Part shown: piece by piece, positions 1-64,000 of the stretch
Layout: every line of letters starts with the position of its first letter
How positions within the stretch are numbered: the first letter of the stretch is position 1
Assembly (NCBI GenBank): GCA_021737405.1
Contig: JAIPEG010000003.1
Location: 62,001 to 126,000 of the forward strand
DNA length: 64,000 nt
From: Bacteriovoracaceae bacterium
Lineage (GTDB): Bacteria; Bdellovibrionota; Bacteriovoracia; Bacteriovoracales; Bacteriovoracaceae
Direction: 5' to 3'
Made by a program: the position numbers and the translations under genes
Notes under the pieces: model-generated
Seen by the model: only the letters and a program-made list of their open reading frames with translations
The model's database searches: none
What the model was told of the DNA's origin: nothing

Positions 1-1740
1 AATTCTATCCTTGATGGAAAAGATACCTTGGCCATCATGCCAACAGGTGGTGGAAAATCAGTCTGTTATCAAGTGCCTGCTCTTTTTAGTGATGGGATTA
101 CATTAGTTGTGTCTCCCCTCATCTCTCTTATGCACGATCAGGTCATTAATTTGCAAGAAAACGGCGTAGAAGCAGTCTATTTAAACTCGTCTCAAAGTGC
201 CCAAGCAAAACGCCTGGCAGAAGAGAAGATAGTAAATAAAGAGGTCAAATTAGTTTATGTATCACCTGAAGGCCTTCTATCGGGTTACTTAGGAAACTTT
301 TTAAAGGGTCTCAATGTCTCCCTCATTGCCATTGATGAGGCCCACTGTGTTTCTCAGTGGGGTCATGAATTTAGAAAAGACTACACTCGCTTAGGTGAAT
401 TAAAGGATATTTTTCCTGAAGTGCCCATATTGGCCTTAACGGCTACAGCAGACTCAAGAACTCGCTCTGATATTGCTTATCAATTGCGGATGAATTCTCC
501 TGAAATTTTTGTGTCTTCATTTGATAGACCTAATATTAAATATAATATTTGTGAACGTAAGAATGAACTCTTGCAACTTGATCGCTTTATAAAAGAGCAT
601 CACGCAAAAGACACCGGTATCGTTTACTGCTTATCCCGGAAAAAGGTCGAACGAATCGCCAAGGAATTGGCGGATCTTGGTCACAAAACGGTGGCCTATC
701 ACGCAGGCCTTTCTCCAGAAGAGAGAGAAAGAGAACAAGAGGCCTTTAATAAGGAAGAGAAAATCATTGTGGTGGCCACCATTGCCTTTGGCATGGGAAT
801 CGATCGACCTGATGTGCGCTTCGTCGCTCACCTTGATCTTCCAAAAAGTATTGAAAGCTATTATCAAGAAACGGGTCGCGCAGGCAGAGATGGTAAGCCA
901 AGTACGGCCTGGATGATTTATGGCCTGCAAGACGTTATTAAGCTCACGCAAATGCTTGAAACAACCGACGCCAACGAGTCTTATAAGAAAGTGGCCCGTC
1001 ATAAGCTAGATTCCATGCTCTCCCTTTGTGAAACGGGACAGTGTCGAAGAAAGACGCTTCTTAGCTATTTTGAAGAAGAGAGTCAGGACTGCCAAAATTG
1101 TGATTCGTGCTTAAACCCTGGGGAAACCTTTGATGGTATGATCGATGCTCAAAAAGTGCTCTCTGTTATTTTTAAAACGGGTCAAATCTTTGGGGCCGGT
1201 TACATTGTCGATGTCTTAAGAAAAAGTAAAAATGCTAAAATTCTTGATAGAGGTCATGACAAGCTCTCCGTTTTTGGAATAGGGGCTGAAAAGTCAAAGA
1301 ACCACTGGAATGTTGTCCTTCGCCAACTTCTCAACTTAAATTATATTTACATCAAAAATTGGGAATACCGATCTCTAGGGTTAACCGCTAAAAGTGCAGA
1401 GCTCTTAAAGGGTCAGGTTCCTTTCATTATGAGAGAAACCAAAGAAAACCTGATCGTGGCCAAGCGCTCGGCAAAGACGATAGAGGCCAATCACGACCGC
1501 CTTGATTTATTTAATCAACTTCGAGAACTTAGAAGAGAGCTTGCAGAGGAAAAGAAAGTTCCCCCCTATGTTATTTTTGGGGACAAATCCTTACATGATA
1601 TGTGCCAGCTCCTTCCTCGCAATACGGATGAATTTCTCTTGGTTAATGGAGTTGGAGAGAGTAAATGCACCAACTATGGCGAGGCCTTCCTTAAAACGAT
1701 TCATCAATACTCACAAACCTCGAGTCAAAACATTCTATAA
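1..1740 (+). CDS. recQ: ATP-dependent DNA helicase RecQ, 5'-truncated by the window edge
   Basis: The reading frame is open from base 1, so the true start lies upstream. A RecQ helicase unwinds DNA 3'-5' during recombination and fork repair. Visible in order: Walker A PTGGGKS near base 40, the DEAH box in IDEAHCVSQWGHEFR near base 330, the helicase C-terminal lobe with the QETGRAGRDG motif near base 865, the RecQ zinc-binding cysteines (ETGQCRR then QDCQNCDSC) near 1030-1110, a winged-helix RQC region, and a C-terminal HRDC domain around 1550-1710. Only about the first 30-40 residues of a normal RecQ are missing. Family assignment is secure; nothing looks damaged. The next gene starts 365 bp downstream. 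Confidence 0.96.
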   Translation, partial: NSILDGKDTLAIMPTGGGKSVCYQVPALFSDGITLVVSPLISLMHDQVINLQENGVEAVYLNSSQSAQAKRLAEEKIVNKEVKLVYVSPEGLLSGYLGNFLKGLNVSLIAIDEAHCVSQWGHEFRKDYTRLGELKDIFPEVPILALTATADSRTRSDIAYQLRMNSPEIFVSSFDRPNIKYNICERKNELLQLDRFIKEHHAKDTGIVYCLSRKKVERIAKELADLGHKTVAYHAGLSPEEREREQEAFNKEEKIIVVATIAFGMGIDRPDVRFVAHLDLPKSIESYYQETGRAGRDGKPSTAWMIYGLQDVIKLTQMLETTDANESYKKVARHKLDSMLSLCETGQCRRKTLLSYFEEESQDCQNCDSCLNPGETFDGMIDAQKVLSVIFKTGQIFGAGYIVDVLRKSKNAKILDRGHDKLSVFGIGAEKSKNHWNVVLRQLLNLNYIYIKNWEYRSLGLTAKSAELLKGQVPFIMRETKENLIVAKRSAKTIEANHDRLDLFNQLRELRRELAEEKKVPPYVIFGDKSLHDMCQLLPRNTDEFLLVNGVGESKCTNYGEAFLKTIHQYSQTSSQNIL

Positions 1741-2104
1741 AAAGTGAGCAAAACTCTTAATCGTCTTCTCTGGCCACTTTTGTGGGCAGATTTATAAGTC
1801 CTCTTAAATAAAAAATTTCTAAGAAAATTCACAAAAACTGAGGCATTAACTCCTTAAAATACTTTAGATTTTGTGGCCTACTCTTTATAAAATACTCTTT
1901 GCTACTTGAGAGTGTCCGCCAATTTGCTAGTGTTTAGGTACCCAAGAGACAGAATCATTGGTTTTTGTGTTGTACGTCAGTCAAAGTGGTATGTAAGCTG
2001 AGCCAAAAATCCAAAGAAAGTGACGCCATATTAGGGGATAAGTTAGGCCACATGGAGTGCGCCCCTTTTCCAAAAAGACCTAATTGGAGTTTTCTGGAGT
2101 TCTC
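1741..2104. other. intergenic region between recQ and the VWA lipoprotein gene
   Basis: This 364-bp gap has no convincing gene. There is a weak imperfect hairpin (GGCCAC-TTTT-GTGGGC, one mismatch) near 1771-1786 that might end recQ transcription, but no T-run follows. The promoter of the downstream motility block should lie here, yet I cannot name a clear -35/-10 pair. The only firm signal is the Shine-Dalgarno GGAG at 2096-2099 in front of the ATG at 2105. Confidence 0.4.
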
Positions 2105-3586
2105 ATGTTTACCTTTAACACTTTTCAGAAGTCCTTGGCGGTCTCTCTGTTGGTATTATTTTTCACAGGATGTAACCAACAAGAGTTTTACGAAAAAGAA
2201 TTCTTAGAGGGAGTTGGCGTTCCAGACGATGCCATCGAACTTCCTGATGAACCCAAAATTGTTGACAATACTACTGGTGGATCTACTGGTGGATCTACTG
2301 ATGGTAGTTCTACAACGGGTGGATCTACTTCTGGCGGTACTACTGACGGTGGTTCAACTTCTGGCGGAACTACCGACGGTGGATCTACTTCAGGTGGTAC
2401 TACTGATGGTGGATCTACTTCTGGCGGAACTACAGACGGTGGATCTACTTCAGGTGGTACTACTGATGGTGGATCAACTTCTGGCGGAACTACAGACGGT
2501 GGATCAACAACTGGTGGTTCTACTGATGGTGGATCAACAACTGGTGGTTCTACTGACGGTGGATCAACAACTGGTGGTTCTACTGACGGTGGATCAACAA
2601 CTGGTGGTTCTACTGACGGTGGATCAACAACTGGTGGTTCTACTGACGGTGGATCAACAACTGGTGGTTCTACTGATGGTGGTTCAACAACTGGTGGTAC
2701 TACTGATGGTGGAGATCCTGGTGTGTGTGGAGACGGTACTCTCACAAATGCGAGTGATACTTTTATTCAAAATACTTCACAAAATGCAGCCGTTGATATC
2801 CTTTGGGTCATGGACAACTCTGGATCAATGGGTGATGAGCAAGCGGCCCTTGCCTACAACTTTGATGTTTTCATCCGTGACTTCATCTCTCGTGATATCG
2901 ACTTTCAAATGGCCATCACTACTACTGATGGACGCGATGGAAGATCAGGAAACATGATCGGTGATACGGCAAAGCTTACTGATGAAGCAGCGAGAGCTAA
3001 CCAGACACAGTTCCTACAAGACTTTAAAGATATGATTAAAGTCGGAACACGTGGTTCTGGTACTGAGATGGGTCTTCAAACAAGCAAGGACTTTTTCTCT
3101 CAATACCAAAGCTGGGCAAGAAGAGATGCTTATCTCATCGTGGTTTACATCTCTGATGAGCAAGATAGCTCACCTGATGCAGTATCAAGTTATGTTGCGG
3201 CATTGCAAGGCTTGAAAGCTCAGTCAGGAATGGTTAAGGCTTACTCAATTGTGACTCAGGACATAGATCCTAATAAGCAATGGGAGACTTTAGGCACTCG
3301 TTACGAAGATGTATCTAACGCTACTGGTGGCGAGGTTGCTAATATTCATAGTGATTTCTACGCGACATTAACGAACTTTGGATTTAAAATCTTAGAGCTT
3401 CTTGATAGCTTTCCATTATCAGGAGTTCCAATTGATACTGATATCCAAATCACAATTAATGGAGTTCAGGTATCAAATGGATGGGTTTATGATCCACAAG
3501 CAAGAGTAATCAAGTTTGACCGAAGTGCTATTCCAAATGAAGGCTCTATCGTAATAGCTTATTACAAGAAATGTGTAGCTCCATAG
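2105..3586 (+). CDS. outer-membrane lipoprotein with Gly/Ser/Thr repeat stalk and VWA domain (CglB-like adhesin candidate)
   Basis: Start chosen at ATG 2105 because GGAG sits 5 bp upstream; an upstream TTG in frame is less likely. A lipoprotein signal ends at Cys23 (FFTGC). After about 35 residues comes a low-complexity stalk of 10-residue repeats (GGSTSGGTTD, then GGSTTGGSTD), then a von Willebrand A domain with MIDAS motif DNSGSM (Asp237), a following GTEMGL threonine and a SDEQD loop. VWA MIDAS domains bind ligand through a metal ion. In Myxococcus the gliding adhesin CglB is likewise a VWA lipoprotein. The position directly ahead of Glt/Agl-type genes supports an equivalent role, but this is inference; overall sequence similarity to CglB was not tested. 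Confidence 0.85.
   Translation: MFTFNTFQKSLAVSLLVLFFTGCNQQEFYEKEFLEGVGVPDDAIELPDEPKIVDNTTGGSTGGSTDGSSTTGGSTSGGTTDGGSTSGGTTDGGSTSGGTTDGGSTSGGTTDGGSTSGGTTDGGSTSGGTTDGGSTTGGSTDGGSTTGGSTDGGSTTGGSTDGGSTTGGSTDGGSTTGGSTDGGSTTGGSTDGGSTTGGTTDGGDPGVCGDGTLTNASDTFIQNTSQNAAVDILWVMDNSGSMGDEQAALAYNFDVFIRDFISRDIDFQMAITTTDGRDGRSGNMIGDTAKLTDEAARANQTQFLQDFKDMIKVGTRGSGTEMGLQTSKDFFSQYQSWARRDAYLIVVYISDEQDSSPDAVSSYVAALQGLKAQSGMVKAYSIVTQDIDPNKQWETLGTRYEDVSNATGGEVANIHSDFYATLTNFGFKILELLDSFPLSGVPIDTDIQITINGVQVSNGWVYDPQARVIKFDRSAIPNEGSIVIAYYKKCVAP
2276..2714 (+). repeat. 30-bp minisatellite encoding the Gly/Ser/Thr stalk
   Basis: About 13 full 30-bp units plus partial ones. Six units encode GGSTSGGTTD, six encode GGSTTGGSTD and one encodes GGSTTGGTTD. 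Several of the units between 2529 and 2678 are identical at the DNA level, which points to recent expansion or homogenisation. Since 30 is a multiple of three, gain or loss of units would change stalk length without breaking the frame. The opposite strand is also open here as a by-product of the repeat. Confidence 0.95.
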
Positions 3587-3605
3587 GAAAGTTAATAAGG
3601 TGATG

Positions 3606-4334
3606 ATGGTGATGAAGTTAAATAAATTACAAACTATCCTTCTAACAGTTGTGGTCTGGCTCCTAGCCGGGCCACAATTTCTTTTTGCTGCTGAAGATGA
3701 CCTTTATGACTTCTTGTGGCTTGATCCTGATAAGAAGGTTTATGTCCTTCAAAACAAGGTCTACAAGAAAGAGGGAAAGTTCTACGCGAATATTGGCTTC
3801 ATTAATGGACTCAACGATAACTTTCAAGACACAACAGGTGTTCAATTTAAAATGGGTTACTATCTTACTGAAGAGTGGTCTATTGAGGCACTCTATCATC
3901 AATACTCAAACTCTGATGATGATGCCTTTAAGAGTATCCAAAGAGTGAATAGATCGATTCCTTTTGTGAGGAAAATCGAAAAGAAATATGGTGTCCTAGG
4001 AGTTTGGTCTCCCTTTTATGGAAAAATTAATACTTTTAACAAAATTATTTACTTTGATTGGTCTTTTGGACTCGGTCTTGGCCAAATTGCTTCTGAGAGT
4101 AATGCCTTAACTGTTCAAAGTAGCTCGACGGCAGATATCTACAATGATGAAAAGAATTTGGCGATTTTAGGCAAAACATCATTTCGCATTCATGCCACCC
4201 AAAATGTTCATGTAGGAATTGAATACCACAGGGATAGTTACCGTGCCCCTGGTCCTACAATTAACGATATTCCAGGCACAGAGTCATGGCGAACCAATAG
4301 TGAGTTTGTCTTAAGCATAGGATTTAGCTTCTAA
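3606..4334 (+). CDS. outer-membrane beta-barrel protein of the motility cluster (CglE/GltA-B-H type candidate)
   Basis: The start is ambiguous: GTG 3600, ATG 3603, 3606 and 3612 are all in frame. ATG 3606 gives the best spacing from AAGG at 3597-3600. A signal peptide is followed by a sequence rich in alternating aromatic and polar residues (YANIGFING, KMGYYLTEEW, FDWSFGLGLGQ, VGIEYHRDSY) and ends in FVLSIGFSF, the aromatic C-terminus typical of outer-membrane barrels. It resembles the 'outer membrane beta-barrel domain' proteins that accompany gliding genes in myxobacteria, where GltA, GltB, GltH and CglE are barrel proteins. Its stop overlaps the next ATG by one base, so translation is coupled. 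Exact subfamily is uncertain. Confidence 0.75.
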   Translation: MVMKLNKLQTILLTVVVWLLAGPQFLFAAEDDLYDFLWLDPDKKVYVLQNKVYKKEGKFYANIGFINGLNDNFQDTTGVQFKMGYYLTEEWSIEALYHQYSNSDDDAFKSIQRVNRSIPFVRKIEKKYGVLGVWSPFYGKINTFNKIIYFDWSFGLGLGQIASESNALTVQSSSTADIYNDEKNLAILGKTSFRIHATQNVHVGIEYHRDSYRAPGPTINDIPGTESWRTNSEFVLSIGFSF

Positions 4335-5770
4335 TGAAAAGACTCATCCTTTTAACCCTTATTCTCTGTCAGACCCAAAGCTTTGCTCTCGTAAAGAAAG
4401 CGGCGAAGATCTATGACAAAAGTAAAGATGACAATAAGAATGCTTATATCGCTGAAGAGCTCTATAAATCGCGCTACTATTTTAGTGCCGTCGTTTTTGC
4501 TAAAGAGCACCTCATTGAAGGAAAGACATTTTCAAAAGAATTTGAAAACCTCTTAGAAGAATTGGTTCTTAAAACGGGAACCATGTCATTTTATGGTCTA
4601 AATGATCAGATCCTCGCAAAATACCCTTCTCCCTCTCTAAGCTTTATCTTAGGTTTAAGAAGATTTAATTATGAAAAATATAATGGTGCCGTAAAAGCGC
4701 TAACGAAAGTTCCTGATGAGCACCGCTTTGCTCCAGAGGCCCTTTTTATGATGGGTTCGGCCCAAAACCTTCTTAATCAAACGGCTAAGGCCAATTTGAC
4801 CTATGATCGCTGTATTGAAAGAGCTGGAACCTTTGAAGGGCGAGCAAAGAACACTAAGTTAAAACGATACTTTTCTATTATCAGAGAATCTTGCATCATT
4901 CACAAGGCCCGTCTTCTCTTTAAAGATCGCCAATACGAAGCCGCTTTAAAAGCGTATGAAGAAATTCCAAAGACTAGCTACCGTTGGCCTTATATTCTGA
5001 TGGAAAAAGCGTGGTCTGCTTATCATTTAGGAAATTACAACCGTGTGCTAGGTATTCTTGTTACTTACCGCTCACCTCTTATGACAAGTTACTTTTTCCC
5101 AGAAGCAGAGGTCTTAAGCTCAATTGCTTACTTTAAACTGTGTTTGTGGAATGATTCTCTCCAATTAGTTGACCAATACTACAATGTATACCGACCTCAC
5201 GCAGATGCTCTCAAGGATATCCTTGTGGCCAATAAAAGCAGTCATACTTATTTCTTAAAGTTACTTTTGAAGCCTATAAAAGAAATGGAAGGCATAAACC
5301 CATTCGTAAGAAACCTCATGACCCAAGTTCGAAAGAAAGTGAAATTTTCTCTCGACCTTGTTAATTATCAAAAGGCACAAAACGAATTGGGTTTCATTAA
5401 AAAGCTTAAGGATTCCCCTTTGAAAGAGAAAATGGAAGAGGCCGTAAACGGAGCCATTTCTTGGAGAACGAAACACCTAAATCATTATATAAAGAAGCAA
5501 ATGTTTGGCTTTATCAATGACATGCATAAATTTAGTTATGAAATGTTTAATGTGAAGCTTGAAATAATGAGCCTTAAACGTGACCTCGTATATGACAACA
5601 AGAAGCTGATTAGTGATAGAGGGCGAGGTTCCCTTGAGAACGTCTCAAGAACTTCAAAAGAGCACTTCTTTGTCTTCAACGGAGAATTCTGGGGAGACGA
5701 GCTTGGTGAATATAGTTTTGGACTTAAATCAAATTGTAAAAGAGTCAAAAAAGATAAGGAGGCCATTTAA
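4334..5770 (+). CDS. exported TPR protein, GltC-like
   Basis: A signal peptide (MKRLILLTLILCQTQSFA) is followed by an all-helical protein with tetratricopeptide-like segments, for example PEALFMMGSAQNLLNQTAKA, KARLLFKDRQYEAALKAYEE and MEKAWSAYHLGNYNRVLG. These repeats bind partner proteins. The location between an outer-membrane barrel gene and the TolQ/TolR motor genes matches GltC, a periplasmic TPR protein of the Agl-Glt gliding machine. Both ends overlap neighbouring genes by one base (TAATG). The C-terminal 150 residues are basic and less repeat-like. The GltC label rests on domain type and order rather than on residue-level recognition. Confidence 0.7.
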   Translation: MKRLILLTLILCQTQSFALVKKAAKIYDKSKDDNKNAYIAEELYKSRYYFSAVVFAKEHLIEGKTFSKEFENLLEELVLKTGTMSFYGLNDQILAKYPSPSLSFILGLRRFNYEKYNGAVKALTKVPDEHRFAPEALFMMGSAQNLLNQTAKANLTYDRCIERAGTFEGRAKNTKLKRYFSIIRESCIIHKARLLFKDRQYEAALKAYEEIPKTSYRWPYILMEKAWSAYHLGNYNRVLGILVTYRSPLMTSYFFPEAEVLSSIAYFKLCLWNDSLQLVDQYYNVYRPHADALKDILVANKSSHTYFLKLLLKPIKEMEGINPFVRNLMTQVRKKVKFSLDLVNYQKAQNELGFIKKLKDSPLKEKMEEAVNGAISWRTKHLNHYIKKQMFGFINDMHKFSYEMFNVKLEIMSLKRDLVYDNKKLISDRGRGSLENVSRTSKEHFFVFNGEFWGDELGEYSFGLKSNCKRVKKDKEAI

Positions 5771-6021
5771 TGAGAGCACTTCTCCTTATCACCATTTTAT
5801 TAAGCACAAATTCTTGGGCCGAAAAGCCAAAGAAGAATGTCATTATCAAATACAAGCAATATGAGTCCTTTGACCTCGGAAATCTCGAGATTAAAGGAAA
5901 GATTATTGCCCCCGGCGACCTGTCAGTAAAAGAACGTCAGCGCAAGCGGTTTAGCCGGCCACTGTTTGAAAGGGATCAATTTGACCCAGAAGTGAGGAAA
6001 GATATTCAGAATTTACGCTGA
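5770..6021 (+). CDS. small exported protein of the motility cluster (possibly CglF-like)
   Basis: This 83-residue protein starts with a signal peptide (MRALLLITILLSTNSWA), leaving about 65 charged residues with no cysteine or membrane segment. The segment LEIKGKIIAPGDLSVKERQR, then FSRPLFERDQFDPEVR, resembles small periplasmic proteins found beside ExbB/ExbD-type genes in myxobacteria, where a gliding protein called CglF is of similar size. That link is tentative. Its ATG overlaps the stop of the TPR gene. After it comes the only gap in the whole cluster (127 bp). Confidence 0.7.
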   Translation: MRALLLITILLSTNSWAEKPKKNVIIKYKQYESFDLGNLEIKGKIIAPGDLSVKERQRKRFSRPLFERDQFDPEVRKDIQNLR

Positions 6022-6069
6022 ATTTCCTAAAAACAATGGCTTAAAAAACCGCTTGTCCGCCTTTTAGGG

Positions 6070-6096
6070 TCAAGTTTCCTGACCCTTACCCGATAG
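6070..6096 (+). promoter_or_regulatory. candidate sigma-28 (FliA-type) promoter before the aglR-like gene
   Basis: TCAA at 6070-6073, a 15-bp spacer, then CCCGATAG at 6089-6096, against consensus TAAA-N15-GCCGATAA. It lies 53 bp before the aglR-like ATG, in the only gap of the cluster. A 7-bp hairpin (AGGGTCA/TGACCCT, 6066-6086) overlaps it; no T-run follows, so it does not look like a terminator. The -10 deviates at two positions, so this is the weakest of the three better sigma-28 matches. Confidence 0.45.
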
Positions 6097-6148
6097 GTAG
6101 ATCAAGCTATTTACTCAAGATTAATAACCATTCCACCGGAGTTGGACT

Positions 6149-6910
6149 ATGGAAGAACAAGTTGTAAACAAGGCCGCTGAGGCCGCCACTACTATCGCAT
6201 CAGACCCAAGTTTCATAAAATCCGTCGCGGTTTTTATGGACGAAGGCGGTATCTTTATGTGGATTATCTTGGCCATTTGGACTTTTGGGATAGCGATTGC
6301 GGTTGAAAGGGTAAAGAGCCTTTTCTCCTATGATGTCGATGGATCAAGTCTAATGAATATGGTTAAGAAAAACGTCATGGTAAATGATGTTCAAAAGGCC
6401 ATTCAAAGTTGTTCAAACTCAAAGGCCTTATTGCCGATGGTTTTAAAATCAGGTCTAAAAAGGGCCAATCAGAGTAAAGATCAAATTTCTGATGCAATCG
6501 AGGCAACGATTCTAGAAGTTTCTCCAAAAGTAGAAAAGAGAATGGGTTATCTCGGCCTTGTTGCAAACGTCTCTACTCTAATCGGTCTTCTTGGAACTAT
6601 TTACGGTTTGATTGAATCATTTGCCGCCGTTGCCACGGCCGATCCAGCTTCAAAAGCAAAACTTCTGGCCCTTGGTATTTCTAAGGCCATGAACACTACG
6701 GCCCTGGGTCTTGTCTCAGCGATTTCGATTATGGTGGTTCACTCGATGTTAACGTCAAAGTCTGAAAAAATCATCGGTGAAATTGAAGAATTTGGCGTAA
6801 AGCTTGTTGACTTACTAGGAACGAAAAAAGGTGCAGGCCAGGCGGGATCGATCGCTCCAGGCGGTTTACCTCAAGGTGCAGCAGCTCAAAAAGAAGACAA
6901 CGCAGCTTAA
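6149..6910 (+). CDS. MotA/TolQ/ExbB-type proton channel subunit, AglR-like
   Basis: TolQ/ExbB family protein of 253 residues. There is an N-terminal membrane helix (GGIFMWIILAIWTFGIAIAV), a cytoplasmic loop, and two further helices carrying the conserved TLIGLLGTIYGLIESF and ISKAMNTTALGLVSAI motifs that line the proton path. In Myxococcus, AglR (TolQ-like) with AglQ and AglS (TolR-like) forms the proton-motive motor for gliding; here the same 1+2 arrangement is present. GGAG lies about 8 bp before the ATG. The C-terminal 25 residues are Gly/Ala-rich and probably disordered. Alternatives are plain TolQ or ExbB, but no tolA/tolB/pal or tonB neighbours exist, and the TPR/FHA neighbours favour Agl. 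Confidence 0.88.
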   Translation: MEEQVVNKAAEAATTIASDPSFIKSVAVFMDEGGIFMWIILAIWTFGIAIAVERVKSLFSYDVDGSSLMNMVKKNVMVNDVQKAIQSCSNSKALLPMVLKSGLKRANQSKDQISDAIEATILEVSPKVEKRMGYLGLVANVSTLIGLLGTIYGLIESFAAVATADPASKAKLLALGISKAMNTTALGLVSAISIMVVHSMLTSKSEKIIGEIEEFGVKLVDLLGTKKGAGQAGSIAPGGLPQGAAAQKEDNAA

Positions 6911-6926
6911 TAATAAGGAGTAGATG

Positions 6927-7448
6927 ATGGCCTTTCGCCAAAGAAAGCAAAAGAAACCAAACTGCAAACCAAATGTTATTCCAATTTTGGATGCCGTTTT
7001 TATCTTTATCTTCTTTCTTTTGATGTCTGCTCAATTTCTAGAAATCTATGAAATTGGATCAGATGCTCCTGCCGTTAAAACGATTAGTGAAGATAATAAA
7101 GATAAGAAACCACCTCTTAACTTAACTTTGGAAGTGAAAAACGAGAACATCATTATCAAGACAGGTCTTGATGGAAATATTGCTAAAACAGTAGGTCTAA
7201 AGGATGGCAACTATGATTTAGGGGATCTGGCACAGGCCTTAACTAATTTAAAGATAAAGCATGTGGGAGAAACGTCTGTCATCATAAAGCCAGATAGCAA
7301 GGTTCAATACAAGAAACTAGTTTTTATCATGGATACTTGTCGTGAAGTTCCTTCAGGCCAACCCTCTATTGTAGCAAAGAACGATAAAGGGGAAACCGTT
7401 GAAACTCGCGAGCTTTTTAATCAAATAATTTTTGAAACGATCATTTAG
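6927..7448 (+). CDS. ExbD/TolR-type motor subunit, AglQ/AglS-like (first copy)
   Basis: A basic cytoplasmic start is followed by one membrane helix with the proton-carrying aspartate, Asp22 (NVIPILDAVFIFIFFLLMSA), then a periplasmic domain. It would pair with the TolQ-type protein encoded 16 bp upstream to convert proton flow into movement. Start chosen at the second ATG (6927), giving 6 bp from AAGGAG; the ATG at 6924 is possible. The periplasmic domain is longer than in TolR (about 125 residues). Which of the two copies equals AglQ or AglS cannot be told from sequence alone. Confidence 0.86.
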   Translation: MAFRQRKQKKPNCKPNVIPILDAVFIFIFFLLMSAQFLEIYEIGSDAPAVKTISEDNKDKKPPLNLTLEVKNENIIIKTGLDGNIAKTVGLKDGNYDLGDLAQALTNLKIKHVGETSVIIKPDSKVQYKKLVFIMDTCREVPSGQPSIVAKNDKGETVETRELFNQIIFETII

Positions 7449-7456
7449 GATCAATT

Positions 7457-7981
7457 ATGAGAAAGAAAAGATTTAATACCAGAAAGAAGAATAAAGAGGC
7501 CCTTGATGTTGATATCACGTCCCTTTTGGATATTTTGGTTATCCTCCTCGTTTTTCTTTTAAAATCTTATAATGCCTCTGATCTAAAATTAGAAGTAGCG
7601 AAAAACATTAGTCTTCCAGATTCTAAATCAATGCAACTAGGTAATATGGCCGTCATCGTTCAGGTTTCTGGAGAAAAAGATCTTTGGATAAATAATACAA
7701 GAATTGGTCGTGTCCCTGCCTCAAGTGATGAAAAGTTAGATATCCTTTATAGTGCTCTTGAAGAAGAAGGTAAGAAACAAGACCAAATCATTAAAGACTT
7801 AGAGCAGACTGCTGCCAATCCATCAGATAAAGGGGCCCTGGCCTCCAGAAAGGCCAATAGAAAGAAAGTCAATATTGTCATGGATCAGGCCCTTCCGTAT
7901 GAAGTTTTAAGAAAAATCATGCACACATCCGCATTAGCGGGTTTCCCTGAGTTTAAATTTATTGTTCAAGGAAATTTTTAA
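7457..7981 (+). CDS. ExbD/TolR-type motor subunit, AglS/AglQ-like (second copy)
   Basis: Second TolR-type gene, 8 bp after the first. A very basic N-terminus (KKRFNTRKKNK) precedes a single helix with Asp25 in VDITSLLDILVILLVFLL. The helix context DITSLLDI is closer to classical ExbD/TolR than that of the first copy. A heteromeric stator with two different TolR-like subunits is characteristic of the gliding motor and unlike the Tol or Ton systems. The periplasmic part carries a Lys/Asp-rich middle section. The next gene begins 2 bp after its stop. Confidence 0.87.
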   Translation: MRKKRFNTRKKNKEALDVDITSLLDILVILLVFLLKSYNASDLKLEVAKNISLPDSKSMQLGNMAVIVQVSGEKDLWINNTRIGRVPASSDEKLDILYSALEEEGKKQDQIIKDLEQTAANPSDKGALASRKANRKKVNIVMDQALPYEVLRKIMHTSALAGFPEFKFIVQGNF

Positions 7982-7983
7982 TA

Positions 7984-10956
7984 ATGATAAAGAATATCTG
8001 CCTTATATTCATCCTTCTTTCTTTGTCTTTATTAACTCAGGCAAAAGACGCAGGAATGTCTACGAAATGGAATCGACTCAATCATCTAATCGATGAAGAG
8101 ATTAAAACCATCAAGACCATCACAAAGATGGGTCCAAGACTAAGATGGCGTTTAATTGAGTTAAACACAGAGAGAATTAAGCTCGTAAGAGAGAAAGAGA
8201 ATAAAACCTTTTTAAATGCCAAAAGTTCCTTAAGAAAATCAAAAGGCAAAGATTGGTTCTTTAGAGATAGTAAAAACTTATATTTTCAAGTCCGAAAGGA
8301 TGCTCTGGCGATTATTAAGAAATGGCCTCGTTTTAAGTATAGTAGTGAAATTTATTATACATTGGCCTTAAACTCTAGAGACTATGGTGGGGATAAGGAA
8401 ACAGAAAAATTCTTATTAAAATCTCTTAAAAACGCTATTCCTCACTCTCCGATTATTCATGCTGCGAAAACTAGTTTAGCTGAATATTATTACAACGGTA
8501 AAAAATATAAGAAGGCCATCCGTTACTATACTGATGTACTAAAAAATAAAGAAGACGAATGGTACACCAAACACCTTTATAACGTTGCTTGGTGTTTTAT
8601 CAAAACAAAGGATTATGACAAGGCGATTGAAAATGCCAAGCTTTCCTTTTTCAATTCAAAAGATAAGAACTACATCAGCGTACGCAACCAAGTGCTTGAG
8701 AGCATTGGGTTCTTCTTTGTTCTCGCTGAAAGAGTAGAAGAAGGGGCTAAATTCTATGTTGATAATGTAGAGAAGCCTGGCGAATTCATGATCAAAATGG
8801 CCAAGAAGACGGCAGAAGATAGAGGTTATGAGAAAGCAGAGTATGTCTTTAACGCGGCCTTAAACAATTCAATCGACAAGAAAAATTTAGAGGAGGAAAT
8901 TGAAATTCGCTTATCTCAACTAGATTTCTATCGAAACTTTAAGAAATTTGAAAACTTCTGGACAACCACTGTTGCGCTAGATGAGATCAATAAAGTCAAA
9001 CCACTTGGGGATGATTTCCAGGTTACAGCGGTAGAAAAAATTCGCTCATTCGTTGGTTATCTTCAGGTGAGATTTACTAGAAATTCAAAAACTAATATCG
9101 AAAATTATGATGAGGATCAAAAGAAGAGAATTCTTCATTTCTTTGATGTTCTTTCGAGAATCAATTCTGAAGAAACGGATAATTATCGTTATTACCAGGG
9201 TGAAACACTTTTTGCCATTTCTGATTTCAAAGGCAGCTTTGACTATTACCAACTGGCCCTTGAACACAATAAAACAAAATTCAAAACACCCGTAAAAAAG
9301 GACAAAACTGAGAAAAAAGCTCCTAAACTGTCTGCCGAGGAAGTAAAAGAGCAAACAGAAAAACATGAGGCCCTAAAACTTAAGATTTTTGACTCCCTAC
9401 TCTCTTCTTTAGAAAATGGAAATTTCAATAATGAAGAAAGATACAATCGTACAGTTTACACTTATAAAAACCATATCGAAGTTTACCCAAAGAATGAAAG
9501 AACAAGGGTTATTTACAGTAAACTCTTTAATCTCTACTTAAAAAGAAAAGAGATTCCTAATTCACAAAACACACTTGAGCAGTATATTTCCGCTTATAAA
9601 AATGACAATAAGATCCAACAAGGAATGTTTACTCAAATTCTTGATTTCTATATCAAAACAAAAGACTCTGATAAAATTGCACTATGGATTCCAAAGTTAA
9701 AAGGTGGATTTCTTGCCTTTGATAAGGATTATATTGAAAAGGCCGTATTAATTCTAGGCTCTATCCTCTTTGACAGTTACCAAAAGCTTGATGGTGCCGG
9801 TAAAAAAGATGAAGCGGCAAAGGGTTATCTTGCTCTCTTTGAATCTGAAAAATATCCACAAAGCATTAAAGCAAAATCGGCTTATAGAGCTTCTATACTC
9901 TTTCTCGATCTATACCAGACAAAAGAGGCCTATAAATGGATGAATATCTCTTTGGGTCTATTTACTGAAGAAGAGCGTTTTCAAAGGAAAAAAGAGATTT
10001 TGGCCTTTGTTCAAACTCTTATGCTTTCTCAAGATTTCACCAGTTCAGCCCGAGTAGCTTCTCGCTACATCACAATTTATTGCAGTAAACCCTTTAAAGA
10101 AAAAGAGGAATTATATCAAGCAAGTGTTCAGTATGAGTTGATTGAAGGGAATGATGAATTGGCCTACAGCAATTATAAATTGGGTAAAAAATGCAATATT
10201 AAAAAATCAGTAAGAAATGGAGTTCTATTAGGAATGGCCCAATATTTCGTCCGCCATCGTCAGTATCAGAAATACACAAGTTTTTTTAATACACATAAAA
10301 AGAAGGCTTGGCTAAAAGAATTTTTTCACACCTCATTCCTGGCCATCTATTGGGATTATTACCTAGCGGGTAACGAAAAAAGCATGAATCAGGTTGCTGA
10401 AATGTATAAGACCATTTTTGATAAGGATACTCCGAAATTAAAAGCACAAATAGAGATGGAGACTGTTCTTGCCTTTAATAAACTCTACCCAAAACTAGAG
10501 AAGAAAGAGATGAGTTCACTGCCTGATGAAAACAATTTCAAAGAAGATGTATTTAACAAAATGCTTGAGAAAAATATTGAAAATCTTAAAAAGCTGGCAG
10601 CAGACCTAACTCCTTACATAAAGTCAGGTTACCCGCATATTGTTACAAAATCTTATCAGTTACTTGAAGCAAAGTACTCAAAACTTGGAAACGCCCTTAT
10701 GCTCTACTCGCCAAAAGGTCTTCCAAAAGAATATCTAGAGGGTTTTAAAGGAGCAATGAACGGCTTGGCCCAAAACCTCTTAAAAGAGGCGCGTGGTCAG
10801 CAATTAACCGCAGTACGTCTTATCAATAAAGAGAATATTTTAAATCCTGATGTCGATACCATTGTAGGTGTTCCAGATATTATTAGTATTATCAAGCACC
10901 GTCATCCGGCAAACCTCTACGTCCTTCCTAAAGACCGCAAAGGAGGACCACTCTAA
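7984..10956 (+). CDS. large exported TPR protein, GltD (AgmU)-like
   Basis: 990 residues with a signal peptide (MIKNICLIFILLSLSLLTQA) and a long array of degenerate tetratricopeptide repeats, e.g. IHAAKTSLAEYYYNGKKYKK and KHLYNVAWCFIKTKDYDKAI, continuing to about residue 800. A Lys/Glu-rich segment near residues 430-460 (TEKKAPKLSAEEVKEQTEKH) interrupts the array. In Myxococcus GltD/AgmU is a periplasmic TPR protein of about 1200 residues that links motor and outer membrane. Size, export signal, repeats and position after the motor genes fit. It is coupled to the next gene by TAATG. Lysine-rich and A+T-rich like its neighbours; no sign of transfer. Confidence 0.78.
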   Translation: MIKNICLIFILLSLSLLTQAKDAGMSTKWNRLNHLIDEEIKTIKTITKMGPRLRWRLIELNTERIKLVREKENKTFLNAKSSLRKSKGKDWFFRDSKNLYFQVRKDALAIIKKWPRFKYSSEIYYTLALNSRDYGGDKETEKFLLKSLKNAIPHSPIIHAAKTSLAEYYYNGKKYKKAIRYYTDVLKNKEDEWYTKHLYNVAWCFIKTKDYDKAIENAKLSFFNSKDKNYISVRNQVLESIGFFFVLAERVEEGAKFYVDNVEKPGEFMIKMAKKTAEDRGYEKAEYVFNAALNNSIDKKNLEEEIEIRLSQLDFYRNFKKFENFWTTTVALDEINKVKPLGDDFQVTAVEKIRSFVGYLQVRFTRNSKTNIENYDEDQKKRILHFFDVLSRINSEETDNYRYYQGETLFAISDFKGSFDYYQLALEHNKTKFKTPVKKDKTEKKAPKLSAEEVKEQTEKHEALKLKIFDSLLSSLENGNFNNEERYNRTVYTYKNHIEVYPKNERTRVIYSKLFNLYLKRKEIPNSQNTLEQYISAYKNDNKIQQGMFTQILDFYIKTKDSDKIALWIPKLKGGFLAFDKDYIEKAVLILGSILFDSYQKLDGAGKKDEAAKGYLALFESEKYPQSIKAKSAYRASILFLDLYQTKEAYKWMNISLGLFTEEERFQRKKEILAFVQTLMLSQDFTSSARVASRYITIYCSKPFKEKEELYQASVQYELIEGNDELAYSNYKLGKKCNIKKSVRNGVLLGMAQYFVRHRQYQKYTSFFNTHKKKAWLKEFFHTSFLAIYWDYYLAGNEKSMNQVAEMYKTIFDKDTPKLKAQIEMETVLAFNKLYPKLEKKEMSSLPDENNFKEDVFNKMLEKNIENLKKLAADLTPYIKSGYPHIVTKSYQLLEAKYSKLGNALMLYSPKGLPKEYLEGFKGAMNGLAQNLLKEARGQQLTAVRLINKENILNPDVDTIVGVPDIISIIKHRHPANLYVLPKDRKGGPL

Positions 10957-11813
10957 TGAAAAGTACTATCCAACTTATAGTGGGACTATTATTCTTTTGT
11001 TCTTGTGCTACAAAGCACTTGACCTCAAAGGTAAGTGATCCCCTCACCGATTCTTTTCGCGAAGAGAGTTTCCTACGTTATACAGAGGACCGTCTAAAAA
11101 CTCTTGAAAATACCCCTTATCAGGCATTAGCCAAATGCCATGGTGGAGATACGACAGAGGGGTTGAATCAATTGCAAAAGAAAATGAAAGAAAATAAAAA
11201 GGACCCAGAATATTGGAATCAAGTTGGAATGTGCTATTTTTTGAATGAAGACTATACTAAGGCCGAATATTTCTATGAACTAAGTTTAAGTCAGGTTAAG
11301 AAACGAAGCTTTGCCCCTGCCCTTAATAATTTGGGTGTTCTAAAATTGAAGTTACGCCATTATGAAGACGCTCTTAATTATTTCAAGAACGCCGCTAGTG
11401 CAAGCGGAGCTCATAAAGTGCCTCTCTTTAACCAGGCCCAAGTTTATTTGCAATTCAATTTATTAGATCAGGCAGCTCCTATATTAGAAGATCTGAGTAA
11501 GACCTCTAAGAACGACCCCGATTTGCTCTTCTCTTTAGGAAGTGTCTATCTCCTAAAGGGTCAGATGAAGAGAGCTTTGCACACCTATAACCAGATACCT
11601 GACAGTTATAAAAATAGAGAAGATGTTACTTTAGTGCGGGCAATTAGCCTTTATGAGCAAGGTCTCTACTATGAAGCAAAAGAAGCCTTAGAAGCAAAGA
11701 ATTTTATTGATTATGTTCCTTTAAAAAGAAGTGCTCAAAAATTAACTAAGTTATTAGAAGAAAAAATAAAAGCAATTGAGGCCAAGGAAGCGGCAAATAA
11801 TAAGAAAGGATAA
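10956..11813 (+). CDS. TPR lipoprotein, GltE (AglT)-like
   Basis: The lipoprotein signal ends in FFCSC with Cys17 as the probable lipidated residue. Three to four clear TPRs follow: EYWNQVGMCYFLNEDYTKAE, APALNNLGVLKLKLRHYEDA, and DLLFSLGSVYLLKGQMKRA. In the Agl-Glt system GltE/AglT is a TPR lipoprotein. The ATG overlaps the stop of the preceding gene. The C-terminus is a charged helix (KLLEEKIKAIEAKEAANNKK). As a generic TPR lipoprotein it could be other things, but the context makes GltE the best reading. Confidence 0.8.
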   Translation: MKSTIQLIVGLLFFCSCATKHLTSKVSDPLTDSFREESFLRYTEDRLKTLENTPYQALAKCHGGDTTEGLNQLQKKMKENKKDPEYWNQVGMCYFLNEDYTKAEYFYELSLSQVKKRSFAPALNNLGVLKLKLRHYEDALNYFKNAASASGAHKVPLFNQAQVYLQFNLLDQAAPILEDLSKTSKNDPDLLFSLGSVYLLKGQMKRALHTYNQIPDSYKNREDVTLVRAISLYEQGLYYEAKEALEAKNFIDYVPLKRSAQKLTKLLEEKIKAIEAKEAANNKKG

Positions 11814-11828
11814 TAGGGAGTGGGAAAA

Positions 11829-13733
11829 GTGTTACGCGCTCGTACTGTAGAAGAAAAAGTTTTTCACCTTATTGGCTATAAAGACGGAAAAATCGTCTTC
11901 GAATTTCCTATTAATAAAAGGAAATTTCTAGTTGGTAGGGCGCCCCATGCGGATATATCGATAGACGATAGTTCCCTATCCTTTTATCACTGTTTTATCG
12001 TCATAGATGAACACGGTGGTAAAATCATAGACCTTGATAGTGACAACGGCATATTCCTAAATGGTGCCAAACAAGATAAGACTTTCTTTGCCGATGGAGA
12101 TGTTCTCCGGTTTGGCCTTATTGAATTTCATGTTGAAGAGAGAATCGTTGAAACAGCTGGTCAGCCGGCCTTCGAGGATCAGGATGAAGGTATTGTTGAA
12201 GTACTCGATGAAAGTCACATCACAGACCTTCCTCCAGAACTTCCTCCCGTTCCTGGGCTTGTCGTTATCGATGGCGAATACTGCGACATTGTCTTTGATG
12301 AAGAAAATTTCAAACCGGTTGACCATATTCCAGCGACCGAAAGTAAATTAAGTTTCGATGATTATATTGATCCTGAAGACGAGAGAGAAATTTCTCCTAT
12401 TGCACGGTCAAAAGATGAACTCGCTGTAGAAGTGACCATTTTGGTTAATGGAAATGTCCTTTCGATTGATTACTTACCCTTAAAAAATGGGACGACCTAT
12501 GTTTCCAACTTAGGCCGTCATAAGAATACGATATGTTTGCCTTGTTTAACTGAAGAAGACCGTATTCCTTTTATCGAAATAGATGGAACAAATATCACTC
12601 TTCAAAAGTTACCGACCTTTAATGCTTTTAACAGAGAAACTGGCGAAGAAAATCTCTTTAAGAGTAAAGAAAGCCAAAGTCTTATGAAAAAGGACGTCAT
12701 CTCCTATCACTATAAGACCGTTCAAGTAATTGTTCGCCTTGCAGAAGCACCTCCTTCTTTAAAGGCCGCTCCCTTCTTTGGTCAGGATCGTGCCTTTCAA
12801 AAAGAGGCGAGTAAAATCTTTGGTGTTATCATGGGCCTCATGATGCTTCTTCTCTTTATTGATACTTCTGTCGAAGCACCAAAGAAGAAATTGGCCATAA
12901 TTTATAGAAAGGCCATTAAAGCTAAGAAACCTTCTGATACCCGTTCAAAATCAATTGCTGATAAAGTTGACAAGGACACCGGTGTAAAAGAGAACAAGCA
13001 ACCTAATCAAGAAACTAAAATGGCGAAAAAATCTCCAGAGAAGGCGCCAGAGAAAAAGCAAAAGAGTGTAAAAGAGCCACAAAAGAAAATGGCCCAAGCT
13101 GCACCTTCTCCCCAAAAGGCAAAGGTTAAGCCTAAGATGAAAGCGTATAAGTTTAATTCAACAAATCAAATTTCAAGCCTATTTGGTTCTACCAAAAATC
13201 TAAAGCCGACTAAGATTAATAAGAACTCGGCCTCTAGTGGTACTTCAGGCTTTAAATCCATGGCCAACGTCAGCGACTCTGCCCTTCAAGCAAAGAGTGA
13301 CAGCGCTGTCGGAACTCTAGGCCAAGACTTCAGTGGTAGCTATGATACCAGCTCAGGCGCCCAAGGCCTAAGTTCAAAATCAGGAATTGATACCACTTAT
13401 CAAGACCCTAAAACGGTTGTTCTTGGTTCAATGGACCCTGAATTATTAAGGAAAATTTTAAAAGAATACCTGCCTCAATTTCGTCATTGTTATCAAAAAG
13501 AGCTTGAGCAAAATGAAGGCGCTAAAGGCGTCATCGATCTTCATTTTAGAATTAATCCAAATGGTACTGTGAGTAAAATTGAGATTAAAGGCAAAAGGGC
13601 CCGTTTCTCGGCCAGTGGTAGTGGCTGTATGGCAGGCGTATTAAAGCTTATCGATTTTCCAAAACCAAAGGGTGGCGGCGTTGTTGATGTAAAGCAGCCC
13701 CTAAACTTCTTTTCTGAAAAAGATAAGTATTAA
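11829..13733 (+). CDS. FHA-domain transmembrane protein with AgmX/PglI-type C-terminal domain, GltG (PglI)-like
   Basis: Start placed at GTG 11829, 8 bp after GGGAG; GTG 11820 overlaps the Shine-Dalgarno. The N-terminus is a forkhead-associated domain (FLVGRAPHADISIDDSSLSF, then DLDSDNGIFLNG), which binds phospho-threonine proteins in the cytoplasm. A single membrane helix (GVIMGLMMLLLFID) lies near residue 330, followed by a Lys/Pro/Ser-rich periplasmic linker of about 150 residues and a C-terminal domain (LPQFRHCYQKEL... DLHFRINPNGTVSKIEI) of the TonB-like tail type seen in AgmX and PglI. This architecture is that of GltG, the inner-membrane part that connects cytoplasmic control to the periplasm. 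Its stop overlaps the next start. Confidence 0.87.
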   Translation: MLRARTVEEKVFHLIGYKDGKIVFEFPINKRKFLVGRAPHADISIDDSSLSFYHCFIVIDEHGGKIIDLDSDNGIFLNGAKQDKTFFADGDVLRFGLIEFHVEERIVETAGQPAFEDQDEGIVEVLDESHITDLPPELPPVPGLVVIDGEYCDIVFDEENFKPVDHIPATESKLSFDDYIDPEDEREISPIARSKDELAVEVTILVNGNVLSIDYLPLKNGTTYVSNLGRHKNTICLPCLTEEDRIPFIEIDGTNITLQKLPTFNAFNRETGEENLFKSKESQSLMKKDVISYHYKTVQVIVRLAEAPPSLKAAPFFGQDRAFQKEASKIFGVIMGLMMLLLFIDTSVEAPKKKLAIIYRKAIKAKKPSDTRSKSIADKVDKDTGVKENKQPNQETKMAKKSPEKAPEKKQKSVKEPQKKMAQAAPSPQKAKVKPKMKAYKFNSTNQISSLFGSTKNLKPTKINKNSASSGTSGFKSMANVSDSALQAKSDSAVGTLGQDFSGSYDTSSGAQGLSSKSGIDTTYQDPKTVVLGSMDPELLRKILKEYLPQFRHCYQKELEQNEGAKGVIDLHFRINPNGTVSKIEIKGKRARFSASGSGCMAGVLKLIDFPKPKGGGVVDVKQPLNFFSEKDKY

Positions 13734-15001
13734 TGATCTTTGGGATAATAGGACACGGTGCCGCGGGGACTTTTGCGGCCTTAAGGCTTAGGGAGAAGCT
13801 GGGTGAATTAGGAAGAAAACCCACAGAGGACCGCATCCTTCTCTTTGAAAAAGCAGGTGTGGGCTTAAGAAAAGTTAAAATCTCAGGGGGTGGACGCTGT
13901 AATGTTACCCATCACCAATATGATCAAAAATTATTTTGCAAAAATTATCCAAGAGGCTCCAAAGAACTCCTTGGTCCTTTTCATCAGTTTCAGGCCAAAA
14001 ATACTGTCGATTGGTTTCAAAAAAGAGGCATTAAACTAAAAGTAGAAACGGACGGCAGGATGTTTCCAGAAACTAATACTTCTCAAACAATTATTGATTG
14101 CTTTCTTTCAGAAATTCAAAAAGGTCATATAGAAATTCTAAATCATAAGAACATTGTCAAATGTGAGCATTCTTTAGAAACATTTAAAGTTACTTTAGGA
14201 AAAGGGGAAACTTACGATCTAGATGGACTAGTCCTAGCAACTGGAAGTGATCGGTCTGGCTATTTAATCGCTCAAGGGCTAGGTCATAGTATAACAGAAC
14301 TTGCCCCTTCCCTCTTTACCTTTAAAATTAATCATCCCTTACTTAAGGCCCTCCCCGGCACAAGTTTTGAAAAGGTAAAGATTGAGATCCCTACAGGAAA
14401 AAAGAAATGGCAAGAAGAGGGACCCATGATCATTACTCATTGGGGCTTAAGTGGGCCTGCGGTTTTAAAACTATCGGCTTGGGCCGCAAGAGAACTCAAA
14501 AGTCTTAACTATAAGTTCCCTCTCTTCATCAACTTTTTAGGCCTTCCCCGTGAAGATATCGAGAGGGTTTTATTAGATCATATAAAACAAAACTCCAAAA
14601 AGTTAATCACAACTCTTCCCCTTAAAGGTTTAACTAAGAACTTCTGGCAAGTATTCATCGACATCATCTCAAAAAGCTACCCAAAGCTTAATCAAAAGAT
14701 CATGAGCGAAGTTTCTAAAAAAGAGATTTCCACTATTATCGATCAGCTTTACCGTTTTGAATTTAACACGGCCGGGCATCATCGTTTTAAAGAGGAGTTT
14801 GTAGAGTGTGGTGGTGTCGCGACAAAGGAAATAAATTTTAAAACAATGGAGAGCAAAATTTGCAAGGGATTATTCTTTGCGGGAGAGATTCTTGATGTCG
14901 ATGGAATCACCGGAGGCTTTAACTTTCAAAATGCTTGGACCACAGGTCATATAGCAGGTGAAAGCTTAGCCAATTTAACTAATATTAATACTGGTAAGTA
15001 G
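13733..15001 (+). CDS. HI0933/BaiN (YhiN)-family NAD(P)/FAD-dependent oxidoreductase
   Basis: 422 residues, the usual length for the HI0933 family. The Rossmann FAD motif is IIGHGAAGTFAALRL, followed by the family hallmark KISGGGRCNVTH, an LATGSDRSG motif mid-protein, and the C-terminal FAD-binding segment GEILDVDGITGGFNFQNAWT. Substrate is unknown for most members; BaiN reduces bile-acid intermediates in clostridia. The ATG overlaps the GltG-like stop (TAATG), so it is translated with the gliding operon even though it has no evident link to motility. The GHG in place of the usual GxG at the dinucleotide motif is a minor variation. Confidence 0.88.
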   Translation: MIFGIIGHGAAGTFAALRLREKLGELGRKPTEDRILLFEKAGVGLRKVKISGGGRCNVTHHQYDQKLFCKNYPRGSKELLGPFHQFQAKNTVDWFQKRGIKLKVETDGRMFPETNTSQTIIDCFLSEIQKGHIEILNHKNIVKCEHSLETFKVTLGKGETYDLDGLVLATGSDRSGYLIAQGLGHSITELAPSLFTFKINHPLLKALPGTSFEKVKIEIPTGKKKWQEEGPMIITHWGLSGPAVLKLSAWAARELKSLNYKFPLFINFLGLPREDIERVLLDHIKQNSKKLITTLPLKGLTKNFWQVFIDIISKSYPKLNQKIMSEVSKKEISTIIDQLYRFEFNTAGHHRFKEEFVECGGVATKEINFKTMESKICKGLFFAGEILDVDGITGGFNFQNAWTTGHIAGESLANLTNINTGK

Positions 15002-15026
15002 ATTTAATTTATCAGTAAAAAAAGGA

Positions 15027-15572
15027 TTAATGAGTTAGTTTTAGCTCTATCTCATGTTCTTTTTTATTATCAATACCTTGATTATCTTTATAGTAAATTT
15101 CATATTTTAATTTCCAAGGATGAAATTTCTTAAAATCAATGGTGCTTAGGGCCTCATAGACTTTAAAAGAACTCAACGTGATCAAATTGTCCTTAATTAC
15201 CATTGCAGGCGTAACTGATTCAAATGGACTTGTTTCATACTTAGTCCCCACTGGTGTACGAGAGTGATTTGAGTGATCTTCTTCACTACCAGGAAATTTT
15301 CGAGGTCCAATTTTTCGAAAGACTATGACTTCCTTAAACTTTACATCACGACAGTCTCCCTTGAAAGGTATATTAAGTGAGACTTTTTTAGGAAAATCAC
15401 CAGAGTACTCGCGAAAACTTTTATACTCAATTTCCATTTTATTGGTTTTAAAATTATATTCAGAATTTCCAATCATATCTTTGAAATACATACTTTCCCA
15501 ATCAATGAGACATTCCTTAGAAAATGTCACATGACTTAAGGAGAGTAGCACGAAAATAAGAATCCCTTTCAT
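15027..15572 (-). CDS. exported protein of unknown function
   Basis: 181 residues with a signal peptide (MKGILIFVLLSLSHVTFS). The mature part is charged with only two cysteines and looks beta-rich (VSLNIPFKGDCRDVKFKEVI, then MVIKDNLITLSSFKVYEAL). I do not recognise a family. Its ATG overlaps the stop of the upstream murein endopeptidase gene by 4 bp, so the two are co-translated and the protein may assist or modulate that enzyme; this is only inferred from gene order. It converges on the flavoprotein gene, with 25 bp between stops. Confidence 0.75.
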   Translation of the reverse strand: MKGILIFVLLSLSHVTFSKECLIDWESMYFKDMIGNSEYNFKTNKMEIEYKSFREYSGDFPKKVSLNIPFKGDCRDVKFKEVIVFRKIGPRKFPGSEEDHSNHSRTPVGTKYETSPFESVTPAMVIKDNLITLSSFKVYEALSTIDFKKFHPWKLKYEIYYKDNQGIDNKKEHEIELKLTH

Positions 15573-16723
15573 TGTGCTCTCCTGGCCATTTCATCTGGAT
15601 CTGTTCCATTATTTTTAAAGCTTAAGTGAACATGATTACTGTGACCGGGACATGACCTTGCAATCGCCTCCCCATTGAAGCTGTTCACACCATAAGTAAC
15701 ACTCATGTAGTTATTCACCAATTCTTGAAGGTCTGGGTCATTGATAAAAATTTTATCAATCCCATAAGGGTCCACATCAACAAAGGCCTTAATCATTTCG
15801 AAAGTATTATTTCTATCATAACAAGAGCTGTCGTTTACCGTACAAGGTCTGGCCCTTGCCGAATTATTTGCCCCTGCAGTACGAGGTCCAATCAAACGAA
15901 GATCCACATCTCGTCCCCCTTGATGTTCAGAATGCCCTGGAGTGGCGCCTCCCTGGGCCGATAATTCACCTACTCCCATAACAATATTCTTTTCGGCGAG
16001 TATTTTCCCTGCCGCTCGAATATTCCAAGTAACCCTTTCTGTTGCAAACACATGCTGGTCACCATCATTATAGCGATAGTATCCTGCGGCGACTTGGTCA
16101 TCGATATTATTTCCAGTGCTTGGTAACTCCGTCAGACGGCCGCGACCTCTTGCGGCCGGTTCCCAGTTTGGTTGGTCTCCTAAATCTTGAAAGAGCCGCT
16201 CCCTATCTTCTGAAGATAATGTCAATTCAAGATCAACTTGGGGATAAGCATCTTCATCTATATAATCACTTGGGCAAGAGCTTCTTGTTGGTCCACTCAG
16301 GGTTCTATTTACGAAACGAGAGACTTCACCATAAGGATCATAGATATTTTCTCTTATTTCTCTTCTATTGGTGTAATTAAGAAGGTCTTCAGCACTTAAT
16401 TCTTCATTCTCTCCAAGCTGACCTTCAAACACAGAATCAACTGGTCCAACAGGATAGTTATTTGAAAGACTACCGCAGTTTTGTACAGGGGCCGGTAATC
16501 CAAATGCTAGGTGCTGGCCTGAGGTAAACGCATTGTAATACTGACAATCAATCCCCCCAAAGGATGTGCTTTGATAAAGAGCTGGATTAATGAAAATATT
16601 ATTAAAATTAAAAGAAGGTGCAACCGTTGGAACACTTAAGGTACCTTGGGCAAAGCTTTGTCCACAAAGGAAAAACCATCCATATATTAGATAAGTAAAA
16701 AGATTTTTAAGTGTCTTATTCAT
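15569..16723 (-). CDS. exported murein endopeptidase of the M74/MepA type
   Basis: Start taken at ATG 16723 (MNKTLKNLF), which opens a proper signal peptide; an upstream in-frame extension lacks one. The C-terminal half carries the LAS-type zinc peptidase motifs: HSEHQGGRDVDLR (His and Asp ligands) and GHSNHVHLSF (His ligand). These match penicillin-insensitive murein endopeptidases, which cut D-Ala-meso-DAP cross-links. The N-terminal 150 residues (Asn/Ser/Tyr-rich, with a pair of cysteines) have no match I recognise. Mature length (about 360) is longer than E. coli MepA (about 255). In a predatory bacterium such enzymes may act on self or prey wall; the sequence does not tell which. Confidence 0.85.
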   Translation of the reverse strand: MNKTLKNLFTYLIYGWFFLCGQSFAQGTLSVPTVAPSFNFNNIFINPALYQSTSFGGIDCQYYNAFTSGQHLAFGLPAPVQNCGSLSNNYPVGPVDSVFEGQLGENEELSAEDLLNYTNRREIRENIYDPYGEVSRFVNRTLSGPTRSSCPSDYIDEDAYPQVDLELTLSSEDRERLFQDLGDQPNWEPAARGRGRLTELPSTGNNIDDQVAAGYYRYNDGDQHVFATERVTWNIRAAGKILAEKNIVMGVGELSAQGGATPGHSEHQGGRDVDLRLIGPRTAGANNSARARPCTVNDSSCYDRNNTFEMIKAFVDVDPYGIDKIFINDPDLQELVNNYMSVTYGVNSFNGEAIARSCPGHSNHVHLSFKNNGTDPDEMARRAQ

Positions 16724-17067
16724 CCCAACCACAACAACACTCTCCAAAGAAGTCAGCAACAACGGATTACAGTTCATCCATCATAGGCCAGGATCTCAGA
16801 TCCATCGCTTTGCCACCACATTTTAATGAGTTACTCGTTTATAGGCCGCCACTAGAAAGTGGCAACTTTAAAACTTTTCGGCTGAAACTGAGAAAAAATC
16901 ATCAAAAAGAATGCTTTTGACTCAAATTTAAGTCATTTTTTCAAATGTATAGGTTTCCCTATATTCCTAAAAACCAAGCTAACTTCCTTAAATTATACAA
17001 GTAATTAAGTCTTCTTTGTTTCCTAAAGATTCCAGTCAAGAAAGTTTTTATAATATTCAAATAGGGT
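16724..17067. other. divergent intergenic region with a hairpin
   Basis: Between the minus-strand endopeptidase gene and the plus-strand IPT/TIG gene. A perfect 6-bp hairpin GCCACT-AGAA-AGTGGC lies at 16858-16873 and is followed on the + strand by a T/A-rich tract, so it could terminate an unseen short transcript. No protein gene is convincing; the short open frame across 16711-16920 overlaps the real gene and has no ribosome site. Confidence 0.35.
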
Positions 17068-17094
17068 TAAAAGCTCGGAAATACGAACCGATAA
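17068..17094 (+). promoter_or_regulatory. near-consensus sigma-28 (FliA-type) promoter
   Basis: TAAA at 17068-17071, exactly 15 bp, then ACCGATAA at 17087-17094; the consensus is TAAA-N15-GCCGATAA, so only one base differs. The start codon of the IPT/TIG lipoprotein is 40 bp downstream, leaving a short leader. FliA-type control would tie this surface protein to the motile stage. Confidence 0.75.
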
Positions 17095-17134
17095 GAAGTC
17101 TGAAGACCCTCTATAGAAGAGAGTCAAATTAAAG

Positions 17135-20100
17135 ATGAAAAGTATTAATCTACTACTCCTATTCACGATTTTCTTTGCCACCAGTTGCGTGGTTGGGGAA
17201 GTTCAAGCGCCAAAAGACTCATCGGGTGCAGTTGTAGCTCCTTCCTTAAATTCTCTCTCTCCAAGTTTTGGCCCGCTAGCTGGTGGCACGACTGTTACTT
17301 TAAGCGGAAGCGCTTTTGCTACAGGTTTGAGTGTTGATATTGGTGGAGTAACCTGTGCTTCAGTAAGTGTTCTCTCAACAACCTCGGCCACTTGTATAAC
17401 AGCTTCAAATAGCGCTGGATCAAAGACCGTTAGCCTCACAAGAACTGATGGCCTCTCAACAAGTCTTTCCTCTGTTTTTACCTACATTGGAGCCCCAACG
17501 ATTACATCTATCTCGCCTACTGTTGGATATACTAATATCGGTACACCAGTCACGATCACTGGGACCAATTTTGTCTCAGGAGCAACTGTCACGATAGGCG
17601 GTATAACTTGTGGAAGTGCTTCCGTTCTTTCAAGCACAAGTATTAGCTGTACCGCAGGCCCACGTACCGCTGCCGCCGTAACGGCCACGGTAACAAATAC
17701 AGATAGTCAAAGTGGTACAGGAGGTTCTTTCTTCTATGTCGATCCTCCAAATCCTACGGGTCTAAGTACTGCTGCAATGGGAGCAGGTGCTCTTGCGGGT
17801 GGTACAGCTATCGTTATTACAGGGTCTAACTTTCTATCCCCTACTGTAAGTATTGGTCCCTATCCTTGTACCGTGGGAAGTTCCACTGCGACGACCATTA
17901 ACTGCACGACCACGGGAACTGCAGTTGCAGGAACTTATGATATCGTTGTCACTAATTCGAATAATCTTAGTGGCACTTTTTCAAATGGCTATAAATATCA
18001 GGCCGCTCCCACTGTTACATCTATTTCCCCAACTGGAGGAAGTAATTCAACAAGTACAACTGTAACAATTTCAGGAACAGGTTTTGATACTATAAGAGGG
18101 GTCTCTATTAATTTGACGGGCTGTGGAACAGTTATCCCGGCAAGCCAAACGAGTGCCACGTGTACCACAACTGGTGGTGCTTTAGGCGCTGCCAATGTTA
18201 TCGTTACAAACCTCGATGGTGATAACCAAGCGAATATAGCGCCCTTTACAACTTTTACCTATCGTGTCGCCCCAACTATCGGAAGTGTCGTCGCTGATAC
18301 TGGTACATCCCCTGCAGGAAGTATCAATGGTGGTACCCACCTAACAATAAACGGAACTGACTTTGTTAATCCTTCGGTAAGTATTGGAGGAAGCACATGT
18401 ACCGTAAACACTGGTCTTTCAAGCTCCACCGTCATTGACTGTACGACGACAGCGAGATCTGCAGGCACTGCCAATGTAGTGGTTACCAACGAAGATAATC
18501 AGACGGACACAGCAAGTAATGCCTTTACATATCAAGTGGCCCCAACGATTGACACCAATGGAGTGTCACCAAATGGTGGTAACCCATCAACAAACACAAT
18601 TGTGACGATTACGGGCCAAAACTTTGATACTGTAAACGGAGTTGTCGTTGAAATTGATGGTTTTGTTTGTGGCACTCAAGCAGGCCTTACAGCAACCAGT
18701 GTGACTTGTACGACAACTGGTGGTTCAGGCATTGTTAATGTTGAAGTTATTAATCAAGATGGTGATCTACAGACGGCCTTATTAACCAATGGTTTTACCT
18801 ATCAAGCAGCGCCAACCATTTCTTCTGTTTCTCCAAATGCTGGAGCACAGACCGGAACTCCCATTATTACTATCAATGGATCAAACTTCTTAGCAGGAGC
18901 AACTGTCACCGTTGGTGGAACGACTTGTGGGAATCCAAGTGTTGATACTATTAATGATATTATTACATGTGAGCGTCCTCCAAGAGCAGCAGGCCCTGCA
19001 GTTGATGTCGTCGTGACTAACCCCGATAATCAAACAGGAACGGCTTCTAGTGCCTACACTTATCAAGTTCCACCTGACCTAGTAAGTCTTTCCGTTTCTG
19101 CAGGCAGAACCATTGGTAACTTTAATACTACTTTAACAGGAACCGACTTTGTCGGAGCAGTCGTCACTATCAATGGAAGAACGTGTTTAGAAGTTTCTCA
19201 AAATGCAACAACCATTGTGTGCTCTATTCCTAGTAACCTAGGTGTTGCGGGAACATATGATGTGGTTGTCACAAATTCTGATGGACAAGTCGACACCCTC
19301 CCAAGTGGCTTTCGCTATATTGGCCCTCCAACAATTTCGTCAAGAAACCCGACTGGTGGAAATCCTATAGGAAATAGCACAACCCTCTTTATCAATGGTA
19401 GTTTTGATATGGGTGTTGGGGTTCAACAAGTTTATATTGGTCTCCTCCCCTGCGATAGTTTTTCTGCGACATCTACTATTATTCAATGTGACCCTCCTGA
19501 CCAGGGAGTGGGGGCTTATGCCATAAGAGTCGTTATGAATGACGGTGGAAATCAAGAGGTCACCGCAACAGATACCTACACCTATTCGCCGGCGCCTGTT
19601 GTCGGCTCAGTTAGTCCCATTGGCGGCAGCACACTTGGTAACACTCTTGTCACAATTACGGGCACTGGCTTTTTACCAAATGCCGACATATTGATAGGAC
19701 CAAGTGCTACTTGTAATTTAGTCTCAGTAAGTGGAGATGGCACTCAAATCACTTGTACAACCTCGGCCACCATAGCAAACACTTATGATGTAACCGTTAC
19801 TAATACAGATGATCAAACTGACACTCTTTCCGCTTCGTATACCTATGCCATTCCACCAACGGTATCAGATCTTTCAGGAAATCATGATAATGCCTCCGCT
19901 ACTGGTGGTTCTACTATCAGAATTGAAGGAACAAGTTTTGTTACTGGAGCAGTGGCCTATCTTGATGGCCAGGTCTGTACTTCTACAACCTTTGTATCTG
20001 CTGGTGCTGTTGATTGTGTTGTTCCAGCAAGACTAGGCACAGCGACAGCAGGAGCAAAGGATGTCAGAGTTGTAAACCCAGATGGTCAGGAAGCAACGGG

Positions 20101-22657
20101 AGTCGGCATTTTTACTTATACTGATCCACCTGTAATAACCAGCATCTCAAGAGGAATAGGCAGTACCCTTGGTAGTGAGACCATTACAATCAATGGAACA
20201 AACTTTGGCACAACCGGTGGGCTCTCTGATGTAAGCCTCGCGGGTGTAACATGTGGGACTTTTACTTTAGTAAGTTCCACTGAAATAACTTGTATTACTG
20301 CTCCGACAGGTTCTGCTGTCACAGGGGACGTTGTTGTCGTCAATGCAGACTCAGATTTATTATCAGACACAATTACCAATGGTTTTAGTTATATTGCTCC
20401 ACCAAATATCGTAAGCATAAACGTCGCGAATGGTCCTTCAAATGGAGGAACCACTTTAATCCTCACGGGATCTGGGTTTATCGTCGGAGGACCAACAACA
20501 GTGACTATTGCAGGGGCGACTTGTACTGGCCCCGTCGTTGGTGGAACGATTGTGAGCGGAGTTGGAGATCAACTTACTTGTACAACAGGCTTAGCAACAG
20601 CGGGGTTAAACTACCCTATTGTTATCACAAACTTTGATGGACAAACGGACCCTGATGGAACTCCGACTTTTACATATGATCCTCCCCCAAGATTCAATGC
20701 CACAACTCCTTTGACAATCACGACAGGAAGTACAGCAGGTGGTGGCAGCCTAACTGTAAATGGAGGAGATTTTGTAAGTCCACTCGACATTTCAATTGGA
20801 GGCAGCCCTTTTACAAGCTGCTCCTTTACCAACGCAACCAGTGCCACCTGTCCAATACCGGCTGGTACAATTGGGGCACAAGACGTCATTATTAGAAACC
20901 CTGATTTGCAAACGGCCACTCTGACGGGAGGCTATACTTATGTTTCGGCTCCCGCTGTAACAAGTGCATCGCCAAATATTGTAGATGCTGTTGCATCGAC
21001 TCTCATCAGAGTTTTAGGCTCTGGTTTTATCAATGGCACAGGCCTCGCTGTTAATATTGATCCTAGTGGGACTAATGATGTATGCACCAGTCCAACATGG
21101 GTTAATTCTGGAGAGATTACATGTACAGCTCCTCCTCATGCAAGTGGACTAGTCGATATTCAAGTCACAAATGGAGATGGCAGTAATCAACTCTCTACTG
21201 GTGGCACAAGCGTATTGAACTTTATCGCTGCCCCAACAATTACTCCAGCATCTATTTCACCAAGTAGTGGTGTTGAAACTGGTGGCACAACGATTACGAT
21301 CACCGGAACAAACTTCACAACGACTCCTGTCCCAGAAGTCTTTGTGAATGGTGTGGCCTGCCAAAGCTTAGCTAACATCACAACGACTTCTATTGATTGC
21401 GTGACACCAAATATTTTACCAACGACAGGTGCGGTTGACGTTATGGTAAGAATTTATGGAACTGTATCTGCTACCGAAGTTGGAGGATATACTTATAACC
21501 CCAAACCAAGAGTCGATGCAGTCTCACCGACAGAGGGCCCTAAAACGGGCGGAACCATCTTAACAATTGATGGCGCTAATTTTGTCAATAATGTGGCCAC
21601 GACCATTTCTGTGGGAGGCATTCCCTGTGATACCGCAGTATCAATTACAACTACCCAAATCACTTGTACCCTTTCAACTGTTTCAGGAAATGGACCAACC
21701 GGCTCTGCCCAGACAATTGTTGTCACTAATAATGATGGCCAAGTGGGAACAAGTACCGCCCTTTACACGTACTTAGAGGCACCTGTGATCACCAACATTT
21801 CTCCAAGTGCTGGAAAGGCCTCCGGAGAGATCATCACGATTACCGGAACAGACTTTAGAACGAGTGTCAGCGTTGATATCAATGGCTCAAGTTGTTCTAT
21901 TATTGGAACCCCAACAGCTACGAGTATTCAATGTACAACCCCTATATTGACAGGAACATCTTCTTATAATGTTGTGGTGACAAATACGGATGGCCAGGCC
22001 GACACCGAAGTTAATGGGTTTCAGGCCCAAGCAGAGCCAACAATTGCAGGAGCCCTCTCCCCTAATTCAGGAGACCTCTCTGGCGGAACATTAGTAACGA
22101 TTACAGGAACAAATTTTGAGGCCGGTGCCCTCGTTTCCTTTGGGGCCAGTAGTGGCATTACACCAGATAGCATTAGTGGCACAACCATTACCGTTAGATC
22201 CCCCTTATCTGTGTCAACAGGTCTTGTAAATGTCGTTGTTCAAAACCCTACGGGACAAAGTGTGACCTCCACAAATGCTTTTACCTATACACCTGCCGCT
22301 CCAGAGCTTGAGTTTCAAATAGGTACTCTAAGCCCCAATCCACCAAACCCTGCGGATTACGATGCTGCTCCAAACTCTTCATCGGCAGTAAATCGCTCAT
22401 TGACTTACACACTTAAGAATGTCGGCTCTGCCACGACGTCCACAATAACAATATCCCGATCAGGAGCTAATACAGCCGCCTATTTTATTAACTCCGACAC
22501 ATGTACTGGAACAACACTCGCCGCCAATGCTGAATGTACAGTGGACGTTATCTTCTTAGGCGCTATTATGGCCGCAAGTACCACTTATACGGCAACACTC
22601 AATGCCACAGATGGAACCACAACTTCAACAAATAATATGACCGGGTCTACGCCATGA
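17135..22657 (+). CDS. giant lipoprotein with about 19 IPT/TIG repeats
   Basis: 1840 residues; the lipoprotein signal ends FFATSC (Cys18). The rest is an array of about 19 immunoglobulin-like IPT/TIG domains of 85-95 residues, each opening with a pattern like APTITSISPTVG, continuing GTPVTITGTNFVSGATVTIG and containing a Cys pair of the form ITCGS...SISC that could form one disulfide per domain. The last 120 residues (ELEFQIGTLSPNPPNPADYD onward) differ and look like a choice-of-anchor/ASH-type beta domain. Such arrays form extended rods on cell surfaces and act as adhesins. No transport or enzymatic domain is present. It is preceded by a sigma-28-type promoter and coupled (ATGA) to the next gene. 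Confidence 0.92.
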   Translation: MKSINLLLLFTIFFATSCVVGEVQAPKDSSGAVVAPSLNSLSPSFGPLAGGTTVTLSGSAFATGLSVDIGGVTCASVSVLSTTSATCITASNSAGSKTVSLTRTDGLSTSLSSVFTYIGAPTITSISPTVGYTNIGTPVTITGTNFVSGATVTIGGITCGSASVLSSTSISCTAGPRTAAAVTATVTNTDSQSGTGGSFFYVDPPNPTGLSTAAMGAGALAGGTAIVITGSNFLSPTVSIGPYPCTVGSSTATTINCTTTGTAVAGTYDIVVTNSNNLSGTFSNGYKYQAAPTVTSISPTGGSNSTSTTVTISGTGFDTIRGVSINLTGCGTVIPASQTSATCTTTGGALGAANVIVTNLDGDNQANIAPFTTFTYRVAPTIGSVVADTGTSPAGSINGGTHLTINGTDFVNPSVSIGGSTCTVNTGLSSSTVIDCTTTARSAGTANVVVTNEDNQTDTASNAFTYQVAPTIDTNGVSPNGGNPSTNTIVTITGQNFDTVNGVVVEIDGFVCGTQAGLTATSVTCTTTGGSGIVNVEVINQDGDLQTALLTNGFTYQAAPTISSVSPNAGAQTGTPIITINGSNFLAGATVTVGGTTCGNPSVDTINDIITCERPPRAAGPAVDVVVTNPDNQTGTASSAYTYQVPPDLVSLSVSAGRTIGNFNTTLTGTDFVGAVVTINGRTCLEVSQNATTIVCSIPSNLGVAGTYDVVVTNSDGQVDTLPSGFRYIGPPTISSRNPTGGNPIGNSTTLFINGSFDMGVGVQQVYIGLLPCDSFSATSTIIQCDPPDQGVGAYAIRVVMNDGGNQEVTATDTYTYSPAPVVGSVSPIGGSTLGNTLVTITGTGFLPNADILIGPSATCNLVSVSGDGTQITCTTSATIANTYDVTVTNTDDQTDTLSASYTYAIPPTVSDLSGNHDNASATGGSTIRIEGTSFVTGAVAYLDGQVCTSTTFVSAGAVDCVVPARLGTATAGAKDVRVVNPDGQEATGVGIFTYTDPPVITSISRGIGSTLGSETITINGTNFGTTGGLSDVSLAGVTCGTFTLVSSTEITCITAPTGSAVTGDVVVVNADSDLLSDTITNGFSYIAPPNIVSINVANGPSNGGTTLILTGSGFIVGGPTTVTIAGATCTGPVVGGTIVSGVGDQLTCTTGLATAGLNYPIVITNFDGQTDPDGTPTFTYDPPPRFNATTPLTITTGSTAGGGSLTVNGGDFVSPLDISIGGSPFTSCSFTNATSATCPIPAGTIGAQDVIIRNPDLQTATLTGGYTYVSAPAVTSASPNIVDAVASTLIRVLGSGFINGTGLAVNIDPSGTNDVCTSPTWVNSGEITCTAPPHASGLVDIQVTNGDGSNQLSTGGTSVLNFIAAPTITPASISPSSGVETGGTTITITGTNFTTTPVPEVFVNGVACQSLANITTTSIDCVTPNILPTTGAVDVMVRIYGTVSATEVGGYTYNPKPRVDAVSPTEGPKTGGTILTIDGANFVNNVATTISVGGIPCDTAVSITTTQITCTLSTVSGNGPTGSAQTIVVTNNDGQVGTSTALYTYLEAPVITNISPSAGKASGEIITITGTDFRTSVSVDINGSSCSIIGTPTATSIQCTTPILTGTSSYNVVVTNTDGQADTEVNGFQAQAEPTIAGALSPNSGDLSGGTLVTITGTNFEAGALVSFGASSGITPDSISGTTITVRSPLSVSTGLVNVVVQNPTGQSVTSTNAFTYTPAAPELEFQIGTLSPNPPNPADYDAAPNSSSAVNRSLTYTLKNVGSATTSTITISRSGANTAAYFINSDTCTGTTLAANAECTVDVIFLGAIMAASTTYTATLNATDGTTTSTNNMTGSTP

Positions 22658-23433
22658 TAAGAAAGATCTTAAAATCGACCTACCCTCTTTTAATATTGAT
22701 GATTTCTATAAAGGCTTATAGTCAGCAGGCCCACTGTGAGAAAGTCTTCGCAAACTTTGGTCAAGAAGAAATACAAAGTGATTGCCTTAACTATCTAAAA
22801 GGGAAGGCGATTGGAAATTTATATCGATTAGATAATGATCTGAATAAAGAGGTATTTGCGACTAGTAATTCAATACTCGTAAAAGAAAATGATCATGAAG
22901 AACTCCTTGCTGGAGAGGCCACAAGGCTTAAAAATATAATCGCGTTAAGACCTCAGTTTTCAAAAAAGGAAATTATCGTTCTCTTAGAAAATGGCGATGT
23001 CTACACCTATCTATCCCATATCCTCGGAAATGTGGGTCCTAAAAGAACCTTAAAAAACACCGAACTCTATGGTGCCGTTGATGTTGATGCATTTGAAAGC
23101 TCTCTCTTAGTTTTAAATAATGCCACCAAACGCCTGCTCTTCTTTAAAAGAGAGGCCAATAGCCACGCGCAAGAGTCTCACCGCTTTGATCAACTTGAGC
23201 GCCTGATAGAGCTCTCCCCTCACTATGAATATCAATCGATGAGTGTCGACTCAGTGAGTGGTCTTATTTACTTACTCACGACTAAGGGTGAATTACTTGA
23301 ATGGATAAAAGATAAAGAGACTTTTAAAGTCATAAGACAGGGGCTCACAGCTGACTCTCTTGACTTCAATTCCATAAAAGGAGCCCTTATTTTAAGGACT
23401 CCAAGCTCTGAAGAAGAATTAAAACTTCGGTAA
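22654..23433 (+). CDS. exported protein coupled to the IPT/TIG lipoprotein
   Basis: 259 residues with a signal peptide ending near AYSQQ. Short repeating strands such as GNLYRLDNDLNKEVFATSNS, EIIVLLENGDVYTYL, SLLVLNNATKRLLFF and GLIYLLTTKGELLEW resemble blades of a small beta-propeller. I do not recognise a named family. Its ATG lies inside the stop of the lipoprotein gene (ATGA), so both are made together and it may help to assemble or anchor the rod. Its 3' end overlaps the convergent gene by 15 bp. Confidence 0.75.
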   Translation: MIRKILKSTYPLLILMISIKAYSQQAHCEKVFANFGQEEIQSDCLNYLKGKAIGNLYRLDNDLNKEVFATSNSILVKENDHEELLAGEATRLKNIIALRPQFSKKEIIVLLENGDVYTYLSHILGNVGPKRTLKNTELYGAVDVDAFESSLLVLNNATKRLLFFKREANSHAQESHRFDQLERLIELSPHYEYQSMSVDSVSGLIYLLTTKGELLEWIKDKETFKVIRQGLTADSLDFNSIKGALILRTPSSEEELKLR

Positions 23434-23949
23434 AGATTGAGAAAACTCTCCCAGATATACTGGGGCGCCGTCTTTTAATTTATTAAGAAAGACATACTCT
23501 CCATCAAGAAGCTCACAAGTCCCCAATGGACCCTCTATTAAGGTGACAAATTCAACAATATAAAATTGTGACTTCTTAGACCCACTCTTATTTTTTACCG
23601 CCTTCCAACGGAGCTCCCAAGTATTGTAAGCATCATAGACGTCTTCTGGTTCGTTAAAATACTCATCACAGCGGTCCTCTACTCGTTCTCCATAGTATGA
23701 GGCCCATTCGTGAAAGTCATGCTCTGACTCTAGATAAGCCTCGGCCTTTTCAAGCCACTTTGGTCCACGACTCTCTTTGATCACAAATTTTTGAAAAAGA
23801 TCCGGCTCAAGACCCAAAATATAGGCCGATTGAGTTCCCCAGTCGTCATTATAGACGATATAATCATCAGTTTGCGTAATGAGTTCAACTTCAGCTGCCA
23901 TTGTCCCCATTAAAAATAGGCCAAAAAGCACTAATATTATTTGTTTCAT
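23419..23949 (-). CDS. exported protein of unknown function
   Basis: Start set at ATG 23949 (MKQIILVLFGLFLMGTMAAE), which gives a clean signal peptide; a start 4 codons upstream is possible. About 155 mature residues, acidic and aromatic-rich (YIVYNDDWGTQSAYILG, HEWASYYGERVEDRCDEYF) with a conserved-looking Cys pair. No family recognised. It stands alone, with the promoter presumably in the 256-bp gap toward the transpeptidase gene. Confidence 0.7.
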   Translation of the reverse strand: MKQIILVLFGLFLMGTMAAEVELITQTDDYIVYNDDWGTQSAYILGLEPDLFQKFVIKESRGPKWLEKAEAYLESEHDFHEWASYYGERVEDRCDEYFNEPEDVYDAYNTWELRWKAVKNKSGSKKSQFYIVEFVTLIEGPLGTCELLDGEYVFLNKLKDGAPVYLGEFSQSLPKF

Positions 23950-24082
23950 AAACTCCCCCAAAGTTACCTAGTAGAAGGAGGATATAGGACAAAATCCCCA
24001 CATTGAAATTCAAGTTGAAAAGTTTATAAGACACAGTTTTCAAAAAATTTGGGGACCACACATAAAAAACCTTATTAAATTA

Positions 24083-24100
24083 AACACTTACAAGAGTGTT
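24083..24100. promoter_or_regulatory. perfect inverted repeat in the divergent region before the transpeptidase gene
   Basis: AACACT-TACAAG-AGTGTT, a 6-6-6 perfect inverted repeat in A+T-rich DNA about 105 bp before the L,D-transpeptidase start and about 130 bp from the divergent gene. It has no T-run, so an operator is more likely than a terminator. The protein that would bind it is unknown. Confidence 0.35.
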
Positions 24101-24205
24101 CATAATATTGAACGCCTTGTAATTTTGACACGGTTGCAAGAATCCCTTCTCAATTAATTATATACTCAGTGCGTTACCCAAAACCCTAACTAGAGAGGAG
24201 CACAC

Positions 24206-25783
24206 GTGTCTCTGAAAAATCTTTCGATCACCCTTTGTCTTGGAATGGCAGGTTTGGCCCAGGCCTCAGCTAATGTTCCCTACTCTTTCCCAGCTCATAA
24301 AGATGTATCTTTGAATAATTTTGATGACACTGGTTTTAATGTTGGAAAAGAGGCCAAGAGATTCTCTACTAAAAGAGAAATTACTGTTGGCTCGACCATT
24401 ATGGCCCATGATCGCTACCAAAGAATTTTCACAAAAGTTGGAAATGAGTACAAATATCACACGATGATTGCTCGCCTTGATCGCATACAAGTAGTCGATC
24501 TCAATCGTGCAGATGATAACCCTTACATAAAAGTAAAGATTGAAAGCTCAGTCGATAGACGTCTTGTTGGAAAAGAATTTTACACTCAAGTCAACGGGCT
24601 TTCTGAATATGAAGACTATAAAGACTTTGATGCCGATGTTTATATGGTTCAAAATATTGCCACAGAAAAACTTCGTGTATATCAACGAGTGTGTAAAGAT
24701 AACTCTTGTCCTCCAAAAATGATTTTTGAAACAGATTTTGTCTCTGGTGAAAAAAAAGGTGACCCTGAATATAAAAAGAACACTCACGTTGGGAACTACC
24801 GAATTTTCGAATGGGAGAAGTTCTATCAAGACAAAGGCTGGGGTGGACATTACCCTTCTTGGTATGATCCAAGCTTTCCTGAAGCACCAAAGCCAGAAGA
24901 CAGCTGGAGTGCCTGGTTTGATAAAGAAGTTATGCCTTGGGAATTTTGTGAAACAATAAATGGTAAAGAGAAATGTTCTAAGAAAGGTATGATGAGAGGA
25001 GCTTTTGGTTGGTTTACAGCTTTAGTAGAGCCTCACTATGGAACAGGTCAATGGACCCATGGAACTATTGGTTGGGCAGAGAGTTCAATTGAAAATATCT
25101 ATAGAGCAAAGGGTGAAGACACTCTTGGGAAATTCGCTAACTTTTTTACTTCATTAAGAAGTAGCGGTTGTTCACGAGTTTCGAATCCTTCAGTGGCCTT
25201 CTTGCGCCACATTCTTCCAGTAGGGACACCTTTGATTAAGATCTATGCGCTAGAAGCATACCAAGATCAAGCCTCAATGGAGAGAAACTATGAAGTAGGA
25301 GCAACCTCAACGTGGGACTTCATGCTTACAAAAGATGGTGTGCGTGAAACAGGAGTTAAGGCAACGACCGCCCATAAGAATTATGTCGAAAGATTTGGGT
25401 TAAATTCATTTGATAATATCCTTGAAGAAGGTACCTATGAATTTAGAAAGTACCCAACTGTGGTTCAGTATCAATTTAAGCCAAAATCTAGTGGAAATGG
25501 CTACCGTAGTTCAAAGGGTTGCATAGAGGACACTGTTGATAATTATGCCAATAATGGTCTTAATTCAGATGATCGCTCATTCTTTGATATTGATAATGAG
25601 AAGAGTATTAAATCAAAGCAATGTAATGTCTATAAAATCCCAGGGGACGCATTTGTTGGTAGATTTTACGTTGATACGGGTCTTGTCGATGGCTACGATC
25701 ACCCGAAGGCTGATGGTGTAATTAGAGGCGGTTTTCGTTCTCAAAAGTACCCAGAATTTTTAGAATTAAAGAATTACAAATAA
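24206..25783 (+). CDS. exported L,D-transpeptidase (YkuD)-like protein
   Basis: GTG start with GAGAGGAG 6-8 bp upstream. The signal peptide ends near AQASA. The catalytic signature is WTHGTIGW with His285 and SSGCSRVSN with Cys322, then a GTPLIKIY strand. This is the HGx...SxGCxR pattern of YkuD domains, which form 3-3 cross-links or attach proteins to peptidoglycan. The domain is embedded: about 260 residues precede it and 180 follow, both without a family I recognise; the C-terminal part has a GCIEDT segment. The insertion between His and Cys (about 36 residues) is longer than usual. Bdellovibrio carries many such enzymes for altering prey wall, so that role is possible. A strong terminator follows. 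Confidence 0.85.
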   Translation: MSLKNLSITLCLGMAGLAQASANVPYSFPAHKDVSLNNFDDTGFNVGKEAKRFSTKREITVGSTIMAHDRYQRIFTKVGNEYKYHTMIARLDRIQVVDLNRADDNPYIKVKIESSVDRRLVGKEFYTQVNGLSEYEDYKDFDADVYMVQNIATEKLRVYQRVCKDNSCPPKMIFETDFVSGEKKGDPEYKKNTHVGNYRIFEWEKFYQDKGWGGHYPSWYDPSFPEAPKPEDSWSAWFDKEVMPWEFCETINGKEKCSKKGMMRGAFGWFTALVEPHYGTGQWTHGTIGWAESSIENIYRAKGEDTLGKFANFFTSLRSSGCSRVSNPSVAFLRHILPVGTPLIKIYALEAYQDQASMERNYEVGATSTWDFMLTKDGVRETGVKATTAHKNYVERFGLNSFDNILEEGTYEFRKYPTVVQYQFKPKSSGNGYRSSKGCIEDTVDNYANNGLNSDDRSFFDIDNEKSIKSKQCNVYKIPGDAFVGRFYVDTGLVDGYDHPKADGVIRGGFRSQKYPEFLELKNYK

Positions 25784-25791
25784 GAATAATG

Positions 25792-25813
25792 GCGCCTCTT
25801 TCGAGGCGCTTTT
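25792..25813 (+). terminator. rho-independent terminator after the transpeptidase gene
   Basis: Perfect 7-bp G+C-rich stem GCGCCTC/GAGGCGC with a TTTC loop, directly followed by TTTT, 9 bp after the stop codon. It also lies at the 3' end of the convergent CBS-domain gene, whose stop touches it. Confidence 0.88.
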
Positions 25814-26325
25814 CATTTAAAAATCCATCCCAATAGATCATGATGAGTAACAATCCCTGTTAATTGCTTAAAACTATCAACGACTGGAATCGCCGAAATA
25901 TTCTCCCTAACCATAACCCGCGCCAAATGATCAATTGGAGTTTCTTCATGGCAAACAAGAACCATAGACGTCATAAATTGACCTGCCATGGCGTGTTCAC
26001 CTAAGTCCATTTTTTTTAACCATGAGACATCTCTATCACTGATTAGCCCCTTTACTTGATCACCATCAGTTAATACAAGATGATGAATATTCTTAGTTTT
26101 AAAGATATTGATTGCCTCAACTGCTAGCGCCTCATGATCAACGGTTAGAACAGGAGAGCTCATGACTTCAATGGCGAAGGTTCCCTTTGCCTCTTCCCTT
26201 TTAATGACCACTGGTTGCTGACGAGAGGGAGAAAGTGTTGGATCAAGGCGAGAGCCTGAGTCATGATTTAAATAATCAAACTCAATTGCAGAGAGATTCC
26301 CTTTTGTCAGAATAAAAAATGCCAT
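25813..26325 (-). CDS. CBS-domain protein
   Basis: 170 residues. After about 45 polar residues come two CBS motifs: VMSSPVLTVDHEALAVEAIN with HHLVLTDGDQVKGLISDRDV, and FMTSMVLVCHEETPIDHLAR with ISAIPVVDSFKQLTGIVTHH. A CBS pair typically binds adenine nucleotides and acts as a regulatory module. No enzymatic domain is fused, so it would act as a stand-alone sensor. GAAGGAG sits just before the ATG. Its target is not evident from neighbours, which are unrelated. Confidence 0.9.
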   Translation of the reverse strand: MAFFILTKGNLSAIEFDYLNHDSGSRLDPTLSPSRQQPVVIKREEAKGTFAIEVMSSPVLTVDHEALAVEAINIFKTKNIHHLVLTDGDQVKGLISDRDVSWLKKMDLGEHAMAGQFMTSMVLVCHEETPIDHLARVMVRENISAIPVVDSFKQLTGIVTHHDLLGWIFK

Positions 26326-26547
26326 AAATTCTCCTTCTTCTTCTTAAGTTTAAGTTAATTAATGAAGAGACTCAAATGGCAAAAATAGTGTTTTTCCTTT
26401 TTAAAGATATCGATAAATTTTTCACTCTTTTGTTATTTTAATGACTTGGAGCATGTAAAAATTACCTTAATAGAATCCTAATTTTAATTTTGGCCTTGAG
26501 GTTGGTACCTCTATAAGAAGAGATTAAAACCTTTGGAGACATCTTTG

Positions 26548-27036
26548 ATGAAATTATGCCTTCTCATATTGGTGACCTTAGCTAACTTTAAAGCGCTGGC
26601 CATTATCACCAAGGACTGCCCAAAAGTCATTGAGATGGAGATGCATTACTTCGTCATCGAAGAAGGCCTAGCAGAAAATTCAGAAATCAAAGCATTAGAA
26701 GAGCTATTCAGCAGTCTCTACAGAATGTCGATCAAGTACAACATAAAATTTGCAGGTGGCTCTAAATGCTACTATGAAGGTCGTGATGGAAGAGGCGTCT
26801 TTCACAATGCCAGACTAGAGGGATCAACCACAGAGAACGCCACAAAACCTGCTGTCTTTATAAATAAGTCAAAAAACATGATTGCCCAAGTTCTTATTGA
26901 AGATGTCAGTCTTTCAGCGATTACTGCAAAAAATGATGAAGTATCTATCATTCATCGTGGAGAAGTTTGCCTTTGGGGCAACTGTGGCCCCAAAGATACC
27001 CTTATAGCGAAAGGAATTGTCCGATTCCTTAAATAA
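26548..27036 (+). CDS. exported protein of unknown function
   Basis: Start at ATG 26548, 9 bp after GGAG; the in-frame TTG at 26533 overlaps that site. Signal peptide MKLCLLILVTLANFKALA; about 145 mature residues with four cysteines (KDCPK, SKCYYEG, EVCLWGNCGP). The pattern GEVCLWGNCGPKD suggests a disulfide near the end. No family recognised. Its end overlaps the convergent receiver gene by 8 bp. Confidence 0.75.
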   Translation: MKLCLLILVTLANFKALAIITKDCPKVIEMEMHYFVIEEGLAENSEIKALEELFSSLYRMSIKYNIKFAGGSKCYYEGRDGRGVFHNARLEGSTTENATKPAVFINKSKNMIAQVLIEDVSLSAITAKNDEVSIIHRGEVCLWGNCGPKDTLIAKGIVRFLK

Positions 27037-27391
27037 GATAAGGCGTTATAATTTTCACCAAATCATCATTACAAAATGGCTTATTAATAAATTCAATATT
27101 TGTTAAACCTAGATTTTCCTTCATAGAGTCGTTGATAAAAGCAGAGAGCATAATAATGCTCGTTCCAGGATTTAAACTCTCTCGCGTACGAATGGCGATC
27201 ACCATAGCAGCCCCCTTCATAAAAGGCATTTCATGATCAGTAATAATGAGGTTAAATTTTGTACTTTGACAAGCAATGAAACCATCAAGACCGTTATCAC
27301 AAACCTTTACCTCAGCTCCAAAATTAGTTTCAACAAGCTCTCTTACAATTTGAGACACTTCTTTTTCATCTTCTACGATTAAAACTTTCAT
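27029..27391 (-). CDS. stand-alone CheY-like response regulator receiver
   Basis: 120 residues, a single receiver domain with no output domain. Acidic pocket Glu7-Asp8 (LIVEDEKE), phosphorylated Asp52 (LIITDHEMP), and the conserved lysine in INKPF. It would take a phosphoryl group from a histidine kinase and act by protein contact. It begins 2 bp after the stop of the MenH-like hydrolase gene on the same strand, so they probably share a transcript. No kinase is nearby. Confidence 0.93.
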   Translation of the reverse strand: MKVLIVEDEKEVSQIVRELVETNFGAEVKVCDNGLDGFIACQSTKFNLIITDHEMPFMKGAAMVIAIRTRESLNPGTSIIMLSAFINDSMKENLGLTNIEFINKPFCNDDLVKIITPYLI

Positions 27392-27393
27392 CT

Positions 27394-28110
27394 TTATTGC
27401 CCAAGGATCACTTTAAGAAGAAGGAGAAGTTCTTCTGATTTTTGAAAATGTACATTATGTCCGGCCTCATTTACTTCGAAGACCCTTTGCTTAAATCTGT
27501 CATGACTCTTTAATGAGGTATAAACTAAATGATAGTTTGTATCCTTCTCTCCGACAATATAAAATATTTCATTGTTTTCCTTAAGCACATCAATCGGCCG
27601 TTTAGCACTTTTTGGTGGAAATTGAGAAGGTGAATATTTAATAATTGATTGAGCAAACTTTTCGGGATTGGTGTCATCATCCTGTCTTTTTTTTATCATC
27701 CTCTCTTTTTCTACCTTCGAGAAGTTCCACATGGGCATGAAGTACCATGACTGTAGAAAACCAGCAAAATCTTCTCGAATTTGTTGGGCCCTTAATTGAT
27801 CGAGCTTATAGCGAGCTTTCTTCTTTTCGTCTTTTGGGATCTCTAACCCCACACTCTCTAAGATGACCTTTTTAGGCCGATGAGTTAGTTGATCATAAAT
27901 GGAAAGCAAAATCCTTCCTCCCATGGAGTAAGCATAAATATAGTCAGGTTTTTCCTTCTCAACCATTTCCTTTAAGCTTTCAGGAATACCATCAACATCT
28001 GCATTTACCAGATCAAAACAAATGACTTCATATTCTAACCCATCAAGAAAACTGGACTCATCAACTTTCCCCATAAAACCCGGAATATAAAGAATTTTTT
28101 CGCTGCTCAT
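27394..28110 (-). CDS. alpha/beta hydrolase, MenH-like
   Basis: Start at ATG 28110 with AGAGGAAG about 9 bp upstream. A 238-residue alpha/beta-hydrolase: oxyanion segment YIPGFMGKVDE, nucleophile Ser62 in AYSMGGR, acid in IVGEKDTNY, and catalytic His in EAGHNVHF. The segment LESVGLEIPKDEKKKARYKL followed by LQSWYFMPMW resembles MenH, which makes SHCHC in menaquinone synthesis. No other men genes are in the window, so menaquinone function is uncertain and a general esterase is possible. Confidence 0.85.
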   Translation of the reverse strand: MSSEKILYIPGFMGKVDESSFLDGLEYEVICFDLVNADVDGIPESLKEMVEKEKPDYIYAYSMGGRILLSIYDQLTHRPKKVILESVGLEIPKDEKKKARYKLDQLRAQQIREDFAGFLQSWYFMPMWNFSKVEKERMIKKRQDDDTNPEKFAQSIIKYSPSQFPPKSAKRPIDVLKENNEIFYIVGEKDTNYHLVYTSLKSHDRFKQRVFEVNEAGHNVHFQKSEELLLLLKVILGQ

Positions 28111-28204
28111 ATCATGTCTTCCTCTTCCGTAAAGATTATAACTCAAAACTCTCCAGAATGAAGGTAATCAAAAATTGAATAAGTTTATGAATGAGATAAA
28201 TTGT

Positions 28205-28699
28205 TTATGCAGCAAGGTAGCGCGTGATATTACACATCGTTTTCTCACTATTAGGAATTCCTTGAGATAAGATAACAAAAGAACTTAAACCTTGTACAAT
28301 GACAGTGGCGGGCTTTGCAAGCCCAAAGATAGGGATCCTCAAACCAAACTCATTTAATAAAGTCTTTGATGCATCCGGAAGAAAATAGAGCTGACTTAAT
28401 TGCGAGTTACCCCTTACTCTGCTTAAAGAGTCTCGAAGCGATCTTTCTGGCTCAGTCGTGACTACAATATTCTTCGCTGAGTTACGATTCTTTAAATTAA
28501 GAACTGACTCATTTAAACTCTTCACATGCTTCAAGCACATTGGACACCAAGAGCCTAGAATGAAATTTAAAACAATGAGGTCATCATTTTTTTCGATAGT
28601 GCTGTTGCCCTCCTTATCTATTAAAAAGAGAGAGTGCTCTAAAAGTAGACTTCTAGCTTGATCAGATAACTTGTGAGTAGAACCAATTGATTTGCTCAT
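28205..28699 (-). CDS. thioredoxin-fold redox protein (AhpC/TSA or TlpA-like)
   Basis: 164 residues with a thioredoxin-like core: LIVLNFILGSWCPMCLKHVK, active-site Cys52 and Cys55 in a CPMC motif, and a later cis-proline region (GLAKPATVIV). No signal peptide, so probably cytoplasmic, where it would reduce peroxides or disulfides. The strand order fits peroxiredoxin-like redoxins, but the CxxC looks more like TlpA or thioredoxin. It stands 94 bp upstream of the hydrolase gene on the same strand. Confidence 0.8.
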   Translation of the reverse strand: MSKSIGSTHKLSDQARSLLLEHSLFLIDKEGNSTIEKNDDLIVLNFILGSWCPMCLKHVKSLNESVLNLKNRNSAKNIVVTTEPERSLRDSLSRVRGNSQLSQLYFLPDASKTLLNEFGLRIPIFGLAKPATVIVQGLSSFVILSQGIPNSEKTMCNITRYLAA

Positions 28700-28981
28700 A
28701 ACTAATATTCCTCAATTCAATAATTATGGGGCCTTGATGAAAAAGTATCTCTATCGAGCTCTAACCGATTGAATTTACATCACATAAACAGTTTCTGTAG
28801 GTTGGAAGATTAGGAGAAATTGCCTAAAATTTAGGTCACTTGTCACTCAGTTTAGGAAATACGAGAAAGACCAAGTGTTAAGATCAAGAGCTATTAAAAG
28901 GCCTAGGTTTTCTAACAATTAGACGATTCCATCTATTTAGAAATTAGTAATTATTACCGAAAAACAATTAGATAGAAATTT

Positions 28982-31948
28982 ATGAAACCATTAATCTTTG
29001 ATCCAAGGGATCGGCCACATATTTACGTTGAAAAAGCGAGCAGCCAAAGCGCGAGCGTTTGTAAAGTTGTTGAAATAGGTCATGAATACTTAGTTGTGCA
29101 AGGAGAGCATGCTCTCCCTTTGAGGGGAAGTTTAGCTTTTGAAGGAGAAAGTTATCCGTTTGATAAATTAGATGAACAAAAGATCGATAGTCTTCACTAC
29201 ACTCACCTTCGCCTAAAAAACAATTCATCAGAAGACTTATATCGTTTACTCCTAACTCGTCTTCCAACAGAACAATTAAGCGAATGGCTTATCGATCAAC
29301 TCCCAAACAATCACCCTTCAGAATCATTTCAAGAAATAAGTGAAGAAGAAATTGATAATGGCCTGATCGCGACTACATTTGAAAAGATCATACTTACTCT
29401 TTATAAAAGACCTTGGCTAAGTGTTTTCCTTCTTTTAGCGTTGTCCATTTTTCCGGCGATAAATATTGTAAACATAAAGTTTGATCCAAGCTTAGATAGA
29501 ATTTTGATCAAAGATTCTCCTGAAATGAAGATTTATAAGAACAGTCTTAAACTTTTTGGATCCGATAGAAGTGCCATTATTTTTATTCAAGATCCAGATA
29601 TCTTTAATCCAGAAAAACTCAAATTATTAAGAGATCTTTCATGGAGATTACAGAAATGGCCTCAAATTGAAAAAGTGCACTCTGTTTTTACCTCTTCCTT
29701 TATAAGAAACAAAGACGAGACACTCTACACGGAGCCAATCTTTCAAAATATAGGTGATGATTCCAGAGAGCTTCTGAAGAAAATCCAAGAAGATCCCATC
29801 CTTCACGGAAGGCTCATTGATGTTCCAAAAGGGATATTAATCATTAGCATACAATTGGATAAAGATATTAAAATTTTATCAACCATTGCAACTGAGATTG
29901 AAAAGGAAATTGCCCCTTTAAAGAAAGACTTCAAATTGCTTTATCAAACTGGTGAGTCAAAGATGGAGCTTTTCAATAAACAAGAAATGGCTTCTTCACC
30001 CATGATTTTCCTTCCTCTTATTGCGTTGATTCTCTTCCTAGGCTTTGCTTTCTTTATCAAATCAATTGATGCCTTTGTGATCACTATTTTTGGCACTATC
30101 TTTAGTGTGTTTTGGTCCTTTGGCGTAATGACTTATTTCGATATCCCTATTCAGTTAATGATTATCTTGATTCCAGGTATCACACTCACTTTAAGCGCTA
30201 CCGAAATTGTCCACATGATCTCTTCGTATAAAACAGGATTCTCAAACGGACTCTCAAAAGAGAAAGCACTCTCTTTTATGAGTAGAGACATTGGAAAAGC
30301 AATTGTATTAACTTTTTCAAGTACATCACTAGGCTTTTTAAGTATCTTTTTAAGTGAGATTCAATTACTTGAAGAGTTCGCTATCGTCTCTTTTATTGCC
30401 TTAATTTGTGATTTTTTTGTCACCATCCTCTATTTCCCTCTCCACATAAAATTTATCTCCTCCAAAGAGGTGCCTACTGAGACAAAGAAGAAAAAACTTA
30501 AAATATTTAAATTACTCGAAAACAAATTTCATACTACTTATTTAAATAGCTTTTTTAGCTCTAAATCCCTCTATATTGTTCTCCTATTTATTGTTATCAA
30601 TTTATGGTTTGCTTCCAAGGTTCGTATGGATAATGACTCAATTGAAATGATTGCCCCCTATACGCAAATTAAAAAGGATCTCACATATTTTAAAAATAGT
30701 ATCGGTGGTATGAAAAGTATCCATTTAGTTATTGAGTCCGAGGAATCTCTTCTCACCCCCAAAAACCTCTCAAAACTATGGAGCATTCACGATAAGATCA
30801 ATAATCTCTTGGAAGTGAAGTCAGTTCAAAGTATTGCTGGGGTACTTTCTCTATTAAACAAAGAAATGATTTCAGGAAATATTAGTGATTATCGAGTACC
30901 CCATTCAGAGAACCTTATATCTCAATATATGCTCACATTAAGCAGGGACGACGTTGATCCTTATATAACTCCTGATAAACTAAAAGCGAATATTAAGATT
31001 TATCACGACGTTAGCTCATCAGTATTGACTGAAGAGTTTATTAAAAGTGTTGAACATCTTGTACAAGAAGAGCTAGCAGGTCATAAACTAGGTTTTTATC
31101 TTACAAGTCGAAATATTCTTAATATAAATGCAGGCAACACCATCATCCGAAGTCAGGCACTCTCTCTCATAGCAATGAGTATTGTTATCATCTGCCTTAT
31201 GACTATATTTTTTAAATCCATTAGGATCGGAGCCTTATCTCTTATTCCAAATTTAATTCCAATCGTTGGCCTATTTGGCATCATGGGTATGTTTAATATA
31301 TCACTAAACATTGGAACGATGGTTGTAGCGGCCATTACCATTGGAATCGCTGCTGATGATACAATTCACCTATTTTCTCGCTACTTTAAAGACCGCTTAA
31401 GTGACCTAAGTCCTTTCTCTACCGCCAGTAAAAGTATCCATGAAGAGCTTATTCCCATATTGACAACCTCTCTTACCTTATCATTGTCATTTAGCACTTT
31501 TGTTATTTCTAAAATCATTCCTGTCCTAGAATTTGGATTGCTCTCGACTTATGTTTTGATATTGGCAGTGATAAGTGATCTCTACATTGGTCCTTGGTTA
31601 TTAACTTATTTTGATCTTTTTAAAATAAAAGGTCGTGAAAATTATTTTCGCTATCTAATCGGCCCTCGTGCCTTAAGCAAGGACACTGATTTAAACCAAT
31701 TGTCCTATCAAGAACTGTTTACTCTCCTGCGCTCTGGTAAGTTTGAGGTTTTAATAAAAGGAACTTTCATTCCAAAGGAAGAAGTAATGGCAATTCTAAT
31801 TAATGGAGATTTACTAAATTACAAAGAAGGAAATATCGTAAAAGAGTCCGATACTGTCACTCAAGAAGATACTCTCTTGTTTACTATAACGAAGAAAGAT
31901 CTTCGCCATCTATCTCCAAATATACTTGGTAAACTAATTAAAGTTTAA
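28982..31948 (+). CDS. RND-superfamily exporter (MMPL/COG1033 type) with soluble N- and C-terminal extensions
   Basis: 988 residues. Residues 1-130 are soluble (DPRDRPHIYVEKASS...) with a beta-rich look. Then two RND halves follow: the first helix (WLSVFLLLALSIFPAINIV) near 140, a periplasmic loop, a helix bundle around 335-500, and the same again from 525 to about 880, with AAITIGIAADDTIHLFSRYF as the typical RND segment. The last 90 residues (QELFTLLRSGKFEVLIKG... LLFTITKKDLRHLSPNILGK) are soluble and faintly recall a cyclic-nucleotide-binding fold. The core suggests proton-driven export of a lipid or hydrophobic molecule. No partner genes are next to it, and the ribosome site is weak. Confidence 0.85.
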   Translation: MKPLIFDPRDRPHIYVEKASSQSASVCKVVEIGHEYLVVQGEHALPLRGSLAFEGESYPFDKLDEQKIDSLHYTHLRLKNNSSEDLYRLLLTRLPTEQLSEWLIDQLPNNHPSESFQEISEEEIDNGLIATTFEKIILTLYKRPWLSVFLLLALSIFPAINIVNIKFDPSLDRILIKDSPEMKIYKNSLKLFGSDRSAIIFIQDPDIFNPEKLKLLRDLSWRLQKWPQIEKVHSVFTSSFIRNKDETLYTEPIFQNIGDDSRELLKKIQEDPILHGRLIDVPKGILIISIQLDKDIKILSTIATEIEKEIAPLKKDFKLLYQTGESKMELFNKQEMASSPMIFLPLIALILFLGFAFFIKSIDAFVITIFGTIFSVFWSFGVMTYFDIPIQLMIILIPGITLTLSATEIVHMISSYKTGFSNGLSKEKALSFMSRDIGKAIVLTFSSTSLGFLSIFLSEIQLLEEFAIVSFIALICDFFVTILYFPLHIKFISSKEVPTETKKKKLKIFKLLENKFHTTYLNSFFSSKSLYIVLLFIVINLWFASKVRMDNDSIEMIAPYTQIKKDLTYFKNSIGGMKSIHLVIESEESLLTPKNLSKLWSIHDKINNLLEVKSVQSIAGVLSLLNKEMISGNISDYRVPHSENLISQYMLTLSRDDVDPYITPDKLKANIKIYHDVSSSVLTEEFIKSVEHLVQEELAGHKLGFYLTSRNILNINAGNTIIRSQALSLIAMSIVIICLMTIFFKSIRIGALSLIPNLIPIVGLFGIMGMFNISLNIGTMVVAAITIGIAADDTIHLFSRYFKDRLSDLSPFSTASKSIHEELIPILTTSLTLSLSFSTFVISKIIPVLEFGLLSTYVLILAVISDLYIGPWLLTYFDLFKIKGRENYFRYLIGPRALSKDTDLNQLSYQELFTLLRSGKFEVLIKGTFIPKEEVMAILINGDLLNYKEGNIVKESDTVTQEDTLLFTITKKDLRHLSPNILGKLIKV

Positions 31949-31978
31949 AGAACCTACTTGAGTATTTTAATGAAATTC

Positions 31979-32158
31979 TTAGTAAACTGAGAGAACAGTT
32001 TCCTCTTCATTAAAGAGACTTTTTCTAAGAAACCCTAATGGACGATAGGAGTCTCTCAAGAGAAGGACGGTTTCTAGTTCTTTACTAACTCTATCCTTCT
32101 TTAGTTTTGAGGGGGCTTTTTTGGAAATTTTCTTTGAGGTGTCTTGTTGTTTTTTCAT
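31979..32158 (-). CDS. possible small basic protein (59 codons)
   Basis: Lies in the 387-bp gap between the exporter and marC, antisense to both. It would encode a very Lys/Ser-rich N-terminus (MKKQQDTSKKISKKAPSKLK) and a more ordered end (LLLRDSYRPLGFLRKSLFNE). The ribosome site is weak and nothing similar is known to me. The rest of the gap (32159-32335) is A+T-rich with no clear signal. Weakly supported. Confidence 0.3.
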   Translation of the reverse strand: MKKQQDTSKKISKKAPSKLKKDRVSKELETVLLLRDSYRPLGFLRKSLFNEEETVLSVY

Positions 32159-32335
32159 AAGTTCATCTTAACAATAGTCCTTCAAACAAACCGAACTTTT
32201 AATCCGCAATTCGGAAAATCCGAACTATAATTCCATATAATATTAGTTACTTAAGTAAATTTTCTCCTGTTAAAACTATGAATAACCACCTTTTCTTTCG
32301 ACTAAGATCAATATTAGTTCTAGAATTTATTTATT

Positions 32336-32950
32336 ATGATGGAAAATCTTATTAGTAGTTTTATTGTTTTATGGGCGGCAATTGATCCAGTGGGAACAGT
32401 CCCCGTCTTCATTGCTGTGACTAAAAATTATAGCGAAGCTGAAAAACGAAAGATTGCTTATTATGCCACTTTCTTTGCTCTCTTTGTCCTAGGTTTTTTT
32501 CTTATTATGGGGCAATTCATCCTTGAAAAAATGGGAGTGCCCCTGCCGGCCTTCCAAATTTCCGGTGGTGTCATCCTTTTTCTCTTTGCCGTTGATATGA
32601 TTTTCGGAGATTCAAAGCCTGAGAGTGAAATCGCACTGGCGACAAAGTCGGGAAAAGAAACCGCCATTTTTCCCCTAGCAATGCCTTCCATCGCAGGCCC
32701 TGGTGCTATACTCGCTGTCGTTCTCTTAACTGATAATTCTCGCCACTCCATTCAAAGCCAGGCCATCACTGCCGGAGTCATGGTATTTGTGGTCTTTATC
32801 AACTTTATCGTTATGCGAGCAAGTGGTGCCATCTCAAAGTTTTTAGGTGTGGCAGGGGCGATCTTAATCAGTAAGGTCATGGGCCTGATATTGGCCTCCA
32901 TCGCCGCCACCAATATCCTCTTAGGCATTAAAGATTTTTTTAAAATTTAA
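32336..32950 (+). CDS. MarC-family integral membrane protein
   Basis: 204 residues with about six membrane helices. MarC/UPF0056 signatures are plain: FIVLWAAIDPVGTVPVFIAV at the N-terminus, AFQISGGVILFLFAVDMIFG, and PLAMPSIAGPGAILAVVLL. Despite the name, the family has no established transport substrate and the old link to multiple antibiotic resistance was not confirmed. Two ATGs (32336, 32339) are possible; no good Shine-Dalgarno is visible. Stand-alone gene. Confidence 0.93.
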   Translation: MMENLISSFIVLWAAIDPVGTVPVFIAVTKNYSEAEKRKIAYYATFFALFVLGFFLIMGQFILEKMGVPLPAFQISGGVILFLFAVDMIFGDSKPESEIALATKSGKETAIFPLAMPSIAGPGAILAVVLLTDNSRHSIQSQAITAGVMVFVVFINFIVMRASGAISKFLGVAGAILISKVMGLILASIAATNILLGIKDFFKI

Positions 32951-32993
32951 ATTCTTCTAAATCAGCTAGTGCTAGGAAATAAAAGTAAAGACC

Positions 32994-33023
32994 TTGACCT
33001 TTGAAAATGCGTACCCATCTTAT
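32994..33023 (+). promoter_or_regulatory. sigma-70-type promoter for thioredoxin 2
   Basis: TTGACC at 32994-32999, 18-bp spacer, TCTTAT at 33018-33023, followed by a strong Shine-Dalgarno (AGGAGGAG) just before the ATG at 33051. Five of six and four of six bases match the consensus hexamers. Confidence 0.5.
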
Positions 33024-33050
33024 GGCTGAGGTCATCTTTTAGGAGGAGAT

Positions 33051-33479
33051 ATGCTAGGAATTTGTAAGGCGTGTGGCGCGGTGAACAGAATAAACGCTAA
33101 TACCGCGCTAGAGAAAAAGCCGATCTGCGGAAAATGTAAAGTAGAAGTCCAGCTTCATGATTTAACTCAAGAAGTAGATACAGAAGGTTTTTATAAAGTA
33201 TTAAGAAATGCTAAGGGACCTGTTGTTGTAGACTTTTGGGCCAGTTGGTGTGGACCATGCAAGGTTTACGGACCAGTATTTCAGGCCACTTCAAGAGAGT
33301 ATCCTAATAAAGTGCAGTTTCTAAAGATTAATACGGAAGAAGAGCAACAATTGGCTGCAAATTTTGGCATCAGAGGAATCCCGGCCACACTCATTTTCGA
33401 AAATGGTAAGGTAAAAGACAGTATTTCTGGTGCCTTAAATTCAGACCAACTTAAACAGTGGATAAATAAATCACTGTAG
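33051..33479 (+). CDS. trxC: thioredoxin 2 with N-terminal zinc ribbon
   Basis: 142 residues, against 139 in E. coli TrxC. The N-terminus has two CxxC pairs (CKACG, CGKC) that bind zinc, and the thioredoxin domain carries the WCGPC active site in VVVDFWASWCGPCKVYGP and the cis-proline motif RGIPATLIFENG. It is a cytoplasmic disulfide reductant; in E. coli it is induced by oxidative stress. AGGAGGAG precedes the ATG. Confidence 0.95.
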   Translation: MLGICKACGAVNRINANTALEKKPICGKCKVEVQLHDLTQEVDTEGFYKVLRNAKGPVVVDFWASWCGPCKVYGPVFQATSREYPNKVQFLKINTEEEQQLAANFGIRGIPATLIFENGKVKDSISGALNSDQLKQWINKSL

Positions 33480-33486
33480 GTTGAAT

Positions 33487-34083
33487 TTAGTCACAATTAA
33501 GATTTTCTACTGAAAGTTGGTCATTGGTATCTTCAAGGTACTGCTCTTGGTTTTGACAACTCAAGCCTAAAGCGATCATTGATGATATTTTCGGGGGGGA
33601 GAAAATCATGCTAAAGAATGTAGCACCTTCCATATTCTGATTTAGATAGAGATTTAAAGTCGTTATCACTTTTTGATCTTTAATGATTTGCCATCTTTGT
33701 GCTTCTTTACTGTAGAGAAGTTTAAACTTTAAGGGCCTTATTGAATTATTCTCCGCGAATAAACTTGGAACAATCAATTCAATCTCTCCACCATCTCTGC
33801 TAGAAAAATCCTTTGCGCTTACCCTAGCAATGGTGACCATTCTTTTCGCTTTTGAATCCCCTCTTCTGGCTAACCTCAATAGATCGATGCCATTGCCTGG
33901 AAAGGTAATCTCATACAAAGATAACAAATTATTTTCTTTATCAGTTTTAACCATTAATTGATTTGAGCGAAATAAACGACCATCCAGCTCATAGACATCG
34001 GCACGAGCAAGGAATTGCTCAACAAATCCATGAGAAGAAAGAGAAAGAAGGAAAATCAATAAAAGTAACAAATGTTTCATCAT
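33487..34083 (-). CDS. exported protein of unknown function
   Basis: 198 residues with a signal peptide (MMKHLLLLLIFLLSLSSHG). The mature part is beta-rich (LFRSNQLMVKTDKENNLLSL, GGEIELIVPSLFAENN) and ends in a Cys-containing tail (GLSCQNQEQYLEDT, then VENLNCD). No family recognised. It converges on trxC with 7 bp between stops. The 241-bp gap beyond its start is the divergent region shared with the papain-like gene. Confidence 0.7.
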   Translation of the reverse strand: MMKHLLLLLIFLLSLSSHGFVEQFLARADVYELDGRLFRSNQLMVKTDKENNLLSLYEITFPGNGIDLLRLARRGDSKAKRMVTIARVSAKDFSSRDGGEIELIVPSLFAENNSIRPLKFKLLYSKEAQRWQIIKDQKVITTLNLYLNQNMEGATFFSMIFSPPKISSMIALGLSCQNQEQYLEDTNDQLSVENLNCD

Positions 34084-34261
34084 GAGGATCTTTTGTGCGA
34101 AAAGCTAACTAATGAAACTTAGCTATCCCTCTAAAAAGACTTTAAAAAGTCGAAATAACCGTCAATGTAAAATTAACAAGTTGAAAACTTCATATACGCT
34201 CAATAATCTTGCACCATCTAAGGCAATTCCTTTGTCCTCCCCCCTACTTAAGTCACTGATA

Positions 34262-34288
34262 TAACAGAGAAAAGATGAGCACCGACTA
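34262..34288 (+). promoter_or_regulatory. weak sigma-28-like promoter before the first papain-like gene
   Basis: TAAC at 34262-34265, 15-bp spacer, ACCGACTA at 34281-34288, 37 bp before the ATG. Spacing is exact, but the -10 has an inserted mismatch compared with CCGATAA. Noted because the paralogous cassette at 44575 has a much better match in the same place. Confidence 0.3.
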
Positions 34289-34324
34289 GATGAATATTCA
34301 GGTTAGAGGTATAATTTTAGCGAT

Positions 34325-35365
34325 ATGATAAGAAAGATCCTTCTTTTGACATTTTTTCTCCAGGCTCAAGTTTTTGGTCAAAGCTGTAATCCTGAAAATG
34401 ACCGCGATCATCGACGTCCAACTTTTTATAATGAAGAAACTCAAACTCATATCATGCGAGATCAAGGAGATAGTGGCTGGTGCTACGCTTTTTCAACAGC
34501 TGACCTGGTCACAGATTACTTATATAAGAATAACCCTGAAATCTTAACTCAAACTCCTGAAAGAGAAGATCAACTAATCTCCCCCGTTAGTTTGCTGCCA
34601 GCAATTGCCTCCTTTAGTGAAGGCCAAAGTGATGGTCGATTCACCCAAATGACCGAAGGCGGCCAAGTGACTCAGATGATGATTGATATTGTTGCCTCTG
34701 TAGATCCCAGAAATCGCATTTGTCTTGAAAGTGAAGTGCGCTCTTCAAACTTTACTATTAATGGCGAGGAGATTGATGTTTTGGCCCTTCTTGACAACCT
34801 CGAGCTTCAGTATAACCCACAAACAAATGATCAGATTCTTTGCCAACAAGTAGGCCTACTCAATCGAACCATTCTCCCTAATCTTGAAGTCAGCGACGTC
34901 GTAAATATATTGAATCAAATTCAAAGCACAAATAAACCTATAACAAGCATTAACTATATTTCTCAGGTCATTAGTGAGAGTTGCAAAAATCCCCTGCCAA
35001 CCCTAAAACTTCCTGAAGTAAAAAGAGTCAGAAGAACGAATACCGACGGATCCGATAATCAAGAAGATTTTCTAGCGGCCATTGACCAGCAACTCTTGTC
35101 AGGATCAATTTTGGCCCTCGAGTATAATGGTTACTTGCTTGAATCCTCTGAAGGCCTTGATGCAAAGGGCTTTCCAATAGAAGCACCACATGTAAGCACG
35201 ATTGTCGGAAGAAGGTGTATCGATGGCGAAAGTCAGTATTTAATTCGAAACTCATATGGCCCAACTTGTGACTTTTACCTTGAAGAATTAGATTGTGACG
35301 AGGGTAATATCTGGGTACCAAAGGAGCTTCTTCTAAGAATGTCTCGAAGAGTAAACTACTTATGA
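34325..35365 (+). CDS. exported papain-like (C1 family) cysteine protease, cassette 1
   Basis: 346 residues; signal peptide ends near VFGQS. Papain-type catalytic elements occur in the right order: Gln47 and Cys53 in RDQGDSGWCYAFSTAD, His289 in EAPHVSTIVGRR, and Asn309 in LIRNSYG. The QGxxGxCYAF block is the usual C1A signature (oxyanion Gln and nucleophile Cys). There is no separate propeptide before the catalytic Cys; about 220 residues lie between Cys and His, more than in plant papain. It would cleave proteins outside the cytoplasm. Its stop overlaps the next ATG (ATGA). It is homologous to the gene at 44575. Confidence 0.88.
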   Translation: MIRKILLLTFFLQAQVFGQSCNPENDRDHRRPTFYNEETQTHIMRDQGDSGWCYAFSTADLVTDYLYKNNPEILTQTPEREDQLISPVSLLPAIASFSEGQSDGRFTQMTEGGQVTQMMIDIVASVDPRNRICLESEVRSSNFTINGEEIDVLALLDNLELQYNPQTNDQILCQQVGLLNRTILPNLEVSDVVNILNQIQSTNKPITSINYISQVISESCKNPLPTLKLPEVKRVRRTNTDGSDNQEDFLAAIDQQLLSGSILALEYNGYLLESSEGLDAKGFPIEAPHVSTIVGRRCIDGESQYLIRNSYGPTCDFYLEELDCDEGNIWVPKELLLRMSRRVNYL

Positions 35366-35772
35366 AAAAGACTCTTCTTTTCCTAGTCCTCTCGAATAGC
35401 ATTTTAGCCTCTCCATGCGGCCCTTTTGAATTTTCCTTTTTTGTTAAGGACAAAGTGCACACAAAAAACGTCCAGCTTTGTCCGATCAAACAAAAGGATT
35501 TTGTCTCACCTGCGTGCCTTAATGGATATTGCCCCCAACTAAAAACTTATCCTATAAAAATGAAATTAAAGAGAAATGGTCTTAAGACCCACCCAGGAGC
35601 AGAACTTTGCAAAAAACTTAAAGGTACCTATCTCACTGGTTCTCTCTTAGAAAAAGCGAAATCCTCACAAAATGCTCTTTGTTTTTTTAATGATGGCAAT
35701 ATCGTGTCTATTGGTTATTTATATTCCCAATGGAAAAAAGGTATCACAGTCACTACTTCTCAATCCCCTTAA
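35362..35772 (+). CDS. small exported Cys-rich partner protein, cassette 1
   Basis: 136 residues; signal peptide MKKTLLFLVLSNSILA. The mature protein has six cysteines. The spacing LCPIKQKDFVSPACLNGYC and the end AELCKKL...ALCFFNDGNIVSIGYL match the protein at 45995-46384 (YCFNLDKIPLLDMKCAETKKC and SKCFLLGG...SLCFFSDGSFISVFNR). The last block (C then CFFxDG) faintly recalls the DUF333 family. The coupled start (ATGA) with the protease suggests an inhibitor, chaperone or specificity partner; that is inference. Confidence 0.8.
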   Translation: MKKTLLFLVLSNSILASPCGPFEFSFFVKDKVHTKNVQLCPIKQKDFVSPACLNGYCPQLKTYPIKMKLKRNGLKTHPGAELCKKLKGTYLTGSLLEKAKSSQNALCFFNDGNIVSIGYLYSQWKKGITVTTSQSP

Positions 35773-35803
35773 TTTTAGGTAGAGTTTCAGCAAGGAGTAA
35801 ATC

Positions 35804-36565
35804 ATGCTTATTGTTGTTTCCCCTGCGAAGAAATTAGATTTTGAAGTGCCCGCCCCGACGAAAAAATTTACTCAGCTAAAAGAGCTTGATAAATCAGAAG
35901 CCCTCATTAAAGAGCTTCGAAAGTGCGACGCAAAAAAGATCTCTTCACTGATGAAGCTAAGTGAAGACCTCACTGAGCTAAATATTCAAAGATATAAGAA
36001 CTTCAAAACTCCTTTTAATTTAAAAAACGCTAAGCAGGCGATGTTTGCCTTCAAAGGTGACACCTATGTAGGTCTCGACGCAGAGACCATGAATGAGAGC
36101 GATATAGACTACGCTCAGAATCATCTGCGCATTCTCTCTGGTCTCTATGGACTGGTATCCCCTCTTGATTTAGTTCAACCCTACCGCCTAGAGATGGGCA
36201 CAAGATTTCCATGCCTTGGCAGTAAGAATCTCTATGAATTTTGGGGAGAATCCATTACCGAAAAACTTGGAACACTTCTTAAAAATGAGAAAACCTTAGT
36301 TAACTTGGCCAGTAAGGAATACTTTAGTGCCATTCAATTTAAAAAGTTAAATGCTGACGTTATAACTCCGGCCTTTATGGAAAAAAAGGGCAATGACTTT
36401 AAGATGGTCAGCTTCTATGCCAAGAAGGCCCGTGGTATGATGTCTCGCTATATTATCAATAAACGCATTGAAGACCCCAAAGATCTCATTAAGTTCGACG
36501 TAGATGGATACAAGTACAATTTGGCCCTCTCTAAACCAAATGAACCGGTGTTTACTCGTAGCTAA
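35804..36565 (+). CDS. yaaA: peroxide-stress protein YaaA (UPF0246/DUF328)
   Basis: 253 residues, the normal family length. It starts with the diagnostic MLIVVSPAKKLDFEVP, then GDTYVGLDAETM, the block LRILSGLYGLVSPLDLVQPY, YEFWG, and ends KFDVDGYKYN near residue 235. In E. coli YaaA limits iron-driven damage under peroxide stress and binds DNA. Good Shine-Dalgarno (AAGGAG). The small membrane-protein gene starts inside its last 26 bp. Confidence 0.96.
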   Translation: MLIVVSPAKKLDFEVPAPTKKFTQLKELDKSEALIKELRKCDAKKISSLMKLSEDLTELNIQRYKNFKTPFNLKNAKQAMFAFKGDTYVGLDAETMNESDIDYAQNHLRILSGLYGLVSPLDLVQPYRLEMGTRFPCLGSKNLYEFWGESITEKLGTLLKNEKTLVNLASKEYFSAIQFKKLNADVITPAFMEKKGNDFKMVSFYAKKARGMMSRYIINKRIEDPKDLIKFDVDGYKYNLALSKPNEPVFTRS

Positions 36566-36950
36566 TCCAAGAACTCTCACTCTCCTTTCTCGCGATTTTT
36601 TGCCTTTTCTCTTTTGTGCGATTGGGTGCGGGGCCTGTTTTGTTCTTCAAAAATACCAAGACATGCCAAGCTTTCTCGCGTCTGCCCTTGTGGGATTCAT
36701 TGGAAGCTTTGTACCAAGCTCAACATTCTATGATTCAAAACGCTTAGTCGCGAGTGTCTACTGTGGAAGTTTCGCGTCGATGTGTTCTCTAAGCTACTTT
36801 TCTTCCCTTATAGATGTATTCCTTCTTTCTTTCATAACAGGTAGCTACTTCCTCCTTCTTGGCAATTACTTTAGAGGCTTTGGTGGAAAGCTGGGAAGCA
36901 TTGGGTTTATCTCCTCGCTCTCCTTTATTCTTCTAAAGGCCATTTTGTGA
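36540..36950 (+). CDS. small membrane protein, first of a related pair
   Basis: Start uncertain; ATG 36540 is taken because it opens a short basic N-terminus (MNRCLLVANPRTLTLLSRDF) before four hydrophobic segments. It overlaps the yaaA end by 26 bp, suggesting co-translation. The motif SVYCGSFASMCSLSYFSSL and the end FGGKLGSIGFISSLSFILL align with the next gene (FGATFVGMCS, then IGGALGLSAFASLLFVLL), so the two are paralogues. No family recognised. Confidence 0.7.
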   Translation: MNRCLLVANPRTLTLLSRDFLPFLFCAIGCGACFVLQKYQDMPSFLASALVGFIGSFVPSSTFYDSKRLVASVYCGSFASMCSLSYFSSLIDVFLLSFITGSYFLLLGNYFRGFGGKLGSIGFISSLSFILLKAIL

Positions 36951-37327
36951 ATCAGATCATTTGCCTAACATTCTCTTGGGTTACTTTTCTTCTCATAAAA
37001 AAGTCAGACATGACACCTACTCGTGTGTCGTCTCTTCTCACTCTCATAGGTATAAGTTGTCTCTATGGAATAAATCGCTTTTATGAATTAGATACGGCCT
37101 ATTTTTCTTCCCTTATCTTTGGGGCAACCTTTGTCGGTATGTGCTCCCACAAAGTAATTAAAGACTATCAAGTCATCATAAGCTCCCTAATCTACTCGAT
37201 GATTTATGTTTATCTTGCACCTCAATCCTTCGGTATAGGAGGAGCGCTAGGCCTTAGTGCCTTTGCCTCACTTTTATTTGTCTTGCTCATTTCTCAACTC
37301 TTTAAGGCATCGACTACTTTTAAATAA
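36947..37327 (+). CDS. small membrane protein, second of a related pair
   Basis: 126 residues; the GTG start overlaps the stop of the first gene (GTGA). About four helices (ICLTFSWVTFLLI, VSSLLTLIGISCLYGI, YFSSLIFGATFVGMCS, LGLSAFASLLFVLLI). Its similarity to the preceding protein suggests they form a heteromer after a duplication. A transporter or sensor is possible; the sequence gives no more. Confidence 0.72.
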   Translation: MNQIICLTFSWVTFLLIKKSDMTPTRVSSLLTLIGISCLYGINRFYELDTAYFSSLIFGATFVGMCSHKVIKDYQVIISSLIYSMIYVYLAPQSFGIGGALGLSAFASLLFVLLISQLFKASTTFK

Positions 37328-37455
37328 GGACAACTTCTTACTCTTTTTCGAGGCAATATTCTTGCTGAGGGAAAAATTGCCCATTTCCGTAAATAACTGA
37401 AATTACTGAGAGTCACTTTAAGGAAAGTTAACAAATAGTGAACAAAGAAACTATT

Positions 37456-37486
37456 ATTGTTAAGAAAAACAATTTATTGATAGAAT
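37456..37486 (+). promoter_or_regulatory. promoter with overlapping palindrome, candidate NhaR-like operator
   Basis: Perfect inverted repeat ATTGTT-AAGAAA-AACAAT at 37456-37473, of the T-N11-A type bound by LysR-family regulators. It overlaps a -35-like TTGTTA (37457-37462), which is 18 bp from TAGAAT (37481-37486). The antiporter ATG is at 37514 after GGGAGG. A LysR regulator gene overlaps the end of the antiporter gene, so it is the natural candidate to bind here. Confidence 0.5.
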
Positions 37487-37513
37487 GTCTTTTAACCTTT
37501 TGGGAGGGTCATT

Positions 37514-38671
37514 ATGAATGTGATTTCAAAAGACCTTGAATATATCTTTATTTTTCTGACCGTCCTTATTTTGCCCAAGATCCTCCTGCGCTTTAAGATA
37601 CCCACTGGAATTACAGCTCTCTTTATTGGAGTCATTTTTTCTTTCTTTGACCCAAACCTTCAATCAAGTGAACTTATTCGATTTCTTTCACAAATAGGCA
37701 TTACGTCCCTATTTCTCTTTGCGGGATTTGAGGTTGATTTAAAAGAGCTTAAAAGTGAGCGCTCCTATTTAACCAAATACCTAGCAAAATTCACCGTGGC
37801 CCTTGTCTTTATGGCCGGTGCCATAATATTCATCGCCGGCCCTGATATAAAATCGGGAGTTTTATTAACTCTTGGTCTAATGACCCCTTCAGCAGGTTTT
37901 ATTATTTCTTCACTAAGTGGAAAGAACTTACCTGAGGATCAAGAGTATTGGATTAAGTCAAAGGCCATCAGTAAAGAAATTCTCGCCATTGTCTACTTCT
38001 TCTTAGTTCTACAAATTGGTGAAAGCAATAATCTAATCCTTTCACTGGTCTTTGTTGGTTTTATGATATTCATCTTTCCAAAAATCTTTCTTCTCTTTTT
38101 TAAATTTATCTCCCCTCTCGCTCCACATTCAGAAATTCCTTTTCTCATTGCGATTGCTCTTGCAAGTGGTGTTGTAGCTAAGGAGATCGGTCTTTATTAC
38201 TTGATCGGTGCCTTTATCATAGGACTCACGGCCTCCATGCTAAAAGATGAAATCATTCCTAAAGAGCAAGAAGAGGAGGCCTTCTTTAATGGCCTATCCC
38301 AATTTTTCGTTCTCTTTCTTCCGTTCTACTTTTTCCAAACGGGTCTAAGTATCGACCTCTCATTATTCACCTTAAAGTCTTTCTTTATTGCTATCGTTTT
38401 TTTCGCTCTCATTACACCTGTGCGGATTTTTCTCATTAAAGAGGAACTCAAGCAAAGGAGCAAAGAGAAGAATTTTTTAAAAAATATCTCTGTTTCTCTA
38501 TTACCTACGCTAATTTTTGGTTTAGTCATATCTAAGATTCTCACTGAGAGGAGTGTACTTGATCCCGCTTATATTGGAGGTCTCGTGATTTACACCATTC
38601 TCTCAAGCTTGGTTCCAGTCTTTATGAATAACAGTCTTATTAAGAAGGAGAATCCAAATGCAGTGGATTAA
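37514..38671 (+). CDS. CPA2-type Na+(K+)/H+ antiporter
   Basis: 385 residues, almost entirely membrane helices (about 11-12). Recognisable stretches: FKIPTGITALFIGVIFSFFD, QIGITSLFLFAGFEVDLKEL, a GLMTPSAGFIISSLSG segment, and EIGLYYLIGAFIIGLTASML, all as in KefB/NapA-like cation:proton antiporters. No C-terminal TrkA-N domain, so it is not a Kef K+ channel. Its probable role is Na+ or pH homeostasis. Its end overlaps the regulator gene by 14 bp. Confidence 0.9.
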   Translation: MNVISKDLEYIFIFLTVLILPKILLRFKIPTGITALFIGVIFSFFDPNLQSSELIRFLSQIGITSLFLFAGFEVDLKELKSERSYLTKYLAKFTVALVFMAGAIIFIAGPDIKSGVLLTLGLMTPSAGFIISSLSGKNLPEDQEYWIKSKAISKEILAIVYFFLVLQIGESNNLILSLVFVGFMIFIFPKIFLLFFKFISPLAPHSEIPFLIAIALASGVVAKEIGLYYLIGAFIIGLTASMLKDEIIPKEQEEEAFFNGLSQFFVLFLPFYFFQTGLSIDLSLFTLKSFFIAIVFFALITPVRIFLIKEELKQRSKEKNFLKNISVSLLPTLIFGLVISKILTERSVLDPAYIGGLVIYTILSSLVPVFMNNSLIKKENPNAVD

Positions 38672-39536
38672 TTATCATCACATAATCTACTTTAAGGCCA
38701 TTGCAGAGAGTGAGAGTATATCTAAGGCGTCTGAGCTCCTAAAAGTAGGACAACCAGCACTCTCTATTCAGCTAAAAACACTGGAAGAAAGTATTGGAGT
38801 AAAGCTCTTTGACAGATCCGGTAGGAACCTGACCCTAACAAGGGAAGGGCACATGGCACTGGAGTATGCTAAAAAAATAGATGGCCTTGGCAAAGAAATG
38901 TTTCAGGTCTTACAAAATGAAACCCCTTTAAAACAATTGTCACTCCGCCTAGGGGCACTGGATTCTGTTCCAAAGTCCCTCATTTGCAGCCTGACTGACT
39001 TTGCTTATGAAAATACCGGCTGTCAATTTTCAATTAACGAAGGCGATTTAGAGTATCTTATGGCCCTTATAGAGGAGAGAAAAATTGATTTTGCTATCCT
39101 GGATTTTCCTTTAAAGTTATCTCAATCATCTGATCTAGAGTGCCACAAGATTTTTCGTGATCAAATTTGTGCTTTCTCATCCAAAAAATTTCAAAATATT
39201 CAAAAAGGCTTTCCGAAATCACTTGAAGGACAACCTTGTATTTTCCCTACCCACCATTCCAAACTTAGAGAGGACCTAGAGGCCTTCTTTTTTAGAAAAA
39301 AATTAACTCCAAGACTATTAGGAGAGACCCAAGATACTTCGGTTCAAAAATTACTTGCTTGTAAAGGTGACGGTATTGTCTTTCTTCCTGAATTTTCGAC
39401 GAAAGAACTTGTTAAGGAAAGAAAACTCATAAACTTAGGCACACTCCCAAGAGTATTCTCGGAGTATTTCCTCATTAGTAAAAAGAGAAAATTAAATCAT
39501 TTCCCTGTGGATTTACTTCAAAAATTTGAGGGATAA
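38658..39536 (+). CDS. LysR-family regulator, NhaR-like
   Basis: 292 residues. The N-terminus MQWINYHHIIYFKAIAESES, then SKASELLKVGQPALSIQLKT, closely follows NhaR (typically MxWLNYHHLYYFW...), with the winged helix and an effector-binding domain after it. E. coli NhaR activates nhaA in response to Na+. Here the gene overlaps the 3' end of a Na+/H+ antiporter gene, the same pairing with a different antiporter family. A terminator follows the stop. Confidence 0.9.
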   Translation: MQWINYHHIIYFKAIAESESISKASELLKVGQPALSIQLKTLEESIGVKLFDRSGRNLTLTREGHMALEYAKKIDGLGKEMFQVLQNETPLKQLSLRLGALDSVPKSLICSLTDFAYENTGCQFSINEGDLEYLMALIEERKIDFAILDFPLKLSQSSDLECHKIFRDQICAFSSKKFQNIQKGFPKSLEGQPCIFPTHHSKLREDLEAFFFRKKLTPRLLGETQDTSVQKLLACKGDGIVFLPEFSTKELVKERKLINLGTLPRVFSEYFLISKKRKLNHFPVDLLQKFEG

Positions 39537-39540
39537 ATAA

Positions 39541-39568
39541 GTGATGCCCACAATGAGGAGGGCATCAC
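39541..39568. terminator. bidirectional rho-independent terminator
   Basis: Perfect 9-bp stem GTGATGCCC/GGGCATCAC with a 10-bp loop, 4 bp after the NhaR-like stop. It is T/A-rich on both sides and also sits 8 bp from the end of the convergent DksA-like gene. Confidence 0.75.
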
Positions 39569-39575
39569 TCTTAAA

Positions 39576-39863
39576 TTAAGAAACTTTAGAAAAATCCTCT
39601 TCCTCGAGAGTATTAGAACGTGTCCATGGAATGGCGATCAGTCTTCTTTCATTGATGGGATCTCCTGTCCTTTGACAGTAACCAAAGGTCCCCTCTTTGA
39701 TTCTAATAAGCGCTAAATTGATTTCACTTAAGATAACCTGCTTTCTCTGTCGAATAAGATAGGATATCTCATTTGACGAAGGGGTCCGATTTAAAACTTC
39801 CTCATGCTCACTTTTAAGTTTTAATAGCTTTTCTCTACAATCATTAATTAAACTCTTTTTCAT
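39576..39863 (-). CDS. TraR/DksA-family protein with degenerate zinc finger
   Basis: 95 residues. A helical N-terminal half (LLKLKSEHEEVLNRTPSSNE, then RQRKQVILSEINLALIRIKE) is followed by a TraR/DksA C-terminal motif, GTFGYCQRTGDPINERRLIA. DksA-type proteins enter the RNA polymerase secondary channel and work with ppGpp. Here only one of the usual four zinc cysteines remains, and the acidic tip of the coiled coil (DxxDxA) is absent, so direct DksA activity is doubtful. Its ATG overlaps the stop of the HPF-like gene by 4 bp. Confidence 0.85.
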   Translation of the reverse strand: MKKSLINDCREKLLKLKSEHEEVLNRTPSSNEISYLIRQRKQVILSEINLALIRIKEGTFGYCQRTGDPINERRLIAIPWTRSNTLEEEDFSKVS

Positions 39864-40144
39864 AAGACCTCCAAATAATGAGAAAGACCAACGTTTCTTT
39901 TCTTGTCCTCTCCAGTTTTTCTAAGAATCTTTTTCATCAGCCTTCTCATCAAATTTTCCGTTGAACTTGAGACAGATGTAACAAAATAATTTTTATCATT
40001 TGATTTAGCGTTTAAACTGCCATAAAGATTGCCATCTTTTGATACTTTGACCTTTAGCTCAACTTTTCTAATCCAAGGTCTTTTTCTTTTAAATCTGACC
40101 TTTTGATTTTCCCAGAGAGATCTTAGAGTATCCTCTTTATGCAT
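39860..40144 (-). CDS. ribosome-associated HPF/RaiA-like protein (divergent)
   Basis: 94 residues, basic (VRFKRKRPWIRKVELKVKVS, then LMRRLMKKILRKTGEDKKR). The alternation of strand-like segments and a final basic helix fits the small HPF/RaiA fold that binds the 30S subunit and silences ribosomes. The match is by pattern, without a diagnostic motif, so it is tentative. The Shine-Dalgarno AGGAGG lies 4-5 bp before the ATG and overlaps the stop codon of the 24-codon gene upstream. Pairing with a DksA-like gene suggests a starvation or growth-arrest role. Confidence 0.6.
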   Translation of the reverse strand: MHKEDTLRSLWENQKVRFKRKRPWIRKVELKVKVSKDGNLYGSLNAKSNDKNYFVTSVSSSTENLMRRLMKKILRKTGEDKKRNVGLSHYLEVL

Positions 40145-40152
40145 ATATCCTC

Positions 40153-40227
40153 CTAAAGCAAAAATTGAGTGATTAAGTAGGCAACCAATGGTACGAATGA
40201 TAGGGTTGCTAATAAAAATTCATTCAC
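40153..40227 (-). CDS. 24-residue hydrophobic small protein upstream of the HPF-like gene
   Basis: GTG start preceded by a strong GGAGG 5 bp upstream. The product is a single hydrophobic helix (MNEFLLATLSFVPLVAYLIT, then QFLL). The stop TAG is the first part of the AGGAGG Shine-Dalgarno of the next gene, so translation of the two is linked. It may be a genuine small membrane protein or a leader peptide. Confidence 0.55.
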   Translation of the reverse strand: MNEFLLATLSFVPLVAYLITQFLL

Positions 40228-40481
40228 TAAAACCTCCAGTTTCTATTTTGAATACATTTACAAGATAGCAGCGACTAAGATTTTAATAAAATGCATAAAA
40301 TCGAGGCCATACATTGAATTTATCAATGAAAGAATAGTAGAACAGTCCGTTATTATCCAAAATCTAATTCAATTTATTTAAAGGTCTTAGGCACTATTCT
40401 TTGCCTTAAAAGAATGTTGAAAATTATGAAACTATAGGTTTAAAATCAACAAACCACTTTTTCATTAACTTTTGGGACGCC

Positions 40482-41345
40482 ATGAACCTATTTAAATACA
40501 AAGAAGATAGACTTCCAATCTTCATCATAAGTACTTTCTTCGTCATCGATCTCATTTATTACTTTAACGTCGATAATCTCTTTTATTTAACTTTGTGGTG
40601 TCTTTTAGGAATTGTGATTAAAGGCATCACGGCCGCGTGGAATCATAATCATCAGCACTGCAATACTTTTAAATATCCCTTTCTTAATAGGCTTATTGAA
40701 ATCGTTTATGGCATGCACACTGGAGTTTGTGGTTATACTTGGGTCCTTCATCACAATATTGGTCATCACTCAAATTATCTTGATCAATCTAAAGATGAAT
40801 CTCATTGGAAAAATTCAAAGGGTGAGCGAATGATCAGACTTCGCTACTCTTTTGAAATCTTCATCACGAGTTATTATCGATGTTTTATTGTTGGGCTAAA
40901 GCATCCAAGGATTCTTAAAAAGTTTTTAGGAATGGTTTCTATTACGTTGGCGATAATGGTCACCCTCACCTACTACAGACCCATCCCGGCACTCATCATC
41001 CTGTGGATTCCAGCAGTACTATCTCTTCTCATTACGGCCGATTCAACCTATTGGCACCACAGTGGTCTTGATACCAGTGATCCAATGGCGGCCTCTCGAA
41101 ATTCTCTAAGTTCAATTTGTTTTAATAAGTTAACCGGAAATTTTGGCTACCACACCGCCCACCACTATAAGGGAGGTCTTCACTGGACAAAGCTTCCCGC
41201 CCTTCATGAGAAAATTAAACACAAAATTCCAAAAGAGTGCTACTTACCGCCAACACCTTTTTTTGCGACATTAGATTACTTGATAAGAGGCTATCGCTCT
41301 CTTTTGTCTCTTCCTGAGGCCAATCTTGCTCACGAATTAGACTAG
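40482..41345 (+). CDS. membrane fatty-acid desaturase
   Basis: 287 residues with several membrane helices and the three histidine boxes of membrane di-iron desaturases: HNHQH, HHNIGHH and HTAHH. These bind two irons and introduce double bonds in acyl chains using oxygen. No electron-donor domain is fused, so an external ferredoxin or cytochrome b5 equivalent is needed. It would adjust membrane fluidity. Acyl position and donor cannot be inferred. Stand-alone gene. Confidence 0.92.
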   Translation: MNLFKYKEDRLPIFIISTFFVIDLIYYFNVDNLFYLTLWCLLGIVIKGITAAWNHNHQHCNTFKYPFLNRLIEIVYGMHTGVCGYTWVLHHNIGHHSNYLDQSKDESHWKNSKGERMIRLRYSFEIFITSYYRCFIVGLKHPRILKKFLGMVSITLAIMVTLTYYRPIPALIILWIPAVLSLLITADSTYWHHSGLDTSDPMAASRNSLSSICFNKLTGNFGYHTAHHYKGGLHWTKLPALHEKIKHKIPKECYLPPTPFFATLDYLIRGYRSLLSLPEANLAHELD

Positions 41346-41348
41346 ATC

Positions 41349-41371
41349 GGCCGTCGTCATATTTGACGGTC
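41349..41371 (+). terminator. possible terminator hairpin after the desaturase gene
   Basis: Stem GGCCGTC/GACGGTC (7 bp, one G-T pair) with a 9-bp loop, right after the stop codon. There is no T-run, so function as an intrinsic terminator is uncertain. Confidence 0.35.
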
Positions 41372-41454
41372 GCTGAAAGAATTACAAATCTATCCTAAGA
41401 AAGGCCTTAATCATCTAATATCCCTCTAGTATAAAAACGGACAAGAGAGAGAAG

Positions 41455-42471
41455 ATGCTAAAGACTATGGCCCTCATTTTACTAGCGACGACTAGTGCTA
41501 GTGGAAACTCTGTCTTTGATCACATTTCTGCAAATAAACTTCAAATTTCCAGTTCCCGTTGCCAAAATACCTCCTATTTGGACAATAAAGACCATTTTGA
41601 GAGCGTTATAAACTCGGTAAAAGAAAGAGATCAATTGAAGACCGCTTCCATTGGAGGACTTCTCGTTGAAGAAGAGTCAGTCAAGTTAACGGCCGCCTAC
41701 CGCTATCTGACAAGTCACTTAGATTATAAGCTTAGACCCGCAAAAGATATCGACTACTGGCACCTCTTTAAGGATGGCCAGTGTAAAGACGTCGTCTGTG
41801 CGGCCAAAGAAGTTTTTGGACCCGAGACAGGTTCCTTTTATATGGGCCTTCTTCTTGAGACAGGCCTTAATCTGTCCGCTCTTGGCTACTCGTTATTAAA
41901 ACCGCCTATTTTTCAAGGAGAAACCGAAGCAAGCGCTAATACGATCGCTGATTTTAATGGCCTTTATAGAGTAAGGGCCTGGCAAGAAGAAGAATTACAG
42001 GGCTATCTAGAGGGTATTTATTCTCTTCCATCCTCACTTTATCCCCTTCCACCTACGAGGTTGGCCCAATCCACTCATGAACATAGAAGAGGCCCGCAGG
42101 TCCACTCTAACGCGACAATAATCATGTATCCAGCGATGCTAGAGCTTGAAAAGGAATATCAAAAATACACAATGGTTCATGAAATCGGCCACGTCATTGC
42201 TAGTCACTTTGGTCTAGACACTAACCCGTTATGGTTTGAGATTTCTTGGCAAATTGATAGAGAAAGAAACCAGGTTCTTAGAAAGAATGAAACAAGCTTT
42301 GTGAGTGCTTATGCCCGACAAGACATCTTTGAGGATTTCGCGGAGTCCTTTGCGGCCTTTCGCTTTAATCCCAAATCTTTACTGGCCCATTCTCCAGAAA
42401 AGTTTAATTTTATTAAAGAAAGAGTTTTCAAAGGTCAGGACTATCTTTCAGAAAGTGAATGCCCACAGTAA
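41455..42471 (+). CDS. exported zinc metalloprotease-like protein (HExxH)
   Basis: 338 residues with a signal peptide (MLKTMALILLATTSASG). The zincin motif HEIGH in YTMVHEIGHVIASHFG is followed about 50 residues later by EDFAESFAAF, which places a Glu as a likely third zinc ligand (gluzincin type, as in ATLF-like toxin domains). A Trp-rich strand (NPLWFEISWQI) lies between. It would act as a secreted protease. The first 220 residues match nothing I know. It opens a series of genes for exported hydrolases up to 49065. Confidence 0.82.
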   Translation: MLKTMALILLATTSASGNSVFDHISANKLQISSSRCQNTSYLDNKDHFESVINSVKERDQLKTASIGGLLVEEESVKLTAAYRYLTSHLDYKLRPAKDIDYWHLFKDGQCKDVVCAAKEVFGPETGSFYMGLLLETGLNLSALGYSLLKPPIFQGETEASANTIADFNGLYRVRAWQEEELQGYLEGIYSLPSSLYPLPPTRLAQSTHEHRRGPQVHSNATIIMYPAMLELEKEYQKYTMVHEIGHVIASHFGLDTNPLWFEISWQIDRERNQVLRKNETSFVSAYARQDIFEDFAESFAAFRFNPKSLLAHSPEKFNFIKERVFKGQDYLSESECPQ

Positions 42472-42489
42472 AGTAACAAAATAAAGGGA

Positions 42490-42843
42490 CTAAAATAAAC
42501 CCATGGCCCGAGCTTGCTCCATGAGCTTTTCTCTCTCTTCCTCAGACATGTTTGCGACCTGTTCTTGAAGCTTGCGCATTTCCTCAGGTCCCATGTCGCT
42601 CATCATCTGCTGAGCTTTTTCAAACCCCGCAGGCCCAAGATTGGGGAGAGCGCTTTTAAAAATGATTTTATCTAGTGTTTTTTCGTGGTCAATACCTTGA
42701 ACTTTTAGATCTTCTAGGATGGTGTTGAGATTTTCGCCCTTGCTATCTGCAACTTCGTACATCTTTTCCAGAGGAAGAGAGACTTTCTTCGCGGGGAAAC
42801 CATTACTTTTAATATTACTCAAAATTTGTTCTTTTAGACTCAT
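42490..42843 (-). CDS. small cytoplasmic protein of unknown function
   Basis: About 117 residues from ATG 42843 (an ATG 3 codons upstream is also possible). No signal peptide; charged and helical, with a Met-rich acidic end (KAQQMMSDMGPEEMRKLQEQ, then MSEEEREKLMEQARAMG). I do not recognise a family, though the end recalls coiled chaperone or adaptor tails. Encoded between two unrelated genes. Confidence 0.7.
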   Translation of the reverse strand: MSLKEQILSNIKSNGFPAKKVSLPLEKMYEVADSKGENLNTILEDLKVQGIDHEKTLDKIIFKSALPNLGPAGFEKAQQMMSDMGPEEMRKLQEQVANMSEEEREKLMEQARAMGLF

Positions 42844-42899
42844 AGTTTGCATTCTCTCGAATCAGATAAAAAAAGTCAAAATATAGGATAAAGAAATGA

Positions 42900-43292
42900 T
42901 TAAATTAAACTTGTTACCACATCAATTAAATCGTCTTTTGAAAACGGTTTTTTAAGGGCCTTAGAAGCACCTCGCTCTAAGGCGAGATCCATTAAGAAAT
43001 TCGCCGACATATTATTACTTTGAGATGGTCCACCGCTAGAGCAGATAATGATTTTTGTATCGGCATAGAAGCCTGCTAGATGCTGAATAAATTCGACACC
43101 ATTCATCTCTGGCATAATGACGTCACTAATAATTAAATCAAAGGGAGCTTGATCCCTTAAGACCTCAAGACCTTTAATGGCACAATCAACACAGACAGAT
43201 TCGACTCCAAGGTCCAATAAATAAAGCACCATGAGGTTTCTAATATCCTCATCATCATCAACGATGAGGATGCGCTTTTTCAAATCTGTCAT
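42900..43292 (-). CDS. stand-alone CheY-like response regulator receiver
   Basis: Start taken at ATG 43292 (MTDLKKRILIVDDDEDIR); an in-frame ATG at 43343 would add 17 residues that do not belong to a receiver fold. Acidic pocket Asp12-Asp13, phosphorylated Asp57 (LIISDVIMPEMNG), conserved lysine in ALKKPFSKDD. A single domain without output. No kinase in the neighbourhood. It is the second such receiver in the window, and not close to the first in sequence. Confidence 0.88.
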   Translation of the reverse strand: MTDLKKRILIVDDDEDIRNLMVLYLLDLGVESVCVDCAIKGLEVLRDQAPFDLIISDVIMPEMNGVEFIQHLAGFYADTKIIICSSGGPSQSNNMSANFLMDLALERGASKALKKPFSKDDLIDVVTSLI

Positions 43293-43469
43293 ACTAATAG
43301 GATAAGGCCTATTACAATTTGCGCCTAGAAAATTCATATGCACTGCCTAGAAAAGGAGGCACCTTTTTATATGAATTTGGGGATCTCTCTGACCTAAGTC
43401 CCTAGATTTGGTAGGGGATCACTTTATACTCTAGGGAAAATATCAACATCAATCTAAGATAATTTCACC

Positions 43470-44426
43470 ATGTTGAAGTTACTGCTCCCCATTCTTGCTG
43501 CTTTGATTTTATGTTCATGTGAAAATAAAACAAACTGGTCCATGCCCTCCTTGCTCGGTGCAAATCTAAGCCCCGAGGAAAAGGCCCACCCCCAAATTGA
43601 TGGTGTTCTTAGAAATGCCCAAAGCTTCAATTTAACGGGTGTCTCAAGAGAGATCAACCTTCTCACCAATGGCCCTACTCAAGTAAATTGCAATCGAGGA
43701 GACCCACGTCCAGCCAATGACACCCACACAGTAGAGAATCTTGGCTCTCCCTTTGAAGCAATGACTTCAGAGAGTCAAGAGCGCTCACCTCTTCGTCTAT
43801 GGGCCACTCATTACTACACCCCTGTCTACAATACTGAGACAGGTGGCGTCCCCTTAAAGAGAAGAAATGAAAGGTCTATCCAATATGAAGGACAAACAGT
43901 CAGTCTGAGTCATCGGCGTTGGTGCATGGCCGCGATGGAAGGAAGTGTTTCTATCAGAATGGTAGATGGCGTGACCAAAACCTACAACTACTCGGGTGTT
44001 GGCAATATGCAGACAGATTGCACGTCGTATTTTCGTGGTCAGCACCGAGCGACCGGAAGAGTAAAGTTCTCTGAAGTGACAAGTGCCTGGGGGCTTGGGG
44101 TCAGAAATTATTCTCTTATTCCCTATCGAACCATAGCCGTTGACCCTAATGTGATTCCATACGGCAGTGTGGTTTTTATAGCCGATGCTGTTGGTAAAGA
44201 AGTCACACTCGCCGATGGCACAAGCTTTATTCATGATGGTTACTTTTTCGCCGGAGACACCGGTGGAGCCATTCGCAACAACCACATTGATGTCTTTACT
44301 GGTAACAATTCCCATAATGACCTCCCCTTTATTCGCTCCACTTCCTCGGCGGTCTTTAATGCTGAAATCGTAAACGATCCTGTTTTGAAAGAGCGTCTAG
44401 AAAGACTTCATCGCCATGAGTACTGA
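43470..44426 (+). CDS. lipoprotein with C-terminal 3D domain (lytic transglycosylase-like)
   Basis: 318 residues. The lipoprotein signal ends at ILCSC (Cys17). The C-terminal third has the 3D motif named after its three aspartates: FFAGDTGGAIRNNHIDVFTG, preceded by IPYGSVVFIA. The 3D domain is the catalytic part of MltA-type lytic transglycosylases and of resuscitation-type proteins, which cleave glycan strands. No MltA N-terminal domain is evident; residues 90-210 (THYYTPVYNTETGG, RRWCMAAMEGSVSIR) look like a shorter companion. Outer-membrane location is likely. Confidence 0.87.
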   Translation: MLKLLLPILAALILCSCENKTNWSMPSLLGANLSPEEKAHPQIDGVLRNAQSFNLTGVSREINLLTNGPTQVNCNRGDPRPANDTHTVENLGSPFEAMTSESQERSPLRLWATHYYTPVYNTETGGVPLKRRNERSIQYEGQTVSLSHRRWCMAAMEGSVSIRMVDGVTKTYNYSGVGNMQTDCTSYFRGQHRATGRVKFSEVTSAWGLGVRNYSLIPYRTIAVDPNVIPYGSVVFIADAVGKEVTLADGTSFIHDGYFFAGDTGGAIRNNHIDVFTGNNSHNDLPFIRSTSSAVFNAEIVNDPVLKERLERLHRHEY

Positions 44427-44538
44427 AGAAATTAATTTTTTAAGTTGAAATGAAAAGAAAAGAATATTCAGTCCCTGCCAAAAATGGCACTCAATAAACT
44501 TCAGTAAATACATAAATGACTAAAATTGTTTGAAAAAC

Positions 44539-44565
44539 TCAAAATATTTAGATTTTAACCGATAA
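44539..44565 (+). promoter_or_regulatory. sigma-28 (FliA-type) promoter before the second papain-like gene
   Basis: TCAA at 44539-44542, exactly 15 bp, then ACCGATAA at 44558-44565. The same -10 octamer occurs before the IPT/TIG gene. The ATG at 44575 is only 9 bp after the -10, so the transcript would begin within a few bases of the start codon, or the in-frame ATG at 44584 is used. Confidence 0.65.
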
Positions 44566-44574
44566 GATCATAAT

Positions 44575-46017
44575 ATGTTGAATATGGAAAAATTAATCAT
44601 TGCTTGTTCTTTCCTTCTCATACAAAACCTTGGTTTTGCATGTGATCAAGCTCCTACGGATATTAATCGAAATGATCAAAACCTAGGTCCTAGTAGAGAT
44701 CAAGATTCGATTGGCTATTGTTATGCCTTTTCTGCCGCAGATCTTTACGAGCAGTGGTTAAAAAAAAATAATTATATACCTGCAGATCAACATATTTCAG
44801 GAGTTGCTTTAGGTCTAGCTGATCATGCACAAGCATGGGATGAGAGGACAAGACAATTTAATAATCTCGGTATTTTAAGAAATACAAATCTGAGAGAGTT
44901 AACCAATAATCGCGACCAAAGACAATTAGAACTCGATACCCTAAATGAACAATTTGTGAACCAGGTTCGCCAATCGATGAATAATCTTCCTGAATATCCT
45001 TTATTCACTGATAGACTTGCCTATTATAGGACTTTGCCCCAAGACCATCAAGAGAAAGCAAATTTAAGGACAGAGCTTGAAGCAACCCTTGCGTCGATGG
45101 AGCAATCAGTGCTTGAAAATAACCCTAATCTAGCTTTAGAACAACAAAGGCTTATACAATTGAGAGCGGATATTGAGCATCAATGGGGTATAATTACAGG
45201 TTTCGTGGATTTTACACATACGGATATATTGCAATCTGACACAGAGTTAAGAGTTCAAGGTGGAAAAAGTGAAGAACTCTTAGCTGAACATTGGAATTCA
45301 ATTTGCTACGAATCAGAAGTTAGTAGCTCAGACATTCATGTAAAAAATCTTTACGAAAATTATCGAGAACTATACTCCGGTAGTTCGGCCACTCCAGATG
45401 ATTTAAGTGGTGCAATTGGTTTCCTAAACAGCCTAAGTCATGAAGACAGAAATCAATGTGCCAATTTTATGATGGCAACGACCCTTTTTCCAGGACTTCC
45501 CTTTCAAGATTTAACAAGTTTTACAAATTGGGTCGGACAGGGAAACCTTCAAGGGTCCATGATTCAACAATTTCTCAATGAGTCCTGTACAAGAAAGTCA
45601 CCACCAGTACAACCTGAGATCAATATAACCAAAATAACAGGTAATATTACTTTCCCTATAAGAGACAATGAAAATGTTTTACAGGCGATCGATAATGCCA
45701 TTACATCTGGGAAAGTAGCATCTATAGGCTATAACTCGAGTATCCTCTTCGGAGATTTATCCCCCGAAACGTTTGGTCCCCATGAAAGTGTTATTGTAGG
45801 AAAAGCAAATCTTTGTGGCGAAGAGGCCTATATACTTCGTAATACTTATGGAGAAGAATTTTGTGATTATGCAAGAAGTGAATTTAATAGTAACGAGAGT
45901 AATCAATTTCAGGGTGCGCTCTCCCTAACTTACCAATGTGATGATCAAGGAAACTTTATCATCCCCAAAAATCTTTTAAAAGATGGACTCTACAGTGCGA
46001 CGACTATTTCTAATTAG
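44575..46017 (+). CDS. exported papain-like (C1 family) cysteine protease, cassette 2
   Basis: 480 residues with a signal peptide (MEKLIIACSFLLIQNLGFAC). Catalytic elements: Gln43 and Cys49 in RDQDSIGYCYAFSAAD, His403 in FGPHESVIVGKA, Asn423 in ILRNTYGEEFCDY. It is homologous to the cassette-1 protease at both ends (the ends of the papain fold) but carries about 130 more residues between, a Gln/Asn/Glu-rich helical insertion around residues 95-220. That may serve as an autoinhibitory or substrate-selecting region. The start is 44575, or 44584 if the first ATG is too close to the transcript end. The downstream partner gene overlaps by 23-35 bp. Confidence 0.87.
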   Translation: MLNMEKLIIACSFLLIQNLGFACDQAPTDINRNDQNLGPSRDQDSIGYCYAFSAADLYEQWLKKNNYIPADQHISGVALGLADHAQAWDERTRQFNNLGILRNTNLRELTNNRDQRQLELDTLNEQFVNQVRQSMNNLPEYPLFTDRLAYYRTLPQDHQEKANLRTELEATLASMEQSVLENNPNLALEQQRLIQLRADIEHQWGIITGFVDFTHTDILQSDTELRVQGGKSEELLAEHWNSICYESEVSSSDIHVKNLYENYRELYSGSSATPDDLSGAIGFLNSLSHEDRNQCANFMMATTLFPGLPFQDLTSFTNWVGQGNLQGSMIQQFLNESCTRKSPPVQPEINITKITGNITFPIRDNENVLQAIDNAITSGKVASIGYNSSILFGDLSPETFGPHESVIVGKANLCGEEAYILRNTYGEEFCDYARSEFNSNESNQFQGALSLTYQCDDQGNFIIPKNLLKDGLYSATTISN

Positions 46018-46384
46018 CCTAATATTCTCATTTAAGATCCAAGCAAACTGCATAAAGTCCGGTACCTTGAAATTTGTTAAAGAAAAATCAGAGATTTTAA
46101 AGAGTGCAGACTATTGTTTTAATCTCGATAAAATCCCGCTCCTTGACATGAAGTGCGCTGAGACAAAAAAGTGCCTAGCGATAGAGAAATACTCTACGAT
46201 GACAATCCCTCTGGTTCGCTCGGCGATGGGAAATCCTCTGCACAGTAAGTGCTTTCTCCTTGGTGGAGAGCCGCATATTGTTGAAGTCAAAAAACAAAAA
46301 GGCTGGAAAAGAACGAGTCTATGCTTTTTCTCTGATGGATCTTTTATCTCTGTATTTAATAGATTGAAATATAATCCTCAGTAG
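45995..46384 (+). CDS. small exported Cys-rich partner protein, cassette 2
   Basis: GTG 45995 opens MRRLFLISLIFSFKIQA, a neat signal peptide; the in-frame ATG at 45983 would add 4 residues. The mature part has six cysteines in the same order as the cassette-1 partner, and shares the C-terminal LCFFSDGSFIS block. It overlaps the protease gene, so the pair is translated together. No family fits convincingly; a faint similarity of the last block to DUF333 was noted. Confidence 0.78.
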   Translation: MRRLFLISLIFSFKIQANCIKSGTLKFVKEKSEILKSADYCFNLDKIPLLDMKCAETKKCLAIEKYSTMTIPLVRSAMGNPLHSKCFLLGGEPHIVEVKKQKGWKRTSLCFFSDGSFISVFNRLKYNPQ

Positions 46385-46419
46385 AACTTCAACAAATATT
46401 CAAGATCTTAAACGCTTAA

Positions 46420-46445
46420 TGCCAAATTATTGGGGCAATTTTTCT
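46420..46445 (+). terminator. possible terminator of cassette 2
   Basis: TGCC..GGCA stem with CCAA/TTGG pairing inside (imperfect, with a GG bulge), followed by ATTTTTC. It lies 35 bp after the partner gene stop. Confidence 0.4.
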
Positions 46446-46576
46446 GAACCCAACTTATGCATAAACACTTAATAGTCCGTGAAATTTGCATTTTTTAACA
46501 ATATTTGAATAGATATGGCCCTTACTAACCTCATAATAGGTAAAAGCTTTAAAGTTGAAGTTCAAAGGAGTGGTAG

Positions 46577-47509
46577 ATGAAAGTGAATCTGTTGAAAAAG
46601 CTGTTCAAGTTGTCAAATCTTTGCCTCATCCTTTTAATGAGTAGAGTAATCTCACCAACAACAAACGCTATGCAACTCTATCAAAGCCAAGGGGAATACC
46701 AACCTAAACTTGACCGTATCGGTGAAAAGTATATGGGGACTCCCATCCAAGGGAATACAGAGGCCATAAATGCTTGGGAAACCGTCTTAAGACCTACGAA
46801 TTCAGGAAGAGGAATTGGTTATACACTCGGGAATGACACTGACATCATCAGAGCTGTCGCACCGGAATCAGAACTTCTTTTAGGCTGTAATCTTCACCTT
46901 GCCGGTCAAACTGGTGATTCGTTTGAGAGAAGACGAGGAGATTATAGTATAACGAATGAGGCCCAAAGAGTGGCACTGGTTCAACAGATTATGGAAGAGG
47001 GACCCGACCGTCATGCTACGACAACCCTCGATCTACCAGGTGGCAGCTTTGAGGTATTCAACGATGCTCTCACACTTCCTGATGGAACCTATGTGAACTT
47101 TACCTTTGCTGAGGCGAGAGAAGTCGCTCAGAGGTGGGGTTGTCGACTGCCTAACGTGGCCCAAGCAGAAGCGATTAGAAGACACGCTGAGGCCCAGGAC
47201 GCGGTATTTACGGCAAGACCTCATTCTCCAAATGATGCCCCTCAAACCTATTCCAATATGACCACTATGATGAATGATCCCGAAATGATTAGACGAGCAG
47301 AAGTTGGTCGCACGAGACTCATTAATGGTCATTTCAAATGGTATATTGATGACGGCAGTAATAGGTTTCGTTTTTATGGCTTTCGCTACCCGTCTTCATG
47401 CTCTCGAACAGGTTATTGCCAAAATGGAGGTAGTGGCAATCACGGTGATCATCACATCGATTACTCTCAATCTGTAAGGCTTATTTGTCCTAGTGGGACA
47501 AGAACCTAA
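46577..47509 (+). CDS. exported protein of unknown function, possibly lectin/FGE-fold
   Basis: 310 residues; a basic N-terminus and hydrophobic segment (LSNLCLILLMSRVISP) act as signal peptide. AAAGGAG lies 7 bp before the ATG. The segment VNFTFAEAREVAQRWGCRLP, followed by NVAQAEAIRRHAE, and a final VRLICPSG resemble formylglycine-generating-enzyme-like (C-type-lectin-like) proteins, which carry a similar EAxxxxxxxGxRLPT element. The match is partial, so I do not assign function. Four cysteines near the end could form disulfides. A clear terminator follows. Confidence 0.72.
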   Translation: MKVNLLKKLFKLSNLCLILLMSRVISPTTNAMQLYQSQGEYQPKLDRIGEKYMGTPIQGNTEAINAWETVLRPTNSGRGIGYTLGNDTDIIRAVAPESELLLGCNLHLAGQTGDSFERRRGDYSITNEAQRVALVQQIMEEGPDRHATTTLDLPGGSFEVFNDALTLPDGTYVNFTFAEAREVAQRWGCRLPNVAQAEAIRRHAEAQDAVFTARPHSPNDAPQTYSNMTTMMNDPEMIRRAEVGRTRLINGHFKWYIDDGSNRFRFYGFRYPSSCSRTGYCQNGGSGNHGDHHIDYSQSVRLICPSGTRT

Positions 47510-47532
47510 TTCTCATAGAAAACAAGGCAAAC

Positions 47533-47560
47533 GACTCCTCTGTCTAAAGAGGAGTCAATT
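47533..47560 (+). terminator. rho-independent terminator
   Basis: Perfect 8-bp stem GACTCCTC/GAGGAGTC with a TGTCTAAA loop, then AATTTCTT, 24 bp after the stop of the 310-residue gene. Confidence 0.65.
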
Positions 47561-47628
47561 TCTTATGAAGGTAAGAACTTTTTACAACAACCAATCAATA
47601 TGAATCTTTAAATTGTATCATTAAGTTC

Positions 47629-48453
47629 ATGAAAATATTAAACTTCCTCCTCCTGACACTCTTCCTAAATAATGGCCACGCTAACGTCTTTGATAGTGAT
47701 GATCGTCAAATTTTTATTCCTACTTCAAAACCATGGCTCGCCGTTGGTAAATTACAAATAAAAATGGGTCCTAATCAATTTGGAAGTTGTACGGGTACAT
47801 TAATTGGTAAAGACAAAGTCATAACGGCAGCACACTGTTTAATTAAAGACACTACGACAGGTGAAAAAATTAATCCTGAAGATGTTACTTTCCATGTTGG
47901 GTTTAATAGAAACGTCTCCCTCGCTTCTAGCCAGGGGGCGACCATTGAAGTTGGCAGCCAATTTCCGACAAGAGAATTTCATAAAGATTGGGCCATTATC
48001 ACCTTAAAGAATAGACTTGGTGATGAGTTTGGTTGGCTAGTACCAATGACCCTAAGCCCAAATCAGCTGCCTTTTCCAGTCAGTCATCTTGGATATTCTT
48101 ATGATTTTAATCAATCCCTAACAGGTCACTTTCAAAATCTTTGCTACATCCAAGATATTGTTGAAATTGGATATAGCGGAAACTACAAAAAGTTCTACCA
48201 TGACTGCGATATGCATGGTGGAGCAAGTGGAGGTCCCATCATCGGTTGGATAAATCAAACCCCATATATCATTGCCATCAATGTTGCCGAGAGTGTTGAC
48301 CCGAATACGCGAAGACCATATGTTGACGGTGTAAAGTACACTAAAGAAACCGCCAATATTGCAAGTGGAGTGTTTGCACCGATTAACGAAATATTTAAAA
48401 GAAGTATTTTAGAAACTAATTTTTCAAGAATCTCAGATTTATTAGAGCAATAA
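47629..48453 (+). CDS. exported trypsin-like serine protease (S1 family)
   Basis: 274 residues; signal peptide MKILNFLLLTLFLNNGHA. The catalytic triad is clear: His69 in VITAAHC, Asp120 in KDWAIITL and Ser200 in HGGASGGPIIG. The nucleophile motif has Ala for the usual Asp (GASGGP for GDSGGP). Cysteines at 54 and 70 flank the His as in trypsins. No separate propeptide or C-terminal sorting tail; it is predicted to act in the periplasm or outside. One of several exported hydrolases here. Confidence 0.93.
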   Translation: MKILNFLLLTLFLNNGHANVFDSDDRQIFIPTSKPWLAVGKLQIKMGPNQFGSCTGTLIGKDKVITAAHCLIKDTTTGEKINPEDVTFHVGFNRNVSLASSQGATIEVGSQFPTREFHKDWAIITLKNRLGDEFGWLVPMTLSPNQLPFPVSHLGYSYDFNQSLTGHFQNLCYIQDIVEIGYSGNYKKFYHDCDMHGGASGGPIIGWINQTPYIIAINVAESVDPNTRRPYVDGVKYTKETANIASGVFAPINEIFKRSILETNFSRISDLLEQ

Positions 48454-48457
48454 AAAA

Positions 48458-48473
48458 GGCCCCAATAGGGGCC
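48458..48473 (-). terminator. rho-independent terminator for the M15/DUF882 gene
   Basis: Perfect 6-bp G+C stem GGCCCC/GGGGCC with a 4-bp loop. On the minus strand it is followed by TTTTTT, so it mainly ends transcripts of the gene at 48490-49065. It may also serve the serine protease gene, which stops 4 bp away. Confidence 0.72.
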
Positions 48474-48489
48474 AGAAATAACTTTTTAT

Positions 48490-49065
48490 TTAGATGTCGT
48501 AAGACTCATTGTAGTAGCGGGCTTCATCATAATCATTTTCATCTTCATGGTCCGCGTGGTCTTCTTCTTCAAGGATAAGTTCCCCTAAGTAATTAGGATC
48601 AACATGTTCATTAGTAACCATTGAAGGATCATCAAAATTAATAAAAGAGGAAACACAACCACCCCAATGGCGACGAGTTCCAACATCAACGTGAAAGCGT
48701 CCACGACAATAAAAACCTGCTCCTCCACGCTCTTTCATTCGTGCTAGGTAGCGACCAACACTTTTTGTGGACACACCTGGCACACGAAAATCAGCGGCCT
48801 TACATTTAATATGCATCGAACTTTTTGCGCCTCCCCTTCTGGCATTATCTTCAGGTGAGCGGTATCCCGAAACAATATGGACGGGTTTTCCGAAATGGCG
48901 AGAGATTTTTAAGAGAATTTTATTAAGCTTGCCTGGAAAGCAACTAGTTTTGTCGCCAGTCTTGGTTTCAACAGTGGCCTTGCCACTTTTTAAGATGACT
49001 TTACTAAAGGCGGGCGTTTGGAAAAAGCATCCTAATAATAGGATGACAACTAATCGTTGGGTCAC
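48490..49065 (-). CDS. exported DUF882/M15-type (MepK/YcbK-like) peptidoglycan peptidase
   Basis: 191 residues with a signal peptide ending near PAFS. It carries SGYRSPEDNARRGGAKSSMH, then the zinc-binding KCKAADFRVPG and GFYCRGRFHVDVGTRR, with His and Asp ligands of the type found in DUF882/YcbK murein endopeptidases. These cut 3-3 or D-Ala-mDAP links. The C-terminal 30 residues are strongly acidic (EEEDHADHEDENDYDE), an odd tail that could bind calcium or keep the enzyme off the wall. A terminator follows. GAGG precedes the ATG. Confidence 0.88.
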   Translation of the reverse strand: MTQRLVVILLLGCFFQTPAFSKVILKSGKATVETKTGDKTSCFPGKLNKILLKISRHFGKPVHIVSGYRSPEDNARRGGAKSSMHIKCKAADFRVPGVSTKSVGRYLARMKERGGAGFYCRGRFHVDVGTRRHWGGCVSSFINFDDPSMVTNEHVDPNYLGELILEEEDHADHEDENDYDEARYYNESYDI

Positions 49066-49187
49066 AGTGGGTCTCCTCGTTCTTTGGGTTTATTGGGTAG
49101 GAAACTTATAGCAAGGTCAGAATTCTTATCAACTTTTTTGAAATATTTACTCAGAAGAGAAATTTAGAAATATCCTAATATTTACAG

Positions 49188-49193
49188 TATAAT
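49188..49193 (+). promoter_or_regulatory. possible -10 box before the GT2 gene
   Basis: TATAAT at 49188-49193 matches the consensus perfectly, 41 bp before the ATG. The -35 position (around 49165) holds only TAGAAA, so the promoter is uncertain. Confidence 0.35.
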
Positions 49194-49233
49194 AGACTAC
49201 AATTCACGCCTTACAAACGCGAGTAAATCCCTT

Positions 49234-49947
49234 ATGAATAAAATTATCCTGGTTACTCCCATTGCTAATGAAGAAAGAACGATTGAGTCATTTTTATCGA
49301 AATGTAATGAAATCTATTCAACTCTTAATATGGATATAAGGCATTTACTAATTATGGATGATTTCTCCAAGGATGAAACCGACTCAGTCATCAAAAATTT
49401 CATCAAAGACAAATCAAACTTTGAATTAATTCACTATAAAAATTCAAGTGGAGTTGTCAGTTGCTATATACATGGTCATAAGAAGGCCCTCCATTATGGA
49501 GCAGACTATATTATTGAAATTGATAGTGGTTTTTCTCATCCACCTGAAGAAATTCCTAAAATAATAGAGGCCTTAGATCAAGGATACCAATGTGTTTTCA
49601 TGAGCCGGCTAATGAATGGAGCTGGCTTCTCTGGAGTTCCTTTTTGGAGACAATTTATTTCTTTTGGTGCTAATTTATTAACAAATCAATTTTTCTCTAC
49701 AACCTTTACGGATGCTGTTGGTGGTTTTAAGGCGTTTAAAAAGGAAGCCCTTATCCCTCTACTCGATTTTAATGAATATGTAATAGGTTCGGGTTGGCAA
49801 ATTCAGATGAAGATTTTAGCTAATCAGAATCTTTGGATTGAGCTTCCCTATATATACAAAAGAAGTCAATCAACCTTTAAATTTTCATGGATACTAAATA
49901 CACTAGAAGGTATGTTGATTTTAAGAAGGTATCTAAGAAAACTTTAA
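49234..49947 (+). CDS. family 2 glycosyltransferase (DPM1-like)
   Basis: 237 residues with a GT-A fold: IILVTPIANEERTIESFL, IMDDFSKDETDSVIKNF, and IIEIDSGFSHPPEEIPKIIE in place of the usual DAD(x)QHPPE. This resembles dolichyl-phosphate mannosyltransferase-like enzymes that charge a lipid carrier with a sugar. No membrane helices at the C-terminus, so a soluble enzyme at the membrane. It faces the minus-strand glycan genes (3' ends overlap by 15 bp). The two GT39-type proteins nearby use lipid-linked sugars, so it may supply them; inference only. Confidence 0.88.
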   Translation: MNKIILVTPIANEERTIESFLSKCNEIYSTLNMDIRHLLIMDDFSKDETDSVIKNFIKDKSNFELIHYKNSSGVVSCYIHGHKKALHYGADYIIEIDSGFSHPPEEIPKIIEALDQGYQCVFMSRLMNGAGFSGVPFWRQFISFGANLLTNQFFSTTFTDAVGGFKAFKKEALIPLLDFNEYVIGSGWQIQMKILANQNLWIELPYIYKRSQSTFKFSWILNTLEGMLILRRYLRKL

Positions 49948-50292
49948 GAGTTCAATAACTTCTAATTCATCTTCCTGAGTGCCGATGAGATTGCCTTCAT
50001 TTGCAAAGTGAAGGGTAATATTCTTCTTCCTACACAAGGACAGAAAGTCATTTAGAATTTTACTATCTTTTGGCAAAGATTGAATACTGAAGAACACAAG
50101 ATTTAGATCTTCTACACAATCAACCAGATTCATTAAGATTGGTAGATGAAAAAGTGAGTCCAGTTCATTATGTTCAAACGAAACTACAAGGTTCTTGGCC
50201 GTACAATATTCTCGAATCATCAAGCGCTGAAGATGAATGGGAATATGGTAGACCCAACCTTCATTATTATTGGTATAGCTAACACAATTCAA
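49933..50292 (-). CDS. sporadic carbohydrate cluster protein, LIC12192-like
   Basis: 119 residues. Its key parts are IPIHLQRLMIREYCTAKNL, VFFSIQSLPKDSKILNDFL and NITLHFANE, which match my memory of the LIC12192 family in 'sporadic carbohydrate clusters' (where QNLVIRDYC... YSLFQLP... HFALE is typical). Function unknown. It overlaps the oxygenase gene upstream by 4 bp. The partner radical-SAM enzyme of such clusters is not in the window. Confidence 0.75.
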   Translation of the reverse strand: MNCVSYTNNNEGWVYHIPIHLQRLMIREYCTAKNLVVSFEHNELDSLFHLPILMNLVDCVEDLNLVFFSIQSLPKDSKILNDFLSLCRKKNITLHFANEGNLIGTQEDELEVIELLKFS

Positions 50293-51005
50293 TTTTGACT
50301 CTCTTTTCTTAATCGAAAGTAACCACCTGGAGTTTTTCGATAAAAATCAGTTCCACGTATCAATATACGAAAATCCATACTCACTCTTGTTAAATTAGTT
50401 TCATTCGCCACATTTCCATGAAGATGCTCTTGTGAAAAGATCACTGCTTCACCCATCGTTATATTGGCGGGCCGACAAATTGTAAGAGACAATTCTTGAA
50501 TTTCATTGTAGTTCAATTGCTCTTCTTTGATTTTCTTAATGACTTTTCTAGAGCTCTCTAAATCAGCAATATACATGCTAGAGCTATTCATAGCATCGTT
50601 AAAGGGAACCCACATGGTTCTCTCCCCTAGTCCGTGCCCTTGTAACTGGCCGGTGTGGAAGGGTAATTTCATCGTAGGATCATCAGGTCTAAATATGCGT
50701 ATATTTTGAAACTTTTGAATCGCAAATTCGTTGCCACCTAGCCTCGGTAAGAAAACCTCATCTAAAAGAGAGTTCATCATATTTTGAAAATCTTTATCCT
50801 GCGTTTTTTCAATTAAGAATTTGGTCAAATTTGAATTTTCACTCTTAGGAACATATTTATGGATATTTTTAAGATCATCAACTTCAGGAAATTTTTGTTT
50901 AATATATTTAAAAACCCATTTATCAAAGGCATATTCTTCACTATTATATTTAATTTTAACATTGTCGAATAAGTCGTAATTTAATTCGTTAAGATTACTT
51001 GTCAT
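50289..51005 (-). CDS. 2OG-Fe(II) oxygenase of the sporadic carbohydrate cluster
   Basis: Start at ATG 51005; an in-frame TTG at 51020 is possible. Iron-ligand pattern of phytanoyl-CoA-dioxygenase-like enzymes: LPFHTGQLQGHG (His), EHLHGNVANET (His) and a late Arg in RVSMDFRILIRG for 2-oxoglutarate. It probably hydroxylates or oxidises a sugar or carrier. It overlaps the stop of the GT39 gene upstream by 11 bp and the LIC12192-like gene downstream by 4 bp, so the three are coupled. Confidence 0.8.
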   Translation of the reverse strand: MTSNLNELNYDLFDNVKIKYNSEEYAFDKWVFKYIKQKFPEVDDLKNIHKYVPKSENSNLTKFLIEKTQDKDFQNMMNSLLDEVFLPRLGGNEFAIQKFQNIRIFRPDDPTMKLPFHTGQLQGHGLGERTMWVPFNDAMNSSSMYIADLESSRKVIKKIKEEQLNYNEIQELSLTICRPANITMGEAVIFSQEHLHGNVANETNLTRVSMDFRILIRGTDFYRKTPGGYFRLRKESQN

Positions 51006-52416
51006 TTGAAATTCCAACAACTTTATAAATTTTCAATTTACGCCAGCCTCTTACTAATGAAAATTGGTAGTTATCAATAAATTCACTTCTTAATTTTTCA
51101 ATTTTCTTTTTATCTTTGTCTACAACAACAAAAAGAAAATCATTCTTATTATTATTTTGAAGTTTTACCATTAATTCATCAAATATTATAACCTCTAAAT
51201 TATAATGGGCTTTAAGTTTTTTAGTATAAAAATCAAACATTTCAGGGTAAGGAGTAGGATACGGACTTAAATAGTAAATTTTTTCTTTGATATTTTCTCT
51301 TTCCTCATAGAGAAAACTTGTTGCTTCTCTCCACTCAGGCTTTTTGTAGGATTTAAAAAAGTTTCCTGACCAGTAATGATGAGAAAATGCTAATAAAGTA
51401 ACCATATAGCAAAATGCGATAACTTTCCTATGCTTTTCTTTTACAGAGGCCAATGCCAGCCCAATGGATAAAGAAACAAATGGAGTACTAAAATAGCCAA
51501 ACCTACCGTTAAATTGGTTTAGAGGCAAAATAAAATAAAGAAGAGCTGGGGTAATGGCCAGCAAAATGATTAGTAAAACGGTATGACCATAGAATTCCTG
51601 CCAGCAACGCAGGATATTAATAAAAAGAGAAAATATAAAAAACAAAGATAATATATGTATGAATATAGAATAGACGCTCTCACTTCCGAGCCAAAAGTTA
51701 AAGGTATTAAAAAAGAAATAACTTAGAGCTTCATAGTGATAACTCCAACTACCATAATCCCAGAATTGAGTCTTAGTTAATTGAGTATTAAAAACATAGG
51801 GTAAGAAGAAAGCACAAGCACTCAATAAAGCGAGAACATGATAAAGAGAAACTTTTCTTAATCTAAATATGTCAAAAGTAAAAAGGATCACGAAATACAA
51901 ATAAAGAAGGTAATGAGCTTGCAAGGCCAGCAAATATATCATGAAGGCAATCGTATTTTTTTTCTTAATAAAATGCCAATAAAAAAATTGAATAAGTAGA
52001 AAAGCACCAAAAGCATAAGGTCTAATTTCAGCACTGTAGCGAAAAACAGTTCCTAAACATAGAAAACTGACAGCACCTATGGCAGCATAAAGTGATGTAC
52101 TTTTGTTTCTCAAAATTAAAAAAATCGTAAATGCTGATAAATAATTAAAAAGAAAACTTATGACTCTAAGTTTAGCCTCCGTAACGTCTCCAATAATGAT
52201 CGTCCAAGATTTTAGTAGTAATGAAAACAACGGTGGGTGAAGATGATCAACTTTGTAGTTAAATATGCTAAGCCAATCTAAATTGGTGATAAAAAGACTA
52301 CCAAGCTCATCATACCAGAATGATTCAAAACCGAGATTAGTAAACCTTACAATAGTTACGCCGATCAAAATAAAGGCACAAAGAGCGAGTAGAGAGCGAT
52401 CAAATATTAATTTCAC
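50995..52416 (-). CDS. GT39-type membrane glycosyltransferase, copy A
   Basis: 473 residues with about 11 membrane helices. GTG start with GGAGG 6 bp upstream. The first loop has the acidic catalytic motif SFWYDELGSLF, followed by DHLHPPLFSLLLKSWT, as in PMT/ArnT-type (GT-C fold) transferases, which move sugars from lipid carriers to periplasmic targets. The soluble C-terminal part (KIEKLRSEFIDNYQFSLVRG) is small. It is closely related throughout to copy B. The start codon and Shine-Dalgarno lie within DNA homologous to the flavoprotein 3' end. Confidence 0.87.
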   Translation of the reverse strand: MKLIFDRSLLALCAFILIGVTIVRFTNLGFESFWYDELGSLFITNLDWLSIFNYKVDHLHPPLFSLLLKSWTIIIGDVTEAKLRVISFLFNYLSAFTIFLILRNKSTSLYAAIGAVSFLCLGTVFRYSAEIRPYAFGAFLLIQFFYWHFIKKKNTIAFMIYLLALQAHYLLYLYFVILFTFDIFRLRKVSLYHVLALLSACAFFLPYVFNTQLTKTQFWDYGSWSYHYEALSYFFFNTFNFWLGSESVYSIFIHILSLFFIFSLFINILRCWQEFYGHTVLLIILLAITPALLYFILPLNQFNGRFGYFSTPFVSLSIGLALASVKEKHRKVIAFCYMVTLLAFSHHYWSGNFFKSYKKPEWREATSFLYEERENIKEKIYYLSPYPTPYPEMFDFYTKKLKAHYNLEVIIFDELMVKLQNNNKNDFLFVVVDKDKKKIEKLRSEFIDNYQFSLVRGWRKLKIYKVVGISNDK

Positions 52417-52635
52417 CGCTTTCCTCCAGGGCCTTCTTTATAGACGATCTCCATATTGTACTACTCCCACTCTGCAACTCGACCGAGGAACCTGACTTTT
52501 TTATTTTTATCAAACACTACTTAAGCAGAATCTGAGTAATTAAAATCAATTAGGTCCTTACCATTTTACTATAATAACTCTCCTTTAGTATTCGTAGTAA
52601 GGATTCCCTAATTCTATAGTTTGATCAATGAGATT
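52413..52635 (-). pseudogene. decayed 3' remnant of the UDP-galactopyranose-mutase-like gene
   Basis: The gap between the two GT39 genes aligns with the 3' end of the flavoprotein gene at 54030-55247. Read on the minus strand it retains LIDFNYSDSA (intact: LIDLHYSDYA), then RFLGRVAEWE (intact: RLLGRFAEWE) and YNMEI (intact: YNMDI) in one frame. Two Tyr positions have become stop codons and about 16 codons are missing between the blocks; upstream of that the similarity continues more weakly (YRIRES against YRITEC). It ends at the start of GT39 copy A exactly as the intact gene overlaps copy B. This shows tandem duplication of a flavoprotein-GT39 unit and later loss. Confidence 0.82.
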
Positions 52636-52639
52636 CCCT

Positions 52640-54046
52640 TTAATTTGAATTTCTACTTGCACTATAGATTTTTAATCTGCGCCAACCTTGCACCAAATTG
52701 AATTCATATTGACTAAAGAACTTTTTCTTAAGTATTTCTATGCTTTCATTTTCCTTATCTACGATAACAAAAAGAAAATCCTTTTCTTTATTATCAAAAT
52801 TCTTCTCTAAATCTTCAAATAAAATGATTTCTAAGCTATAGTAATTCTTGATCTTGTCAATATAGTAATCAAAAGTTTCAGGTTCCATAATAGGGTAAGG
52901 ACTAATGTAATATAGTTTTCTTTTTAAAATATCCTTTTTTTCAAAGAGATAATTTGTCGACTCTCTCCATTCAGGTTTTTTTTTGTATTTAAAATAGTTT
53001 CCTGACCAGTAGTAATGAGAAAAGGCCAATAAAGTAAGCAAGTAACAAAAGGTAATTCCTTTTCTAAAGTCTTCTTTAGTTCTGCCAGCGGCAAGCCCAA
53101 TAGAGATAGCAATAAAAGGGTTACTAAAATAGTAAAATCTCTCTAAAACAAGATTAAGGGGCAATATGGCAAAAAGAAGAACAGGTGTTAGTGATAATAG
53201 CACCACAAGAATATCATCGCTTAACTTCTGACGCCAACTCATAGCATTTACAATAATTGAACCAATGAAAGCGAAGGATAACAAATAGATAAATATAGAA
53301 TAGACGTTTTCGTTTTCATGCCAAAAATTAAAAGTATTCAAAAAGAAATAAGAGATTGCACCAAAATGATAACTCCAATGACTATAGTCCCAATAAGGTC
53401 CCTGTCCTAATTCACTTCTGAGCACATAGAGCAAGAAAAATCCACAAGCACACAATAAAGAAGAAATATGAAAAAGAGATAGTTTTCTTAATCTAAAAAT
53501 ATCAAAAGTTAATATGATAAAAAAATACAAATAAAGCAGGTATTGGGTCTGTAAGGCCATTAAATAAAAAACAAAAGCCAGTAGCTTTTTATCTTTAATA
53601 AAATACCAATAAAAAAATTGAATGAGTAGAAAGGCACCAAGAGCGTATGGCCTAATTTCAGCACTGTAGCGAAAGACACTGCCTAAACACAGAAAACTAA
53701 CAGCACCTAAAGCAGCATAGAGCTTATTACATTTGTTTTTTAGGATTAAAAAAATTGTTAACGCTGACAAATTATTAAAAAGAAAGCTTAATGCCCTTAG
53801 CTTAGCCTCTGTTATCTCACCAATAATTATCGTCCAAGCTTTTAGTAGTAAAGAAAATAACTGTGGGTGAAAGAAATCATATTTGTTTTCAATGATACTT
53901 AGCCAATTAAGTTTAGATAGAAAAAGACTACCACGCTCATCATGCCACAACGATTCAAAACCGAGATTAATCCCCCTTGAAAATGTAACTAAAATGAAGA
54001 TACTAACGCAAAGAAAGAAAGAGGAGCGATTAAGAGTTAATCTCAT
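52640..54046 (-). CDS. GT39-type membrane glycosyltransferase, copy B
   Basis: Start at ATG 54046 with GGAGGA 5 bp upstream; an upstream extension to 54106 lies inside the flavoprotein gene. 468 residues, same plan as copy A: SLWHDERGSLF (an Arg where copy A has Leu), DFFHPQLFSLLLKAWT (one of the usual two prolines replaced by Gln), about 11 helices, and a short soluble end. It overlaps the flavoprotein stop by 17 bp, so the two are coupled. Since copy B keeps its flavoprotein partner, it is probably the original arrangement. Acceptor unknown. Confidence 0.86.
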   Translation of the reverse strand: MRLTLNRSSFFLCVSIFILVTFSRGINLGFESLWHDERGSLFLSKLNWLSIIENKYDFFHPQLFSLLLKAWTIIIGEITEAKLRALSFLFNNLSALTIFLILKNKCNKLYAALGAVSFLCLGSVFRYSAEIRPYALGAFLLIQFFYWYFIKDKKLLAFVFYLMALQTQYLLYLYFFIILTFDIFRLRKLSLFHISSLLCACGFFLLYVLRSELGQGPYWDYSHWSYHFGAISYFFLNTFNFWHENENVYSIFIYLLSFAFIGSIIVNAMSWRQKLSDDILVVLLSLTPVLLFAILPLNLVLERFYYFSNPFIAISIGLAAGRTKEDFRKGITFCYLLTLLAFSHYYWSGNYFKYKKKPEWRESTNYLFEKKDILKRKLYYISPYPIMEPETFDYYIDKIKNYYSLEIILFEDLEKNFDNKEKDFLFVIVDKENESIEILKKKFFSQYEFNLVQGWRRLKIYSASRNSN

Positions 54047-55247
54047 CGGCTTCCTCCATGGCCCTTTGTATACATATATCCATGTTGTAGTATTCCCACT
54101 CTGCAAAGCGCCCTAGGAGCCTAATGTTCTTACTCTTTACAAATTTCTTTATTTTTTCAACAGAACCCCTGGTGTTCTCATCATAGACGACATAGGCGTA
54201 ATCAGAGTAATGTAAATCGATTAGTTCATAAAGATCATCATCTTTTTGCTTTAAAAGGTCTTCTTTAGAAATAGAACCAAGGCACTCTGTGATTCTATAA
54301 TTAGACTTTTTTTCTCTCAAAAAGTTTCCAATATAAGCATGCCGATGAAAAAAATGGTCACTTTCAGGATGGTAACTCCAGGTAATATCATTAGACTTGG
54401 CCTTCCAAAAACATGTCGTAATTTTATTATATTTAAGCTTTTTTATTTCTTCACAGATACTCGCGTCGCAATCAATTAATTGATTAATGAGGTTAAGTGG
54501 TCCGGTGTAAATGACCTCATCGAAGTATTCATCGTTCAAGTAGTGCTTTCCATCAATATTTTCGATTTTTTTAATTTTCGTGTTTAACTCAATATTTAGA
54601 CTATTAGATAAAGCTTTAATTAAAGCGCCCTCTCCCTTATTGGGATAATAGAAAGTCGAATGGACCATATCCTTTTCCTTAAAGCCTAAGAAGGATTTTA
54701 GGAAATTTTTGAGATTTCTTTCAGGTAATTTACCCGGCAACCAATCGGTGCTCATCTCTTTTGGTTCTAACCCCCATATCTTCTTGTTATAAGGTAAGAA
54801 GTACGTTTCTGTTAAAATATTTCCAAAGGAAGATCGAAGCCAAGAATCAAAGTTTTGGTGATTTTTTTTGCCTTTTGCAAATAAGTAACTAAAAAGAGCA
54901 CTTATTCCAAAAAGAGGCCAATGGAATATCATTTCACGAAAGGCGTTTTCGATGGGGTACGAAATCAACTTGCCCTTTAAGTGAATTTTAGCATCACGAG
55001 TTACTTCATTCCATTCACTTTTAGGTAAGATTTCCTTAAAGACAAAATCGAGAACATCCTTATTCTTACTATTAAAACAATGTCCACCAGTGAGATGAAA
55101 GGGAACACCATCAATTGTCTTAACCTTTGAAATGCCACCAATCTCACTCTGAGATTCGAAAATTTTGACATCGTGATCTTTGGTTAATCGACCTAGTGCC
55201 AAACCAGATATGCCAGCACCAATAATTGCAATCTTCTTTTTCTTCAT
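54030..55247 (-). CDS. FAD-dependent oxidoreductase, UDP-galactopyranose-mutase-like
   Basis: Start at ATG 55247 (or 55253), right before the FAD-binding GAGISGLALGRL; the open frame upstream is not needed. About 405 residues: KIFESQSEIGGISKVKTIDG, HLTGGHCFN, YNKKIWGLEPKEMSTDWLPG and YYPNKGEGALIKALS. The PYNKKIWG and YYPNKGEGxL blocks fit the UDP-galactopyranose-mutase/protoporphyrinogen-oxidase-like group. In a glycan cluster a mutase that makes furanose sugars is the most natural reading, but an amine-oxidase type is not excluded. Coupled to GT39 copy B. The ribosome site is weak. Confidence 0.82.
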   Translation of the reverse strand: MKKKKIAIIGAGISGLALGRLTKDHDVKIFESQSEIGGISKVKTIDGVPFHLTGGHCFNSKNKDVLDFVFKEILPKSEWNEVTRDAKIHLKGKLISYPIENAFREMIFHWPLFGISALFSYLFAKGKKNHQNFDSWLRSSFGNILTETYFLPYNKKIWGLEPKEMSTDWLPGKLPERNLKNFLKSFLGFKEKDMVHSTFYYPNKGEGALIKALSNSLNIELNTKIKKIENIDGKHYLNDEYFDEVIYTGPLNLINQLIDCDASICEEIKKLKYNKITTCFWKAKSNDITWSYHPESDHFFHRHAYIGNFLREKKSNYRITECLGSISKEDLLKQKDDDLYELIDLHYSDYAYVVYDENTRGSVEKIKKFVKSKNIRLLGRFAEWEYYNMDICIQRAMEEADEINS

Positions 55248-55470
55248 CTGCATTATTTTACTTTGATTATTACATAAATGCGATTTTTGACTCTTGGAGG
55301 ATAACGATATTAATAATTCAAAGTGCCACCTCATCTCTATTACAGAGCACTGAAAAGTAAGACTAGTAAGGTCAACTATCTGAAGCAGAAATAAAAACCC
55401 CTTCATTTATTAATTTGTTAATATTGTTCTAATCATCTCTTTATACTCTTAACTTTTATTGGGTTACTCT

Positions 55471-56067
55471 ATGCGAAATAAGCAATTCATTACTATTTTA
55501 TTGATTACGATCCTTTTCTCATTCACAATAAACTCAAAACAAATTCAAAAGGTATCGAATCTTGGAGTCCAAATGAATATTACCTCTATTAGCTTCTCTG
55601 GCAGCAATCCTTCGATGGGGCCTTACAATCAGATGAGTAGTAATACCTTGAATATGACAACATACCCCGATGAGCTAAAGGCTCTCTTAGATGATACCTT
55701 TGTTAATGGTGTCATGAGTCTTAGAAAATATTTGAAACTATTAAAAGAGAAAAACCATGATGAAATTCTTAAAGTTGAAAGCGCCTATGACCCAGGCAGC
55801 CTGAATTCAGGTCAAAGGATCATTGATCTAAACTTTTCATTTTCTGATGGTACGCACCTTTCACTAGAGGATCTGCGTACTTTTTCTCTACAAGGAAAAG
55901 GCTACCAATCCTTTAAATCCTTAATTCGTGAAAAAGGATCAAAGTATGAGGAACCTGATGAAAGTAAGTTAGATCGCCCCGAATTAACTTCCCCTGCTGG
56001 ATTAGAACGAGAAGAAAATAAAGAGATAGCTGTTCCTCCCCCCTCTGATGTTAAAGACGATATTTAA
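55471..56067 (+). CDS. exported protein of unknown function
   Basis: Start at ATG 55471; the in-frame TTG at 55459 is less likely. Signal peptide KQFITILLITILFSFTINS. About 175 mature residues: a Ser/Asn-rich middle (SFSGSNPSMGPYNQMSSNT), helices (ELKALLDDTFVNGVMSLRKY) and an acidic Pro-rich end (AVPPPSDVKDD). No cysteine. It stands 149 bp before the efflux genes and might belong to their unit; no known adaptor features are visible. Confidence 0.68.
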   Translation: MRNKQFITILLITILFSFTINSKQIQKVSNLGVQMNITSISFSGSNPSMGPYNQMSSNTLNMTTYPDELKALLDDTFVNGVMSLRKYLKLLKEKNHDEILKVESAYDPGSLNSGQRIIDLNFSFSDGTHLSLEDLRTFSLQGKGYQSFKSLIREKGSKYEEPDESKLDRPELTSPAGLEREENKEIAVPPPSDVKDDI

Positions 56068-56216
56068 TCACTACCTCAAAACAGCAAACGTGATAACAAC
56101 AACTTAGGAGACAAGCAAGTCAGATGACCTATCAGTAAAGATCAAATTAAGACCTTTGTCCGATGTAAATTTCACCTAATACCTCTAAATTATCCTTAGC
56201 AATAAGGATGGTTTTA

Positions 56217-57434
56217 ATGAATTTCTATTTTTCTCTAATCGTTTGTGTATTTTTACCTTTTAATTTATTTGCCGAATCTCTTCCCCATTATGTTGAAAAG
56301 GCCATTCAAAGCTCAGGTCTAAAACAGCAATATGTTAATCAATTGAGAGAGATTTCTTTTAGAAAAAAGAATATAGGCCAATTGGAAAACCCCACAATTG
56401 GGTTTGAGTACGGCCGCGTTAAAAATACTGGAATAACCGGAAGCCTCGTCGGTGCGACAATTGAACAAAACCTTCCCATAAACGGACGGCTTGGACTAAG
56501 AGAACGTGGTGAGGACGAAGCTGCCCTGCAAACTTCATTTGAAAATCAATGGAGCTTAAATGAATATAAAGCGCAGCTTATACAAACCTTTTTGGCGTTA
56601 TGGATACAAAGGGAAGAGATCTCTCACGCAAAGCACAGAATTGAAGACCTCGCAGTCCTTAGAAGCTACCTTACCTCCCGAAAGTTCTCTTCTCCTCAAC
56701 AAAAAACTAACGCTTATTTAATAAAGAAAAAAATTGAAGAGATGGAGTATATACTTTTTGAAAATGCACACTTGAAAAAGAAACTTGAAGAGACGCTATC
56801 TGCACTTACAGAAACGACAATCGATAACTTTGACCTGAGGCTTAAGAGTCCAAAAGTTTTAAAGGAGGTTTTTTCAAGGATAACTGTCACCTCCTCTTCT
56901 ATTAAAAACTTTAGAGACTCTGTTTTAAAGAAGAATAATTACTCTCTAGAAGAATATAAAAGAAAATGGATTCCCGACCTAAGGGTTGGTTACTCTTATC
57001 AAAAAGAAAATGTTCCTGGGGGAAATTTAGGTCACGCTATCGGCATCAATTTTGATATACCTCTTTTTGACACTGGAAAAAATAAGAGTGACGAGCTTCG
57101 GGCAAAGAGAAGAGTTCTAGAAGCAAGCTGGAGCCTCAAAGACCTCCAGAGACAATCAAGTCTAAGCGCTCTAAAAGAAAAATTTAGCTACTACTTAAAA
57201 TTATCTGGTGGCTCCCTAAAAGAGAAAGAGAGAATCCACCAAAAAGAGCTGAAGAAGATAAAAGATTACTTTCTAAAAGGGCTAATCAATGCTCAGGCGT
57301 ATCTTGATACAGAGGAAATTAGTCATGACCTTCACTATCGTCAAGTCAATGCTATCCGTGAAATTGTAAATGTATTTGTCGAATCCTCTCTTGAGACAGG
57401 GAAAGACTTTGACCTTAAAGAGGTTCTTCTATGA
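56217..57434 (+). CDS. TolC-family outer-membrane efflux protein
   Basis: ATG 56217 follows AAGG by 10 bp; ATG 56208 is possible. 405 residues with a signal peptide (MNFYFSLIVCVFLPFNLFA). OEP-type features: NPTIGFEYGRVKNTG, EQNLPINGRLGLRERG, long helices, and a second NFDIPLFDTGKNKSDELRAK segment. These form the outer-membrane channel of tripartite pumps (CusC/CzcC-like). It overlaps the RND gene by 4 bp (ATGA), which binds the two as an efflux unit. Confidence 0.9.
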   Translation: MNFYFSLIVCVFLPFNLFAESLPHYVEKAIQSSGLKQQYVNQLREISFRKKNIGQLENPTIGFEYGRVKNTGITGSLVGATIEQNLPINGRLGLRERGEDEAALQTSFENQWSLNEYKAQLIQTFLALWIQREEISHAKHRIEDLAVLRSYLTSRKFSSPQQKTNAYLIKKKIEEMEYILFENAHLKKKLEETLSALTETTIDNFDLRLKSPKVLKEVFSRITVTSSSIKNFRDSVLKKNNYSLEEYKRKWIPDLRVGYSYQKENVPGGNLGHAIGINFDIPLFDTGKNKSDELRAKRRVLEASWSLKDLQRQSSLSALKEKFSYYLKLSGGSLKEKERIHQKELKKIKDYFLKGLINAQAYLDTEEISHDLHYRQVNAIREIVNVFVESSLETGKDFDLKEVLL

Positions 57435-60400
57435 AATATTTTTTTAAAACAATTCTTAATCAAAAAATTTGGATCCTTGCCTTTTTTGCTCTCGTGACAA
57501 GTATTTTCTTAATCACATTGAAAGACATTAAATTAGCGGCATTCCCTGATATTACGAATGTTCAGGTTGTCGTTAATACAAAAACGGGTGCCTTCTCAAC
57601 TGAGCAAATTGAAAAAATTGTAACATATCCAATTGAGATGGAGGTTAGTGGATTACCAGGAGTACAAGAGATTCGCTCTCTTTCTAAATTTGGCCTCTCT
57701 CAGGTTACAATCATCTTTGAAGAGGGTGTGAACCCCTATTTTGCTCGACAGGTTGTTAGTGAAAAGCTTCAAAGTGCCAGTGGAAACCTTCCTCAGGGAG
57801 TAAATCCCGAACTCTCCCCCATGACCACAGGTCTCGGTGAGGTCTTTATGTATGTGCTCACTTACGAAGGGGATAAGAACTTTAAAAGCGAGATAGAGAA
57901 GCTTCAATACTTAAAAGTCATTCAAGAATATCAAATTAGACCAATCTTAAAGAAAGTAAAAGGAGTAGCTGAAGTAGACACTAACGGAGGCTTTAATTCC
58001 GAAATCCATATTAACTACCTTCCAAAGAAATTAAATGAATTTGGGGTCTCTGTTATGGATTTAGTGGAGGCCGTAGAGAAGGCCGGTGTCTTTCATGGTG
58101 GTGGCTATATCCAAAAGGGTGAAAACCAAGTAACCGTGCGCTCTTTTACCCCATTAAATGAACCAAATGATTTAAAAAATTTCCTTATAAAAATTCTCCC
58201 CAACGGAAGACGCATTTATGTAAAGGACGTTGCTGACGTACGAGTGGACTTTGGCCTTCGGGTGGGAAGTGCCACATACAATGGAGAAGAGACTGTTCTT
58301 GGTACTGTTCTAATGAGAGTGGGAGAAAACTCAAGAGAGGTCGCTAATGAAAGTGCTAGGGCGTTAGAGAAGATCAATTTTCCTACAGGTGTAAAGTTAA
58401 CCCCTGTTTATAATAGAACCTTTCTTGTCGATGAAACAATTAAGACCATCAGGAATAACCTTTTTGAGGGAGCTATTTTAGTCATTGTTGTTCTCTTTCT
58501 TGTCCTAGGTCACATTAAGTCAGCAATTCTTGTCTCCTTATCCATTCCTTTTTCAATGATTTTCGCTCTCTTAGGAATGAATATTAATGACATACCTGTC
58601 AACCTTATGAGCTTAGGGGCGATCGACTTTGGCCTCCTCGTTGATGGCCCTGTCGTCTTGGTAGAAAATTATTTAAGAAGGGTATCACTGGAAAATGAAT
58701 CAAATTCCAAACTAGAGGGAAAGAGAAGGATCGAGCTTATCATCGACTCTTGTGCAGAAGTCGCCCCTCCTGTGATTTATGGACTCTTGATCATCATGCT
58801 GGTTTACATACCAATTTTAGGCCTAAGTGGCGTTGAAGGAAAAATGTTTGAACCAATGGCCCTAACGGTATTAATGGCCTTAGGAGCAAGCTTATTAGTG
58901 GCCCTCTTTGTAGTCCCTATCCTCATTTATTATTTTATCTTTCCATTGGTAGGAATTCATGAAGAGCCTATTTTCTTTAGAATTCTTCATAAAGGTTATA
59001 TCTTTGCTCTTCCCAAAGTTCTCGCTTTCAAAATACCCGTTATCCTTTTTGCGCTTACTCTTAGTGGTATTGGTCTTTTTCTCTTTTTAAACCTTGGGTC
59101 TGACTTTGCCCCACAACTTGATGAAAGAGACCTTGTTATTGGTTTAGTAAGGGATTCAAGGCAGAGCATTGAAGTCTCCACGAAAAGACAAGTTGAGGCC
59201 GAAAAAATCATTAAAAAAGTACCTGAGGTAGACCTTGTCTTTTCTAGACTTGGAACACCCGAGAGTGCTACCGATCCCATGGGACCAAACTTTGCCGACA
59301 CTTTTGTTATCCTTAAAAAAGATCAGAGTGAGTGGAGGAAAGTCGCTGGAAAAACTATCTCAAAGGAGCAAGTTTTTAATGAGATAAAAGTGGAGCTAGA
59401 AAAAGGCCAACCTCAACAAGACATCAGTGCCACTCAGCCCATAGAGATGAGATTCAATGAGATTTTAGAAGGTTCAAGGGCCGACGTGACTTTTAGAGTT
59501 TTGGGACCAGACTTAGAGAAATTAGTTGAATACGCTGAAATCGCTCATAATACTCTTAAAGAGATTGATGGGGTTGAATCCGTAGAATTTGATGCTTTAA
59601 CTGGTCTTACGAAGAGTGAAGTTTTAGATATCCAGGTAGACCAAAAGAAGGCCAGTGAAACGGGAATTCCCGTACACCTCATTGATGAACAACTCGAAAC
59701 TGCTCTTGCAGGTAAAGAGCTCGGTTACCTCTTAAAGGGAGACCAAAAATTACCCGTAATCCTTCATCTCGATGAATCGTTAAGAAATAGTATCGATCAA
59801 ATGAAAAAAATCCCACTAACCCATCCCGAGGGGGGGAGCCTTCCCGCTGATGAGGTCGCAGATTTTAAACTAACCGAGAAAGTTACCACAATTGCGAGAA
59901 GTTTCGGACGACGTTACTCAGCAGTAAGCGTCTATCTAGCTGGAAGAGATGTTGCGAGCTTTGTTGAAGAAGCAAAGAAGAAGATTGAAGGAGCTCTATC
60001 ACTAGAACCTGGTTATGAGATTGAGTGGGGTGGACAGTTTAAGAACCTAGAGAGGGCACAAAAAACCTTAAGTTTAATTATCCCCATTACCCTACTCTTT
60101 ATTTTTCTACTCATTTATAAAATGACAAATTCAGTGGTACAAACACTGATCATTTTCTCTGTCATTCCAGCAGGAGGCGCAGGCGGTGCGATCCTTCTCT
60201 TTTTAAGAGATATTAATTTTAGTGTCTCTGCAGCTGTTGGCTTTATTGCGTTATCAGGTATTGTTGTTCTTAACTCCTTGGTGCTTGTGAGCTTTGTGAA
60301 CCAAAAAATCGAAGAAGGACAAGTTATAGACCATGCCATCCTTTCGGGATCAATAGCTCGTCTAAGACCTGTTGGAATGACGGCATTAGTTGCAGCTCTT

Positions 60401-60556
60401 GGTTTTATCCCTATGGCCTTTAATACTGGACTTGGTGCTGAGGTCCAAAGACCATTGGCGACGGTTGTAATTGGGGGATTAATGACGGCCACTCCAGCAA
60501 CCTTATTTCTTACCCCGTCATTATTGGCCATGTTTTTAAAGCGGATAAGAGCTTAA
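57431..60556 (+). CDS. HME-type RND efflux pump (CzcA/CusA-like)
   Basis: 1041 residues. Two RND halves with 12 helices in total. The metal-export hallmark is present in helix 4: GAIDFGLLVDGPVVLVENYL (Asp, Asp, Glu of the HME subfamily). N-terminal KDIKLAAFPDITNVQVVVNT and QVTIIFEEGVNPYFARQ are typical of CzcA/CusA. Proton-driven export of heavy-metal cations is likely. Strikingly, no periplasmic adaptor (CzcB/CusB) gene lies in the unit; one elsewhere must be used. The 3' end overlaps the convergent regulator gene by 4 bp. Confidence 0.93.
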   Translation: MKYFFKTILNQKIWILAFFALVTSIFLITLKDIKLAAFPDITNVQVVVNTKTGAFSTEQIEKIVTYPIEMEVSGLPGVQEIRSLSKFGLSQVTIIFEEGVNPYFARQVVSEKLQSASGNLPQGVNPELSPMTTGLGEVFMYVLTYEGDKNFKSEIEKLQYLKVIQEYQIRPILKKVKGVAEVDTNGGFNSEIHINYLPKKLNEFGVSVMDLVEAVEKAGVFHGGGYIQKGENQVTVRSFTPLNEPNDLKNFLIKILPNGRRIYVKDVADVRVDFGLRVGSATYNGEETVLGTVLMRVGENSREVANESARALEKINFPTGVKLTPVYNRTFLVDETIKTIRNNLFEGAILVIVVLFLVLGHIKSAILVSLSIPFSMIFALLGMNINDIPVNLMSLGAIDFGLLVDGPVVLVENYLRRVSLENESNSKLEGKRRIELIIDSCAEVAPPVIYGLLIIMLVYIPILGLSGVEGKMFEPMALTVLMALGASLLVALFVVPILIYYFIFPLVGIHEEPIFFRILHKGYIFALPKVLAFKIPVILFALTLSGIGLFLFLNLGSDFAPQLDERDLVIGLVRDSRQSIEVSTKRQVEAEKIIKKVPEVDLVFSRLGTPESATDPMGPNFADTFVILKKDQSEWRKVAGKTISKEQVFNEIKVELEKGQPQQDISATQPIEMRFNEILEGSRADVTFRVLGPDLEKLVEYAEIAHNTLKEIDGVESVEFDALTGLTKSEVLDIQVDQKKASETGIPVHLIDEQLETALAGKELGYLLKGDQKLPVILHLDESLRNSIDQMKKIPLTHPEGGSLPADEVADFKLTEKVTTIARSFGRRYSAVSVYLAGRDVASFVEEAKKKIEGALSLEPGYEIEWGGQFKNLERAQKTLSLIIPITLLFIFLLIYKMTNSVVQTLIIFSVIPAGGAGGAILLFLRDINFSVSAAVGFIALSGIVVLNSLVLVSFVNQKIEEGQVIDHAILSGSIARLRPVGMTALVAALGFIPMAFNTGLGAEVQRPLATVVIGGLMTATPATLFLTPSLLAMFLKRIRA

Positions 60557-61077
60557 GTATTTGGGTAAAGAAGATCTTCTAAAAAGTAAGCTATAAGCTC
60601 TGACTTATTTTTTAAACCAGACTTCATAAGAATGGACGAGCCTTGGCTTCTGGCCGTCCTCTCGCTAATAGCACGAGCATTTGCGATCTCACTATAGCCT
60701 AGACCTTTTATAAGCATGATCCCGACCTCTTTTTCAGAAGGAGTAAGGGCCCATCGATTAAACTCCTCATCGATAGCGTCGCTTAGCCCTTTTTTATAAC
60801 TTTGAATCTGTTGCAAATAGTGAACATTTTTAAGTTTTAAGTCATGAACCTCTGATCGAAGGCTCTTCGCCTTTTCCTTATTTACAGTGGCATGATAGAT
60901 AAAAAAAGCTGAACCAGAGAAAGATATAAAGATCAGAATAAACTCACCAACCAGATGAACCGTTGCAAGCTGATCATTTTTATCCATGTAAACATCAACG
61001 ACCGAAAGACAGCCTACGAAGATAAGAAACAACGAGGAAAGAAGAAAGACTTTATCACTTTTTAAAATTTTCTGCAT
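60553..61077 (-). CDS. membrane-anchored LuxR-type regulator
   Basis: Start at ATG 61077, since the open frame upstream runs through the tRNA gene. 174 residues: two membrane helices (FLLSSLFLIFVGCLSVV, LVGEFILIFISFSGSAFF), a coiled coil (EKAKSLRSEVHDLKLKN), then a LuxR helix-turn-helix (LTPSEKEVGIMLIKGLGYSE, IANARAISERTARS). A transcription factor held at the membrane, possibly sensing envelope state. It converges on the efflux pump gene, so regulating that pump is possible but unsupported. Confidence 0.85.
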   Translation of the reverse strand: MQKILKSDKVFLLSSLFLIFVGCLSVVDVYMDKNDQLATVHLVGEFILIFISFSGSAFFIYHATVNKEKAKSLRSEVHDLKLKNVHYLQQIQSYKKGLSDAIDEEFNRWALTPSEKEVGIMLIKGLGYSEIANARAISERTARSQGSSILMKSGLKNKSELIAYFLEDLLYPNT

Positions 61078-61099
61078 ATCTGTGTTGTGACTTTTTATT

Positions 61100-61183
61100 T
61101 GGTGCCCGGGACTGGACTTGAACCAGCACGTCTCGCGACACACGCCCCTCAAGCGTGCGTGTCTACCATTTCACCACCCGGGC
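61100..61183 (-). tRNA. tRNA-Leu (anticodon GAG)
   Basis: On the minus strand: acceptor GCCCGGG pairs with CCCGGGC, D-arm TGGTGAAATGGTAGAC, anticodon loop CTTGAGG with GAG, long variable arm typical of class II tRNA-Leu (GTGTCGCGAGACGT), T-arm GGTTCAAGTCC, discriminator A and an encoded CCA. It reads CUU/CUC codons. About 84 nt. Confidence 0.95.
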
Positions 61184-61265
61184 AGAGAAAGATTCTGTAC
61201 TAACTTTTTTAAGGCCAACCCCTCGATATGTCTAGTCAAACTTTCTACACGTCAGGGGCTTTTCT

Positions 61266-61622
61266 TTATTTTTTAGGGACGAATTGTTCGACCTCATCAA
61301 GATAGAACTTGATGCGCTTATTGACTTCATGCAGGAGGTTAATTCTGGTTTGAAACTCCATGGCCTTTGAAAATTCTTCGGCCAAAATATCTTCAGGTAG
61401 TAGTCTTTGAGTGGTGACAGCAGGAAGGCTTTCAAGCGCCTTCGTTACAGGAATAGTCACATTTTCATAAAGACCCTCATCAAGTTCTCGGGAGATCTCC
61501 TCAAACTCATTTAAGAGACTCTCAAGTGGGTCATCTGTTGCCTGGATGTCAGGACTAGGCCTTTGTCGCCCTCCCGTTGGGAAGCGAACAATATTTTCAA
61601 GCTGTGAATTTCTGTCCTTCAT
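61266..61622 (-). CDS. small helical protein of unknown function
   Basis: Start at ATG 61622 (MKDRNSQLENIVRFPTGGRQ), preferred because the frame upstream encodes an unlikely leader. About 118 residues, acidic, mainly helical (LESLLNEFEEISRELDEGLY, LHEVNKRIKFYLDEVEQF); no signal peptide or cysteines. No family recognised. Confidence 0.65.
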   Translation of the reverse strand: MKDRNSQLENIVRFPTGGRQRPSPDIQATDDPLESLLNEFEEISRELDEGLYENVTIPVTKALESLPAVTTQRLLPEDILAEEFSKAMEFQTRINLLHEVNKRIKFYLDEVEQFVPKK

Positions 61623-61845
61623 GGTGCTTCTATGTCCTTGTAATCGGGGGGTCGTTATCCGAAGTTCTATCTGCAAAGATATTGCCATCTTTAGGATTAA
61701 GAAAACATGTAAAAACAGTAGCTTAAGCAGTCACTCAGAAGATTGGTCCCACTTTGCGCTGGCGGCCGTCTAAATCCTATACAGAGCTCATTGAGAGGAA
61801 TTTACCTAGGGTCAAACCCTCGACGACTTTTGATACAATTTTACC

Positions 61846-62055
61846 ATGACGACCAAGAAAAGCTGTTTACGCTGCAAACACTATTTTTCAACATTTGACC
61901 CCCAAAAACCAAGAGGGTGTCGCCTCTACGGGTTCCGTTCTCATCGCTTTCCCAATCTTATAGTAAGAGAAGAATCTGGAAAGGATTGCGCGGGTTTTGA
62001 AGAGAAGAATAAACAAAAAGAGGCAAAGGGCCTCAATGATCCTAGTTATTGGTGA
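61846..62055 (+). CDS. small Cys-rich (zinc-ribbon-like) conserved protein
   Basis: 69 residues with four cysteines: CLRCKHYFSTFDPQKPRGC, then GKDCAGF. The CxxC...C...C layout suggests a bound zinc. Small proteins of this pattern are widespread in proteobacteria with unknown function. Its stop overlaps the convergent mnmA end by 10 bp. A TACAAT -10-like box lies only 7 bp before the ATG, which would make the message leaderless; weakly supported. Confidence 0.75.
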   Translation: MTTKKSCLRCKHYFSTFDPQKPRGCRLYGFRSHRFPNLIVREESGKDCAGFEEKNKQKEAKGLNDPSYW

Positions 62056-63203
62056 GGAGAAACTCCTGAGTCCACAATAGATGGCAGGTCAAGCTCTCGC
62101 TCAAAGTAAGTCTTTCCGCGCTCTTTAATCATTCCCCCACCTAAGCAGACAGTATTCCCCCCTACTTCATGATAGAAAACAACGCTTTGGCGAATAGTGA
62201 TGGCCCTTTGAGGTTGATCAAAAACCACATGGGCTACGCCATTATTTAAACTCATTAAAGTGCACTCTTGATCCGGTTGGCGGTAGCGTATTTTGGCCTT
62301 TAGCCGCATGGGAAGCTCTAGCTTTTCAATAAAATCAGTGTGAACAAAGGATAACTCATTCGCCCACAACTCATCTGCGTATAAGGCCGGGTGGCGCTCC
62401 CCCCTTTCAACAATGACAACATTTCGTTCAATGTCTTTATCAACGACAAACCAAGGTTCACCTTGGCCACCAAGGCGCAATCCCTTTCTCTGACCTATCG
62501 TATAGTAGGCGGCACCATCGTGCTCACCAACGACTTCACCACTGAGGGTTTCAAAAGAACCCGTTTTGAGTTGAATATATTGGGAAAGAAAGTTTTTAAA
62601 ATTTCTTTCACCAATGAAGCAGATTCCCGTGGAATCTTTCTTGGCCTTTGTGGCCAGATTATACTTTTCAGCAATCTCTCGCACCTTTGACTTCTCTAAA
62701 TGCCCGAGGGGAAAGAGCACTTTCTTGAGAATTGACTCTTGCATAGTATAGAGAAAATAGGTTTGATCTTTTCGTGGGTCATCCCCTTTTACAAGTAACG
62801 AGCGCCCATTATTTTCTAAGTGCTGACAGTAGTGCCCCGTTGCCAGGTAATCGGCACCAAGCTCCATGGCCTTTTCAAAGAAGACTTTAAATTTTATTTC
62901 TCGATTACAAAGGATATCTGGGTTTGGAGTGTATCCGGCCTCATATTCAGACAAGAAATACTTAAAGACATTGTCGCGATACTCTTCAACGAACTCTACG
63001 CTATAGTATGGTATATCTAAGCTCTCACAGACCTTAATAACATCTTCGTAGTCCTTAGAAGCTTGGCAGACCCCAAATTCATCGATCTCTTCCCAATTCT
63101 TCATAAAAAGACCAATCACGCGATATCCCTGCTCTTTTAAAAGAGCAGCTGCTACGGAGGAGTCTACCCCTCCACTCATACCGACAATGACCGTTTTTCC
63201 TTC
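62046..63203 (-). CDS. mnmA: tRNA-specific 2-thiouridylase MnmA
   Basis: Start at ATG 63203 (MEGKTVIVGMSGG), as in the family; upstream starts add unlikely residues. About 385 residues. PP-loop SGGVDSSVAAALL binds ATP; catalytic cysteines in NPDILCNREIKF and DSTGICFIGERNF; KGDDPRKDQTYFLY and GQRKGLRLGGQGEPWFVV are family signatures. It thiolates U34 in tRNA-Lys, -Glu and -Gln using sulfur relayed from IscS. Complete. Confidence 0.97.
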   Translation of the reverse strand, partial: EGKTVIVGMSGGVDSSVAAALLKEQGYRVIGLFMKNWEEIDEFGVCQASKDYEDVIKVCESLDIPYYSVEFVEEYRDNVFKYFLSEYEAGYTPNPDILCNREIKFKVFFEKAMELGADYLATGHYCQHLENNGRSLLVKGDDPRKDQTYFLYTMQESILKKVLFPLGHLEKSKVREIAEKYNLATKAKKDSTGICFIGERNFKNFLSQYIQLKTGSFETLSGEVVGEHDGAAYYTIGQRKGLRLGGQGEPWFVVDKDIERNVVIVERGERHPALYADELWANELSFVHTDFIEKLELPMRLKAKIRYRQPDQECTLMSLNNGVAHVVFDQPQRAITIRQSVVFYHEVGGNTVCLGGGMIKERGKTYFERELDLPSIVDSGVSPHQ

Positions 63204-63278
63204 CATGGCCCAATTTATCATATTTGAACTTGTTGGCAAAAGAGTGAAGAAATCCTTTCAGAGTGACGGCCTTTTTCC

Positions 63279-64000
63279 CTAGAAATCGTAGGCAAAGGCC
63301 AAAATGGCGCCCGCGATGAAGCGATAGGACTGATGCAGTGTCTTTGAATTAAGGGTCTCAGCAAAGTCATTAGGGGTGTGATTCCTTGTAAGGTTGGGAT
63401 CGTCTTGCCAATTTTGGCTAAAGGTCACCCCAGGCCAGGAGGGCTCCCAAAAACTAACATTTCCCTCCAAATTTTGATCATTTGCAATCACTTTGAAGCG
63501 CATACTCTTTTCAATCTTTTTTCCCTTATTTAAAAGTTTTACTGCAAGAGAGTTATGGGTTTCATAGTAGGGAGTCCCAGGTCTTTTAATATAAATTCTC
63601 ATATTGCCGTGACGCTCTTCTTTATCCTGGGCCTTTGAATCATGGCCCAACATTTCGAGATTAATAAATCCTAAAAGATTTTTATCTATTACTTCTTTTC
63701 TATATTTTGTGACAAAGGCCTTACTCCCTAATGATCCAAACTCTTCCCAATCAAGAAAAACAATCCTAACAGTGATAGGGATATCCATGTGAGAAAATAG
63801 CTTTAATAAAGCAAGTCCAATGGCGACTCCAGAAGCATTATCATCTGCTCCTGGCATTGAACTACTGGCCTTTAAGCGCTCCTTTTCATAGACAACCGTA
63901 TCGTAATGGGCCGTAATAACCAGCAGGTCATCTGGTCTGAGGCTCCCCTTTTTTTCCCAAATAATATTACGTCCTTCGACATCCTTCTTTTCCTTAATAA
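63279..64000 (-). CDS. M28-family aminopeptidase, 5'-truncated at the window edge
   Basis: The frame is open from 64000 back to the stop at 63279. Visible: LVITAHYDTV (first zinc His) near 63910, MPGADDNASGVAIGLALL with the bridging Asp, FLDWEEFGSLGSKAF (catalytic Glu pair), FINLEMLGHDS (Asp/Glu ligand) and the last His in NLTRNHTPNDF. This is the complete set of M28 di-zinc ligands. Its start, and hence export signal, lies beyond the window. It shares its orientation with mnmA, 75 bp apart. Confidence 0.92.
   Translation of the reverse strand, partial: IKEKKDVEGRNIIWEKKGSLRPDDLLVITAHYDTVVYEKERLKASSSMPGADDNASGVAIGLALLKLFSHMDIPITVRIVFLDWEEFGSLGSKAFVTKYRKEVIDKNLLGFINLEMLGHDSKAQDKEERHGNMRIYIKRPGTPYYETHNSLAVKLLNKGKKIEKSMRFKVIANDQNLEGNVSFWEPSWPGVTFSQNWQDDPNLTRNHTPNDFAETLNSKTLHQSYRFIAGAILAFAYDF

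Follow-up and report, generated by a model that had tools for sequence, protein, structure and literature searches.

What is the role of a small exported cysteine-rich protein whose gene overlaps that of an exported papain-like protease? This question was raised by two genes in a 64,000-nucleotide stretch of DNA (the window) from a Bacteriovoracaceae bacterium, corresponding to C26:62001-126000 of a 3.36 Mb genome that is 84% complete. The original prediction regarded the two genes as a possible undescribed secreted system in which the small protein, here called the partner, works with the protease. The following features of the window and its genome were considered in the analysis.

34325-35365, plus strand: protease of pair 1, 346 aa, with a sequence-predicted signal peptide, Q47, C53, H289 and N309, and without a propeptide
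35362-35772, plus strand: partner of pair 1, 136 aa, with a sequence-predicted signal peptide and six Cys; its C-terminal half most likely represents a distant DUF333 domain
35362-35365, plus strand: ATGA start/stop codon overlap of pair 1, with probable translational coupling
35578-35727, plus strand: DUF333-like core of partner 1 (residues 73-122), placed by profile-profile alignment
44575-46017, plus strand: protease of pair 2, 480 aa, with a sequence-predicted signal peptide; the stretch after the catalytic Cys is longer than in protease 1
45983-46384, plus strand: partner of pair 2, 133 aa, with six Cys; taking the first ATG as the partner start gives a 35-nt overlap with protease 2
Contig C42 of the same genome (locus L037), minus strand: third pair, protease 9273-7930 and partner 7937-7542

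Protease-partner pairs in the window and its genome

The coordinates, reading frames and ATGA overlap of the first pair were confirmed, as was the presence of a second, diverged pair at 44575-46384 in the same gene order and also overlapping. Export of the window proteins was predicted from leader sequences recognized by eye and by a simple hydrophobicity score. A long insert (44780-45260) that follows the catalytic Cys region of protease 2 and is absent from protease 1 was noted by eye.

Searches of the window's own genome identified three partner genes, all of which adjoin a protease, and one more protease of this family, the fourth in the genome, in a 309-aa open frame at G000:C30:30803-31540 (L273, L274), on a contig for which the same searches gave no partner match. 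An additional weak match on contig C29 (E 0.75) was rejected, as it lies in a long frame from which the papain motif is absent by eye.

The proteases of the two window pairs are 27% identical over 263 aligned columns, and the partners are 20% identical in the multiple alignment. No well supported set uniting both window proteases was found in a tree of 82 rows, and by plain identity (30%, 275 columns) the row nearest to copy 2 among the 82 was copy 1. Judging from these sequences, the two copies are old. Retention of the pair through duplication had been offered as the reason to assume that the two proteins work together; this argument is weak because the copies are very diverged and have no supported sister relation, and the adjacency of the two genes across the phylum, described below, is the better argument.

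Family and catalytic residues of the protease

By sequence, the window protease belongs to the papain type (C1), from which it has diverged, and it retains the catalytic Gln, Cys, His and Asn. The two window proteases scored 14.1 and 16.9 against PF00112 (Peptidase_C1), for which the cut-off is 20.7; one relative (L061) exceeded the cut-off with a score of 28.9, and 11 of 30 aligned relatives matched PF00112 at E 0.001 or better. A papain fold was found in the model of a relative (L194) within a joined chain, and the match therefore rests on that model rather than on one of the window protease itself: a search of the PDB gave 35 matches with an E-value of 0.001 or lower, including cathepsin S (E 5.6e-5, TM on target 0.58) and, with the best E-value, a Parabacteroides cysteine peptidase (E 2.1e-5, TM 0.47).

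The catalytic residues were conserved in nearly all of the 86 paired proteases (Gln in 85, Cys in 84 with two gaps, His in 86, Asn in 85). Cys, His and Asn were all present in 83 of these, the exceptions being the two alignment gaps at Cys and one G in place of N. Among 40 proteases without a partner, Cys was kept in 39, His in 39, and Asn in 35, with D in its place in four.

The partner and its relationship to DUF333

Neither window partner matched any Pfam or NCBIfam model above its cut-off. The Pfam DUF333 model (PF03891) detected neither of them and nothing else in their own genome, and no ankyrin repeat was found in them by Pfam at E 10 or better. Six of ten scanned relatives passed the DUF333 cut-off, eight of the ten having been chosen for their DUF333-like look, and two of the 41 sequences in the A3 partner alignment matched DUF333 at E 1 or better, the best at 0.00032. 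Profile comparison gave E 8.5e-5 with a probability of 60, weak by itself, when the profile of the 41 partners was set against three DUF333 proteins of other phyla in a single comparison, and E 2.3e-13 with a probability of 98 over 83 columns when six bridging partners were added to the same profile. On the basis of these profile comparisons, with and without the bridging partners, the domain in the C-terminal half of the partner most likely belongs, as a remote member, to DUF333. The core shared with DUF333 contains two conserved Cys together with N/S-P and G/GG motifs, whereas the window partners additionally carry two further Cys pairs in an N-terminal extension and are encoded next to a protease.

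The six cysteines of partner 1 are located at residues 19, 40, 52, 57, 83 and 107 of 136. In an alignment of 113 partners, with two columns of slack allowed, residues 19 and 40 were both Cys in 94 sequences, neither in 17 and only one in 2; residues 52 and 57 were both Cys in 112, neither in 1 and only one in none; and residues 83 and 107 were both Cys in all 113, with no sequence lacking either or both. Since Cys pairs are gained and lost jointly, three disulfides are predicted for the partner.

For the mature window partner, an AlphaFold model calculated from 41 rows had a pLDDT of 90.3 and a pTM of 0.81 and predicted a mixed strand/helix fold. A PDB search with this model gave nothing at E 0.001 or better, inhibitors included, and staphostatin was absent from the 50 listed of its 292 structure matches.

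No function for DUF333 was given in the titles and abstracts of the literature found to name it. The literature joining "DUF333 domain" with "inhibitor" was, by title and abstract, a secretome catalogue, and an apparent mention of DUF333 in PMC10318531 referred to DUF3335.

Adjacency of partner and protease genes in the Bdellovibrionota

The partner model matched 119 of 368 Bdellovibrionota genomes. From the top 116 matches listed, two contig-end fragments were excluded, and the remaining 114 loci were examined, weaker matches lying outside the count. A protease adjoined the partner at 110 of these 114 loci, so that a partner found mainly without a protease, which the original prediction had named as the observation that would speak against it, is not what occurs at these loci. 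At 92 of them, a script placed a same-strand protease upstream of the partner, no more than 244 nt away; the other 22 were read by hand. In this group the protease was directly downstream on the same strand at 16 loci, upstream at L099, where the script had missed it owing to the chosen start codon, and on the opposite strand in divergent orientation at L145; the last four (L093, at a contig end, L129, L131 and L138) had no protease in reach, or just a short fragment or a distant match. The genes overlapped in 79 of the 92 pairs with an upstream protease, in the +1 frame in 67 of the 79, and the commonest overlaps were of 11 nt (24 pairs) and 4 nt (10 pairs).

Because the partner model had been built from pairs, a search with the Pfam DUF333 model was also made. 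Its matches numbered 57, spread over 39 of 191 genomes, and a papain-like protease adjoined the DUF333 gene, within 1500 bases on either side, at 22 of 30 such loci; at L261 the protease is on the other strand. Three of the 30 loci (L237, L242 and L257) are also among the 114. The eight loci without a protease included three genes that appeared by eye to be double-domain (L232, L249 and L250), two long ones (L253 and L260), one of 177 aa (L259) and two of ordinary size (L233 and L240).

The order of the two genes was flipped, with adjacency kept, both for six-Cys partners (for example, L059 and L084) and for DUF333-scoring partners (for example, L134 and L235). Adjacency that persists in both gene orders is not explained by the inertia of a single ancestral operon and argues for a joint function, and a functional link between protease and partner is therefore strongly supported. 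The protease/DUF333 pair is a real cassette that is widespread in the Bdellovibrionota, with up to three pairs per genome in the examined sets.

Several DUF333/protease pairs in both gene orders were seen in genus g71 of family f6 (for example, L234-L239, L241-L243 and L245-L247), which includes several single-contig genomes; a cultured relative from this genus would serve as a ready test system. At L242/L144 (G173:C1, around position 1738500), a DUF333 gene is flanked on both sides by a papain-like protease.

Tests for coevolution of the two proteins and a joined-chain model

Evolutionary distances of proteases and partners were correlated, with a rho of 0.56 overall and of 0.35 for distant pairs (0 of 500 permutations in each case), although common descent contributes to this. 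The nearest relative in another genome was from the same locus for both proteins in 48 of 86 cases. Co-variation between the two proteins, which had been proposed as a check, showed no clear excess: by mutual information over 90 pairs (Neff 76), the maximal z was 6.70, compared with 5.14-6.64 in six shuffles. An AlphaFold model of the joined chain (pLDDT 81.3, pTM 0.70) was without a readable interface.

It is conceivable that the two are historical neighbours, that is, two exported proteins of one operon that make no contact, and the co-variation result and the joined-chain model would agree with this. However, adjacency persists while gene order flips, in six-Cys as well as DUF333-scoring partners, and this explanation is considered quite improbable.

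Proteases without a partner and DUF333 genes outside the phylum

The protease model matched 202 of the 368 Bdellovibrionota genomes. A census was made of the best 80 of 146 loci encoding relatives, together with the window and L037, with proteases of at least 250 aa. A partner was present for 38 of the 82 proteases (35 downstream, three upstream) and absent for 44, a few of which were cut by contig ends or frameshifts (for example, L159, L170 and L226). Another adjacent leader-bearing open reading frame with at least four Cys was found for two (L212 and L183) of 42 partner-less proteases scanned. The paired state required 20 changes on the tree, compared with a mean of 27.4 in shuffles, only 2 of 500 of which were as low, indicating that it is clustered yet often changes. 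The distribution is patchy even near the window organism, as the partner-model search gave no match in the six other genomes of its genus.

The near-constant adjacency and the gene overlaps would fit a 1:1 complex in which the partner is an obligate subunit, an activator, or an adaptor to a substrate or surface. Against this are the 44 of 82 protease relatives that have no partner, some of them within otherwise paired groups of the tree, and such a role is judged to be rather unlikely. The enzyme class does not appear to need a partner as such, because these partner-less proteases also mostly lack a propeptide, with a median of 52 residues ahead of the catalytic Cys.

The original prediction that the protease has no propeptide held for both window proteases, the catalytic Cys being residue 53 in protease 1 and residue 49 in protease 2, but not for all relatives. 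In five relatives (L010, L021, L029, L030 and L033), the catalytic motif begins at about residue 156-185 of the predicted protein; two of these (L021 and L030) have no partner, and the other three are paired. The combination of a propeptide-less enzyme and a co-produced partner in both window pairs could suggest a helper in folding or secretion, an escort or foldase that acts in trans and takes over from an intramolecular prodomain, with the mature enzyme left unregulated. However, the region ahead of the Cys is long in some partner-bearing proteases and short in most partner-less ones, opposite to what a prodomain in trans would predict, although the two groups were measured from different starts (pairs from the open-frame start, proteases without a partner from the chosen start codon) and are not compared like for like. 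Replacement of the propeptide by the partner was rejected as a general rule on these lengths, counted as they are from different starts, and a helper role is regarded as unlikely, if slightly less so than that of an obligate subunit.

Outside the phylum, the sample comprised 10 of the 38 plasmid records in which a DUF333-like match was found. Eight annotated DUF333 genes, from Ruegeria, Comamonas, Pantoea stewartii, P. ananatis, Ewingella, Acinetobacter, Klebsiella and Pseudomonas, had no protease neighbour. The other two records were an unannotated one from Vibrio and one from Haladaptatus in which the match lies inside a long hypothetical protein. The protease profiles gave zero matches in these ten stretches, and on this small sample of ten plasmid records the link to a protease is a feature of the Bdellovibrionota. 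A YoaF lipoprotein annotation was carried by one DUF333 gene from outside the phylum, and E. coli DUF333 served as a search control.

Comparison with known protease-partner systems

Staphostatin acts intracellularly, and inhibitors of its type are classified as I57/I58. The cassette has in common with the staphopain-staphostatin system (C47) a gene for a small protein directly beside a cysteine protease gene, as at 110 of the 114 loci here. It differs in that the partner has a leader, many Cys, kinship with DUF333 and a predicted fold that matches no PDB entry at E 0.001 or better, whereas staphostatin is lipocalin-like and its gene adjoins, and is co-transcribed with, that of the protease that it specifically inhibits (PMC2873492). 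Contiguous genes for a protease and a small partner were also described for SpeB-Spi and for Bfp-Bfi of Bacteroides (C10), in which Spi is a propeptide analogue, the Bfi proteins are staphostatin-like and Bfi1A has a typical export leader (PMC2873492). The window partner was set apart from Spi and Bfi by its placement with DUF333, and not by a direct sequence comparison.

Bdellovibrio, which we take to belong to the same phylum as the window organism, has a similar layout in Bd3459/Bd3460. There, an exported hydrolase is followed by a downstream gene for an exported periplasmic protector, Bd3460, an ankyrin-repeat protein whose targets are peptidoglycan endopeptidases (PMC4686830). In contrast, the partner described here is a non-ankyrin protein, and the enzyme beside it is a papain-like protease rather than a peptidoglycan endopeptidase.

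The protease/DUF333 cassette is therefore a known kind of arrangement, a protease with a small dedicated partner, that employs another partner family, one without an assigned function. The view that no system of this form had been described has to be narrowed accordingly, given these precedents and the fact that DUF333 is a known family; it holds for this particular cassette, of which no description was found in titles and abstract openings on cysteine proteases of Bdellovibrio or the Bdellovibrionota or on yoaF, among the matches listed.

A candidate inhibitor or guard

A small exported protein with predicted disulfides, whose gene overlaps that of an exported and catalytically intact protease, fits best with an inhibitor or guard. 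We favor, with about even confidence, the interpretation that the partner is a co-exported cognate protein that binds the peptidase, most likely as its inhibitor or as a guard for self-protection. The two genes would form a unit whose translation is probably coupled. The first would provide an exported papain-fold cysteine peptidase, the short versions of which have no propeptide, and the second an exported, disulfide-rich DUF333-type protein that may bind this peptidase. The partner would most likely occupy the peptidase outside the cytoplasm, and the cell's own envelope might thereby be spared until the enzyme arrives at its target. Counting against this reading are the 44 of 82 proteases that have no partner, the co-variation result, the partner model's lack of resemblance to solved inhibitor structures, the eight DUF333 genes of other phyla that have no such protease as a neighbour, and the lack of partner matches in the six other genomes of the window's genus.

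The wider proposal is held somewhat more tentatively: DUF333 proteins of the Bdellovibrionota may constitute a new class of exported cysteine-peptidase inhibitors with an unsolved fold, and the cassettes may be enzyme-plus-guard units by which predatory-type bacteria are shielded from the proteases that they themselves secrete. DUF333 would thereby gain a testable function, with a handle on how the Bdellovibrionota may restrain secreted proteases, and should the partner prove to inhibit, one of the most thoroughly studied protease families would acquire a new inhibitor fold.

Other genes in the window

Pair 2 is located among leader-bearing hydrolase-like genes (41455-42471, 43470-44426, 47629-48453 and 48490-49065), the types found there being a HEIGH putative metallopeptidase (PF15890, below the cut-off), a 3D-domain protein, a trypsin-like protease and an M15-type peptidase. 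Elsewhere in the window, 2084-3586 encodes a protein that looks exported and contains a long tandem repeat rich in Gly, Ser and Thr, across which other frames are also open, and 17135-22657 encodes a repeat protein of 1840 aa that is IPT/TIG-like by eye. Two adjacent and clearly similar membrane proteins, encoded at 50995-52416 and 52640-54106, appeared by eye to be glycosyltransferase-like.
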